Positions 1 to 64,000 of a stretch of DNA of 64,000 nucleotides are shown here, piece after piece. The DNA is from Romanomermis culicivorax (lineage: Eukaryota; Nematoda; Enoplea; Mermithida; Mermithidae). Each line of letters begins with the position of its first letter. Within the stretch, counting starts at the first letter, position 1. The translations under genes and the position numbers were made by a program. Under the pieces are notes generated by a model. The model had not been told where the DNA came from. It searched no databases and was given only the letters and a program-made list of their open reading frames with translations. Location: the NCBI GenBank assembly GCA_963922205.1, contig CAWUHX010000005.1, forward strand, positions 1,798,001-1,862,000. Direction: 5' to 3'.

Positions 1-350
1 TTAAAATTGTTCACAATTGAACAGATGAACTGCTTCAAGAAATGAATATTTGTCCCAAACTATGAATCAATGTACTTATCTAATATTCTGAAGTAGGAGG
101 GCCAGTTGCTCAAATTGAGAATATAGTATTTGAATGAAAACAAAACAAAAACTCTTGCACCTCAGCTGGTCAAGCTAGAATATTGGTATGGATTTTAAAC
201 ACACTAGTAGATGAAATTCTGACAGTTGACCCTAGAATGTTTTCTCTGTCAAACATGTAGGCTTGAGGTCAGTTATCTGCAATCTGACTGTCAAAATATT
301 GAACTCCTCATTGGTGAGAGTGAGATATGATCAGCATATTGCACTATTCG
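1..350 (-). repeat. rearranged inverted fragment of the 2.36-kb satellite
   Basis: Bases 1-150 are the reverse complement of the part of the satellite unit near 10680-10815. Bases 155-345 are the reverse complement of the part near 11715-11850 and 14100-14220. About 1 kb of the unit is missing between them, so this is an internally deleted unit in minus orientation. The array may therefore continue beyond the left edge of the window. Confidence 0.8.
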
Positions 351-1029
351 TCAATATAGCATTTTCGACAATGCTGCATATAATGCTAAGAAGTAGAAAA
401 TTCCGCCTTTTTTATTTGCTGGGCTATGAATAATTAAGCTTTTCATTAGGTTATTGCCATAGGTTATAGTTTCTGAAAGGGCAATTCTATGTTCTATTGT
501 CACTTTTTGTTCTATTGTCACTTTTTGATTAAACTATTGTAACTTTACTTTTTATACCATTATAAGATGACTTTTTGCCCTTGTTGCTGGCCAGTTTTTC
601 AGGCAACAAATTTGATTGGTTTCTGGGATCACTAAGGTTGTTACAGATTCAGAAAAAGGGAACTCTGGCGAATCAGAATTAGGCAAAATTTTTATTATTA
701 GATGAATTTTTGATTTGTCACCTTTAGGTTAATGTGTTTTAGATCTTTCAAAATTGGAAAAACCCCGCCTCTTTCAGTATAAGGTGTAGGGGCTATGCAT
801 GTCATTCCTTCAAGTGTACATCGATTTTGTAAGTATTGCATAAAAGGAACCTGTTCAAAATAATACAGATTGCAATGGGTAGTGGGTGTATGTGGAAGAT
901 GTACTAGCATGTCTTATAAACAGGCTGGAAAAAATCAATTTTTAACAAGCAAACGGAAATTTTTACCCTGTCAATAGGTTAAGAACCATCAATTATCACC
1001 TTCAAATTCTTGGGAAAAAGAGCTAGCAT
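351..1029. other. no recognisable gene
   Basis: No coding pattern was recognised. An 18-bp sequence beginning GTTCTATTGTCAC is tandemly duplicated at 491-527. A 70-codon minus-strand frame at 698-910 has no recognisable motif. Confidence 0.5.
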
Positions 1030-3400
1030 GTTGCACAGGTGGTGCTGTAACAGTTGCGTAATTGCAATCTGCAAATTTTTGTTGGTGCAATAGAAATATT
1101 TTGTTATTGTCATGTCATTAAATTCTTCAAACAGTTCTTGGCAATACGGCCATAAAGCACAATGGCTGCTAAAAAAATTGAAAAATGGTTCCCATAAATG
1201 CTTTATAAATTCAATGCTAAATGCATAAATTCAGGGTGTAATATCATTTTTTGGATAAATTATGCAAATCTTTCAGATCGAATTTTCGGCCTCCAATGCA
1301 AATGACTCGATTTCAGCATCAGACCACAGGGCTGGCTTTCGCAATTGCCTATAATGCTGCACAACTTGATTCCATAACAATTGTTTTAACATCAATTGAC
1401 ATTAATCCATCAAATTGTGCAAGATCCTGAGATTCAAAAATTACAAGTTTATCCTTCTCAAATAGATGGGGCCATTCAAGCCCATTTCCACCCATTTTAA
1501 TTTTGAATTTAATATTAATGCTCCGACCCTTTTTTCTGCTTTTAAGTTTAATTGCAGTTTCAAGTTGATTGATTCGTTCACAATTTTGAAGGTCCAAGAA
1601 GCTCTTGGACTAACAAATCAAACAGGGCATCAGTAACACAGAGAAACCAGTACAAAATATCAGGCACATGGTCATGAACGTCAATTGTGTCAAATATTTG
1701 TAATCAAGAAAAATTAAGCTTGTCTTTGTTATTTTTTGGCAAAGCTGATTTAAGTGTAATTTGGGCAATGCTTTGTTTACTAACTTGCGTATGGACTTTA
1801 GGTAAGTCATTCTTATGTCCATAACAGTAAACCCAGAGATGAGCTCCCATAACGCTATAAAGTCCAAGCACAATTAAAAGAAATTTCATATCACCTGCAA
1901 TTCCAAATTTAATTCCAATCCATTCAGAAAAAGTTGGAAGTTCAATTCCATTGTGTTGTAAAGTTTTAAGTTCTAACAAAATTGATTCCATAGCATATTA
2001 AATAGTATCATAAGTTTCCTTCCCATCCAATAGAACAACCCAGTAAAGCTGACAAATCTCCTCTAATGCTAAAGATGATTCTTCCAAAATGCTAATTGCA
2101 AAATTAACATGGCTATGCCTTCGTCCAATTACAGTTTTGTCACCACCGAGTTTCAAATGCAGAGTTTTAGTACCAGACAAAAGTCGCCAGAAATCAGGAT
2201 CATTTGATATTTTAAGCTTCATAAAATGGATTAAGCTTACTTCTGCACCACAGAGGTTTTCAATTGGCGAAATGTTTAGCTGTAAATTCATTTGATGCTG
2301 AAGAGATTTAATTTGCCATAATTTTGGTATTGGTATTGTTTCCGATAAATGCTGATAATCCTGATTAGACATCTTAATACTGTCCTTAGATCATGTAATT
2401 GCTAAAATATCAGCTGATTTTGCATCATAATGAAGTGATAGGAAATGAGCTCGGCCAGTAGTGCGTTCTCTCACTGTAATTGATTCTACAATATATGGCC
2501 ATTTCTCAGGCTGACGAGTAAGTTTTAAAGAATTGTGCCGAATTTTTCCAAGAAGTAAATGTCAATGTGCATGACTTTTTGCAGCAGAAACCACAATATT
2601 GGGCATTTTAATAGGTGATGAAAGTACAATAAACTGTCTTGGTGTGATTTCATATGAGTAAATTGTTAATTTCCAATTGCCCTTTAAAAATAAATCAAAA
2701 TTCAATTTCTGGCGTCCCCCTTTTAACTTTTTTCCATCGTTTAATTAAATCAAGTAGTACATAACGAAAACGATTTATTATGGGTTCAGAAAATTTAAAA
2801 ATTCAATTTTGCTCAATACAAATTTCATTATTATGCAAAACGTTCCAACCATGGCGAAGATAATATTCATTAATATTTTCCACAATTTCATTTCACAAAA
2901 GATAAGTATTTGAATTGTCGATGTGATCAAAAAAATTGACAAAAAGTTTTTTTTAATTAATATTGTTTTCTCAATTTTGCCAAGGAGTGTGGCAAAAACG
3001 GGCTTCTGGTTCGGCAATCCTGGAAAATATAACTTTGATGCAACTTAGTCCAACAGTTTTAACTGGGAAGGCTATGTTTCCATCAAGCTGGAAGTCAGAT
3101 AATTTTCTTTGATGAAATTTTTAAAAACGCTCTTAGGAGCAACATAACAAAAATCCATATTTGTATTATTAATCCTGTGAGCCCTTGAATTGCCATCTAA
3201 GTATGCTGATAATGAAGAATTCGGAATTCCGTATTTTCTGTATTTTAATTTAGTTGCTCATGTCGATTTTATTAACTTGGAAAATACATCGTTATCAATA
3301 GGGACCAATATTTCTACCTTTGGACGAGATTTACTGCCAATTTGAAGCAAATTTCTAATTAAAAATTCAAAGTTTGCTTGAAATCAAAAACTCGGCCATG
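1030..3400 (-). pseudogene. decayed gene of unknown family (transposon-like)
   Basis: Minus-strand reading gives a chain of coding-like blocks broken by stops and frameshifts. From N to C they are: about 3380-3070, with one TGA; about 3060-2700, including ENINEYYLRHGW; 2690-2400, including EKWPYIVESITVRERTTG; 2372-1998, including KLGGDKTVIGRRHSHVNF; 1991-1704, including GDMKFLLIVLGLYSV; and about 1690-1349, including HDHVPDILYWFLCVTDAL. Blocks change frame at several junctions and some contain stops, so the gene is dead. The order of glycine/aspartate-rich and hydrophobic blocks recalls a widespread multi-copy, transposon-associated protein family of invertebrates, but I cannot name it. No terminal repeats were identified around it. 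Function unknown. Confidence 0.6.
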
Positions 3401-3589
3401 GTAAAATTTCACATGACACTTTTTCGTTTCAGTAAAAAATTATTTTTGTGAATCCAAGTATCTTCGGTCCATGGGTACCCAATCTAGTGGACTTTAAAGT
3501 GGTCCTTCTTCGCAGCAATAAGCTTAAACATTTTCAAAAAATTAGAAAGTCTGTATATAATTAACAAACAACAAGAACACATGTTGATA

Positions 3590-5065
3590 AAGGCCGATGC
3601 ATAGTAATCAGTAATCCTGATCCTTAATCCTGAGCTCCTGACCCGAATAGGATCAGGAATGAAAGGACCTGGTAAAGTTGTCCTAACATATTTAAGGATC
3701 GGGATGACTACATGACAAATATTTTAGAGTAAGATTAGATATTCAGATGCATAAGTTGTTCAAGTAAAGACAAGTTTAAGTGAAGTTAAAGTGAAGTAAA
3801 GACAGTAGATTTTGTACATTTTATTGATCTTGTACATTTTATTGATTATATTTTTTTGTTTGGGTTTATGTTGCATGTGTTTACTTACATGTGTTTACTT
3901 TATTTTGTTTGCAGTTTTTTGTCTATTTGTCGTGTTTTAATTCCCCCTTAACTAATCTTCTTTTGGATTTAAAGTTTTCAATTTCAAAATTTTTAATTTT
4001 AAAGTTTTCAATTTCAAATTTTTTAATTTTAATTTTTCAATTTTAAAATTTTTTACAATTCTAAAATTTTTTTCAATTTTAAAATTTTTTTCAATTCTAA
4101 AATTTTTTTCAATTTTAAAATTTTTTTCCAATTTTAAAATTTTTTTCAATTTTGAATTTTATATATTTTCAATTTGAAATTTTAAATATTCTTAATTTCA
4201 AAATTTTTTATTTATAAATTTTAAGATTTTTCAACTCTTACTTTTAAAATATTTCAATTTGAATTTTAAATTTTAAATTTTTTAATTCTTCTAAATTTTA
4301 AACTTTTTTAATTTTGAATTTTAAATTTTTCAATTTTAAATTTTTTTAATTTTAAATTTTCTCAATTTTTAATTTTTTTAATTTTAAGTTTTGAAATTTT
4401 TTAATTTTCAATTAAAAATTTTTTAATTTTTAATTTAAATTTTTTTTCAAATTAATAAAGTTTGAAATTGAAATTAATTTTAATTTTTTTGAAAAGTTAA
4501 TTTTTTAAAAGTTGAAAACGCTGGAGTCAATGAACAAAAACAGCAAATCTACCGTTTTGTTATAAACAAACATGGCTACAGTATTAGCTCCCGCTGTAGC
4601 TGCAAAGTATTGCACTTGCATAAAGTGCGCATATTTCACCAAAAAACATGTAAAATCTATTTTGTAGTTGACTACTCCATCTTATCTGGTAACAAATTCT
4701 TAGTTTTTGCTAATTTCACTTAATTTTGCACTTCAATTACCGGAAAATGGAACTAGGATTATGCGCAGGCTAAAGCCTTACCCATTTAATGAGTATTTAC
4801 TGTAGCATGTAGCTTCCCGGATACCTAAAAAGTACTGAAGACTTGTACTTTGTTACCAACATCAGGAAAGCCATCCTTTTACCCATCAGGAAGATATTGG
4901 GAACACCTTTCCTTACCAGGTCGGGAATGCTGTCCCGATCCTGATTTCAGGATTACAGATTGCATCACGATCGAAAATTTAGGGAAGGAGCTCTCCTGAC
5001 TCAGGAAAGGCTATTTTTCTAAGGATCAGGACGACTATACATTGGCCTTAACCTGAGACCCTGAT
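3590..5065. mobile_element. MITE-like element with imperfect terminal inverted repeats
   Basis: The left end (AAGGCCGATGCATAGT followed by ATCCTGATCCTTA) matches the reverse complement of the right end near 5020-5062 (AAGGCCAATGTATAGT followed by CCTGATCCTTA). Further GATCCTGA/TCAGGATC-type copies lie inside both ends (3600-3710 and 4860-5040). The core is extremely AT-rich and has no transposase. A clear target-site duplication is not visible, so the exact borders are uncertain. It is most likely a non-autonomous DNA element. Confidence 0.55.
3955..4515. repeat. AT-rich low-complexity tract with degenerate tandem units
   Basis: The tract is built from repeats of a TTTTCAATTTTAAAA-like unit of about 20-25 bp. 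It produces an artefactual lysine/asparagine/isoleucine-rich minus-strand frame at 3952-4149. It forms the core of the MITE-like element. Confidence 0.85.
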
Positions 5066-6519
5066 TACTGTAGCAAGTGATAAATATTTTTGGAATCTGT
5101 AACATGATGAGTTGACAGTATGTGTATAATTACGATTTATTTTAACATGCAAGAAAACTAATTCTATTTACAGAAAGTACGTACTTTGACATGAAAATAT
5201 TTCCTTGGAAGCTTTGCTCATGGAATCCATTGTCCCATGGAAAAATTAATTACCTTTGAAATAGTACGGTAATATCCAAGTGGATGCTTGTAGGGCATTC
5301 AAATGTATCGAAAGCTGAACAGTAAAGTTATTTCAATTAGTTTCATGAAAATAAAAAATTATGAAATCATTAAATGCAATATTTGAATTCGCACAATGTG
5401 AAATGCAGATTTATAAATTAGGCACAAATTTACAAATCACTAGAATTTTGCTCAGAACAAGAACAAACTGATGATAAAAACCTGATAAAAGTTTCGAAAT
5501 GTGAAATATTTCGCATTTTATGCAAATTAAAAGCCAACTATGTTGGTCTATTCCTGATTCTTGAGTGAGCGATTCTCAATTGAGCGAATTTCCAGGTGAT
5601 TCCAAACGAGCGATCGAAAATGTAACAGCACTTTCTTCATATTTTCTTTCTTTACCCAACATTTTTCTTGTCATCTACTTTTTTTTGTCATGAAACTACA
5701 CATTACAATTTGTCATTTTGAATAACCATAGTTTCTTGGATAATTCTTGTACAGTTGGACATGATTGAGTCCTTCATCGTTGTAAGTGTGAAAAACTTCA
5801 AAAGAATGCTAAAACAAACAAAACATCAAGAGAACAGAAACGTCAACATAAAAGGAAGGCAGTGACAAGAAAGAAGAAGCAACATAGAGAAAGGAGCAAG
5901 AAAGAAAGAAAAAAATGTGAAAAAAGAACAAAAAAGAAAAAAATCAGGAGAGATTAAAAGAATAAAACTAAGATGAAAAATAATAAAGAAAAATCACAAA
6001 GGATAAAATTATGTAGAAAATAGAGCATGCCGAATTATATAAAAACTAGAGATGTATTGGGCGGAAAATTTTAAGAATATCGGGTTTGAATGCAAATTTT
6101 AGGAATATCAGGTCCAGGTCCAAAATTTTAAGAATATTGGGTACGCGTTCAGCAAAATATTCGGGTAAGTTTGGGTCTCATTTTGGTCTGGTTCCATTAT
6201 ATTTTTCCACATCTGTGTGGATTGATTCAGAAATAATTTCCGAGATTTGACCAGCTGTTCGATTGACCTATGATGTGTTGGAAATTAATTATATCTAAAA
6301 ATGAGATATTTTGAGTGGTTTTGTATGCTGATAATTTTGACAGCATAGATTCGGCACAAAAATCTAAATTCCCATACCTACAGCATTCCAAAAGTTGGAA
6401 GTATTAAATTTTTTGGCATTTTTCAGTCTCTGAGTTTGGAAATATAAATCTTCAAAAAAAGGTTTTGGATTGTGGTAAAACTAGTAAAGCTTAGTAAAGT
6501 TAGATCACAACAATAAAGA
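5066..6519. other. no recognisable gene
   Basis: Non-coding by inspection. A purine-rich tract lies at 5810-6010. At 6055-6160 a phrase close to AAATTTTAAGAATATCGGGT recurs about three times. No family was recognised. Confidence 0.5.
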
Positions 6520-7752
6520 TCAATTTTTCATAGACAACTTATGCCATAACTGAGAAATGTTGACCCCTGATATTCTTGAACATTCACAATTATGCAAAAT
6601 ATCGTGAAGAGGGGTAACATAATGCTGCAAAATATATAGTTGATAAATTAAACTTACAAAAATGTGCTCAGCTATAAGTTCTCTGGCAACATTCTGATGG
6701 ATTGGGCATAGTGCTAGAAATATGATACAAAGCTTCTGCTGCATTGGCTGTTGAGAAGCTGGATCATTCACATTTTGTCCTGCTTCTGAAAAATCGAAAA
6801 AATTGACTCTCCTTGATGTTCAACAGAATGTTTTCTGTTTATTGATAATCTTAATGGAATAAAGTGAATTCATCTATGCTCTGCTTGTACTCTTAATGAC
6901 CATTTTCTAGATATTGGTAATTATCAGCATCTGTGCTTTTTTCCAAAAATGTAGTAGAAATATGTATTTGTCTTGGATACATCAAACATAATTTTTACCA
7001 TACATATTTGGACTTACTCACCTGATATAGCATGATTCTGGAAGTCCTGAATAGTTTGATCCCGCTCTTTGGCTATCACTTTCATGATCAAATGCAGGAA
7101 CTTCTTTTGATCAAAAGTTGTTGAACAACTGTAGACTCTGTTTTGATTGTCAATGTGCAACCTTGTTGATGATAAGTTGAAATGACCCTCAATGTAGAAA
7201 GTTGTTCCTGAACAGTCATTTGGGCAGCCAGGTGTAGGTGTTCCAAGCTGCAGTGGATTGATGTTGGGGCATAAGTTAGCTGAGATAATGCATCAACTCA
7301 TTGAATAATCCATATGCCTATTAATGTCCAATTCTCGAAAAATTTGAGAACCTGGAATCAATGAATCACATGTTTTCATGAAAAGTTTGTCAAATGAATC
7401 ACACCATGAATATCGTGCTCAACAACCAAAAACAACCACATCTACAACAATTGATGATAGTACATTGTGAGATAATTTGTCCAACAAAAGAGTAGGGTGT
7501 CAAGGTGGAATTTCAAAAAACTGTTTCATCAATGCTGCATCTGATGTTTGAACTAGTGCAATGGCTAAGGGAAAGCTATTTCCACTTTCAATCATGTCAA
7601 TTCGATGATCATTGTATATTATGTACTTTGTGTATACATATGGAGTTTCGAGGAGCATGTCTGGTGATATAGTGTTATCACCAATTACAAAGTATGAACT
7701 ACAAAAAAGATAGCTGTATGTGTTGCCTTGGATCTGATCGTTCAGCTGGCTT
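6520..7752 (-). pseudogene. two-exon gene of unknown function with three TGA stops
   Basis: On the minus strand a frame runs for about 240 codons from about 7752 to 7022. It is interrupted only by three TGA codons, the first preceded by FFEIPP, the second by VVVFGC and the third by MDYSMS. It ends at a consensus donor (CAG then GTGAGTAAG, GT at 7020-7021). An acceptor (TTTTTCAG) near 6782 leads in phase into a second exon at about 6782-6520, which ends in a TGA after LSMKN. Other recognisable segments are SPDMLLETPYVYTKYIIYND and EGHFNLSSTRLHIDNQN. All three internal stops could be single CGA-to-TGA changes. A true start was not identified, and an upstream exon probably existed. The family is not recognised. 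Confidence 0.6.
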
Positions 7753-8344
7753 CATTATTAATAAATAGTAATTATCTAAGGATTTATGTGCTTTCTGGGA
7801 ACTGTCCTAATAGGATTCAATAAATTCGCCAGTTTGGGGGTAGTTTGGAGAACACGAATTGATTTCACTAATTCAAACTGGAGACAGGTCACAAAGCACT
7901 GGCAAAAGGAAAATAGCGGCAAGTAATAAGAGCATTACTGAATCTCAAACATACAGTGTGTTTGATAATATATCAGCATCCCTCATAAGCAAAAGAATCA
8001 TTCCTGTTGTCTATCAATCGGAAGAATCTTCATAAACACATAATTATAACCAGATTATGCCTTCACAGATTCAGCAAATAATATAACACCAGGAAATAAC
8101 ACCCTGTAGACAAGTATGCCAAAAAATATACTTCATCTCCTTCAATAAGTGAACCTCACAATGAGGCTAGAAAATTTTAAAAACTAAATATTTTTCATTC
8201 GTCCTTTTTTTTGCTTAGGATAGGTTGTTTATAGTTTATAAACAAAAAAGTAAAAAACCGGTCCAGCAGAATATAAATTTTGACGTCACTTTCTGCAAAA
8301 TTTCTCCCTATGCTCCTTACTTTCTGGTTCTAATATTGAGATAG
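7753..8344. other. no recognisable gene
   Basis: Unassigned AT-rich sequence between the unknown pseudogene and the inverted satellite unit. No repeats or coding segments were recognised. Confidence 0.4.
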
Positions 8345-10600
8345 AGACAGTTGACCATAGAATGTTTTCTCTATGGAACATGTAGGCTGGCAGTCAGTTA
8401 TTGGCAAGCTGACTCTCAAAATCTAGAACTCCTCATTGATGAGGGAGAGCTATTATGCACTGTATTCATTTCCTCTAGGCCATCCTGATTATAAATGACT
8501 AGGCCAACTTGGCAATACACCTTCAATCTGATGGAACATGAATATTATTTTGTGATCTTTTTATGCAGGCTCCACACATCACATAAAGTTCAAACTGGTG
8601 CAAAAGCTATGTGAAAATAGTTTTGTGAACATGAAAGCTGCCAGAGTCTTCAATCGAAATTCTAGCAGATAGCTCTTCTAAATGATCTTTTACTCTGCTG
8701 GAAAACTCACAACCTATATGTACTCATCTTTCAAGTATGTTGAAAAAGGTATTTTGCTTATTCCCTCTCTTAACAAGTGATGATCAGCCATCTTGAACTA
8801 AGTGATGTGATCATTTTACTGTACGATTAACTTTCAGTCAAATAATTTAGCTCTTGACATGATGGTTTGCATGGCGAATGAATTCAAAGCTCTGTTGTTT
8901 CCTCCTCAATTAAAATTAAGCTCCTTCCTCTCGATCTTAAGAGTGGTTGGAATAATGGTATGAATATGATTCTAAGGCAAAAGTAACAGGCTGATCTGCT
9001 GCACACTCCTCTGGCTTCAAAGGTTGTTGTGAAAAAAAAATGTTTTCCAGTCTAAACAATGAAGTTTGTATTGCTCGACTGTTTTGCTACCTCTTGGTAT
9101 TTCTACTTGGGGGCTGAATTTATAGTAGCAATCTACATTATCCATATTGAGCACATCATTCTCCAGCATTTCTAGCTCTTGATATGGAATGGAGTTCAAG
9201 AGATAAACAGAGTTCAAATATTTATGAGTATGGTTATTATTGTCAATATGTCTGTCGATCTTATTTGTGATAACAGCTGTGAAATGACCTCCATTTCAGA
9301 AATTTGAAATAATGGGTTGACAATTAAAATTGTCCACAATTGAACAGATGAACTGCTTCAAGAAATGAATATTTGTCCCATACCATGCATCAATGTACTA
9401 ATCTAATATTCTGAAGTAGGAGGGCCAGTAGCTCAATTGAGGATATAGTAGTTGGATGAAAACAAAGAAAAATCTGAAAATCAATAAACTTTTGGAAATT
9501 CTGCAAGAGTTTGCATCCAAACATTGACATTTTGACCTTAAACTATTCTTATCCCTTGAGGTAATAATTAGTGCATTTTTTCTTAAAGTTTTCCATGATA
9601 ATTGAGCACTGTACAGATTATGCCTGCTTTACTTTATCAATAAAATTTTACATTCTCAACATGAAAAAAATAATTTCAAATATTAATATTCGAAAAATTG
9701 ATCTTAAAATGTGAGTATCCTCTTATTAATGGATAATTAGGCAACATTTTGCATCTTCTAAAGATTTGTTACATCCTCGGCATATTCCACCTGATATTTC
9801 TCACCAGAGGTATTGAATTCTTCCAGCAACTTGCCTTTAAACACATTTGGAACAGAGGGTGTTTGCACATAATAATAATAAAGTTGGTAAAGAATTAAAA
9901 AATTAGAAAAATTCAGAGAAATGTGTTAAAAACACATTTCAATGAAACCTCTTTTCCAAATAGACTAAATTTACAGCTTTGTCGACCAAATTTCTTAACT
10001 CACATTAAAGAATTGGCCAGGTGCAAAAAAACTGCTGAAAGAGCCGAAAAATTCAGCAACAAGAAGGGGAAATATGATTTTCTCAATCCAGAATACATTA
10101 CATGACTGAGAAATGTCAATGTTTTTGATGCAGTTCAAAAATGTGAAATAATGCATCCTAAAATATCTTTCTACGATGTCTAGGTAAAAAGATACAACAC
10201 TTCAAACAGAAGTATATATATTTTGTTGCACAAGTATTCACAAATGAGTGACATTTACAGTTTAAATTTTGGATTTCACAAACAGAGGCAGCACTTCATT
10301 CTAGATTTCACAATCTAATAAGCATGGGCTAACAAAATGGAAAAATAAGGTGTAGCTAAAATGCGGTGAATAATGTTTGATGATCAAGGATAAAACCAAC
10401 ATGACCACTCATGAAACATGGGAGAAAATAGTAACTTTAGCTAATTTTAGATTCCTAAAATTGAATTCGAGTTAAGTTATATTGTAATAGTCAGTGGAAG
10501 TGAACATATGGCTCATGACCACACACATTGATCATTGCAATTAATTACCACAATAGCCATATGTCAAATTTCTAAAGGACCCAACCAGTGTTTCTCAATC
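8345..10600 (-). repeat. inverted 2.36-kb satellite unit
   Basis: This is the reverse complement of the direct units that follow. Landmarks: 8345-8560 matches inverted 11550-11780, 9017-9217 matches inverted 10917-11117, and 10530-10600 matches inverted 11925-11960. The unit is circularly permuted relative to the direct ones, so it was probably cut from an array rather than from a single-copy element. The orientation switch is at about 10600, inside CTCAATCA then AAATGTCAATG. Confidence 0.85.
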
Positions 10601-12965
10601 AAAATGTCAATGTTTGGATGCAAACTCTTGCCGAATTTCCAAAGGTTTATCGATTTTCAGATTTCTCTCTGTTTTCATCCAAATACTATATCCTCAATTG
10701 AGCTACTGGCCCTCCTACTTCAGAATATTAGATTAGTACATTGATGCATGGTATGGGACAAATATTCATTTCTTGAAGCAGTTCATCTGTTCAATTGTGG
10801 ACAATTTTAATTGTCAACCCATTATTTCAAATTTCTGAAATGGAGGTCATTTCACAGCTGTTATCACAAATAAGATTGACAGACATATTGACAATAATAA
10901 CCATAATCATAAATATTTGAACTCTGTTTATCTCTTGAACTCTATTCCATATCAAGAGCTAGAAATGCTGGAGAATGATGTGCTCAATATGGATAATGTA
11001 GATTTCTACTATAAATTCAGCCCCCAAGTAGAAATACCAAGAGGTAGCAAAACAGTCGAGCAATACAAACTTCATCGTTTAGCCTGGAAAACATTTCTTT
11101 TTCACAACAACCTTTGAAGCCAGAGGAGTGTGCAGCAGATCAGCCTGTTACTTTTGCCTTAGAATCATATTCATACCATTATTCCAATCACTCTTAAGAT
11201 CGAGAGGAAGGAGCTTAATTTTAATTGAGGAGGAAACAACAGAGCTTTGAATTCATTCACCATGCAAACTATCATGTCAAAAGCAAAATTAGTTGACTGA
11301 AAATTAAAGGTTCAGTAAAATGATCACATCACTTAGTTCAAGATGGCTGATCATCACTTGTTAAGAGAGGAAATAAGCAAAATACCTTTTTCAACATACT
11401 TGAAAGATGAGTACATTTAGGATGTGAGTTTTCCATGCGGAGCAAAAGATCATTATGATGAGTTATCTGCTAGAATTTCAATTGAAGACTCCTGCAGCTA
11501 TCATAATTACAAAACGTTTTTCACATATCTTTTACCTCAGTTTGAAGTTTGTGTGATGTGTGGTGCCCTCATAAAAAGTCCCCAAAATAATATTCTTGTT
11601 TCATTAGATTGAAAGTGTTTTGCCTAGTTGGCATAGTCATTCATAACCAGGATGGCCTAGAGCAAATGAAAGCAGCTCATCATAGCTCAACCTCACCAAT
11701 CAGGAGTTCAAGATTTTGACAGTCAGCTTCCCAATAACTGACCTCCAGCCAACATGTTCTGTGGAGAAAACATTCTAGGGTCAACTGTCAGAATTTCATC
11801 TATTAGTATGTTTGGAATCCCTACCAATATTCCAGCTTGACCCGCTGAGGTATGAGAGTCAACTTAGGCCTAAAAATGTCCACTGCCTGGAAATTTCACA
11901 ATTTTTGACAACAAAATTGATTGAGAAACACTTGTTGTGTCCTTTAGAAATACGACTTATGGCTATTATGGTAATTAATTGCAATCATCAATGTGTTTGG
12001 TCATGAGCCATATGTTCATCTTCACTGATTATGAATAGATCACTTCCCTATTTTAATGAGTCATGAGTATTTGTAAGTATTGGTTTTATCCTTGACCTTC
12101 AAACATTATTTCTGCATTTTTGCTACAATTTATTTTTCCATTTTGTTAGCCCATGCTTATTAGATTGTGAAATCCAGAATGAAGTGCTGCCTCTGTCTGT
12201 AAATCCAAAATTTAAACTGTAACCGTCACTCATTTGTGAATACTTGTCCAATAAAATTTATACTTCTGTTTGAAGTGTTGTATCTTTTTACCTAGACATC
12301 GTAGAACGATATTTTAGGATGCATTATTTCACATTTTTGAACTGCATCAAAAACATTGACATTTCTCAGTCATGTGATGCATTCTGGATTGAGAAAATCA
12401 TATTCCCCGTTTTTGTTGCTGATTTTTTCTGCTCTTTCAGCAGTTATTTTTGCACCTGGCCAATTCTTTGATGCGAGTTAAGAAATTTGGTTGACACAGC
12501 TGTAAATTTAGTCTATTTTGAATACAGGTTTCATTGAAATGTGTTTTTAACACGTTTTTCTGAATTTTTCTAATTTTTTCAATTCTTTACCAACTTTATT
12601 ATTATCATGTGCAAACAACCTCTGTTCCAAATGTGTTTAAAGACAAGTTCTTGGAAGAATTCAATACATCTGGTGAGAAATATCAGGTGGACAATGCTGA
12701 AAATAAAACAAATCATTAGAAGATAAGGAAAAACAATGTTAAACATGCAAAATGTTGCCAAATTATCCACCAATGAGAGGATACTCACATTGAAAAATCA
12801 ATTTTTCGAATATTAATATTTGATTTTTATTTTTTCATGTTGAGCATGTGAAATTTTATTGATAAAGTAAAGCAGGCATAATCTGTACAGTGCTCAATTA
12901 TCATGGAAAATTTTTATGAAAAAATGCACTAATTATTACCTCAAGGGATAAGAATAGTTTAATGT
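10601..12965 (+). repeat. satellite unit 1 (direct)
   Basis: First direct unit, anchored at AAATGTCAATGTTTGGATGC. It shares long, nearly identical stretches with unit 2 and with the inverted unit. It carries the recurrent open frame described separately. The minus strand near 12400-12540 reads FLTRIKELARCK; the inverted unit has an almost identical reading at 9923-10105. The unit looks like degraded coding material amplified as a macrosatellite. Confidence 0.85.
10602..11117 (+). pseudogene. recurrent open frame in the satellite unit
   Basis: One plus frame stays open across about 170 codons with only two stops, at about 10735 and 10837. It ends in an uninterrupted stretch containing NDVLNMDNVD and SPQVEIPRGSKTVEQYKL. 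The last 66 codons are also intact in the inverted unit (9017-9217) and in unit 2 (13283-13483). In units 3-6 the frame ends about ten codons earlier at TGA in GCATGA, and some carry further changes. No family is recognised, and the conservation may only reflect recent amplification. Confidence 0.35.
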
Positions 12966-15374
12966 CAAAATGTCAATGTTTGGATGCAAACTCTTGCAGA
13001 ATTTCCAAAAGTTTATTGATTTTCAGATTTCTCTTTGTTTTCATCCAACTACTATATCCTCAATTGAGCTACTGGCCCTCCTACTTCAGAATATTAGATT
13101 AGTACATTGATGCATGGTATGGGACAAATATTCATTTCTTGAAGCAGTTCATCTGTTCAATTGTGGGCAATTTTAATTGTCAACCCATTATTTCAAATTT
13201 CTGAAATGGACATCATTTCACAGCTGTTATCAAAAATAAGATTGACAGACATATTGACAATAATAACCATAATCATAAATATTTGAACTCTGTTTATCTC
13301 TTGAACTCCATTCCATATCAAGAGCTAGAAATGCTGGAGAATGATGTGCTCAATATGGATAATGTAGATTGCTACTATAAATTCAGCCCCCAAGTAGAAA
13401 TACCAAGAGGTAGCAAAACAGTCGAGCAATACAAACTTAATCGTTTAGCCTGGAAAACATTTCTTTTTCACAACAACCTTTGAAGCCAGAGGAGTGTGCA
13501 GCAGATCAGCCAGTTACTTTTACCTTAGAATCATATTTATACCATTCTTCCAATCACTCTTAAGATCAAGAGGAAGGAGCTTAATTTTAATTGAGGAGGA
13601 AACAACAGAGCTTTGAATTCCTTCACCATGCAAACCATCATGCCAAGAGCAAAATTATTTGACTGAAAATTAATCGTACAGTAAAATGATCACATCACTT
13701 AGTTCAAAATGGCTGATCATCACTTTTTAAGAGAGGAAATAAGCAAAATACATTTTTCAACATACTTGAAAGATGAGTACATTTAGGATGTGAGTTTTCC
13801 ATGTGGAGCAAAAGATCATTATGATGAGTTATTTGCAGGAATTTCAATTGAAGACTCCTGCTTTACAAAACGTTTTTCACATATTTCTTACCCCAGTTTG
13901 AAGTTTGTGTGACGTGTGGAGACCTCATAAAAAGTCCCCAAAATAGTATTCTTGTTTCATTAGATTGAAAGTGTTTTGCCTAGTTGGCACAGTCATTCAT
14001 AACCAGGATGGCCTAGAGGGAATAAATGCAGCTCATCATAGCTCAACCTCACCAATCAGGAGTTCAAGATTTTGACAGTCAGCTTCCTAATAACTGACCT
14101 CCAGCCTACATTTTCTGTGGAGAAAACATTTTAGGGTCAACTGTCAGAATTTCATCCACTAGTATGTTTGAAATCCATACAAATATTTCAGCTTGATCGG
14201 CTGAGGTATGAGAGTCAACTTGCGCCTAAAAATGTCCACTGCCTGGAAATTTCACAATTTTTGACAACAAAATTGATTGATGTCATTCTCTAAAAAATTG
14301 CTGTCATGGACAAGCTTTCTAAACTTTGCTTGAAAACGATAACTGATTCAAATTTATGGCGTAACCCTAAACATTTGGAGGCCATCAGGGAAAATTTGCA
14401 TCAGCTGAATGTAACTGATGTGACGGACCCTGATTTTTGGAATTTTGTGCAAACTGAATGGGGCGATGCACCCTCATCATCATCAGCCTACTATTTTGAT
14501 CTAAATCTAATTCATGATCAAAATATGCCTAAATTCGAAACCAGGCCAAAAAGTGATAAACTTTCATTCAAAAATATGGATACGTGCCCTAATGTTCATG
14601 CAACCTTGGCCACTATATTTGACCAAGTGTTGGACAATATAAAAATATTGGCCAAAGATGGGGACTTGGTGGGCTTTTACCTCCATCAGAAAAGCTCAAT
14701 GGACCACCCCTTGGTGCTTCTATATTGCAATGTAGGGGAATTGACACCAGACAATATCTTGTCCCAAATCGAATGGGTGGAACGGTAAAACAGTGATATG
14801 ACCTTCGATGGGGACATGTTAGTCAAATTTACCCATGTCATTTCACAAAAAGGGAGTGTATATTATAAAAAAAATGTGGGGACATTTAAAGAAAAACTTA
14901 AAGGGAGTAGATGCATCGTCAAAATAAAAAATTCCAATAATTTGTGCTGTGCCAGGGCATTGGCCATGGCTCCAGCCTATGTGGACAATGACCCCCACTT
15001 AAATACAATACCTAAACGGCGCAATACTGCAAATACTATGCACAGCTGTAAATTTAGTCAATACTGCAAATACTATGCACAGCTGTAAATTTAGTCTATT
15101 TTGAATGGAGATTCCATTGGAATGTGTTTTTAACACGTTTTTCAGGATTTTTCCAATTTTTCTATTTTTTCACTAACTATATTATTATCATGTCCAAACA
15201 ACGTGTGTTCCAACTGTGTTTAAAGACAAGTTCTTGGAAGAATTCAATACCTCTGGTGATAAATATCTGGTGGACTATGCTGGGGATATAACAAATCATT
15301 AGGAGATAAGGAAAAACAATGTTAAGCATGCAGAATGTTGCCTAATTATCCACCAATGAGAGGATACTCACATT
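12966..15374 (+). repeat. satellite unit 2 with captured polymerase segment
   Basis: This unit is close to unit 1 up to about 14280. There the usual stretch of about 570 bp is replaced by about 765 bp of polymerase N-terminal coding sequence. Satellite sequence resumes at CTGTAAATTTAGTC (about 15045). At the right junction a 37-bp segment starting AATACTGCAAATACT is tandemly duplicated (15023-15096). Confidence 0.8.
14306..15045 (+). pseudogene. Polinton-type DNA polymerase B, N-terminal fragment
   Basis: A single frame opens at ATG 14306 and continues with one TAA (14786-14788) into satellite sequence after about 15045. The segment IVKIKNSNNLCCARALAMA, near 14920-14975, matches the conserved N-terminal block of Polinton/Maverick family B polymerases, upstream of their zinc-finger and exonuclease regions. 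Upstream, the part around ILAKDGDLVGF and ELTPDNILSQIE corresponds to the region seen at 26557-26800 in the other copies. Exonuclease and polymerase domains are absent. This is the best-preserved polymerase N-terminus in the window, and the arginine of CCARAL is kept, unlike in the copies at 26084 and 41814. Non-functional fragment. Confidence 0.75.
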
Positions 15375-17718
15375 GTCTTTTGATGCAAACTATTGCATAA
15401 TTTTCCAAGGTTTATGGATTTTCAGATTTCTCATTGTTTTCCATCAAATACCTCAACTTGAGCAACTGGCCCTTCTACTTCAGAATATTAGAATAGTACA
15501 TTGATGCATGGTTTGGACCAAACATTCATTTCTTGGAGCAGTTCATCTATTCAATTATGATCAATTTGCAATCTCAGCCCATTATTTTAAATTTGCAAAA
15601 TAGACATCATTTCAAAACTGTTATCACAAATAAGATTGACTGACATATTGACAATAATAACCATATTCCTGAATAATTGAACTCTCTTTATCTCTTGAAC
15701 AACTTTCCATATCAAGTGCAAGAAATGCTGGAGATTGATGTGCTCAATATGGATAATGAAGATTGCTACTATAAATTCAGCTCCCAAGTGGAAATACCAA
15801 GAGGTAGCAAAACAGTCGAGCAATTCAAACTTTGTCATTTAGCATGAAAAACATTTCTTTTTCACAATGACCTTTAAAGCCAGAGGAAATCGCAGCAGAT
15901 CAGCCTGTTACTTCTGCCTTAGAATCATATTCATGCCATTATTCCAATCGCTCCTGAGATGAAAAGGCAGTAGCTTAATTTCCATTATTAAATAACCCAG
16001 CTTTTAATTCTTTCACCATGCAAACCATCATGTCAAGAGCAAAGTTATTTGACTGAAATAATACAGTGAAATAATCACATTGCTTAGTCCAGGATGGCTG
16101 ATCATTACTTGTTAAGAGACGGAATAAGCAAAATACGTATTTCAACATACTTGAAAGATGAGTACATCTAGGTTGTGAGTTTTCCATGCAGACCAAAAGA
16201 TAATTTTGAAGAGTTATCTGCTGAAATTTCAATTGCTATCATGTTCACAAAACTATTTTCACATAGATTTTAACTCTGTTTGGAATTTGCGTGATGTGTG
16301 GAGCCCTCATAAAAAGTTTGCAAAATAATAATCATTTTTCATCAAATTGAAAGTGTGTAGCCCAGTTGGCCTGGTCATTCATAACCAGGATGACCCAGAG
16401 GAAATAAATGCAGCTCATGATAGCTCACCCTCACTAATGTGGACTTCAAGATTTTGACAGTCAGGTTGTCAATAACTGATGTCCAGCCCATGTGTTCCAT
16501 GGGGAAGACCCTCTAGGGTCAACTGCCATTATTTCATCCACTAGTATGTTGAAATCTATACCAATTTTCTAGCTTGAACAGCTGAGGTACCAGAGTCAAC
16601 TCAGGCCTGAAAATGTGCACTGCCTGGAAATTTCACGATTTTTGACAACCAAATTGATTAAGAAATACTTGTTGTGTCCTTTTGAAATTTAACTTATGGC
16701 TATTGTGGTGATTAATTGCAATGATGAATGTAAGTGATCATGGGCCATATGTTCATCTCCACTGATTAGGAAAACATCACCTAACCTAAGTTCAATTTCA
16801 GGAATCCAAAGTTATTAAAATTTCTATTTTTCTCCCAATTTTCATTAGTGGTCATATTGGTTTTATCTTTGATCATCAAACATTATTTCTGCTTTTTAGC
16901 AACACCTTGTTTTTCCTTTTTGTTAGCCCATGCTTATTAGATTGTGACATCCAGGATAAAGTGTTGCCTTTGTCTGTGAAATCCAAAATTTAAACTGTAA
17001 CTGTCACTCATTTGTGTGTACTTGTCCAATAAAATATGTATTTCTGTTTGAAGTGTTGTATGTTTTTACATAGGCATCCTAGAAAGATGTTTTAGGATGC
17101 ATTAGAATCACATATTCGAAGTGCATCAAAAACATTGACATTCTCAGTCATGTGCTGTATTCTGGATTGAGAAAATTAAATTCCCCTTCTTGTTTGTGAG
17201 TTTTTCGGCTTTTTTTGCAGATTTCTTTTCACCTGGACAATTTTTTGAAGTGAATTAGGAAATTTGGTTGGCACAACTGTAAATTTAGTCTATTTTGAAT
17301 GGAAATTCCATTGTAATGTGTTTTTAATGCGTTCTTGAGGATTTTTTCAATTTTTCTTCTAACTATAAAATTAGCATGTTCAAACAAGGTGTGTTCCGCC
17401 TGTGTTTGAAGACAAGTTCTTGAAAGAATTCAGTACCTCTGATGATAAATATCTGGTGGACTATGCTGAGGATATAACAAATCATTAGAAGATAATGGAA
17501 AAAGAATGTTAAACATGCAAAATGTTGCCTAATTATCCACCAAAAGAGGATACTCACATTGGAATATGAATATTTGAAACTTATTTTTTCATATCAAGAA
17601 CAAAAAATTTTATTGATGAAGTAAAGCAGGCATAATCGGTGTAGTGCTCAATTATCATGAAAATTTTCATGAAAAAATTGACTAATTGTTATCTCAAAAG
17701 ACAAGGAAGGTTAAATGT
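15375..17718 (+). repeat. satellite unit 3 (direct)
   Basis: Third direct unit. Its start is altered: about 180 bp preceding the anchor are missing, giving CACATTGTCTTTTGATGC. Units 3-6 share variants not found in units 1-2, for example CTTGAACAGCTGAGGTACC, and so form a subfamily. Confidence 0.85.
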
Positions 17719-20079
17719 TAAAATGTCAATGTTTTGATGCTAACTTTTGCATACTTTCACAAGGTTTATGGATTTTCAGGTTTCTCATTGTTTTCCTTCA
17801 AATACCTCAATTTGAGCAAATGAGCCTCCTACTTCATAATATTAGAATAGTACATTGATGCATCTTTTGGGCCAAATATTCATTTCTTGAAGTAGTTCAT
17901 CTACTTAATTTTGAACAATTTTAATATTCAAATCATTATTCCAAATTTCTGAAATGGACATCATTTCAAAAGTGTTATCACAAATAAGATTGACTGACAT
18001 ATTGACAATAATAACCATATTCCTGAATAATTGAACTCTCTTTATCTCTTGAACAACTTTCCATATCAAGTGCAAGAAATGCTGGAGATTGATGTGCTCA
18101 ATATGGATAATGAAGGTTGCTACCATCAATTCAGCCCCCATGTGGAAATACCAAGAGGTAGCAAAACAGTCGAACAATTCGAACTTCATGATTTAGCATG
18201 AAAAACATTTCTTTTTCACAATGACCTTTGAAGCCAGAGGAGTTTGCAGCAGATCAGGCTATTACTTCTGCCTTAGAATCATATTCATGCCATTATTCCA
18301 ATCACTCTTAGGATGGAGAGGAAGGAGCTAAAATTTTATTAAGGAGGAAATAACCGAGCTTTTAATACATTCACCATGCAAATTATCATATCAAGAGCAA
18401 AGTTATTTGACTAAAAATTAATGATACAGTAAGCTAATCACATCGCTCAGTCAAATTTGGCTGATCATTACTTGTTAAGAAATGGAATAAGCAAAATACC
18501 TATTTCAACATACTTGAAAGATGAGTACATTTAGGTTGTGAGTTTTCCATGAAGAGCAAAAGATCATTTTGAAGAGTTATCTGCTACAATTTCAATTCCT
18601 ATCATGTTCACAAAACTGCTTTCACATAGATTTTAACTCAGTTTGGAATTTACTTGATGTGTGGAGCCGTCATAAAAAGTTTGCAAAATAATAATCATTT
18701 TTCATCAAATTGAAAGTGTGTAGCCCAGTTGGCCTGGTCATTCATAACCAGGATGGCCCAGAGGAAATAAATGCAGCTCATGATAGCTTACCCTCACCAA
18801 TGAGGACTTCAAGATTTTGACAGTCAGGTTGTCAATAACTGATGTCCAGCCTATGTGTTCCATGGAGAAGACACTCTAGGGTCAACTGCCATAATTTCAT
18901 CTACTAGTATGTTGAAATCCATACAAATATTCTAGCTTGAACAGCTGAGGTACCAGAGTCAACTCAGGCCCAAAAATGTGCACTGCCAGGAAATTTCACG
19001 ATTTTTGACAACCAAATTGATTAAGAAATACTTGTTGTGTCCTTTAGAAATTTGACTTATGGCTATTGTGGTGATTAATTGCAATGATGTATGTAAGTGG
19101 TCATGGGCCATATGTTCATCTCCACTGATCACGAAAACATCACCTAACCTAAGTTCAATTTCAGGAATCCAAAGTTATTAAAATTTCTATTTTTCTCCCA
19201 ATTTTCATTAGTGGTCATATTGGTTTTATCTTTGATAATCAAACATTATTTCTGCTTTTTATCAACACCTTGTTTATCCTTTTTGTTAGCTCATGCTTAT
19301 TAGATTGTGACATCCAGGATAAAGTGCTGCCTTTGTCTGTGAAATCCAAAATTTAAACTGTAACTGTCACTCATTTGGGTGTATTGTCCAATAAAATATG
19401 TATTTCTGTTTGAAGTATTGTATGTTTTTACGTAGGCATCCTAGAAAGATGTTTTAGGATGCATTATATCACATATTCGAAGTGCATCAAAAACATTGAC
19501 ATTCTCAGTCATGTGCTGTATTCTGGATTGAGAAAATTAAATTCCCCTTCTTGTTTGTGAGTTTTTGCTCTTTTTTTGCAGATTTTTTTCACCTGACCAA
19601 TTTTTTAAAGTGAATTAGGAAGTTTGGTTGGCACAACTGTAAATTTAGTCTATTGTGAATGGAGATTCCATTGGAATGTGTTTTAAACGCGTTTTTGAGG
19701 ATTTTTTCAATTTTTCTTCTAACTATAAAATTATCATGTTCAAACAAGGTGTGTTCCGCCTGTGTTTGAAGACAAGTTCTTGAAAGAATTCAGTACCTCT
19801 GACGATAAATATCTGGTGGACTATGCTGAGGATATAACAAATCATTAGAAGATAATGGAAAAACAATGTTAAACATGCAAAATGTTGCCTAATTATTCAC
19901 CAAAAGAGGATACTCACATTGGAATATGAATATTTGAAACTTAATTTTTTCATATCGAGAATAAAAAATTTTATTGATGAAGTAAAGCAGGCATAATCTG
20001 TGTAGTGCTCAATTATCATGAAAATTTTCATGAAAAAATTGACTAATTGTTATCTCAAAAGACAAGGAAGGTTAAATGT
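17719..20079 (+). repeat. satellite unit 4 (direct)
   Basis: Fourth direct unit, 2.36 kb, closest to units 5 and 6. No uninterrupted gene. Confidence 0.9.
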
Positions 20080-22458
20080 TAAAATGTCAATGTTTTGATG
20101 CTAACTTTTGCATACTTTCACAAGGTTTATGGATTTTCATGTTTCTCATTGTTTTCCTTCAAATACCTCAACTTTAGCAAATGAGCCTCCTACTTCATAA
20201 TATTAGAATAGTACATTGATGCATCTTTTGGGCCAAATATTTATTTCTTGAAGTAGTTCATCTACTCAATTTTGAACAATTTTAATTTTCAAATCATTAT
20301 TCCAAATTTCTGAAATAGACCTCATTTCAAAACTGTTATCACAAATAAGATCGACTGACATATTGACAATAATAACCATAATCATAAATATTTGAACTCT
20401 GTTTATCTCTTGAACTCCATTCCATATCAAGAGCTAGAAATGCTGGAGAATGATGTGCTCAATATGGATATTGTAGATTGCTACTATAAATTCAGTCCCC
20501 AAGTGGAAATACCAAGAGGTAGCAAAACAGTCGAGCAATTCGAACTTCATCATTTAGCATGAAAAACATTTCTTTTTCACAATGACCTTTGAAGCCAGAG
20601 GAGTTTGCAGCAGATCAGGCTATTACTTCTCCCTTAGAATCATATTCATGCCATTATTCCAATCACTCTTAGGATGGAGAGGAAGGAGCTAAATTTTTAT
20701 TAAGGAGGAAATAACCGAGCTTTTAATACATTCACCATGCAAATTATCATGTCAAGAGCAAAGTTATTTGACTAAAAATTAATGATACAGTAAGATAATC
20801 ACATCACTCAGTCAAATATGGCTGATCATTACTTGTTAAGAGATGGAATAAGCAAAATACCTATTTCAACATACTTGAAAGATGAGTACATTTAGGTTGT
20901 GAGTTTTCCATGCAGAGCAAAAGATCATTTTGAAGAGTTATCTGCTACAATTTCAATCGCTATCATGTTCACAAAACTGCTTTCACATAGATTTTAACTC
21001 AGTTTGGAATTTGCTTGATGTGTGGAGCCATCATAAAAAGTTTGCAAAATAATAATCATTTTTCATCAAATTGAAAGTGTGTAGCCCAGTTGGCCTGGTC
21101 ATTCATAACCAGGATGGCCTAGAGGAAATAAATGCAGCTCATCATAGCTCACCCTCACCAATGAGGACTTCAAGATTTTGACAGTCAGGTTGTCAATAAC
21201 TGATGTCTTGCCTATGTGTTCCATTGAGAAGACACTCTAGGGTCAACTGCCATAATTTCATCCACTAGTATGTTGAAATCCATACAAATATTCTAGCTTG
21301 AACAGCTGAGGTACCAGAGTCAACTCAGGCCTAAAAATGTGCACTGCTAGGAAATTTCACGATTTTTGACAACCAAATTGATTAATAAAAACTTGTTGTG
21401 TCCTTTAGAAATTTGACTTATGGCTATTGTGGTGATTAATTGCAATGATGAATGTAAGTGGTCATGGGCCATATGTCCATCTCCACTGATTATGAAAACA
21501 TCACCTAACCTAAGTTCAATTTTAGGGATCCAAAATTATTAAAATTACTATTTTCCTCCCTATTTTCATTAGTGGTCATATTGGTTTTATCTTTGATCAT
21601 CAAACATTATTTCTGCTTTTTAGCAACACCTTGTTTTTCCTTTTTGTTAACCCATGCTTATTAGATTGTGACATCCAGGATAAAGTGCTGCCTTTGTCTG
21701 TGAAATCCAAAATTCAAACCGTAACTGTCACTTATTTGTGTGTGCTTGTTCAATAAAATATGTATTTCTGTTTGAAGTGTTGTATGTTTTTATGTAGGCA
21801 TCCTAGAAAGATGTTTTAGGATGCATTAGAATCACATATTCGTAGTGCATCAAAAACATTGACATATTCAGTCATGTGCTGTATTCTGGATTGAGAAAAT
21901 TAAATTCCCCTTCTTGTTTGTGAGTTTTTCGGCTTTTTTTGCAGATTTTTTTTCACGTGGCTAATTTTTTAAAGTGAATTAGGAAGTTTAGTTGGCACAA
22001 CTGTAAATTTAGTCTATTTTGAATGGAGATTCCATTGGAATGTGTTTTTAACGCGTTTCTGAGGATTTTTTCAATTTTTCTTCTAACTATAAAATTATCA
22101 TGTTCAAACAAGGTGTGTTCCGCCTGTGTTTGAAGACAAGTTCTTGAAAGAATTCAGTACCTCTGATGATAAATATCTGGTGGACTAAGCTGAGGATATA
22201 ACAAATCATTAGAAGATAATGGAAAAACAATGTTAAACATGCAAAATGTTGCCTAATTATCCACCAAAAGAGGATACTCACATTGGAAGATGAATTTTTG
22301 GAATATGAATATTAGAAACTAATTTTTTCATATCGAGAATAAAAAATTTTATTGATGAAGTAAAGCAGGCATAATCTATGTAGTGCTAAATTATCATGAA
22401 AATTTTCATGAAAAAATTGACTAATTGTTATCTCAAAAGACAAGGAAAGTTTAATGTT
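20080..22458 (+). repeat. satellite unit 5 (direct)
   Basis: Fifth direct unit. At 20370-20560 it carries the version of the recurrent frame typical of units 1-2 (LNSIPYQELEMLEND), embedded in a unit of the 3-6 subfamily. This mosaic suggests gene conversion between units. Confidence 0.85.
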
Positions 22459-23500
22459 AAAATGTCAATGTTTTGATGCTAATTTTTGCATACTTTCACG
22501 AGGTTTATGGATTTTCAGGTTTCTCATTGTTTTCTTTCAAATACCTATATTTGAGCAAATGAGCCTCCAACTTCATAATATTAGAATAGTACATTGATGC
22601 ATCTTTTGGGCCAAATATTCATTTCTTGAAGTAGTTCATCTACTCAATTCTGAACAATTTTAATTTTCAAATCATTATTCCAAATTTCTGAAATGGACAT
22701 CATTTCAAAACTGTTATGACAAATAAGATCGACTGACATATTGACAATAATAACCTTAATCGTAAATAATTGAACCGTCTTTATCTCTTGAACTACATTC
22801 TATATCAAGTGCAAGAAATGCCGGAGATTGATGTGCTCAATACGGATAATGAAGATTGCTACCATAAATTCAGCCCTTAAGTGGAAATACCAAGAGGTAG
22901 CAAAACAGTCCAGCAATTCGAACTTCATCATTTAGCATGAAAAATATTTCTTTTTCACAATGACCCTTGAAGCAAGAGGAGTTTGCAGCAGATCAGGCTA
23001 TTACTTCTGCCTTAGAATCATATTCATGCAATTATTCCAATCACTCTTAGGATGGAGAGGAAGGAGCTAAATTTTTTATAAGGAGGAAATAACCGAGCTT
23101 TTAATACATTCACCATGCAAATTATCAAGTCAAGAGCAATGTTATATGACTAAAAATTAATGATACAGTAAGATAATCACATCGCTCAGTCAAATATGGC
23201 TGATCATTACTTGTTAAGAGATCGAATAAGTGATATTGTGGTGATTAATTGCAATGATGTATGTAAGTGGTCATGGGCCATATGTTCATCTCCACTGATT
23301 ATGAAAACATCACCCAACCTAAGTTCAATTTCAGGAATCCAAAGTTATTAAAATTACTATTTTTCTCCCAATTTTCATTAGTGGTCATATTGGTTTTATC
23401 GTTGATCATCAAACATTATTTCTGCTTTTTAGCAACACCTTGTTTTTCCTTTTTGTTAGCCCATGCTTATTAGATTGTGACATCCAGGATAAAGTGCTGG
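22459..23500 (+). repeat. satellite unit 6, internally deleted, end of array
   Basis: The unit is normal to about 23229, then jumps ahead within the unit (GAATAAG then TGATATTGTGG) and stops near 23500 at AAAGTGCTG. This is the right edge of the array. Confidence 0.85.
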
Positions 23501-24259
23501 GTTCACATGAAATGAATGCCAAATTTGTCTCTCTTTCGGCCCACAAGAAAACTGCTGGGTTCACATGTTATTTTTAATGTCAGAGGTAAAAAATTCATCT
23601 TTACACATGTTTTTAAAAAACTCATGCAAATTTTATTCCCCAGATAACTTATGACATTATAAAGGGCTTTATCAAAGGCCATACAGTCATTTTTGAAGGG
23701 ACACAAGTGCATCAAGGTGTATTGCAAGTTTGCTTGATATTTTCTTGCATTAAATCTAGTCAATAATGAATCTTTCTCATGCTAGTATAATCAGTACCAC
23801 AGTTTTGATGCTACAGTGGGATTATTTTTTCCAAGCAAGTGAGCATTGAGGAGCCACTCTCTGATTGGCAAAGTCACAATTCTTCTAAAAAACATTTTGG
23901 TATCAAAATTTGAAAGCCTGGGAAAGATATGCAAAATTTACTATAGAAACCTTTATCATAACATTTCTCGGGATGTACATAGTCTATCTCATGGTTGTGC
24001 AAATTAGCCAGTCAACACAAACTGTGTCTACACTGATTTGCATGAACAACATGCATCAGAACCCTGTTCCTCTATGTTTTTGGTGATTGTGTTTGTTTGT
24101 AAACAAGAAAATAGGAGGCCTGAAAGGCCTTTTCTATTTACCATTATTGATCATTATTTGTGTGGAGATATTTCACCCAAATACAATCTACTTCACCTGG
24201 ACATTTCAGGATATTCTTACACCAGAGGGAATGCACCTTAGGACCCAGATTTCTGAAGT
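23501..24259. other. no recognisable gene
   Basis: Unassigned sequence between the satellite and the polymerase-associated repeat module. A short phrase CTGGGTTCACATG occurs twice (about 23499 and 23554). Short frames at 23503-23763 (minus) and 24038-24241 (plus) show no motif. Confidence 0.4.
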
Positions 24260-24700
24260 ACTACCCTGCATGGAAGCCATTTTTTGGCATGTTTTTATTT
24301 TGGTAAATGCCATATAAACCTGAGAAGAATTTGAGAATAGATGCATAACTCCATTGTAATGAACACTTATTGGTTTCATAGACCAAGCCCTTTTTCTCTA
24401 TCACTATCAAACAATTTCTAAACAGCATATGTTTATTTTCCCTATTTCTATTTTGTTGTTTGAATGTTTGATACATTAGAGCAGAAAGCATGAGCTTGTC
24501 TACCAGGTTTTGACCTCAGGTTGTGTCTTGTTCCAGTGTAGTCATGAAATTTCACCTAGCAAGAATCATGGAAATCAATGCCAAAAAGTTGCCCACATGT
24601 GAGTTACATTCATTTGATTAATTGTCAACTTTAATTTTATCAGCAAGAATGCTATTTTCAGACCCTTAACATTTCCCTATCAATTTGATGTTCCAACGGT
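24260..24700 (+). repeat. diverged copy of the polymerase-associated repeat module
   Basis: Contains the phrases TCACTATCAAACA, TTGAATGTTTGATACATTA, GTAGTCATGAAA and AAAAAGTTGCCCACATG in the same order as 28690-29030 and 44420-44770, but more diverged. It lies just upstream of the first polymerase module, so that module is flanked by copies of this repeat. Confidence 0.7.
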
Positions 24701-24838
24701 TTCCTCATATTTATATACATGTAACCATATATGGGCTCATTAGGATTTGAACAAACCAAATAGGAATTTTATATCGACGACTTGACCCCTGTTCTATCAA
24801 AGTTTATTTTGTCGACTATGATGTTCAACCTTGAGGTT

Positions 24839-24928
24839 GTTCCACTGATAGAAAGAATCTGGCGCTACAGGGATTCACCCTCAGTTCCACTGATAGAAAG
24901 AATCTGGCGCTACAGGGATTCACTACAG
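24839..24928 (+). repeat. 45-bp tandem duplication
   Basis: The sequence starting GTTCCACTGATAGAAAGAAT occurs at 24839 and again at 24884, followed each time by CTGGCGCTACAGGGATTC. The second module (about 40613) has only one copy. This is one of the few structural differences between the two modules. Confidence 0.9.
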
Positions 24929-24990
24929 GGATTCAAACCCTGGTCGTCCGATTGGCAGTCTGGGATACTGCCACTCAGCCATGGGATCTT
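24905..24990 (-). mobile_element. tRNA-derived SINE-like sequence
   Basis: On the minus strand an A-box-like TGGCTGAGTGGC (24970-24981) and a B-box-like GGGTTTGAATCC (24929-24940) occur in tRNA order and spacing. Between them lies an anticodon-arm-like segment around ACTGCCAA. Stem pairing is degraded and no acceptor stem closes, so this is a tRNA relic or SINE head rather than a tRNA gene. The anticodon-loop resemblance to tRNA-Gly(GCC) is weak. Confidence 0.55.
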
Positions 24991-25029
24991 GAAATTGATA
25001 GTTAATATATTGTATGGATAGAAAAATGC

Positions 25030-25330
25030 AATTGATGATGACGAAGTGTTTTTGTCACATTTCCGGTTTTTTCTCTGAATTTTTCTTTTTTTTACATAAT
25101 TTTCTGTCTTTGATGCTTTTTGTATTTTTGTATATCTGTTTTCTGTATTGTCATCTCCATATTCTATATTTTCTTTTCCGTTTTTTTGTGTTTCTATTCC
25201 ATAGGCATTTTAAGAAATATGTCTCTCTTTTTTTTGTACTTTCCTTCCTTTATCATTTCCTTATCTTTTGCTGTTTATGTTTCACACACTCCTTTTTACC
25301 TGGTTTGTGGTTTCATAATAACATAAAACC
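25030..25330. repeat. T-rich low-complexity tract
   Basis: A pyrimidine-rich tract that gives artefactual phenylalanine/leucine-rich plus-strand frames (25014-25385 and 25120-25326). It recurs at 40760-41060 and 59880-60130, always between the tRNA-like sequence and the polymerase. Confidence 0.7.
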
Positions 25331-25463
25331 ATTCTGGATTCAAGTGCAGAGAAACAGATTAATGTTGAGTGGACTGGATGATTGAAGAATGAAGGGACAA
25401 AATATTTTCCACTTCTCAAACATTAACTAGACTTTCTAAAAATAAAGCACAGAATGGAGTCCT

Positions 25464-25900
25464 GTGAAATGTACACACCCATGACATGGAATAATAAGTT
25501 GCTTATTGACAAGTATGTATTGATAGAAGATGTGCCTGCCTGTGTGGATGTGAAAGAACATTGCAACACCTAATGATGTATAATGGACTTGTTTTTCTTA
25601 TCAGCCAGCCTCTGTGGATAGAAGACATGTTCATGAACATTGACTTATTGAAGAGAAAAGTAACAACACATAATGGCAAGCCTGTGCATGTAGAAAATGT
25701 GCAGGATTCTTGGTTCTGTGAAATGTACTCACCCAAAAAATTGAATAAAGAGTTGCTTATTGGCAAGTATGTATTGGTAGAAGACCTGCATGCTGTGTGT
25801 GTGCAAAAGAACATTGCAACAGGTAATGATGTATAATGGACATATTTTTCTTATCAGGGAGCCTCTATGGATAGAAGACGTGCTCTTGAACATTGATTAA
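25464..25900 (+). pseudogene. tandemly duplicated exon upstream of polymerase, copy A
   Basis: An exon-like stretch with its intron is repeated at a 254-bp period. The first copy reads around LLIDKYVLIEDV, the second around LLIGKYVLVEDL. The second ends ATTGCAACAG with a donor GTAATG, and TTATCAG acceptors precede CAGCCTCTGTGGATAGAAGA and GAGCCTCTATGGATAGAAGA. In the first copy the donor reads CTAATG. The plus frame 25561-25836 covers the second copy. No family is recognised; it could be a 5' exon of the polymerase gene or a separate small gene. Confidence 0.45.
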
Positions 25901-26083
25901 TTAAAAAAGAAAAGTGGCAATACCTAATGACAAAGTTAAAAAAAGAATTGTCTGCATGTGATGTGCATTGAGAAATCAAATAAAAAGGCAAAAACATTGA
26001 TCACAAAATATTTGCTCAAAATTTTTTACTGTTCTGAATTTGATTAATTCTATTAATAAAAAAGTTTCCCTTTTTGTCTCACT

Positions 26084-28318
26084 ATGGAAGATTATAATTC
26101 CGATGAATCTTATTCAAATAGTATTGATGACACCTTTATGGAGTGGATTTTGAATCCTGAAATCGAGATGTGTGCCCCGCTTGATCAAGCTGAAAATGAA
26201 GGGAGTACAGAATCGTCAAAGATGGCCTCTATCCAATATTGAAGTTCTAGTGGAAACTCCTAGACATACATTAATAGACAATGACCAGCCCCATGATCAA
26301 ATAGAAGAATGTTCTCAATCAGGTTAAGAAATACTTATAATATTGTTTTCATTTTTTAATAAGAGTATTTAGAGGTTCTGTTAGTGATGATGTTGATATG
26401 AAAGAGGGTGAGCTGCATAGTTTGCTTTCTGAACCTCTAGCTGATTGTGAATCAAGTATTAGTAGCCTGGACAGTTTGAATTGATGGTTCAATGAATGAT
26501 TCTGAACCAGAAATTGAGGTTATTGATGAATGGTATGAAAGTCAGCAGATACCATCTTGGCCAGCCATTTGTTCAACAAGTTCATAGATATGGTATCCAA
26601 GGTGAAGCACGACAGTTTCAGTTATGCAATCTGGAAAACTCTCACAACTTGCATGAACGTATGGGTGATATTTTTGATCATGCTCTTGATCAAATGGTCA
26701 ATAGTACTCCACCAAATGCTCTGGCTGGCGCTGTGTTTTTTCCTCCAAACCTTGATGAACCAATTTGTGTTCATTTTTAACTGGACAGACTATTGTAGAG
26801 CAATTTGACTGAGTTCTGCAATGGGATAAAGATTTGAACATTGAAGATCCTGAAGCAGTCATCCCAATTGTTACAGTTACACCACCATCAGGGTCTGGCT
26901 ACCATAATTGACATTGATAAACTTTCTCATAATGACTTTCTCCATCATGGTCATGTGGGATGTTTTATCGTGATAAAGAACAGTGATAATTTATGCCTGG
27001 CGTGAGCAATTGTTGTAGCTAAAGCTATGATAGGTAAGACAGATGGGGCTTATCAATGGGATAGTATACCCTGCAGTGAGGGTGGTAGCTGTTCATGGCA
27101 GACACAGAGAGCACATGATTTGATGACCAGAAGTGGTCTTCAAAACAACACTGGTCATTGCGGAATACAAGAATTGTAAATTATCCAAAGAACCCTTCCC
27201 GTGTACAAAATTAGAGTATTCAGCAAGGACGTTTATGGTGCCGTTATATATGAAGGTGAGGATCTATATCCCAATGTATCCAAATGTTAGTATACTCTCG
27301 ATTTCAGGTAACATAAATTCAGAAAAAGTTATTCATCTTTACCATCATAAGTGTCACTACGGAGTAATTAAATCCATGCTTGCATTCTTTGCACATGTCT
27401 GTTGGTGTGAAGACTGTAATATTGCCTATAACAACAAGAGTGACCATTGCTGTACAAACAAATGTTCATCATGTTATCATCGCCCACCATGCAACGAAGA
27501 TAGCATCATATGCTGTGATCAATGCAATCGATACTTCCGAAATACTACGTGTTTTGAAAACAACCTGCCGACATATTGTAAAGGTAACAACAAGGAAGCA
27601 ACTGGTTCAATCAGTGAAGGTGTGTCAATCTGTGATCCAATACAATGTTGCAAAAATTGTCATAAACAATTGAGACGAGCCCATACTGAACAACATAGAT
27701 GTGGGTACTACAAATGTGGAACATGTGATGAAGAAGTGAAAGATATTTTGTTTTTTTTCCATTGCTGATTTTTGTGAAATTTCATTATCTAAACACTACA
27801 TTTTTACAGGACATCTATGCTACATAAAAAATGTTGACGATAAAAACCTATCGAAGTTGGAACCAACAATGATCCATACGAAAATAACGATGATGGTGAC
27901 AATGTTGCTGATGATGAAGAACAAGCTTCCACTTCAAAGAAGACAAGAAAAAAACAAGACAAAGAGGATATCATGCAACGCTTTGTATTTTTGGACTTTG
28001 AGACCATCGAAGAACATGTGATTTGAGAAACTGAACTTGGTACAGAGTTGCAACATGTACCAAATCTATGTATTGCTCATGTAATTTGTGATGATTGCTC
28101 AGATCAAGATTATAATGTGCAATATGGATGATGTGGCCCAAAGAGGAATATCTTTAAAGGTGCTGATTGCCTGAAAGATTTTTGTCGATTTTTTTTTTAA
28201 TTCAAAGGCGACACATACTATGGCAATTGCCCATAATGCCAAAGGATTTGATTCCCATTTCATACTCCAATATCTTGACGATGATGGTGTACCCCTGAAA
28301 GTTGTCACCAAAGAAACT
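26084..28318 (+). pseudogene. Polinton-type DNA polymerase B, N-terminal half, copy A
   Basis: The frame opens at ATG 26084 (MEDYNSDESYSNSIDD). Fragments in shifting frames follow: DMKEGELHSLLSEP (26400), VIDEWYESQQIPSWPA (26520), NALAGAVFFPPNLDEP (26720), IVIKNSDNLCLA then TGA then AIVVAKA (about 26970) and YKIRVFSKDVYGAVIYEG (27220). A cysteine-rich block of many Cys/His pairs, CWCEDC through HRCGYYKCGTC, is uninterrupted at 27330-27767. The next exon (acceptor TTTTTACAG, start 27810) holds CYIKNVDD and an exonuclease I motif in FLDFETIEEH. Exonuclease II (AHNAKGFDSHFILQYL) is at about 28225-28275. The block order is that of the N-terminal half of Polinton family B polymerases, which act as protein-primed replicases. 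Coding similarity stops at CACCAAAG (28318), exactly where copy C has an exon end. Palm domain absent. Confidence 0.8.
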
Positions 28319-29220
28319 ACAAGGTTTTGGCTCTTGGTAGAGTCTAATTCCAGGGTAGTCATGAAAGCCCATGTCCTGAGAATCATGAAAACTAATGCCA
28401 GAAAGTTGCCCACATGTTAGTTACATTCAAATAATAAATTATGAATTTTCATTTCATCAGCAACAGTTCTGTTTTCAGACCCTTAATTTCTCCTTTTTTC
28501 TGTACTTTTTGGTTTAATCTGCTTCATTAGAATCACAATTTTTTTTATGTTTCATCTCTATCTTTTTTTCAAAAAAGAAATATAGGGATTTACAAATGAC
28601 ACTTTCTGGACATATTTGGTCATGTTTTATTTCACCAAATGCCTTTAAAAGGTGAGAGGAATTAGAGAAGAGAGGCTTAACTTCATTGTAATGAATACTT
28701 AATGGTTTCATAGACCAAGCCCTTTATCTCTATCACTATCAAACAGTTTCTGAACAGCATATGTTTATATAACCAATTTCTATTTTGTTGTTTGAATGTT
28801 TGATACATTACAGCAGAAAGCCTGAGTTTGTGCACAAGGTTTTGGCTCCAGGTAGAGTCTAGTTCCAGTGTAGTCATGAAAGCTCATGTAGTAAGAATCA
28901 TGAAAAGTAATGCCAGGAAGTTGCCCACATGTGAGTTTCATTCATATGATAAATTATGAACTTTGATTTTATAAGCAACAATGCTATTTTCAGACCCTTG
29001 ACCTTTACTAATTCCTATTAGTTTTAGGTTAGATCTGCATCATTAGAATCACAAAAACTTTTTTTTATTTTTCCATTCTATATGCTCCTGAAAAAAAGAA
29101 ATATAGGGATTCACAAATGACACTTTACAGACATATTTGGTCATGTTTTTATTTCACCAAATGCCTTTAAATGGTCACAGGAATTAGAGAAGAGAAGCTT
29201 AACTTCATTGTAAATATCTA
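28318..29220 (+). repeat. ~520-bp module in tandem, after copy A
   Basis: Two successive copies (from about 28318 and 28840) share GGTTTTGGCTC, GTAGTCATGAAAGC, AGTTGCCCACATG, the phrase AGAAATATAGGGATT and GAATTAGAGAAGAGA. The reading HVLRIMKTNARKLPTC is open in the first. The same pair follows copy B at 44048-44830. Origin unknown. Confidence 0.75.
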
Positions 29221-30839
29221 CAACTTCAGTGGATAAGAATAGTGTAAAACTTCCTGTACGTAAATGAATGTGACAGGAAAAACCAGAAAATATTAAAAAT
29301 GAAAAACCACAAACTCAAAATGGAGGAACACAAAGAAAACAAAAACAAAAAATAAGCAGAAAGTAAAAAATTCCAAAAAATAGCATAGAATACAATAAAA
29401 CACCATAAAATACCAAAAATACCATAAAATACTAAAAATACCATGAAATACTAAAAAAGCCAGAAAATACCAAAACCATCAAACATACTGATATGTATGA
29501 TTTATATATGAGTATAAATAAATTATTCTTTGAGTTACACGAGGCTACTTACTGAGACACCCTGTTCCGTATAATTTCTACAGTGCTATGCTTAACCATA
29601 CAAGTAAGAATTTTAAGTTGGGCCAACTCATTCGCATTTATAGAGAAAAAAGGGTGGAAATTCCTGGAGAATTTCCTACAATTGATATGCTAAATCAAGT
29701 TGAAGAATTGTTACCGAGGTACTCATCAATCAGAGCTGCTTTGTACAGGTATGGAATTCATTTCTTTTTCATAGAACATAGTTTCTGACAATATCTCGGC
29801 AATTCCAAGTGATGATCTGCTAAAATTGCCAACAAAGTTCCCTTAGATGAAAAACATTGTGACAGGCTAGTAGTATTTAATAATCTAAAGCATTTCCATT
29901 TTGCTCACAATTTTTCTACTATACTTTCCTGTACAAAAATTATGTACTTTGCTAGAATCACTACCTTTTAATGAACTGCTTTTTCATGCTAATTATCTCT
30001 ATATTAATTTAGGTTATTAAATCGACAGTATATGGTGTGACAACAGTATGAAAAGTTTACATTAAGAGAGTCAATGTGGACAAAAAATTGATTTTCTTAA
30101 CCATATTTATTTTCATTTGAAACATTTCTTCACAGTTTCCCTTTCATTCTTCTCTCTTTTCCAGTTTCTTCATTTCTATTCTTATCTTTTTGAATAATGC
30201 AGTCTTCCACTGATTTTCCATTTTATTTTCAAATTGTGTTGTTTCTGTTTGCTTCTCCATTTTTCTGTCCATGCATTTCTTTTCTGGTTCATTTAATTGT
30301 TGGTCTTATTATCTTATACTCATTTTTCATTTCCCTTTTTTCTGTTCTCATGTAAACTAGATAAACATTCTGATCCAGTTGGTATAGATCAGTTAGAGCC
30401 TTGGTATACCAGTTACATAGCCACATAATCAGTTGCACACTGGGAAAAACTGTTAAGCAACTGACTAAACTTGTTAAACAAAAACTTGACATTTTCTTGT
30501 AGATAAATTTACAAAGTCATTATTGACGTCTGAAAAACTTAACATATTCCAGATTAATTTTCTTGCAAGAAGATCCTAAAACAGGTTCAATTTTTACTCT
30601 TAAGGTTCATTTTCAGATATGATGTACGCAAAAGTGTTATATAGAATATGTTCAATAATCGTTGACCTAGCTCAATTGGTCATCCTGAAAACATGCCTTG
30701 AATCTTCGTGCAACAGGGTGTTGCATACATGAATTGGAATATATGAAAATAGGTGAATTTTTAATCATGCTGTATTTCAAGGTTTGTTCAATGACTGAAC
30801 TTGTGATATAAACAATTTAACTGATTTTCAGTAGCAAAA
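29221..30839. other. unassigned; A-rich tract and one short frame
   Basis: 29270-29470 is an A-rich tract of ATACCATAAAATACTAAAA-type repeats. A plus frame at 29588-29788 includes FPTIDMLNQVEELLPRYSS and IRAALYRYG. This recalls the leucine/proline-rich segment between the FLYWCH finger and the catalytic domain of some MULE transposases, which would fit the MULE relic 2.1 kb downstream, but the match is weak. 30120-30400 is T-rich. The rest is unremarkable. Confidence 0.4.
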
Positions 30840-31889
30840 TCCAGAAACTGTATAATTTCGACATGATCTGTTAATATCATAAGTGCATGGTTGGTAGTAA
30901 TGTTCCTTGAATATTTTTTGACATCCCGATATCAAGGTCTTTTGATCAAATATCCAGACATCCAGTTAGCTGGATATCACCTTCCGAAATGTTTTTTGAT
31001 GTCATAACTGTTGATGCTCGAGCCAAATTCGAATTAAGAATAATCACTCTGCCTAAAATCTTGACGACCAATTTTTTGCCACATTTGTGGAAAAAGCTCA
31101 GATCTCAAAAAAAGCTAAAAAAACTACAAGTGTAAATAAGGAGAATTTATGTCTGTGTTTAGTACAGTCAATCGATTTTATCACAACATGGCACCAGTCA
31201 TAACTTACCATAGTGTAATTTATTTTGGCGCCAATGCCATAAAATTTCAAAATTAATTACGATTAAAAAAGGAAAATAAAATAATTGCACAAAGTTTGCA
31301 AAAATCTGCTAATGTAAAAAAGAGTGGATAATACAGGAATTTTGTATAATTTGATAAACTAACATGAAATCATGGATCTTTTTGTTCATATCAGTTTGTT
31401 AGACAAATTTCGAGTAAAATTCAAGAATCATAGGAGACAAGTAATAGGAAATTATTTCAAAATCTCTATGTTACATTAGAGTTACAGCAGAGACACCCAA
31501 TATTTCAGGCTCACTGCAAAGCAGCTCTTACGAATCAATGATCTCACAGACCTTCCCTGAGAATATCAGCTAACCATTCATGGATGAGAAGCATTTTATG
31601 GAACCAGCCAGAAATTTATGAGAACGAAAATTTTCTGCTCCATAATAACAATGGTTTGTTGCTTTTTGGGTCAAATTTGGATCTGGCCATGTCACATGAG
31701 TCTGAGTTTGGGATCTGCGATTGAACCTTGGAAATGTGCTTCATAGAATTCTCTCAAATTTACACAATCCAGGGATTTCAGAATGGTATAGGTAAATAAA
31801 TTGCACTGAAGCATAAGTCTGCTAGCTGAAACTAAATTATGCAATCCATGCAACAGTCAAAGAAATCTATATTTTGTTTTTTTTCGATA
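30840..31889 (+). repeat. segmental duplication, first part (pairs with 55060-56039)
   Basis: The sequence matches 55060-56039 with scattered substitutions and short indels. A plus frame beginning at ATG 30887 (early TGA at 30908, then open to 31135) corresponds to the fully open frame 55097-55345, containing HPVSWISPS and LTTNFLPHLWKKLRSQKK. No family recognised. A polymorphic gap near 31220-31330 separates the copies. Confidence 0.75.
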
Positions 31890-33240
31890 GGTGTACCATG
31901 TTGGCATGCTTTATTGCCTGATCCTCATTGACAGACATATGGACACATATTTTGAGAAATAAACAGTGCTATTGTCAATGCTCATGGTAACCTTGGTTGT
32001 GTTCACTCAATTCCGTTTGGTTTTGAAATGGCAGCTCACCAAGCTGCTCAAGATGAGCTGCCAGGTGTAATAACCTGTGGCTGCACAATTCATTTTGGAC
32101 AAGCATTGATCTGCAATGTGCAATGATTGGGGCTTATGATGGATCATGAAGATCTAGATGGGCAAGTAATCAACTGGGTCAAACTATTGAAAGTGATGTG
32201 TTTGTTGCCAATTGATTTAGTTATCCTAACTTGGTGAAATTGGTTAGGAATGCCACCACAAGTCCGAAATTTATTACAACAAAAATTGAACGATTTTGCA
32301 ACTTATTTTGAAGTTAGTTAGTCATGTTTGGATTGTAGAAACAATTTTATGATAACCTATGAAGCAGACTGAAACCAAATTTTCAACCTTAAAGCTTAGT
32401 TAACTCAACGAAAATTTGGGAATACTCAATATTTGGAGAGCTCTGTAGGATTAAACCAATGTATATACTGTATAAGAGCATCACCCCAGAGAACTTTAAG
32501 CTCATCAAAACTTTCTGAGATTACTCTGTGGACATTGGAAAGGGGGATACCTAACATAAAATGGTTGACTTGACAGCCTACGCAAGGAGTATACCACTAT
32601 GTTATACTGCAGTTCAGCATGAAACGAGATAAAAACCAATTTCTTAATCTAAGAGTAAAGGTAGCTTTGGCAGTACCCTATAGACCATGTCGATTCTTGG
32701 GATATCTGTTATGAGACAGTAAACCTAATACTCATGGATCTGGGGTCTATTTAAGGAATAAATCAATACAAATATATATACTAAACCCTGAGGAATCAAA
32801 TTTTTGACCTTAGGATTCTGGTATAGCTCCCTTGTGTTTTCTGAAATGCATGTTCTCTCATAGGAAACGCAGTTACATGGTCACTGGCAAGTGAGCAGCT
32901 GGAATCACTCTATAAATGAGTGGAGAGAAGCACCATTTATTGGTTTGCCTGGTCTGTGCACAACAAATTATGCTGATGGATGGCATAGCTGCCTCAATCA
33001 TGATTTTGGTCATGCCTGCCCTTGACTGAATACATTTCTTGATTGGCTTCAGCAGACAGACCATGATAACCAAGTTTGAATCAGACAATTATTGCAAGGT
33101 GGAAGGCCCAGACAAAGGGAGCCCTGATATGATCAAGTAAATGCATACATTTCTGGTGCCAAACACGATGTTCTTTGATGTCATGCTGATCAAGGTAATG
33201 CTGAGAATTTTGCTGTTCTTTTGTTTGAAATTGAGCCTTA
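31890..33240 (+). pseudogene. MULE-type transposase relic, copy 1
   Basis: Plus-strand fragments appear in the order expected for the catalytic region of Mutator-like (MULE) transposases. First VPCWHALLPDPH (31897), then PFGFEMAAHQAAQDELP (32018), then GCTIHFGQALICNVQ (32080; the Gly-Cys-x-x-Phe/His region that follows the second catalytic acidic residue). Next is LLKVMCLLPIDLV (32185), and finally GLPGLCTTNYADGWHSCLNH with FLDWLQQT (32940-33055), the position of the NN-x-EGWH block. Stops and frameshifts are frequent. FE in GFEMAA fits the conserved DFE position with its Asp replaced by Gly. Dead element inside the segmental duplication; its terminal repeats were not located. Confidence 0.7.
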
Positions 33241-33479
33241 ATTACAAATAAATGATAAATGAATAAATATAATATGTAAATTTGAAAAAACAGTATGTAT
33301 GAAAAAAATAAAAAAATGAAAAAATAAAATCTCACATTTTAGTAGTTCAGCAAAGTTGAAAACAAGATCTTTGTAATTAATTTTTCGACAATAATTCAAA
33401 ATTCAAAGACATTCAAACCAATTTTTATCACTGCTATATTTTTAAGAAATTTTACATTTTGCAATCTTCTCAGAGAAGG

Positions 33480-33675
33480 CAATGATAGGGCGTCAATGTC
33501 ATATGGGCACTAAAGTGAGATGGGCGCAAAGTGAGACAGGGGTCAATGTGAGATGGGTGCTAAAGTAAGAGAATTGTCTCACTTTGGTGCCTACAACATT
33601 GGATGCCAAAGTGAGAGTGACTCCAAGTGAGATGGGCATCTAAGTGAGACAGGTGCCAAAGTTAGACTGTACCCT
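33480..33675 (+). repeat. AAAGTGAGA minisatellite with internal inversion
   Basis: About seven imperfect units of the type GCCAAAGTGAGATGGGC, roughly 15-20 bp, occur here. In the middle lies an inverted unit (TCTCACTTTGGTGCC), which allows hairpins. The paralogous copy at 57695-57825 has fewer units. Confidence 0.8.
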
Positions 33676-34012
33676 TTGATGACTCTTGTGTGGCCGTGTT
33701 GTTCAATATGCAGATAAGCATCCCAGTTAGTGAGGTTTTATTGACCTACATATTAATTATGGTGACTATAGCTCTGTTGAAATATTTCACTAGTCTGTCT
33801 ACCTTCAAGCAAAAGTGACTTTATTCTCAGTCACTTTATTCCTGGGATAACACATAGGACTACACCAAAGATCCCACTTCTGGTCACCCTGTTACAGGTG
33901 GTGTCTAAGTCCGAACTGCAAGCAGCGGGAACAGATCGTGAGACGATAATCTAATCATCACGGACCACTAAGCTTGAGATGTTGTGATCCACTGTCCCTA
34001 ATCCTTCCAGCC

Positions 34013-34745
34013 TCAGCCAGTCTTTTTGGAAAAGTAAGCTTTGATTATGGGCGGGGATCCTATGGCTGTGCTGCCTAACATTCTCTCGATGTCTGCCTCA
34101 GCTTCTTTGACACTGAAGCCAAGGGATCTGAGGGCTGTAATCATGTTCACGCTAATTTCTCCACAACTCCCTACCACTATGCTTGTGGTGTGAACATGGT
34201 AGTTGAGATCTGCACCCATTTCTCCAGCTAAGTTATCTCCAGGGGGAAAACTCCTTTCCTCCAATGGGTGCCCTTCGTTGAGCATCGAGTTTACCGCATA
34301 CTTTGCAACTTTGCGGAGTTCCTGTACCTCGATATTGGCATGCCATGACACTGCAATTTCGATTATCTGTACAGTTCGCTCCACATGATTGATCATTACC
34401 ATGTCAGGTCTGTTGTGCCTCACTTTGCGTTTGGTGACTATCTGGTGGTTCCAGTATAATTCTATGTCACCAGCTGCTCTATGTCCTTCTATCTCCTGTT
34501 TGTAATGACGGGTTTCAAACCCATACCTCACACACAGGCCGTAGTACAGGTTTCTAGCCACATGGTTGTGGCGCTTGACCAGCAGGTTCCTTCTCCAGTA
34601 TAGGCAGACTGACAAAACATGCTGTGCATTTTCTTTGTCCGATTGACACCATCTGCAAACCTGGTCCAGGTTGCTTCTATTGGCAGGTCCACTCTTCAGC
34701 AGTAGTTGCTCTTCCTGTGACAGGTAGGCAGTGATGGTCTGTGTT
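34013..34745 (-). pseudogene. R2-type restriction-like endonuclease domain
   Basis: The open frame 34013-34843 (276 codons) contains CRWCQSDKENAQHVLSVC at residues 63-80, a perfect C-x2-C-x7-H-x4-C zinc knuckle as in R2-clade elements. RHNHVARNLYYGL follows. HNRPDMVM (143-150) and IIEIAV (160-165) supply the PD...E part of a PD-(D/E)xK nuclease, and RKVAKYA (177-183) supplies the usual downstream Lys/Tyr. In intact elements this domain nicks the target site for target-primed reverse transcription. The first 35 or so residues look unrelated. The nuclease frame itself is unbroken, but the protein lacks reverse transcriptase and so cannot act alone. Confidence 0.7.
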
Positions 34746-34833
34746 CCATCATTTTCTCTCTCTTCAACAACAACAAGACACAGGCAGTCACAATTTTTAT
34801 TGTATAAACTAACAATAAAACAAAGAAAACTTT

Positions 34834-34857
34834 GAAGGAGCACTCACGTGCTCCTTC
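34834..34857. other. perfect 10-bp hairpin
   Basis: GAAGGAGCAC (34834-34843), loop TCAC, then GTGCTCCTTC (34848-34857). It lies at the junction between the 5' coding remnants and the nuclease domain, where the reverse transcriptase would have been. It may mark the deletion join; a role in RNA folding is also possible. Confidence 0.7.
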
Positions 34858-35012
34858 GATCTCGCCGATGTTTCGGCGTTTTCGGCCTCTCTCTGCAGCC
34901 CTGTTATCTTTGGGGCCCAGCGCCACGTCTTGGTCGTCCCCGACCGTGGACGATGCCATCAAGACGCAGGGCTCGTCCCTTGCCACGTTTCGCCCTGGGC
35001 CAACTCCGGCCG

Positions 35013-35428
35013 TCATCGCGGCCTTAACCTGCTAGGCAATCCACGCTCGCAGCGCGGGATCATCCCGTACTCCTGCGCCAGCGTGGCGGGGGTTGTCGGC
35101 CTTTTGGCTTCACTGCGCCCTCTGCGCTTCGCCCCTAAAACATCCACCTTTTTACAACCCCAAACTAACACCAACACATCTCTTGCGCTTACACTCCCGC
35201 AATCTCCTGCTCCATTAAACTTAGGTCGTACAACCAGTTCACACTCCCCATGGAGAAAAGCTCCGTAAATCTCTGATGGGACATGGTGCCGCACGCTCCA
35301 CTTGGCCGTTTAGCTGGAACAGTTCTTAAATCAGTTTGCTCAGGCAAAATGGGATAAAACAACATACCCGTCCTCATCTTGCCGCCACCGCGTTGCTGTT
35401 CACGATCACGATCCATAGTAATATAAAT
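35013..35428 (-). pseudogene. 5' coding remnants of the R2-like insertion
   Basis: A minus frame from about 35428 (MDRDREQQRGGGKMRTG) runs to a stop near 35189. An overlapping frame continues 35294-35013, and another at 35016-34850 contains RAAERGRKRRNIGEIEGARE. The composition is G+C-rich and arginine/glycine-rich, as in retroelement N-termini. Overlapping frames point to small indels. Assignment to the same element as the downstream nuclease rests on strand, contiguity and shared base composition. Confidence 0.4.
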
Positions 35429-35686
35429 TGTTATTAAAAAAATAAATCTTTCACGATCTAAACAAACAAACACGTTGGTATTAGCAGTCTGATGTCTTAC
35501 ATCTCTATACTAGCTCTTTCTATGCTAGTCGATTCTATCTTACAAGTGGAAAATGGCATACCAAAATACGCTATTCTCTACTTGTCTGAGCTTTGCTTGT
35601 ACACAGTAGTTCCACCGTCCTCGCAGAGGCAGTGAGGGCACTGGCTCTACCAGGCTACAAGCTCAGCTTAGTGGTTCGCGTTCAGC

Positions 35687-35884
35687 CTATCCGCTATCCC
35701 TCTGATAGTTACCGTTATGGCCGATCTTAAACACAGGCCTCCTAAAACAAGATGAATTACCAGAAATGGAAGCAGATGGGTCAAGAGAGGCAAATAATCG
35801 CGTAGACCTCTTAGATAAAAATACAGTAACCTTTGCTTCTGCTAGAGCACACACATATGGTGTAAAATAAACAAAAACAAACAT
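35687..35884 (-). other. short open frame shared by both duplication copies
   Basis: A minus frame containing KVTVFLSKRSTRLFASLDPS and SCFRRPVFKIGH corresponds to 58218-58487. The opposite strand is also partly open (GLLKQDELPEMEADGSREA). Coding strand and family are undetermined. Confidence 0.3.
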
Positions 35885-35938
35885 TAATCAAAAAATAAAA
35901 GAGCAGAAGTTAATTAGACCAATTTAGCATGGAAAGCT

Positions 35939-35977
35939 GTATATAAGAGCCTGTAACTCTTATCCTCTGTTCAGTCC
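35939..35977 (+). promoter_or_regulatory. LTR-like core promoter, copy 1
   Basis: A TATA box GTATATAAG (35939-35947) is followed about 31 bp later by an initiator-like TTCAGTCC, then a region rich in TCAGTTCAG phrases. An AATAAA signal lies at about 36118 (ATCAATAAATATG). This layout is typical of the U3-R-U5 of an LTR. No matching second LTR or TG..CA ends were found, and the nearby integrase fragment is on the other strand. Confidence 0.4.
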
Positions 35978-36289
35978 AACTCATCCAGTTTGTAGTTCAG
36001 TCAGTTCAGATTAGTAAATCTGTGCAGTATCATCAGTTCATTTGGTTCAGCATTCAGTCGATTTAGCCTCATTAGTTTGATTATTTTTATTTACTCCTTT
36101 ATTTGCATATTATTATATCAATAAATATGTACTGCCTGCAGTACCAAAAGAACCACTTTACCCCCTACCTATATCCAAGTATGTACTAGTGTATATTAAA
36201 TTGGATAAGTTTCAAATAAATCTTAAAAGTACAAATCCACTTGTTAAACTTCCCAGGGGCTTAAGTCCTCAGGGGCCAAATACCTGCAT

Positions 36290-36740
36290 ATCAAAATTGT
36301 GTTATCTCTACAGTACTCCTACCTAGTTTTCTTTCGAAGAACTTAGACCCTGACACTATTTGTGGAAGATTTATGTTGTATTGCTTTTTCCAGTGGCACA
36401 AATTACTTGCATGAGTGAAGTCTGTCATAAAAACTTGTGCAACTCTTTCTGATGTGACATTATATAGTTCCACTGCAGTTGCTTATTTTGTCAAGTACTT
36501 GCAGAAAACTATGACAAATTTGTTCTCACTTTGGCTTAAAAATAGTGGACCTAAATGTCCATTTCAACCCAATCAAAAGGTCCTGGTACCCATGTTGGAA
36601 TAAGGACAGCATGATTTCTTTTTGCCAATGCTTTCTGGCAGTGCAACTGACACAGCTTAAACAATGGTCTCTGTTGTCATGGTATACTGCAGGTGGAAGC
36701 AACCTAGAAGAAGCAATTAAAAGAACAGAACAATTAAGTT
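36290..36740 (-). pseudogene. retroviral-type integrase fragment, copy 1
   Basis: Minus-strand reading: CQLHCQKALAKRNHA (end of an HHCC zinc arm), WVPGPFDWVEMDI followed by a stop, then a shifted stretch, then RVAQVFMTDFTHASNLCH and IVSGSKFFERKLG. This is the start of a retroviral-type integrase (rve) core; copy 2 at 58850 reads VEMDILGPL with the first catalytic Asp. Such integrases occur in Gypsy-type LTR elements and in Polintons. Here the frame is broken after VEMDI and the region of the second Asp reads VSGSKF. Confidence 0.6.
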
Positions 36741-36760
36741 AAGGGATAAAAGGAAAAAAT

Positions 36761-36791
36761 CGTCGCTGCTATGGCAAAAGGTTCTATATCC
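36761..36791 (+). repeat. left terminal inverted repeat
   Basis: 31 bp, exact reverse complement of 40017-40047. It includes one inverted copy of the subterminal motif GGATATAGAACCTTTTGCCA. Target duplication AAAT immediately outside (36757-36760). Confidence 0.95.
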
Positions 36792-37091
36792 GTTTTTGCA
36801 AGTTTCGAGAAAAACGCGTTTGAAGTTTCAAATGTTTCTGAAAAATCGAATTTTTTGACAAACAAAAAGATTTTTGGCAATAACAAAGTTCATGCAGTGC
36901 TTAAACTTGGTTTACAGTAGTATAACATTATCTTCGTCCAGTAGCTAAATATAGCACATTTTGTGGATATAGAACTTTTTGCAAGAAAAAATTTTTACCA
37001 TTTTTAGGATTTAGAAATTCATTAACAAGAAACAATAGCATAAGGTTTATTTCCAATTTTCAGAAACGTGTTAACAATAGCTGCATAAGCT

Positions 37092-39669
37092 TCAGTCACT
37101 ATCAGACAAATCTTCATCATCATCATCGCCTTCTTCAGCGCCTCCAATAAAATCCAATGACCTATAATGAGACATAGTAAAGTGAGTTTAGTATTAGTAC
37201 AATGAGTTATCCAGCTGCTCACTTGAACCAGTCTTGGTATTCAATGGGTATCAAATTGTTATTGCACAAGGACACCAAATCGTCTTTTTTGGCCTTCTTG
37301 ATAGGCAGGGCCGAATCGTACAAAGCAGGCCAGCCGTTTGATGCTGACGGGCGCCCCCGAATCCGACCTTTTATTGAAACAACCTGAAAGTTTTTAAATT
37401 ACAATTTGGTCAATATTTAAAGAATGTGATTTTTGTACCTGATATTCCTCGCCATGGCTGTACGTAAAAAGCATCATCCCACTGTTGTTCGTGTCGAACT
37501 TAACAGCCTTAATTTTCATCCAATTTGATCGACTGCCATTCGACATTTTGTCCATATTGCTGGCTTCATTTTTCTGCACAGCTTTTAAATCCACAAAATC
37601 TCTCCAAGATAACCGGATAACGTTATACGGGCGTTTTGATCGTGCTAACTTCATAATATTGCACCAGTTGTTTGGCGCAAAAATTGAAGCATGTTTTGAT
37701 GCACGTTCGATACTTGAGTGCATCGAATCCACGGACATTTGGGTGTGCCCAGTCTCCAAATATTTGTGCTCAATCGACTCCAGTTGTGGCATTTCCTGGA
37801 CCAATTTGTTGTACATCGACATTAAGAACTTGTTGCGATTTTGCCCGCCACAATTATCGGACCAAAAGACAATTTTCGATTTGCCTTTTTGTACTTGAAT
37901 TTCGACGAATTTTTTGATGCATGAACCAATTTCATTGGGGCCACGTTTACCATCATTTCCGTCCACACAAAGCAGAAAGCTTCACCCGAATTTTCGATGT
38001 ATACGGTCAAATTGTAGAGACAAAGTTTTCGTTTATAATAAAACTGGCTTTCTTTGGCGTGTGGAATCTGAAGAACAGACTGTAGGTCCAGAGTTGCCAC
38101 AACTTTGCAACTTTCTTCTTTTGCTTCAACAATCGACTGCTTCATGGCCGATCGGGCCAAATCTTTGCGGCTGATGTGGTCTTTAAAATCATTTTCTATA
38201 GTTTCGTCACCAATGCTACTTCCCATTTTATTTTTATAAGCAGCACATTGTGCACACTGGTCTTTTCTTGGCTGATGGAATCCAATGTTGAATTCAGTTG
38301 CGAAAATCCTTTGATATGTCGCAAACGAGATTTTGCAGCTAATTGGTTTGTCCTCCCATTCATTAAACAGCTCGTATAATTTGACAACACTTAAATTCGG
38401 ATCAAGGTACTGACGTCGTGACGATTTTCTGCAGTAATGCGAAGGGACACGTGGAAATGAATTTATATGGGCAATAATCGAATTTTTGTAATTAGATTTT
38501 AATTTGTGATGTGGCTCATGGCGCCCTTGTTGACTGACGGCATGAACCGACTTTGACGAATCACATCTTTCATACGCTGAGGTAATTGGCTTGTGAGAAA
38601 TGTCCAGCGTTTTCAGGAAAAAATCCTTGCAAACTTTTAACTTCTGCCCATCTTTCGCCAAGTAATAGTTTAATGAATGCTTCTTCCTGGAAGATTCAGG
38701 GTTTCCCGTTCGACATCGTTTTGCTGTTTCACGTTCGGTGTATCTCAGTAAGAATTCCTTCTTGCCGATTTCATTTTCGCCGTAATTCCAATAACTATCG
38801 AAAATGTCTTGACGATCTTTATCAGTAAAATCCGAGCAGCAGTAGCTACTTTTTTCCGGGTGCTGATGGTTTTCAATTGGCCGGATACTACGTTTTGGGT
38901 ACGATTTTCCTGAAAACAGGATAAGTGTGAATTCACAAGTTTAAAATTATGTACCTACCTATCTAAAAATTACCCAAATGGTTGACGTAAGAAAGGCCAC
39001 TGTTCCTCCGCTTTTTTATTATTTTCCGCTTGTGCTTTTCTGGCTGAGCAGCTGTCCAACGTGTTCCATTAGCCTTTAAACATGCAATTGTTTATACCTA
39101 ATTGTAAAATAATATGCCTGGATCAGGAAATAATGGATGATTAAAATTACCGTGCAATTTTCCTGTTCATCCATATCTCCTCCTTGGTCATCATTTTGCG
39201 ATTCGGTAGATTCAGCTGGATTATTGCCAATAGCCTGATTATTGGAAACAGTTATTTTTTTATTTTTTAATCAAATTTTTAAGGAAAATCTGTATAAAAT
39301 TTACCTGAGTTTTTTCCGTTTCTGGCGTCACAACATTGCTACGTTCCGATTCAGATTCAATAGTTTCATCTAAAACCTGAAATATAATTCCATTATTAAT
39401 TTATTTTGTAGAAGTTGTATAGTTTTCTAACTTACTGATTCATTATCGGTTGAACTGGATTCGGATAAATGAGACGGTAAATAATCGGGATCATTTTCGC
39501 TAGATTTTCTGCCACACAGTCGCCGCTTTTTGGAAGGAATTTCTGTAGGGGCATCCAATGTTGGAGGATGTCCAACCATGCTTTCCGGGCTTGGATCCTC
39601 AATAACTTCCTCCGTTGCGAAAAATAAATCGATGGCTTTGTCCACAGTCATATTAGATTTAGAATTCAT
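37092..39669 (-). CDS. seven-exon transposase-like gene with one frameshift
   Basis: Exons in transcript order: 39436-39669, 39305-39376, 39151-39234, 38974-39073, 37439-38909, 37223-37383 and 37092-37161. All introns are GT..AG and all joins keep phase. The predicted protein is about 730 residues once a single missing base near 37950 is allowed for. N-terminus: acidic and Ser-rich, with KKRRLCGRK. Middle: RWTAAQPEKHKRK, YVNHLG, a Cys-rich part (SSYCCSD), KVCKDFFLKTLDI and CAQCAAY. Core: VVATLDLQSVLQIPHAKES, then FCFVWTE, frameshift, RGPNEIGSCIKKF, FWSDNCGGQNRN and LETGHTQMSVDSMHSSIERA. C-terminus: acidic, EEGDDDDEDLSDSD. The Asp-rich core (LDLQ, SDNCGGQN, GHTQMSVDS) looks like an RNase H-fold transposase. 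The shift lies in a GGAAATG context; it could be a real mutation or a sequencing error. Confidence 0.8.
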
Positions 39670-39776
39670 TTTAAATCAATAATTAACTACAACTTATCAA
39701 ACAATTAATTTAAACCTAAATGATAAATAGAACTATACAACACAATTAGAAGTTGATCATTCAAACAGGCTTTAGC

Positions 39777-40037
39777 GGATATAGAACATTTTGCCAGAAA
39801 AATTTTTAGTCGTCAAAAAATTTTCAATCGGGCAAAAGGTTCTACATCCAATTACGTGGATATAGAACCTTTTGTCAGCAAAAGTTTGAAACCAAGGATA
39901 TAGCACCATGTGAAAAAAGGCACTTAGAAGTGTCTTGGATATACAACCTTTTGCCAGACACTTTATTAGGCATTTATGAGTATCATAAGACTCATAACGC
40001 CAAAAATGCAAAAAATGGATATAGAACCTTTTGCCAT
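39777..40037 (+). promoter_or_regulatory. subterminal motif array, right end
   Basis: Copies of GGATATAGAACCTTTTGCCA or close variants lie at 39777, 39830 (inverted), 39858, 39937 and 40017, with a weaker one at 39896 (GGATATAGCACCATGTG). Left-end copies are at 36771 (inverted) and 36965. Such subterminal repeats are usually transposase-binding sites. They lie within about 270 bp of the right end, upstream of the gene's first exon, so autoregulation is possible. Confidence 0.8.
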
Positions 40038-40047
40038 AGCAGCGACG
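40017..40047 (-). repeat. right terminal inverted repeat
   Basis: 31 bp, exact reverse complement of 36761-36791, with AAAT at 40048-40051 directly outside. Confidence 0.95.
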
Positions 40048-40051
40048 AAAT

Positions 40052-40610
40052 AATATTGTTATTTATCAGGGGATAGAATAGAACAACCCTTTTATATGAT
40101 GTGCTCCACCAGAGCATTGGGTTTGTGATTTGGATTAATGAAAAATATGCGTAAGGTACTTAGAAATTGGTGGAAGGTGGCTGACAAAGTCAGCTGCTGT
40201 ATTACTGCCTCAGTAATGGATTTTGACCAGTGATTACACTTGCCATAGATGGAAGGGCGGATGCAACAGCATCAGGCTCTTCCAAAGTACTATAATAAAC
40301 CTCATCTTATAGAATTAGATTACACAGCTTTCCTGTTCTGTTTTGACCTTTATATAAACATCAAGGAGACCATCAAAGGTAATATGAACAGTCAACTTCC
40401 ACTAAGATGATAAAAGTTTAAATTATGGCCAAACAACTAACATCAACTTTCATTCCATTTCATCCTAAGTCATTTGGGGAAGGAATGAATCTGTCTCAGT
40501 AGTAAGGCCTGTGGAACTGGGCGTTTTTTGACATCATCCACTTTTTCACGTGTAGTCATGTGGCTATGCATCATCAAGTGACTATGCATGACTGTTGACA
40601 TCATGTGTCC
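40052..40610 (-). other. continuation of segmental duplication, no clear gene
   Basis: Matches 59317-59700, with about 150 bp extra near 40230-40330. Minus-strand reading LTVHITFDGLLDVYIKVKT is preserved in both copies (59355-59576 in the other). Position and strand would suit coding sequence upstream of the integrase, but no reverse transcriptase motif was seen. Confidence 0.4.
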
Positions 40611-40629
40611 CTCAGTTCCACTGATAAAA

Positions 40630-40715
40630 AGAATCTGGCGCTACAGGGATTCACTACAGGGATTCAAACCCTGGTCGTCGGATTGGCAGTCTGGGATACT
40701 GCCACTCAGCCATGG
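40630..40715 (-). mobile_element. tRNA-derived SINE-like sequence, copy B
   Basis: Same A box (40701-40712) and B box (40660-40671) on the minus strand as at 24905-24990, with a single copy of the 45-bp flanking phrase. Confidence 0.55.
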
Positions 40716-41193
40716 GATCTTGAAATTGATAGTTAATATATTGTATGGATAGAAAAATGCAATTGATGATGACGAAGTGTTTTTGTCACATTTCCGGTTT
40801 TTTCTCGAATTTTTCTTTTTTTTACATAATTTTCTGTCTTTGATGCTTTTTCTATTTTTGTATATCTGTTTTCTGTATTGTCATCTCCATATTCTATATT
40901 TTCTTTTCCGTTTTTTTGTGTTTCTATTCCATAGGCATTTTAAGAAATATGTCTCTCTTTTTTTTGTACTTTCCTTCCTTTATCATTTCCTTATCTTTTG
41001 CTGTTTATGTTTCACACACTCCTTTTTACCTGGTTTGTGGTTTCATAATAACATAAAACCATTCTGGATTCAACTGCAGAGAAACAGATTAATGTTGAGT
41101 GGACTGGATGATTGAAGAATGAAGGGACAAAATATTTTCCACTTCTCAAACATTAACTAGACTTTTTAAAAATAAAGCACAGAAAGGAGTCCT

Positions 41194-41630
41194 GTGAAAT
41201 GTACACACCCATGACATGGAATAATAAGTTGCTTATTGACAAGTATGTATTGATAGAAGATGTGCCTGCCTGTGTGGATGTGAAAGAACATTGCAACACC
41301 TAATGATGTATAATGGACTTGTTTTTCTTATCAGCCAGCCTCTGTGGATAGAAGACATGTTCATGAACATTGACTTATTGAAGAGAAAAGTAACAACACA
41401 TAATGGCAAGCCTGTGCATGTAGAAAATGTGCAGGATTCTTGGTTCTGTGAAATGTACTCACCCAAAAAATTGAATAAAGAGTTGCTTATTGGCAAGTAT
41501 GTATTGGTAGAAGACCTGCATGCTGTGTGTGTGCAAAAGAACATTGCAACAGGTAATGATGTATAATGGACATATTTTTCTTATCAGGGAGCCTCTATGG
41601 ATAGAAGACGTGCTCTTGAACATTGATTAA
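41194..41630 (+). pseudogene. tandemly duplicated exon upstream of polymerase, copy B
   Basis: Equivalent of 25464-25900 with almost no differences. The plus frame 41291-41566 gives the same product as in copy A. Family unknown. Confidence 0.45.
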
Positions 41631-41813
41631 TTAAAAAAGAAAAGTGGCAATACCTAATGACAAAGTTAAAAAAAGAATTGTCTGCATGTGATGTGCATTG
41701 AGAAATCAAATAAAAAGGCAAGAACATTGATCACAAAATATTTGCTCAAAATTTTTTACTGTTCTGAATTTGATTAATTCTATTAATAAAAAAGTTTCCC
41801 TTTTTGTCTCACT

Positions 41814-44048
41814 ATGGAAGATTATAATTCCGATGAATCTTATTCAAATAGTATTGATGACACCTTTATGGAGTGGATTTTGAATCCTGAAATCGAGATG
41901 TGTGCCCCGCTTGATCAAGCTGAAAATGAAGGGAGTACAGAATCGTCAAAGATGGCCTCTATCCAATATTGAAGTTCTAGTGGAAACTCCTAGACATACA
42001 TTAATAGACAATGACCAGCCCCATGATCAAATAGAAGAATGTTCTCAATCAGGTTAAGAAATACTTATAATATTGTTTTCATTTTTTAATAAGAGTATTT
42101 AGAGGTTCTGTTAGTGATGATGTTGATATGAAAGAGGGTGAGCTGCATAGTTTGCTTTCTGAACCTCTAGCTGATTGTGAATCAAGTATTAGTAGCCTGG
42201 ACAGTTTGAATTGATGGTTCAATGAATGATTCTGAACCAGAAATTGAGGTTATTGATGAATGGTATGAAAGTCAGCAGATACCATCTTGGCCAGCCATTT
42301 GTTCAACAAGTTCATAGATATGGTATCCAAGGTGAAGCACGACAGTTTCAGTTATGCAATCTGGAAAACTCTCACAACTTGCATGAATGTATGGGTGATA
42401 TTTTTGATCATGCTCTTGATCAAATGGTCAATAGTACTCCACCAAATGCTCTGGCTGGTGCTGTGTTTTTTCCTCCAAACCTTGATGAACCAATTTGTGT
42501 TCATTTTTAACTGGACAGACTATTGTAGAGCAATTTGACTGAGTTCTGCAATGGGATAAAGATTTGAACATTGAAGATCCTGAAGCAGTCATCCCAATTG
42601 TTACAGTTACACCACCATCAGGGTCTGGCTACCATAATTGACATTGATAAACTTTCTCATAATGACTTTCTCCATCATGGTCATGTAGGATGTTTTATCG
42701 TGATAAAGAACAGTGATAATTTATGCCTGGCGTGAGCAATTGTTGTAGCTAAAGCTATGATAGGTAAGACAGATGGGGCTTATCAATGGGATAGTATACC
42801 CTGCAGTGAGGGTGGTAGCTGTTCATGGCAGACACAGAGAGCACGTGATTTGATGACCAGAAGTGGTCTTCAAAACAACACTGGTCATTGCGGAATACAA
42901 GAATTGTAAATTATCCAAAGAACCCTTCCCGTGTACAAAATTAGAGTATTCAGCAAGGATGTTTATGGTGCCGTTATATATGAAGGTGAGGATCTATATC
43001 CCAATGTATCCAAATGTTAGTATACTCTCGATTTCAGGTAACATAAATTCAGAAAAAGTTATTCATCTTTACCATCATAAGTGTCACTACGGAGTAATTA
43101 AATCCATGCTTGCATTCTTTGCACATGTCTGTTGGTGTGAAGACTGTAATATTGCCTATAACAACAAGAGTGACCATTGCTGTACAAACAAATGTTCATC
43201 ATGTTATCATCGCCCACCATGCAACGAAGATAGCATCATATGCTGTGATCAATGCAATCGATACTTCGGAAATACTACGTGTTTTGAAAACAACCTGCCG
43301 ACATATTGTAAAGGTAACAACAAGGAAGCAACTGGTTCAATCAGTGAAGGTGTGTCAATCTGTGATCCAATACAATGTTGCAAAAATTGTCATAAACAAT
43401 TGAGACGAGCCCATACTGAACAACATAGATGTGGGTACTACAAATGTGGAACATGTGATGAAGAAGTGAAAGATATTTTGTTTTTTTTCCATTGCTGATT
43501 TTTGTGAAATTTCATTATCTAAACACTACATTTTTACAGGACATCTATGCTACATAAAAAATGTTGACGATAAAAACCTATTGAAGTTGGAACCAAAAAT
43601 GATCCATACGAAAATAACGATGATGGTGACAATGTTGCTGATGATGAAGAACAAGCTTCCACTTCAAAGAAGACAAGAAAAAAACAAGACAAAGAGGATA
43701 TCATGCAAGGATTTGTATTTTTGGACTTTGAGACCGTCGAAGAACATGTGATTTGAGAAACTGAACTTGGTACAGAGTTGCAACATGTACCAAATCTATG
43801 TATTGCTCACGTAATTTGTGATGATTGCTCAGATCAAGATTATAATGTGCAATATGGATGATGTGGCCCAAAGAGGAATATCTTTAAAGGTGCTGATTGC
43901 CTGAAAGATTTTTGTCGATTTTTTTTTTAATTCAAAGGCGACACATACTATGGCAATTGCCCATAATGCCAAAGGATTTGATTCCCATTTCATACTCCAA
44001 TATCTTGACGATGATGGTGTACCCCTGAAAGTTGTCACCAAAGAAACT
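41814..44048 (+). pseudogene. Polinton-type DNA polymerase B, N-terminal half, copy B
   Basis: Same structure and same major breaks as copy A: ATG 41814, conserved N-terminal block with the CLA-TGA-AIVVAKA stop, uninterrupted cysteine-rich block at 43060-43497, exonuclease I motif FLDFETVEEH at about 43723, and exonuclease II AHNAKGFDSHF at about 43955. Shared disabling changes show the gene was already dead before the duplication. Differences from copy A include Arg to Gly in NRYFGNTT and several CpG transitions. The donor after EEVK reads ATATTT instead of GT in both copies. Confidence 0.8.
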
Positions 44049-44830
44049 ACAAGGTTTTGGCTCTTGGTAGAGTCTAATTCCAGGGTAGTCATGAAAGCTC
44101 ATGTCCTGAGAATCATGAAAACTAATGCCAGAAAGTTGCCCACATGTTAGTTACATTCAAATGATAAATTATTAATTTTCATTTCATCAGCAACAGTTCT
44201 GTTTTCAGACCCTTAATTTTTCCTTTTTTTCTGTACTTTTTGGTTTAATCTGCTTCATTAGAATCACAATTTTTTTTATGTTTCATCTCTATCTTTTTTT
44301 TCGAAAAAGAAATATAGGGATTTACAAATGACACTTTACAGACATATTTGGCCATGTTTTTATTTCACCAAATGCCTTTAAAAGGTCAGAGGAATTAGAG
44401 AAGAGAAGCTTAACTTTATTGTAATGAACACTTATTGGTTTCATAGATCAAGCCCTTTATCTCTATCACTATCAAACAGTTTCTGAACAGCATATGTTTA
44501 TATAACCAATTTCTATTTTGTTGTTTGAATGTTTGATACGTTACAGCAGAAAGCCTGAGTTTGTGTACAAGGTTTTGGCTCCAGGTAGAGTCTAGTTCCA
44601 GTGTAGTCATGAAAGCTCATGTAGTAAGAATCATGAAAACTGATGCCAGGAAGTTGCTCACATGTGAGTTTCATTCATTTGATAAATTATGAATTTTGAT
44701 TTTATAAACAACAATGCTATTTTCAGACCCTTGACCTTTACAAATTCGTATTAGTTTTAGGTTTGATCTGCATCATTAGAATCACAAAAACTTTTTTTTA
44801 TTTTTTCATTCTATATGCTCCTGAAAAAAA
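44048..44830 (+). repeat. ~520-bp module in tandem, after copy B
   Basis: Counterpart of 28318-29220, ending about 100 bp earlier within the second copy. Similarity to copy A stops at about 44833 (CTGAAAAAAAGAAA). Confidence 0.75.
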
Positions 44831-46149
44831 GAAAAACAACTTCTATAGACATTTTCAAATCAATGATCTTGAAATGATTTGAAAGAGTGTCAAGAGGTCA
44901 GTACTACGAAGAAAAAATTTCTTGAATAGAGCTAACGAGCCTCCCATAATTTTTGAAGATAGTTTGACTGATTTGCTGCATCAATCATTTCAAAATGAAT
45001 TGAGTATAACTCAAGCATTCAGTTAAGTGAACTTTTTATAAATTGCCGATCTGCAAAGTTGACAATTACAGTATGAAATCTGTTTGCAATTTTTCATTTC
45101 AAATTGTTGGATGTCTAGATTTTATTGTGCAGGTACACATGTGTGATAGATATCGAACTTTCACATAAAAATACAGTAATCCGCAGTTTGGCCACTCTGT
45201 TTGTGTACAGCAATAATCTTGAAGTAAATAGATATATGTTTTTTCAATAAAGGTACGCCCACACAAATTAGTATAACCTTTGGCATAACCAAACATGCAT
45301 GGGAAGAATTTCCTTGGGGGGAGGGTCAATGGACTTTTTATTCAGGGGTAGGGGAGTCAGTGAGCAAAAAACCAAAGAAAAAGTTCTGAAATCTTGTTTT
45401 TCATACAAAATATGCACAAAAACTATCAAAAAGGTGGTCTTCAAAAAGTACTGGGGACCGATTTTCATGATTTTTTTCGGCCAACAGGGGTGGCCAAAAT
45501 CTCAGATGTGGGAGTTTACCCCGTATCCCCTCCATACGTGCATGTACTGTCAAAACAGTTTCACAGGTTCATAAATTTTCTTGTCAACTTCTGACATGAG
45601 TCAGCAGTGGTTTTTCTATTCTTTACTGTTGCCTCAAACAATCCACAAACACTTCAAGGAAGGGTCACAAACATTGTTCAAACACTTTTCAAAAGCATCA
45701 CAAACAAAATTGCTTCGAACACTGTTTGTAATGGTTGAGAATCGTTTGAGCAAAGTTTGTCCAATTATTTGAGAAGTGTTTGAATTTCAAACACAAATGC
45801 GGCGTTGTTTGTGCGCTGGACTGTAATTATCACATATCATTTCATAATCATTAATGGTCTTTATTTCGCTGAAAATGGAGATTTTCAGACTTTAATTTTT
45901 GTTTTAAAGATTGGAGAATTTGTGTTTTCTCTTATTCATGAATTGCTCAGAAATAAGTTTTTTTGCATAATTAGATCCTTCTAGACTGTGAATTTAAAAC
46001 TTCTATTCTGGAATGATATGGAGAGTTGATTTCTAAATGCTTCAGAATACACAAATTCAAAATTTTCCCAGCACTTTACTCCCAGAATAGAAATAATAAA
46101 CTTCAATAACTGTAATCAGTATGATCAAAATGTCCTGGTTTTTTGTGAA
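44831..46149. other. no recognisable gene
   Basis: 44840-45030 has a short plus reading (VLRRKNFLNRANEPPIIFED and SLTDLLHQSFQNELSITQAF) that could be a coding relic. 45300-45590 is locally G-rich with frames lacking motifs. 45630-45810 has repeated AAACACTT/AAGTGTTT phrases in both orientations, perhaps a small foldback element. Confidence 0.4.
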
Positions 46150-46270
46150 ATGTATCATCAGCATGAGGAACCCTATAACTAAGTAGTGAGCATGATATAA
46201 CTAAGTAGTGAGCAGTGAGGAACCCTATAACTAAGTAGTGAGCAGCATGAGGAACCCTATAACTATAACT
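46150..46270 (+). repeat. short tandem repeat
   Basis: About four imperfect units of AACCCTATAACTAAGTAGTG with GAGCAGCATGAGG spacers. Confidence 0.85.
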
Positions 46271-46400
46271 TTCTCTAGCCTGCCTTTCCTTTCATCATTC
46301 CCGGCTGAGGATAGCTCATATACAAATTGCCTTTGTCTGGAGATGTGGATGCAGTATTGACTTTTTTCACTTTTTCTCTACACATCAAAAAACGTGGGTT

Positions 46401-46607
46401 CTATTCTATTTTGATCCAAACAAAACAAGAGTACATAGGATGATTATCGAATTCAACTTTGCTTCCTCCATAAGCATCTCTGGGCACATTAACCCAATCC
46501 AGGGCATTCCAATCTATAATAACAAATGCAAACTGGGCTGTTGAGATCAGTGAATGGTTTGTGGCATCCTCGTCATGACAGTTTACCATTTTTCCATTCA
46601 GCATCAC
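46401..46607 (-). CDS. short open frame of unknown function
   Basis: A 68-codon minus frame with FAFVIIDWNALDWVNVPRDA and NHPMYSCFVWIKIE has protein-like composition, but no neighbouring exon or family was recognised. It may be an exon relic. Confidence 0.3.
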   Translation of the reverse strand: MMLNGKMVNCHDEDATNHSLISTAQFAFVIIDWNALDWVNVPRDAYGGSKVEFDNHPMYSCFVWIKIE

Positions 46608-46629
46608 AATGAGAACCCATATGTTTGAA

Positions 46630-48649
46630 GTGACTTTTTAGATTCACATTCCTTAATTTCAGGAAATAGTGCAAAGGGCGAATGAGACACCAACTGTCAC
46701 ATGAAGGTTGTTCTTATAGCATGGAAGTTACTGACAACTGTGAGAGACATTGAAATTTGAAGTGGAGCTAATAAACTTTTCAAAATTAACATTGCCAAAC
46801 TTTTACCTCCATAAATGTCGCCTAAAAACTGCGAAGTCCTGCGATTTTGTTGAACTTGTTTCGAACTTTGAGCAATGCAGAACTGTTTCAGTGTTTACAT
46901 AAATACAAGATCTATATTATTCTATTGGTTCACAATACTTGCAAAACTACGACTTTTACAGTTTGTTGAATAAAATTATAATTAAAACAGATTGATAAAA
47001 CTCATCAATCTTCAATTTTTATGTTTTTAAGAAGAATCATAGGTTTTATTCAAAGCTGAACTTTTTGATTGACCAGACCATTAAACTGTGTTGTGGGCCC
47101 TATTGATGCCCATTTCCCAATTGGGAACAGTGTCCAGCTGGTGTGGACGAATTTGCATAGCAATGAGCACCAACAAAAGGACAAATTATAGTGATTTTTG
47201 TTCCTTTTATGTATTTTCAGTTGATACTGACTCTTGCCTTCCTTCACCTAACACAGCATCTCTAATCTGCATACATTTAGTGGTTCATCCACTTTCTTTG
47301 TATATTATTTATATCCATACATTTGCATACTTCAATGGGAGTTAGTAAGTACACAAAGGGCTATAGGCTTAGGTGTTATTTATTTGCAGTCAGGGGCCAC
47401 CATACATGATCCCTCCAACCCTATATCTTCCAGTGAATATAGATTTTCGTCCCAGCTTTCTATGAGGTCTGCTTTGTGATAGACCAAATATTATTTAGAG
47501 TATGTTGTTGTTGTCACATCTGAGAAGGACTGCCACACCTGATCTGAGGCTGAGCCAAGTAGTAGTTTTAACCAGTCAATTCAAGCATAATTTTTGTTTA
47601 TATCACCAAGAAAAGACCTGCACAATAACTGTAGTCTTCCTTTGTTGTCATTTAAAGTAGTCATTTCAAATAGTAGATGTACAGAAAATCAAAAAGTAAG
47701 TTCAACATGATACACAATCTTCATATATAGGAAGATTTCATACTGCATAGAAAAGCTGATTTTTCGTATGAAAGGAAAAGGATAGCATTACTAATACAGG
47801 TTCTTGTCAGCCATCTATGGACGTGACTCATCCTGACACAAAGTATATAAATAATTTGATCTTTATCAGAGAAAAAACAAATACTTGTCCAGAATCAAAG
47901 AAAAGCTCTACAAACTGTCCTGCACATATTTTCTGAAATTCTGTTTGAGAGTTTTTATGCTTGATGAAATAAAAGTTCATACACAAGACATGAACAAAAC
48001 TAGAATTTTTCGGATCAGGATATTCACTGTTTAGAGTTTTATGAAAAGTATTTGTATAAAAAAATCCATACACTATTTTAAAAAATTCTACACTGATTTT
48101 ATTTCACAATGTTCGATATTGCATAAGTTTTTCTGCTATAAAATGATTATTGAACTTTTCAATGACTCATGAATTTTTTCCAAATCGATGCTCTGAAAAC
48201 GCCCTAGAAGGCCGATATCCGTAAAAATATCATGGTTACTTGCTGTTTTTGGATGGAACTGCATCCATACTTAAGTGCTACTTGAGAAGTTTTTACCATT
48301 AACTAACCTATGGAAAGAAATTTTCAGCTGTTTGCCATCCATTAAAGAAAAAAATTTTCCATTGATGGCATTGATAAGCTTACTAGTTTTTTCAATACTA
48401 AACCTAATTTTATGAAATCATTTCGATAAGAAAGATGCATTGTTGATCACTTACAGTTCATTCCACCAAACAAATGAGTTTCAAAGGTTAGTAGTCACTG
48501 CTAAAGCTTGCTAGACAGGATTCATCAAGTCAATGAATCACATGGGTTTGTACGACTATTGAAACTTGAGAATTCTACATTCCTAAATCTTGTTTTTCAT
48601 AAGTTTTATCAGATCAAGAAACTACAACTTTTGATGTTCTGGTGTAAAA
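46630..48649. other. no recognisable gene
   Basis: Unassigned AT-rich sequence. Frames such as 47050-47247 (minus), 47088-47345 (plus) and 47828-48073 (minus) have no motif, and no repeats shared with the rest of the window were noticed. Confidence 0.4.
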
Positions 48650-48976
48650 GTGCTTACTATTGAAGTTGTAATCCATATTCTTCATCACCAAATCTATCAA
48701 AATAACAGTTTTGAAAGCATCTTATTTCTTATAGAACTTGATTTAAACTTCATTCTGATGAAATATATTGTGATAAAATTTACCTATTGCGATATCAGTA
48801 ACAAAACAGCTGGTGATGGAAAAAACAATGATGAGAAATCGCATGGTCTTGGAATAAATTTGATGTTAAAGATCCACAATTGTGAATCAGATAGCCTAAT
48901 CCCAGCTTATATACCAACAAGAGTAAACATTTTTTATTCTACTGATGCATTCATGATTGATGCTAATTGTCAGTAG
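48650..48976 (+). CDS. open frame of unknown function
   Basis: A 108-codon plus frame. The second half (AGDGKNNDEKSHGLGINLML and PAYIPTRVNIFYSTDAFMID) has protein-like composition; the first half is hydrophobic and AT-driven. No family recognised and no exon partner found. Confidence 0.25.
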   Translation: MLTIEVVIHILHHQIYQNNSFESILFLIELDLNFILMKYIVIKFTYCDISNKTAGDGKNNDEKSHGLGINLMLKIHNCESDSLIPAYIPTRVNIFYSTDAFMIDANCQ

Positions 48977-48979
48977 TGA

Positions 48980-50400
48980 GCAGTGAATCTTTGCTCTAGA
49001 TTGAGAGAGGACCCCATTTTTTGGTGTGCACTTTAGGGAAAAGTGTGTCAGTAGTGAAAAAGTGTCAGATGATCGGATTGATTCAGATTGTCCTTAATGA
49101 ACAACTTCTTCTTCAGATAAGGGAGCAGCATCCATCAGAGAATGATTTTTTGTGTTGAGCAGATATTCCACATCCAGTTCAAGTTGCCTAGTCTGATCAA
49201 ATGTGGCTTCTGAATTTGTTGTTGTTGGTGGATTCGGCTCAGCTTATGTGTCCAGCAAAGGCCATTTCCATCCCAAATAAGGATCAAAGAATAGTTCCAG
49301 TATAAGGTCCAGGATGTAATAACATAGTGTACTCAGCAAATGTATTCAGAAGAAACATTGTCCATAAGACACCAGACCAATCCAGAAAAATTTTTTCCTG
49401 GCTGTCTTTTCCAAAATGTAAGCTACATTCTGTAAACTATATTTTAAAATGTTGATGGCTGATTAACTTCCTAAAGTGAAAATGGAAATTTAGGACCAAA
49501 TTTGCAGGATAGGTGCCTAGCCGTCACCAAAGTGCCTTTGCTCACATCTTTCGGGAGCTGAACTTTGCCTATAAGCCCAAGGAATAGTGTAAGTGTATGT
49601 ATTTTGCAAGTATTGGCTTCACCTTACTATAATAATATGAACTCAATGCTACTGCCATTTTAGCTTGTGGACCACATTCTGCATTCTAGCTGAAATCTGA
49701 AAATACATTGTGGAGTTAATGAAATAAACATTTTAATATTCAGGGGGCAGAAAGCTTACTCTAGCGTGTCCTTCTTACTGCAAATGGTGTTAAGTCTCAG
49801 AATCTCAAAATGTAATGGCGTATTTTATTAGGGTTCTTTGCTTTGAATCTACTCTCAGGCCTTAGAATTGAAGTGGAATTTTTATCTGATGTGAATAGTG
49901 ATCAAGTGGACGAACCAAATCAGGTAGGGGTTAGTCAGATTCAGGCAAGCAGCGTCAAAGGCAAATTAATACAAAAGATGAAATGACTGAAATCTATAAA
50001 GGGTATGAAAATTGACCTTGGGCTATGTTTCAACCCAAAAGAGGCAGTCAGGGTATGACTAGTAAAAGAGAAAGAAAAAAGAAAAGAAAGAGAAAGCTTG
50101 CTTTCTTTATTCTGCCGAAATATTACAAAAATAATGCTATTTATATAAAATTGAGCCATAGAAAAAATTACATAATAAAATATGATCATTTCAAACATTA
50201 TCGTTTTTTAGTGTTTGCTCCATGGCCATTGATGTTAAAGGGCAGGCGGTGAAGTTAAGCAAAGATATACAGTAAGGCGTTGCTCAATAAGCAGGGGCAA
50301 AACTACAGCAGTTATGACCAGTCCTAATATAGAGAACAAAAAAACAAAAAAATTGATTCTCAGTGTGGACATTACCTTTTCACAGTCCATGTGGGAATGT
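48980..50400. other. no recognisable gene
   Basis: Unassigned. A short purine-rich stretch lies at 50060-50100. Frames at 49941-50198 (minus) and 50025-50252 (plus) show low-complexity bias. Confidence 0.4.
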
Positions 50401-50449
50401 CAACATAGGCTTCAGCTAGGGTGGCCGTGGCCACTGATCAATGACCCAT

Positions 50450-52071
50450 TTTAATTGATGGGTGGCAGTTGATTTCGACATCAAGCCACAGTTTGTAAAA
50501 TGCAATTTTTCTAGGCATGACATTCCAATGCTTGTAGATTGGCATCATAAAGATGATAAAAATAGCCCCATATCATCATGCCTATTGGAATGCAGGGCAT
50601 TTGTTGGCCAAAGTTGTAGCAAAGTCAAACAGAAACAAACTCCCATGGGCAGTCCCCATGGGTGGTTTCCTCCAAGAAATCGACATTCAAAATCGTCGAT
50701 GACAATATTGAACTGGTCTAAAAACTGATCTTTCATTTGAAAATGGTACCTGTACAGATGCTGCTCAATCCCTGGCTGGTTCACTCTGAATCGAGGTAGT
50801 GAAGACAGATGTACTTGGGGTGGTCGCATTTGTTGATCCTAGTTGAATTACGCAGGCATCGATGATGGCGAAAGAATTTCAGCAGGGGCATTGCTACTGG
50901 TGGCTACCACATTCGCCAAAACATTGTTGACAGCAGCAATGGCATTGCTGACGTCAGTGGAAGTCACTGTTTGAAGCCATAAGGACACGATGACAATTGA
51001 CGCAATCTTTGGTGCTTGTGGTGTTGTAACTTGGCTCGAGGAGTTGAAGCCAGAATCAGGATCAGAATTGGGGAATTTTTTTCTATGTGGTGGCTGGCCT
51101 GCAGATCAGTATGCAAGTCTGATGATACACTTCATAGTTTTTTGTGTTTTATAGCAGCATCAAACTGAGACAGTTCAAAGTGGAATTCATGATGACATTT
51201 TGTTGATATCTGCAAGCAGTTTATTTTTGGTGGCCTGTGTACTCCTATAATCATGTTTAGAATTGAGAACTGCTGCAATTTTTTTACATGTGATAGTAGG
51301 TGTCTAGCTTTGACTAATTTTTAATTTTTCTGGTGTAGATGAATATCAGCCCATGCGAGATTTTCACATTTGGGAGAGGATTTCAGTTTTGGGCTGAAGA
51401 AGGCTTGGGTCAAATCGAATGTGTTTGGTTTGACATTTCCAGAGCAGCATGGGAAATTGAAAAGCTGATCGATGAAAGATGATTGCTAGATGTAAGGTTG
51501 ACCTTTAGAAATTGAGCAGTTTTTTGATGACATAAAGTTTTCCAGATCTGTTTTGGACCAGCTAATGGTGAAAAATCAAGTACGTGGCAATCAGTGTTAC
51601 TCATCGCCTTATGATTGATCAGGAAATCAAAGCTGATTATGTAGGGCTTTGTTAGTGATAACTCAATTACACTAGGGGCATGTGACCAATTTGAAGAAGG
51701 CCAAAAACAGTTATTAAGCCATCAAAATGACTGATCTGAAGAGTGAATAGAAATGGTCCACTATTGGTGGGCTTGCCTTGTTCAGTAATACAAAATTAAT
51801 TCTTGGTATCAGGCGGCCATGTGATCCATGAATCAGCTTGAGAAATTTGCTTGGTATTTATTGTCCAAACACCAGGACGCTGAGGGTCAGATCTTAATAA
51901 TCGACAGGCAGCTTTGATCTGATTGGGAGTTATACACAGGGCAAATCGGTCATGTATGGGCATCCTACCCAGCTCACTAGCGAAATATTCTGTCAGATCA
52001 ATGCTTAAATCAGTGTCATTTAGACTCACATCTATCCAATTCAATTCGGAGTCATCCCAACTATCAGCCAT
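50450..52071 (-). pseudogene. decayed gene of unknown family
   Basis: Minus-strand frame starts MADSWDDSELNWIDVSLNDT at 52071 and is open to 51796. After a gap with stops there are further protein-like blocks: a Ser/Thr/Ala-rich stretch at about 51060-50850 (DVSNAIAAVNNVLANVVATS) and an open block at 50829-50545 (VNQPGIEQHLYRYHFQMKDQ, IVIDDFECRFLGGNHPWGLP). An acidic N-terminus, a low-complexity middle and a structured C-terminus could fit a retroelement gag-like protein, but no zinc knuckle or other motif supports that. Family unknown. Confidence 0.35.
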
Positions 52072-52079
52072 ATTGGATT

Positions 52080-53324
52080 CGATTCAGGCGGCTTGGTAAA
52101 TTTTTACTGGCATGATCAAATTAATATCCAAAAAATACGTTTTTTAAATAATGTTTGATAACCTTGTGCGGTGGGAAAATAAGGCAAGTCACAAAAATAA
52201 TGAATAAATATAGAAACAAAGAGCAACAATTAATGGAGTGCATACACCAAATTAATGGGCTCGAATAAGTAGGAGCCATCGATGTGAAAAATGAGGACGA
52301 AGATGGAAAAGAAACAATTTGTAACAAAATTGTGAGTTGCAATGAGGAAGAAAAGTTTATTTTCAGTCCTGGCTTTTGCAGAAGGAGAAAAAAAATTGGG
52401 AGGCATGTTGCATGAAGGCACGACTTTACCAGGGTATGATAAATGTGTTGGTATGAAGCTTCTCACAAAAATGAAATAGATGATACACAAAAGAATAACT
52501 AAGATGGAGGAGAAAAAAGTTATTGGGATAGATATTCATCTGATTGGGCCATATATACAAAGCACAGTAAAATAAGAAAATTATTAGGAGTTGCCCAGTT
52601 TCACCACAAAACTCCATATTAAGAGTAAAATGTCACAAGTTATGAGTCCCCTGAGAAGAGAGCTATGAATGGCCCTCTAGCTAAAAATCAGGGTCTAGCA
52701 GCAAGGAATTACGAGTCTAGAAGTGCTACGAGTGGCCGTTTCACCAAAAAGCAAAGTTTATGAGTATGGGTCCACGAGTTATGAGTGTTACAAGCGACTG
52801 TTTTTCATAATTTATGACTGTTCAGTTTCACCAAATGAGTTACCCATCATTATGATAATAAAAGGACTCAAAAATTTGATGAGATTTTCACGGGGTCAAA
52901 ATTAGGTCTGTAGGACTCGTAGCGTAGTGGTATTTGAGAATTTTTGTCATATGTTTTTTTGTCAACCCAACAAAGAAAGGATAGTTTAGATCCTTTTCTG
53001 AAATTATCACATCTTGGGCCAAAAAAATGCCATTTTCCTGAAAAACCACCAAAAATAAAATTGTTTGAGAAAAACCAATATGTCCATTGGATTGCCCGTG
53101 CAAAATAACCAGAAATAACTGTAACGAATAAATTCGAAAAATTGTGATGCACTTGAAAAAAAGTCGAACATTGGAAAACTCTCACATCATGATTTTTTTG
53201 CCATGCATCTCGAAATTTTAGTGATGCATCTTAAAAAAGTGTTGTGTATCGTAGTCGATTTTTTTCAAGGTATAACAAATTTTTTCAAATGGTAACACAT
53301 TCAGCAAAGTAAAGTTGAAACTCA
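52080..53324. other. no recognisable gene
   Basis: Unassigned. 52640-52860 has repeated phrases around ACGAGT and TTATGAGT. Minus frames at 52121-52617 and 52868-53185 are AT-driven and lack motifs. Confidence 0.4.
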
Positions 53325-53815
53325 GCAACTAAAGCTCATGGTCGAGGGACTATTAGTTTTTTAGTTATTGAGCACCAAAGTGAGTGTTCTTTGTTTTTAC
53401 AGTAGGCTAGTGACTAATACCATAAACCATGTTTTAAAATGCTGGTCGAATCGACTCCCATTCTCTTTTTTTCAAACAAGTGCAGTTTTTTTAACTCTAT
53501 TCGGTGGTGTCAACAAATTTGTTCTACAATAATTAGTTGAAAAATTATCAGAGAGCAAAGTGTACGACGTCTCTTTCATGTTTATACTTTTGCACCCAAG
53601 TTGCATTAGTACAAAAAACGCTGTTTTAACTAATCAATTCGAGCAATTCCGATTCTGATTTTTATCACTAGTGCAGTTTTCAATGCTCTATCAAGCTAAG
53701 TAAAGCTCATGGTCGACAGACTTTTAGTTTTTTAGTTGTTGAGTGCCGGAGTCTGTGCTGTTTGTTTCTACAGTAGGCTTGTGACCAATACCAGAAACCA
53801 TGTTTTAAATTCCAG
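53325..53815 (+). repeat. direct repeat pair of ~115 bp
   Basis: The segment starting AAAGCTCATGGTCGA occurs at about 53330-53445 and about 53700-53815. Both copies contain TTTTTAGTT, ACAGTAGGCT, GTGACTAATACCA or GTGACCAATACCA, and AAACCATGTTTTAAA. Identity is roughly 85% by eye. Confidence 0.8.
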
Positions 53816-54129
53816 TTTTCTTTTGAATGTTTACCTCTTTTTTATGCATGTGCAGATTTTTAAGCTCTATCAAACAGGGTTGAAATCGTTGTGTTACAAA
53901 TTCCGGTTTACAAACTACAGCAAGTCAAGGAAGTGACACTTTTGAAATTTGAATGGCCCCTATTTTTGACCATGTTTTTGATTTCGTGGTACTCCCCTAC
54001 GGATGATGTTTCATGTTTTGGTGGGAAGTATGAAAATCTGGAAACTTATCAGTTTTTACCCTAAAATATTATATATTTTGGGTTCACGTCGCCATCATCA
54101 TCACAGCTCAACAAAGATCAGTTTTTGCT

Positions 54130-54507
54130 TTGATCACAGCTCAACGTCCCCAAGTTTGCTCTACCCTACCTTTCGTGGAGGGAGAGCCGGTCAATTTCCA
54201 GGGAGGAACGGCCCCTCTTATGTCTGGGTTTGTAGCCCATAACGAGACACCTTTAGGGGCTGTTGAAAAAACCACTGGAGCCCTTATTTCTACCGCTGCG
54301 ACCGAAAATTCGAACAGGGTCCTCACTATGGTAACAACTCCACCACCACTGCCAGCATATCTTAATGAGTCGGTATTTTGTGTCAAATTTACTAAAGCTG
54401 TTGCAAAGGCCTCCATGGCCACAAAAAGGAAATCTGCCAATTATCAACCACCTGGGCTGAAGAAATGGAAAAAGTCCAATCAACCACCTGACCCGATAAA
54501 TGAGTGA
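54130..54507 (+). CDS. open frame of unknown function
   Basis: A 125-codon plus frame containing LPFVEGEPVNFQGGTAPLMS, SVFCVKFTKAVAKASMATKR and NYQPPGLKKWKKSNQPPDPI. It has a proline/lysine-rich tail and local G+C higher than its neighbours. The frame on the other strand is also open, so coding strand is uncertain. No family recognised. Confidence 0.3.
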   Translation: MITAQRPQVCSTLPFVEGEPVNFQGGTAPLMSGFVAHNETPLGAVEKTTGALISTAATENSNRVLTMVTTPPPLPAYLNESVFCVKFTKAVAKASMATKRKSANYQPPGLKKWKKSNQPPDPINE

Positions 54508-54509
54508 AA

Positions 54510-55059
54510 ATTTGTCAGAAGACAAAGACAATAGTGAAGACAGCAAAATGGACGATGAGGAGGTCATGTTAGACTAAACAGAAGCGGCGAAGCTATTGTG
54601 CTGATCAGCTTTTTTGATGATGAAGAACAATGCTGTCTTTTGTGGCTAATCCAGACTATACCTCAATTTATCAATCCCGAAGGACAACACTAATATGATG
54701 TGTCCAGAATTTGTTATTTCTAAGTTTAATTGTTCTCAATTTATTTTTAGCTGCCCAGAACAATGGGACAAGGCCTGGAATTGCCTATCTCAATTTTCAG
54801 CACTCAAATGAAGTTGGAACTGTGGAGGCAAAGATTGAACACTCCAGTTAGAGCTTTACATATTAGTAACATTCCTATAACAGTACCACACGAGTCCATA
54901 AAACAATGGTTGAGTAACAACAAAACAATATTAAATTTATCTCTGACTTCAAATAACTTGAGGTCGAAGATACAGGAATAAAAACCGGAATTAGCTCCCT
55001 AGTGGTTGAAGTTTAACACAAATTCATCTTTTGGGGCTTTGCCTTCAAATCCAAAAAAT
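54510..55059 (+). other. unassigned; possible exon relic
   Basis: A plus frame 54763-54981 (WRQRLNTPVRALHISNIPIT and IKQWLSNNKTILNLSLTSNN) follows an acceptor-like TTATTTTTAG at 54749. Nothing else was recognised. Confidence 0.3.
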
Positions 55060-56039
55060 GTATAGATTCGACTCCATCTGTTAATATCATAAGTGAATGG
55101 TTGGTAGTGATGTTCCTCAAATATTTTTTGATATCCAGATATCAAGGTCTTTAGATCAAATATCCAGACATCCAGTTAGCTGGATATCACCTTCCAAAAT
55201 GTCTTTTGATATCATAACTGTTGATGCTCGAGACAAATTCGAATTAAGAACAACCACTGTGCCAAAAATCATGACGACCAGTTTTTTGCCACCTTTGTGG
55301 AAAAAGCTCAGATCTCAAAAAAACCTAAAAAACCTACAAGCTTAAATAAGGAGGAATTATCTCTGTGTTTAGTACAGTCAATCGATTTTATCAAAACATG
55401 GCACCAGTCATAACTTACGATAGTGTAATTTATTTTGGTGACTATAAGAAAATAAAATAATTGCACAAAGTTTGCAAAAATCCGCTAAATTTTGTATAAT
55501 CTGATGAACTGACATGAAATCACGGATCTTCTTGTTCATCTCAGTTTGTTAGACAAATTTTGAGTACAATTCAAGAATCATAGGAGACAAGTAATAGGAA
55601 ATTATTTCAAAATCTCTATGTTACATTAGAGTTACAGCAGAGACACCCAATATTTCAGGCTCACTGCAAAGCAGCTCTTACGAATCAATGATCTCACAGA
55701 CCTTCCCTGAGAATATCAGCTAACCATTCATGGATGAGAAGCATTTTACAGAACCAGCCAGAAATTTATAAGAACGAAAATTTTCTGCTCCATAATAACA
55801 ATGGTTTGTTGCTTTTAGGGTCAAAATTTGTATCTGGCCCTGTTATGTGAGTCAGAATTTTGGATCTGCGATTGAACCTTGGAATTGTGCTCCATAGAAT
55901 TCTCTCAAATTTACACAATCCACGGATTTCAAAATGGTAAAGGTAAATAAATTGCAATGAAGCGTAAGTCTGCTAGCTGAACCTAAATTATGCAATCCAT
56001 GCAACAGGCAAGAAATCAATATTTTGTTTTTTTCGATCA
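55060..56039 (+). repeat. segmental duplication, first part (pairs with 30840-31889)
   Basis: Second copy. The plus frame 55097-55345 (82 codons, HPVSWISPS, LPPLWKKLRSQKN) is fully open here, while the first copy has an early TGA. The rest of the block is non-coding by inspection. Confidence 0.75.
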
Positions 56040-57440
56040 GTGTACCATGTTGGCATGCTTTATTGCTTGATCATCATTCACAGACATATGGACACATATT
56101 TTGAGAAATAAACAGTGCTATTGTCAATGCTCATGGTAACCTTGGTTGTGTTCACTCAATTCCGTTTGGTTTTGAAATGGCAGCTCACCAAGCTGCTCAA
56201 GATGAGCTGCCAAGTGTAATAACCAGCGGCTGCACAATTTATTTTGGACAAGCATTGATCTGCAATGTGCAACGATTCGGGCTTGTGATGGATTATGAAG
56301 ACCTAGATGGGCATGTGAACAACTGGGCCAAACTATTGAAAGTGATGTGTTTGTTGCCAATTGATTTAGTTATCCCAACTTGGTGAAATTAGTTAGGAAT
56401 GCAACCACAAGTCGGAAATTTATTTTAACAAAAATTGAACAATTTTTCAACTTATTTTGAAGTTAGTCATTTTTGGATTGTAGAAACAGTTTTATTATAA
56501 CCTATGAAGCAGACTACTGACTATGTCAATCATGGACACACGGGATTTGACCCAGCAGACTCAATATTTGAAGAGCTCTGTAGCAATAAACCACTGTGCA
56601 TACTGTATAAGAGCATCACCCCAGAGAACTTTAAGCTCAGCAAAACTTTCTGAGATTACTCTGTGGACCATGAAAAGGGGGATACCTATCATAAGGTGGT
56701 TGACTTGACATCCTACGCAAGGAGTGTATCACTATGTTATACTGCAGTTCAGCATGGAATGAGATAAAAACCAATTTTTTGATCTTAGAGTAAAAATAGC
56801 TCTGGGAGTACTCTATAGATCATGTTGATTCTTGGGATATCTGTTATGACACAGTAAACCTAATTATGTAATAATGTTATGAGACAGTAAACCTATCAGA
56901 CGGTAAACCTAATCATGGATCAAGGGTTAATTTAAGGAATAGATCAATACAAATATATATACTAAAACCAGAGGAACCAAATTTTTGACCTTAGGATTCT
57001 GGTATATCTCCCTTGAACTTCCAGTCATGTGTTTTCTGAAATGCATGTTCTCTCATAGGAAATGTGATTACATGGTCACTGGCAAGTGAGCAGCTGGAAT
57101 CACTTTATAAATGAATGGAAAGAAGCACCATTTGTTGGTTTGCCTGGTCTGTGCACAACAAATCATGCCAATGGATGGCATAATCGCCTTAATCATGATT
57201 TTGGTCATGCCTGCCCTTGACTGAATACGTTTCTTGATTGGCTTCAGCAGACAAATCATGTGAATCAGGTTTGAATCAGACAGTTATTGCAATGTGAAGG
57301 GCCCAGACAAAGGGAGCCCTTATATGATCAAGTAAATGCCTACATTTCTGGTGCCAAACATGATTTTCCTTGATGTCATGCTGATCTAGATAATGCAGAG
57401 AATTTCGCTGTTCTTTTGTTTGAAATTGAGCCTTAATTAC
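56040..57440 (+). pseudogene. MULE-type transposase relic, copy 2
   Basis: Same order of MULE catalytic-region fragments as at 31890-33240: VPCWHALL (about 56043), then an open frame 56177-56386 with AAHQAAQDELPSVI, SGCTIYFGQALICNVQRFGL and NNWAKLLKVMCLLPIDLVIP. Next come a shifted LNNFSTYFEVS stretch and the far-C-terminal GLPGLCTTNHANGWHNRLNH block near 57130-57200. It is less damaged than copy 1 in the central part. Confidence 0.7.
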
Positions 57441-57664
57441 AAATAAAAGATAAATGAATAAATTTGTAATATGAAATTTAAAAAAAACAGTATGTATAAA
57501 AAAAAATTAAAAAAATGAAAAAATAAAATCTCACATTTTAGTAGTTCAGCAAAGTTGAAAACAAGATCTTTGTAATTAATTTTTTGACAATAATTCAAAA
57601 TTCAAAGACATTCACACTAATTTTCATCACTGTGCAACATTTTTGAGAAATTGTACATTTTGCA

Positions 57665-57835
57665 ATTTTCTCAGAGGAGGCAATGATAGGGCGTCAATGT
57701 CATATGGGCACCAAAGTGAGAGAGGCGCCAAAGTAAGACAACTGTCTCACTTTGGTGCCTACAACATTGGATGCCAAAGTGAGATGGGCTTCAAAGTGAG
57801 ACAGGTGCCAAAGTTAGACTGTACCCTTCATTGAC
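57665..57835 (+). repeat. AAAGTGAGA minisatellite, copy 2
   Basis: About five units of GCCAAAGTGAGA type with one inverted unit (TCTCACTTTGGTGCC). Shorter than 33480-33675, so unit number changed after the segmental duplication. Confidence 0.8.
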
Positions 57836-57967
57836 TCTTGTGTGGCTGTGTTGCTCAATATGCAGATAAGCATTCCAGTTAGTGAGCTTTTATTGACCTA
57901 CATATTAATTATGGTGACTTAAGCTCTGTTTAAATATTTCACTAGTCTGTTGACCATCAGGCAAAAG

Positions 57968-58310
57968 TGAAAAATCAAACATAAATTTTAGTAGTGTTTT
58001 AGAGAATAGCATGTAGATTTGGGGATTCAAGCCAATCCCTACTGTAGTTATTTTATTATTATCTTAATTTTTATTAATTTTAAATTTTGCACATATTAAT
58101 TTTAAATGTTGCACATATGGAACCAAACTGAAAATGTTATATATCACGCAAACCTAATCTTGAAAGATAACTTATAAACCTAATAAACCCTGAAATTTGG
58201 TTCAGTGAAAAATAAAATTACTGTACAAAGTAAGTATCTAAAGGTTCCCACCGTATGAAATCCTCTGAGGGTTCAAAAATATATGTTGTATAAAATGAAT
58301 GGGAATTATG
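57968..58310. other. segment specific to copy 2
   Basis: It occupies the place of the R2-like insertion of copy 1. AT-rich, with an internal short repeat (AATTTTAAATTTTGCACATA, then a variant). Either the ancestral sequence deleted when the retroelement inserted, or a separate insertion. Confidence 0.5.
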
Positions 58311-58518
58311 ACTGATCTTAAACACAGGCCTCCTAAAACAAGATGAACTACCAGAAATTGAAGCAGATGGGTCAAGAGAGGCAAATAATTGCCTAGACCT
58401 CTTAGATAAAAAAACAGTAACCTGAGAGCACACACATATGGTGTGAAATGAACAAAAACAAACATTAATCAAAAAATAAAAGAGCAAAAGTTAATCAGAC
58501 TAATCTAGCATGAAAAGC

Positions 58519-58557
58519 TGTATATAAGAGCCTGTAACTCTTATCCTCTGTTCTGTC
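58519..58557 (+). promoter_or_regulatory. LTR-like core promoter, copy 2
   Basis: TATA box GTATATAAG at 58520 and TTCTGTCC about 31 bp downstream, followed by CAGTTCAG phrases and AATAAATATG at about 58700. The initiator-like site differs by one base from copy 1. Confidence 0.4.
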
Positions 58558-58849
58558 CATTGGTTCAGTTTGTAGTTCAGTCAGTTCAGATTAGTAAATC
58601 TGTGCAGTATTATCAGTTCATCTAGTTCAGCATTTAGTCGATTTAGCCTCATTAGTTCCATAATTTTTATTTACTCATTTATTTGCATATTATTATATCA
58701 ATAAATATGTACTGCCCCCAGTACCAAAAGAACCACTTGACACCCTATCTATGTCCAAGTATGTACTAGTGTATATTAAATTTGATAAGTTTCAAATAAA
58801 TCTTAAAAGTACAAACTTAAGTCCTCAGGGACCAAATACCTGCATATCA

Positions 58850-59230
58850 AAATTATGTTATCTCTACAGTACTCCTACCTAGTTTTCTTCCAAAGAACTT
58901 AGACCCTGACACTATTTGTGGAATATTTGTGTTGTATTGCTTTTTCTAGTGGCACAAATTACTTGCATGAGTGAAGTCTGTCATAAACACTTGTGCAACT
59001 TTTTCTGATTTTTCTGATAGTTCCACTGCAGTTGCATATTCTGTCAAGTACTTGCAGAAAACTATGACATATTTGTTCTCTATTTGGCTTAAAAATAGTG
59101 GACCTAAAATGTCCATTTCAACCCAATCAAAAGGTCCTGGTACCCAAGTTGGAATAGGGGCAGCATGATTTCTTTTTGCCAATGCTTTCTGGCAGTGCAA
59201 CTGACACAGCTTACACAACGGTCTCTGCTG
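58850..59230 (-). pseudogene. retroviral-type integrase fragment, copy 2
   Basis: The minus frame 59218-58946 reads CKLCQLHCQKA (C-x2-C of the zinc arm), WVPGPFDWVEMDILGPL with the first catalytic Asp, NKYVIVFCKYLTEYATAVEL and VAQVFMTDFTHASNLCH. Past a stop, IPQIVSGSKFFGRKLGRS occupies the place of the second-Asp block, with Gly instead of Asp. An rve-type integrase joins element DNA to the host genome. Gypsy-like LTR elements and Polintons both carry one; the short proline-rich linker before the core and the GPL motif favour a Gypsy-type source, but the polymerase and ATPase 1-4 kb away keep a Polinton source open. Confidence 0.65.
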
Positions 59231-59315
59231 TCATGGTGTACTGTAGGTGGAAGCAACCTATAAGAAGCAATTAATAGAACAGAACAATAAAGTTAGGGGA
59301 TAAAAGGAAAAAACA

Positions 59316-59734
59316 ATATTGTTATTTTTCAGGGGATAGAATAGAACAACCCTTTTATATGATGTGCTCCACCAGAGCTTTGGATTGTGATTTGGATTTA
59401 GGAAAAATATGGGCAAGGTACTTAAGAAATTGGTGGAAGGTCGCTGACAAAGTCAGCTGCTGTATTACTGCCTCAGTGATGGATACCTTATAGAAGTGGA
59501 TTATGCAGCTTTCCTGTTTAGTTTTGACCTTTATATAAACATCATGGAGACCATAAAAGGTAATATGAACAGTCAACTTCCACTAAGATATTTTATTTTG
59601 AGTCATTTGGGGAAGGAATGAATCTGTCTCAGTAGTAAGGCTGGTGGAACTGGGCGTTTTTTGACATCATCCACTTTTTCAAGTCATGCTTAGTCACATG
59701 ACTACATCATGTCTCGCTCAGTTCCATCAAATCC
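59316..59734. other. continuation of segmental duplication
   Basis: Contains the empty target site of the 36761-40047 transposon at its left edge, then sequence matching 40052-40610. No gene recognised. Confidence 0.6.
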
Positions 59735-59810
59735 GGCGCTACAGAGATTCAAACTGGGGTCATCTGATTGGTAGTCTGGGATACTGCCAATCAGCTTTGC
59801 AATCTTGGAA
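59735..59810 (-). mobile_element. tRNA-derived SINE-like sequence, copy C
   Basis: Diverged version of the sequences at 24905 and 40630: B-box-like AGTTTGAATCTC (59744-59755) and A-box-like AAGCTGATTGGC (59786-59797) on the minus strand. Followed by the same T-rich tract (59880-60130). Confidence 0.45.
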
Positions 59811-60250
59811 GTGTTAGTTAATTGCATAGATAGAGAAATGCAAGTGATGATGACGAAGTGTTTCCGTCACATTTCCAGTTTTTTCTCTGAATTTTTTGTT
59901 TTTTTTTTAACATAATTTTCTGTCATTGATGCTTTTTGTACTTTTGTATATCTCTTCTCTGTATTGTCATCTTCATATTCTATATTTTCTTTTCAGTTTT
60001 TTTGTTTCTATTCTATAGGCATTTTAAGAAATATGTCTTTCTTTTTTTGTACTTTCCTTCCTTTATCATTTCCTTATCTTTTGCTGTTGATGTTTCACAC
60101 ACTCCCTTTTACCCAGTTTGTGGTTTCATAATAACATAAAACCATTCTGTGTTCAACTGCAGAAAAACAGATTAATGGGGCACGTAAATAGTAATAATAA
60201 GAAATGAATTTTTTGTGAAATTTCATTATCTAAACACTACATTTTTACAG

Positions 60251-63200
60251 GACATCTATGCTACATGAAAAATGTTGACAATGAAACACTTATTGAAGAT
60301 GGAACCAACAATGATCCATATGAAAATGAGAATGACGGCCACAATGTTGATGATGATGATGACGAACAAGCTTCCACTTCAAAGAAGACAAGAAAGAAAC
60401 AAGACAAAGAGGATATTGTGCGACGATTTGTATTTTTTGACTTTGAGACCACCCAAGAACATATGATTGAAGAAACTGAACATGGTACAGAGTTGCAACA
60501 TGTACCAAATCTATGTATTGCTCAGGTAATTTGTGATGATTGCCGAGATCGAAATTAGTATGTGCAATGTGGAGGATGTGGCCCAAAGAGGAATATCTTT
60601 TAAGGTACTGATAGCCTGAAAGATTTTTGTCAATTTCTTTTTAATCCAAAGGCCACATATACTATGGTTATTGCCCATAATGCCAAAGGATTTGATTCCC
60701 ATTTCATACTTCAATATTTTCACGATGAAGGTGTACCCCCGAAAGTTGTCACCAAAGGTACACTAAATTATCAATCTATAGTTTATTAATACCAAAGTTG
60801 CTTGGATTTCAGGCATGCAGATAATTTGCCTATCAGTGGGTACTATATGAATTATTTATTGATTTAATTTTTTATCAATAGCACTTTCCACTCTACCAAA
60901 GTCCTTTGGAATAGTTGAATCTCCCAAATGCTATTTTCCTCACTTGTTTAACAAATTGGAGAAGTAGAACTATAGAGGCCTTTGCTTGAACCTTTCTATT
61001 ATGCACCATCCAGCATGAAACCAGAAGCGTACGCAAAATTTACTGAATGGTATTGGATTCAAATAGGAAAAGTATGTGGCATATCTAAACATCAAGTGGA
61101 TATTTTTAAAATATAATTTTTTTTCTTGAATTTCAGACTTTTGCTCTCCAAGCTGAATTAATAAAATATTGGGACAGTGATGTAGACATCTTACTCAAAG
61201 CATGCATTAAGTTTTGGGACTTGTTCATGGCTGAAACTACAGTCAATCCATTTGAAAGATCACTGACAATGCAGGGGCTTGTAACCATGTTTTTAGGAAA
61301 CTTTTTCTGAAGCCAAATACAATTGGACTCATACCACACAAGGGTTATCATGGAAAAGACAAAAAATCGGCAAAAGCGATCTAGTGGATAGAGTGGATTA
61401 GTGAAAAAGAAAACATTAAAATACAACAGGCATTAAATGGTAGAGAAGTACCTATTGGGCCATATAAAGTTGATGGTAAATGTGGAGACACTGCTTATGA
61501 ATTTAATGGTTGTTTCTGGCACTGCTGCCCAAAATGCATGCCTGATCGGAATAAGCTCACAGCAGATGGAAACATGACTGCCCATGAAGCATATCAGTGG
61601 ACTAATGAAAGAAAATTCTTCCTGCAAAAAAAGTGTAGTTTGAAAATTATTGAACTGTGAGAATATGAATTACAGCAAATGTTGGAAAAGATGAAGAAAT
61701 GCCAGCATACTTTTCAAATCTGAAGTTGTTCGAACCATTGGACCCCTGTGATGGTAAGTGATTATGATCAGCCTATAACTTATATTATATGTATTTAAGG
61801 TGAAAATTTTACAGCATTTTATGGAGGCAGAACAAATGCCACAAAGTTACATCACAAAGTAGGGAGAAATGAGCGAATTGACTATGTCGATGTATGCAGC
61901 CTATAACTATACACCAACAAATATGGAAAATACCCCATTGGTCACCCACAAGTTATAATAGAGAACTTTGAAATTATTACTAAAGACAATAGGCCGTATG
62001 AAGGTTTGATCAAGTCTTGTGTCCAACCACCTGAAAGACTTTATCACCCCTTACTCACAAATCGAGTTCATGGAAAATTATTGTTCTCACTATGCCGTAC
62101 TTGTGCCCAATCATCCACAGGATCATTCAGTCATAATGCTGATCAAAAAGCCCTTTACAGCACATAGGTTACCTGGAAAGTTTACAAAGCATTAGATCTG
62201 GGATATGAAGTAAGTGTATGGTGCTACCATCCTAAAATCTACTCAAATAAGCATCTATCACAAGGTTGTAGATGTCTACGAAGTGTGGCATTATGAAAAG
62301 GTTGCTAAACTCACATTGGACTCTGATGATGTCGGCTTTTTTGGAGGTTATATCAATACATTTATGAAATTAAAAATGGTAATCAAAAACCTTAGTCTAG
62401 ATAAAAGCTATATTAGAGGGATGTTCTGTTTTTAAGAGGCCAGATGAATGCAAAGATGAAATGAGCAAGAAAAGATACCTTAATGTACTAACCATGTGTG
62501 AAGGCATTGAATTGGATCCACTCAAAATTGATAGAAATGCGGGCAGACGTGCACTAGCCAAACTAATGCTCAATTCATTTTGGGGGAAAGTAAGGTGGCA
62601 TATTTCAGAATTTTTCTTGGTACAAATCATCTATTTTCAGTTTGGACAGCATAATATTATCATGAAGACCATATACTTCACTGACCCAAAGGAATATTTT
62701 CAATTGGTCTTTGATGCTTCAAATGTCATTCACAGCATAACAATCATCAGTCAACATCTCGTAGCTGTAACATATTCTGAGAAAGATGATTTCACTGATG
62801 TTCTGCCTTATACAAACCCGCTTATTGCTGCATATACAACGTCCCTAGCCTGGCTAACTTTATACTCATATATCGAAAGACTGGATTGTCATGTAGTTTA
62901 TTTTGACACTTATAGCCTTATTTACTTATCAAACTCCTTGAACAAAGATGAGTATAAAGTCCCAATCGGCTGGTCCCTTGGTCAAATGACAGATGAGTTG
63001 CGACTATATGGACCAGGATCATATATTTGTGAATTTATTAGTGGCGGACCGAAGAATTCTGCATATAAATTATTTGCCTCGAATGATCAACAAATCCACT
63101 ATTCAGTGAAAGCTCACAGAATTACGCTAACAAAGGCGACCTGTAAACGAGTAAATTTCTAAAGTTTGAAAACAATGGTCTTTGATTTTGTGCAGAAAAA

Positions 63201-63351
63201 TTTACAAAATGACATTAATATAGTATCACACCGAATTGGACGAAGACGAGAAGGCCATCAAGTGGTCACTGAAACTGTGGCAAAAAAGTTTCGAGTTGTA
63301 TATGATAAGCGAACTGTATTACAAGACTTTTATACTGTGCCTTATGGTTAG
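60251..63351 (+). pseudogene. Polinton-type DNA polymerase B, exonuclease to C-terminus
   Basis: Inferred exons: 60251-60757, 60813-61071, 61137-61753, 61800-62209, 62265-62589 and 62641-63351, most with GT..AG borders. Motifs: exonuclease I FFDFETTQEH, exonuclease II AHNAKGFDSHF, LSTLPKSFG, exonuclease III YWDSDVDIL, FWHCCPKCMPDRN, FYGGRTNA, motif A DYVDVCSL then a stop, motif B ALAKLMLNSFWGK, motif C VVYFDTYSLIY, SGGPKNSAYK and the C-terminal DKRTVLQDFYTVPYG. The family is the replicative polymerase of Polintons/Mavericks and related adintoviruses. Breaks: stops at about 60556 and 60601, two stops and a frameshift in exon 2, a frameshift near 61305, the motif A stop, a frameshift near 62435 and a TAA at 63160. 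Motif C has Tyr in place of the second catalytic Asp. The N-terminal exons are deleted: sequence equivalent to copy A 25370-27770 is missing just before the first exon. Confidence 0.88.
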
Positions 63352-63422
63352 AAATTTATGTTGTTGTTTCTATAAATATAATGTGCATATGTGTTTGTCA
63401 TTATTTCAATATATGAGAGCAA

Positions 63423-63950
63423 GTGATGAATATGGAATTTGCCTGGAAACATCCATTTAATTGCATGGTATCAGCCCCAACCAAATCTGGAAAGATGGAA
63501 TTGGTTAAAAAAATGGTTGAATATTCTCAAGAAATGATTGATCCTGCTCCTGCCCACATCAGAATACAGAATGGCAAAGTGCATATGACGATTTGCAGTC
63601 CAAATTAGGGAACATATGTTTTATAGAGGGACTGCCTTCTATTGATGAGTTAAAAGGGTTTAAAACATCACCATTACTGTTGATTTTTGATGATATGATG
63701 TAAGAAATGGACCTACACATTTTTCAAGCAGAGCAAACTATTGAAGAAATATTCAGGTTGTTTAATTTTCCATAACTTGCGTAATTCAACAATTCTTGAG
63801 AGTTTGCAGTTGTCTGGGTCAGATGATTTGGGATCATTTTTAAGGCATGCCGTCAGTCACATTGTTTGATTTTTGGTTCATACAGCCCAAAGAAATATCA
63901 TGCAAAACTCATGTAGAACTTCTCACTATCTGTATAGTTTTCACAATATA
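63423..63950 (+). pseudogene. packaging ATPase (A32/FtsK-HerA type), fragment
   Basis: The plus frame 63423-63608 reads WKHPFNCMVSAPTKSGKMEL, the Walker A region typical of Polinton and large-DNA-virus packaging ATPases, followed by EMIDPAPAHIRI. In a shifted frame GLPSIDELKGFKTSPLLLIF continues into DDMM, a Walker B region. Then come a stop and a degraded tail. Intact enzymes pump DNA into a capsid. Two P-loop positions differ from consensus: Ala for the first Gly and Met for the Thr/Ser after Lys. It starts about 70 bp after the polymerase stop, same strand, as in many Polintons. Confidence 0.75.
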
Positions 63951-64000
63951 TTTCGAACTTCCAATATTACATTATGGTTTTTATGCAGTTTTTGTATAGA

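Follow-up and report, generated by a model that had tools for sequence, protein, structure and literature searches.

The closest known counterparts of the element reported here are the Sola2 transposons, whose target-site duplications follow the pattern AWWT in the portion of the dictyostelid study available (PMC3627910). According to the same portion, dictyostelid Sola2 elements end in terminal inverted repeats (TIRs) of 12, 13 or imperfect 21 bp and carry a Fanzor protein (PMC3627910), and the accessible part of a further paper reports Sola2-derived MITEs in a wasp (PMC7822920). Beyond the lengths of TIRs and target duplications, no account of Sola end architecture was found in the available parts of eleven papers (PMC3627910, PMC4455052, PMC10294476, PMC7998251, PMC7822920, PMC9783078, PMC8230255, PMC3985635, PMC11071193, PMC5718144, and PMC4298943). 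Likewise, the literature searched yielded no description of a Sola subterminal array, many papers lying outside that library. In bacteria, the ends of Mu and Tn7 each carry several spaced transposase-binding sites, which are unequal between the two ends. The element described below is comparable to these in having multiple spaced sites and unequal ends, a likeness in how the systems would work and not one of membership, as Mu and Tn7 are bacterial and use different proteins.

Element ends, target duplications and predicted transposase

The window, which is the whole 64,000-nucleotide stretch of Romanomermis culicivorax DNA that was analysed, contains a transposon of 3,287 bp at positions 36761–40047, delimited as follows:

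36757..36760, no strand: AAAT target-site duplication, left
36761..36791, plus strand: left TIR, 31 bp, matching the right end at 31 of 31 positions; the same ends recur genome-wide
40017..40047, minus strand: right TIR, 31 bp, pairing with the left end
40048..40051, no strand: AAAT target-site duplication, right
59310..59313, no strand: empty target site, AAAC, within a paralogue of the flanking repeat

The first mismatch between the TIRs falls at position 32, and adding one flanking and six inner bases brings the end pairing to 37 of 38. Both flanks of the insertion are found joined, with no intervening sequence, in a paralogous stretch at 58306–59484, with identities of 90% for the left flank (to 58306–59313) and 93% for the right (to 59311–59484); the target reads AAAC there and AAAT at the insertion. 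The first-pass annotation had called this a complete transposon and pointed to an empty site elsewhere in the window, citing perfect 31-bp inverted repeats, flanking AAAT and an uninterrupted homologous site near 59310, and is confirmed on each point, the coordinates of the repeats being exact.

The inverted repeats recur elsewhere in the 359-Mb genome: allowing up to 3 mismatches, the 31-mer was located 9 times in forward and 9 times in reverse orientation, and a reversed-pattern control not at all. The lack of further copies, which the first-pass annotation had named as refuting its reading, was therefore not observed. The nearest copy, on contig C283, is complete and 99.5% identical to the window element (16 differing alignment columns of ~3,290), with identical ends and its own AAAT duplication on both sides. 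C73 holds a third copy, of 99% identity, which has lost one end to an assembly gap.

More distant relatives were sought with the protein predicted from the C283 copy, which gave at least 120 matching stretches in the genome, counted as stretches and not as elements; a degenerate TIR pattern search gave no matches. In addition to the window, 37 genome places were examined (38 in all: the window, L009–L019, L027–L046 and L047–L052), and both ends were placed in 16. Those left out of the counts had one end only, had no clear end pair, or were weak candidates (L033, L034, L042 and L050 among them). Fifteen elements were counted for the motif array described below, and the target-duplication count adds L017. 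An exact 4-bp duplication flanks 11 of the 16 bounded elements (ten AWWT and one AATG) and is absent in the other five, and flanks agree at no length of 5–10 bp in any of the 16. For six of the 11 (the window element, L009, L015, L016, L018 and L044) the bounds needed no adjustment by hand; those of the other five were trimmed or set by eye. Trimming removed one base from L036 and L043 and a palindromic ATAT from L039 and L041, so that these begin at CG like their relatives; for L037 and L051 the ends were judged visually, and their positions shift by one base per side from the array count to the duplication count. Lengths of 3.26–3.51 kb and CG at both tips are each seen in 13 of the 16 bounded elements, and TIRs pair at 27–31 of 31 positions in 12 elements other than that of the window.

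Several individual copies show features of their own. In L010, the C73 copy, the gap is bordered, between the lost element end and the run of N, by the sequence AAGCAGTGGTATCAACGCAGAGTAC. We take this to be a SMART-type adaptor from cDNA synthesis, likely left uncleaned in the assembly. The element copies at L013 (C145) and L014 (C163) share the same 20 bp of flank beyond the end that was located, representing either an uncollapsed haplotype or a recent duplication. L018 (C192), at 2.15 kb, has ends and arrays identical in kind to those of the 3.26-kb L016 (C151), and is an internally deleted derivative that is probably non-autonomous. L017 (C177:604270–611956) has 7.7 kb between related ends, without a matching 4-bp duplication, and possibly contains a nested insertion or combines the halves of two elements.

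The transposase gene is predicted to comprise seven minus-strand exons, in a model built from reading frame and GT–AG junctions:

39436..39669, minus strand: predicted exon 1, with the start codon at 39669
39305..39376, minus strand: predicted exon 2
39151..39234, minus strand: predicted exon 3
38974..39073, minus strand: predicted exon 4 (frame, GT–AG junctions)
37439..38909, minus strand: predicted exon 5, the main exon, with the DUF7869 domain
37223..37383, minus strand: predicted exon 6 (frame, GT–AG junctions)
37092..37161, minus strand: predicted exon 7, ending at the stop codon (frame, GT–AG junctions)

Applied to the C283 copy, this model gives a 730-residue protein with one internal stop read as X. 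None of the three near-identical copies has an intact gene: exon 5 of the window copy has one reading-frame break relative to its two sisters, the C283 copy has the internal stop, and the C73 copy has a stop and several length changes. Some of these breaks may be assembly errors.

The 195-aa window ORF of the main exon matches Pfam family PF25273 (DUF7869) at 45 bits (E 1.2e-11), above the gathering cut-off of 26. At E 1e-3, 366 homologues were found; the 120 listed share 31–43% identity over 66–100% of the query part and, where a name is given, are called uncharacterised, hypothetical, unnamed or DUF7869 proteins, with none called a transposase. Hosts named among those listed include a weevil, leaf beetles, moths, a cockroach, an aphid, a copepod, a snail and a fish, the snail and fish homologues falling below the Pfam DUF7869 cut-off, and these insect, copepod, snail and fish proteins are placed in the same protein family as the window transposase. 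Across the 120 listed homologues and the sister-copy protein, D391 (0.99), D467 (1.0) and D509 (1.0), in P0001 numbering, are conserved and are likely the DDE/D catalytic residues, and C337, C340 and H361, each conserved at 1.00, likely form a zinc site. This conservation suggests that the DUF7869 protein of the window element is a DDE/D transposase. In the window family, Ser takes the place of Glu 507 of P0001. This position is therefore not an obvious candidate for the third catalytic residue, whose identity is uncertain. The predicted transposase matched no solved structure by sequence and no NCBIfam family, the viral contigs searched with the sister-copy protein gave no match, and of 23 pattern matches to alignment A1, none was confirmed as a relative.

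The element is probably a young cut-and-paste DNA transposon of the Sola2 type, a filing made by target duplications. Superfamilies other than Sola2 also make 4-bp duplications, so that this length alone is not specific, and Pfam gives no superfamily name; membership of another cut-and-paste superfamily (Sola1, Sola3, Ginger, Chapaev or an unnamed one) is nevertheless unlikely, as the AWWT composition fits published Sola2 targets. The Sola2 filing is preferred because the AWWT duplications match those published for Sola2, and the element shares both these 4-bp AT-rich duplications and the possession of TIRs with the dictyostelid elements as described in the available part of that study, although its TIRs are a perfect 31 bp (PMC3627910). 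Two suggestions of the first-pass annotation bear on this point. Its proposal of a Sola-type element gains support from the duplications (11 of 16), which resemble those of Sola2 in the same source (PMC3627910), and stops short of proof. Its alternative of a little-described superfamily holds in part, at the level of the protein, for which the only Pfam name is DUF7869, a term occurring in no paper of the library searched.

Subterminal motif arrays

Bases 13–31 of the TIR form a 19-bp motif that recurs inside both ends of the window element, upstream and downstream being given relative to the gene. With up to 4 mismatches the element has seven copies, including the two in the TIRs, all within ~275 bp of an end, and the remaining 60.7 kb of the window has none:

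36773..36791, plus strand: motif copy in the left TIR, downstream end, site at 13
36965..36983, minus strand: subterminal copy, downstream end, inverted site at 205 (2 mismatches of 19)
39777..39795, minus strand: subterminal copy, upstream end, site at 253 (1 mismatch)
39831..39849, plus strand: subterminal copy, upstream end, inverted site at 199 (1 mismatch)
39858..39876, minus strand: subterminal copy, upstream end, site at 172 (1 mismatch)
39937..39955, minus strand: subterminal copy, upstream end, site at 93 (1 mismatch)
40017..40035, minus strand: motif copy in the right TIR, upstream end, site at 13 (0 mismatches)

Allowing 5 mismatches adds a weak upstream site at 134. The start codon lies ~379 bp from the upstream end of this copy, with the denser array in between.

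Each of the 15 elements counted contains 7–10 copies of its own core (up to 5 of 19 mismatches), two of which are the TIRs; Markov-shuffled elements (50 shuffles each) contain a mean of 0.02–0.24 copies and at most 2. The layout is common to all 15, which belong to 12 diverged families with differing motifs, though these are families of one genome that share ancestry, so that the layout does not stand for 12 independent events. At the upstream end, sites lie at 13, ~92 and 172–190, followed by an inverted site at 189–230 and at least one more at 242–271, whose orientation varies among elements. At the downstream end, a site at 13 is accompanied by an inverted site at 190–206, and some elements have one or two extra. 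Off-plan copies are few, one mid-element copy in L036 being an example. The first three upstream sites of the 12 family representatives give 24 spacings, of which 19 are 78–81 bp and five are 88–90 bp, with none between; these two classes differ by about one helical turn, and few events of descent may lie behind them. The downstream inverted site ranges from 190 to 206 without stepwise classes.

The sites were also compared among families, using for the window element the positions from the array count. For every one of the 48 array sites of the 12 representatives, its own TIR core is a better match than the cores of other families are on average (2.69 versus 6.92 mismatches). Measured against the single best core of another family, 39 are closer to their own, five are tied and four are closer to the other; among 600 random mid-element windows, 0.2% match at up to 5 mismatches. 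Every one of the 48 is likewise closer to the other sites of its own element (mean 3.68) than to same-position sites in other families (9.41). In both comparisons, locating sites by their match to the own core favours likeness within elements, and the 19-mers of L037 and L051, out of register with the rest, inflate distances across families. For 31 sites the nearest of the 47 others lies in the same element; for one it occupies the corresponding position of a different family, for two it lies elsewhere, and the remaining 14 are tied.

These distances bear on whether the subterminal repeats are leftovers of end duplication or sequence turnover that common descent alone has held in place. Shared ancestry of all the families, parts of 23 pairs of which are aligned by blastn, agrees with such an origin, as do the two sources of bias just described; passive descent, however, would be expected to favour the same position, where the nearest site is found in 1 of 48 cases, and likeness within elements exceeds same-position likeness at all 48 sites. 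The within-element result therefore lowered, by a small step, a confidence in descent alone that was already low, and this origin is considered improbable. The layout and motifs instead suggest that the subterminal arrays are transposase-binding arrays with unequal ends.

Age of the insertion and surrounding sequence

The left 501 bp of flank has at least eight other copies at 92% identity or more (40 of 78 candidates scored), of which seven are on contig C5, one of these within the window, and one is on C365. Seven matches span all or nearly all of the 501 bp and one spans 287 bp. The junction is empty in seven of the eight: five match on both sides of it, and in two the match covers the left side and 12 bp beyond. 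The eighth stops short of the target. The three closest copies are 98–99% identical over the left flank and 97–98% over 420 bp around the junction, with a single AAAT as against two at the window insertion; their right flanks are more diverged, at 92–93% over long matches in two of them. With seven of eight flank copies empty, the insertion is therefore judged from these alignments to be young, or fairly recent, and to postdate the split from each empty copy. An insertion younger than the duplication of its flank had been claimed beforehand, and this order of events stands; the flank is indeed duplicated, but as a multi-copy repeat and not as the single segmental duplicate then envisaged. Cut-and-paste elements do excise, but it is barely credible that the empty sites are precise excisions and not never-occupied targets, as seven separate flank copies cross the target without a footprint, and a single insertion is a likelier history than seven excisions that each left no trace.

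Two 4.2-kb stretches (24878–29101 and 40609–44834) are 98.8% identical, and each contains a cysteine-rich 213-aa ORF (27127–27768 and 42857–43498) for which Pfam returned no family at E 0.1. Overlapping direct and inverted repeats occupy 8337–23499, including tandem copies of ~2.36 kb at 15378–23230. A 276-aa ORF on the minus strand at 34013–34843, ~1.9 kb from the insertion, has a weak, sub-threshold match to zf-RVT (E 0.037) and is perhaps a LINE fragment. The flanking repeat was considered as a possible Maverick/Polinton-like element because the ORF at 62401–63162 is reminiscent of a viral-type DNA polymerase B. This reading had no Pfam support at that ORF, and the matches listed (80 of 1000 candidates scored) included no DNA_pol_B_2 on the contig of the window.

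A model for the recognition of unequal ends

In the proposed mechanism, the DDE/D-type transposase of the element would excise it at its CG...CG ends and integrate it at a target of the form A(A/T)(A/T)T, these 4 bp being duplicated in the process. The subterminal array would provide docking sites for transposase protomers, and the greater density of its upstream part would let the enzyme distinguish the two ends. Because the upstream array sits just upstream of exon 1, it may also let the transposase damp its own promoter, a form of autoregulation. Extended to the group, the sequence comparisons moderately favour a model in which ordered arrays of binding sites allow DUF7869/Sola2-type transposases to recognise unequal ends, the geometry of the arrays (~79–80 or 88–90 bp between the first three sites) being kept as the motif co-diverges with the enzyme of each family. 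Constant geometry combined with a changing motif is what would be expected of binding sites that track their own transposase.

Taken alone, the insertion is a clear but unremarkable example of a young transposon whose paralogous sites are empty. DUF7869, a domain present in many uncharacterised insect proteins, is now tied to elements that have transposon ends and duplicate 4 bp of their target. What can be carried over to other systems is the end array, conserved and unequal, which offers a testable model of how this group of transposases may recognise the ends of its elements.
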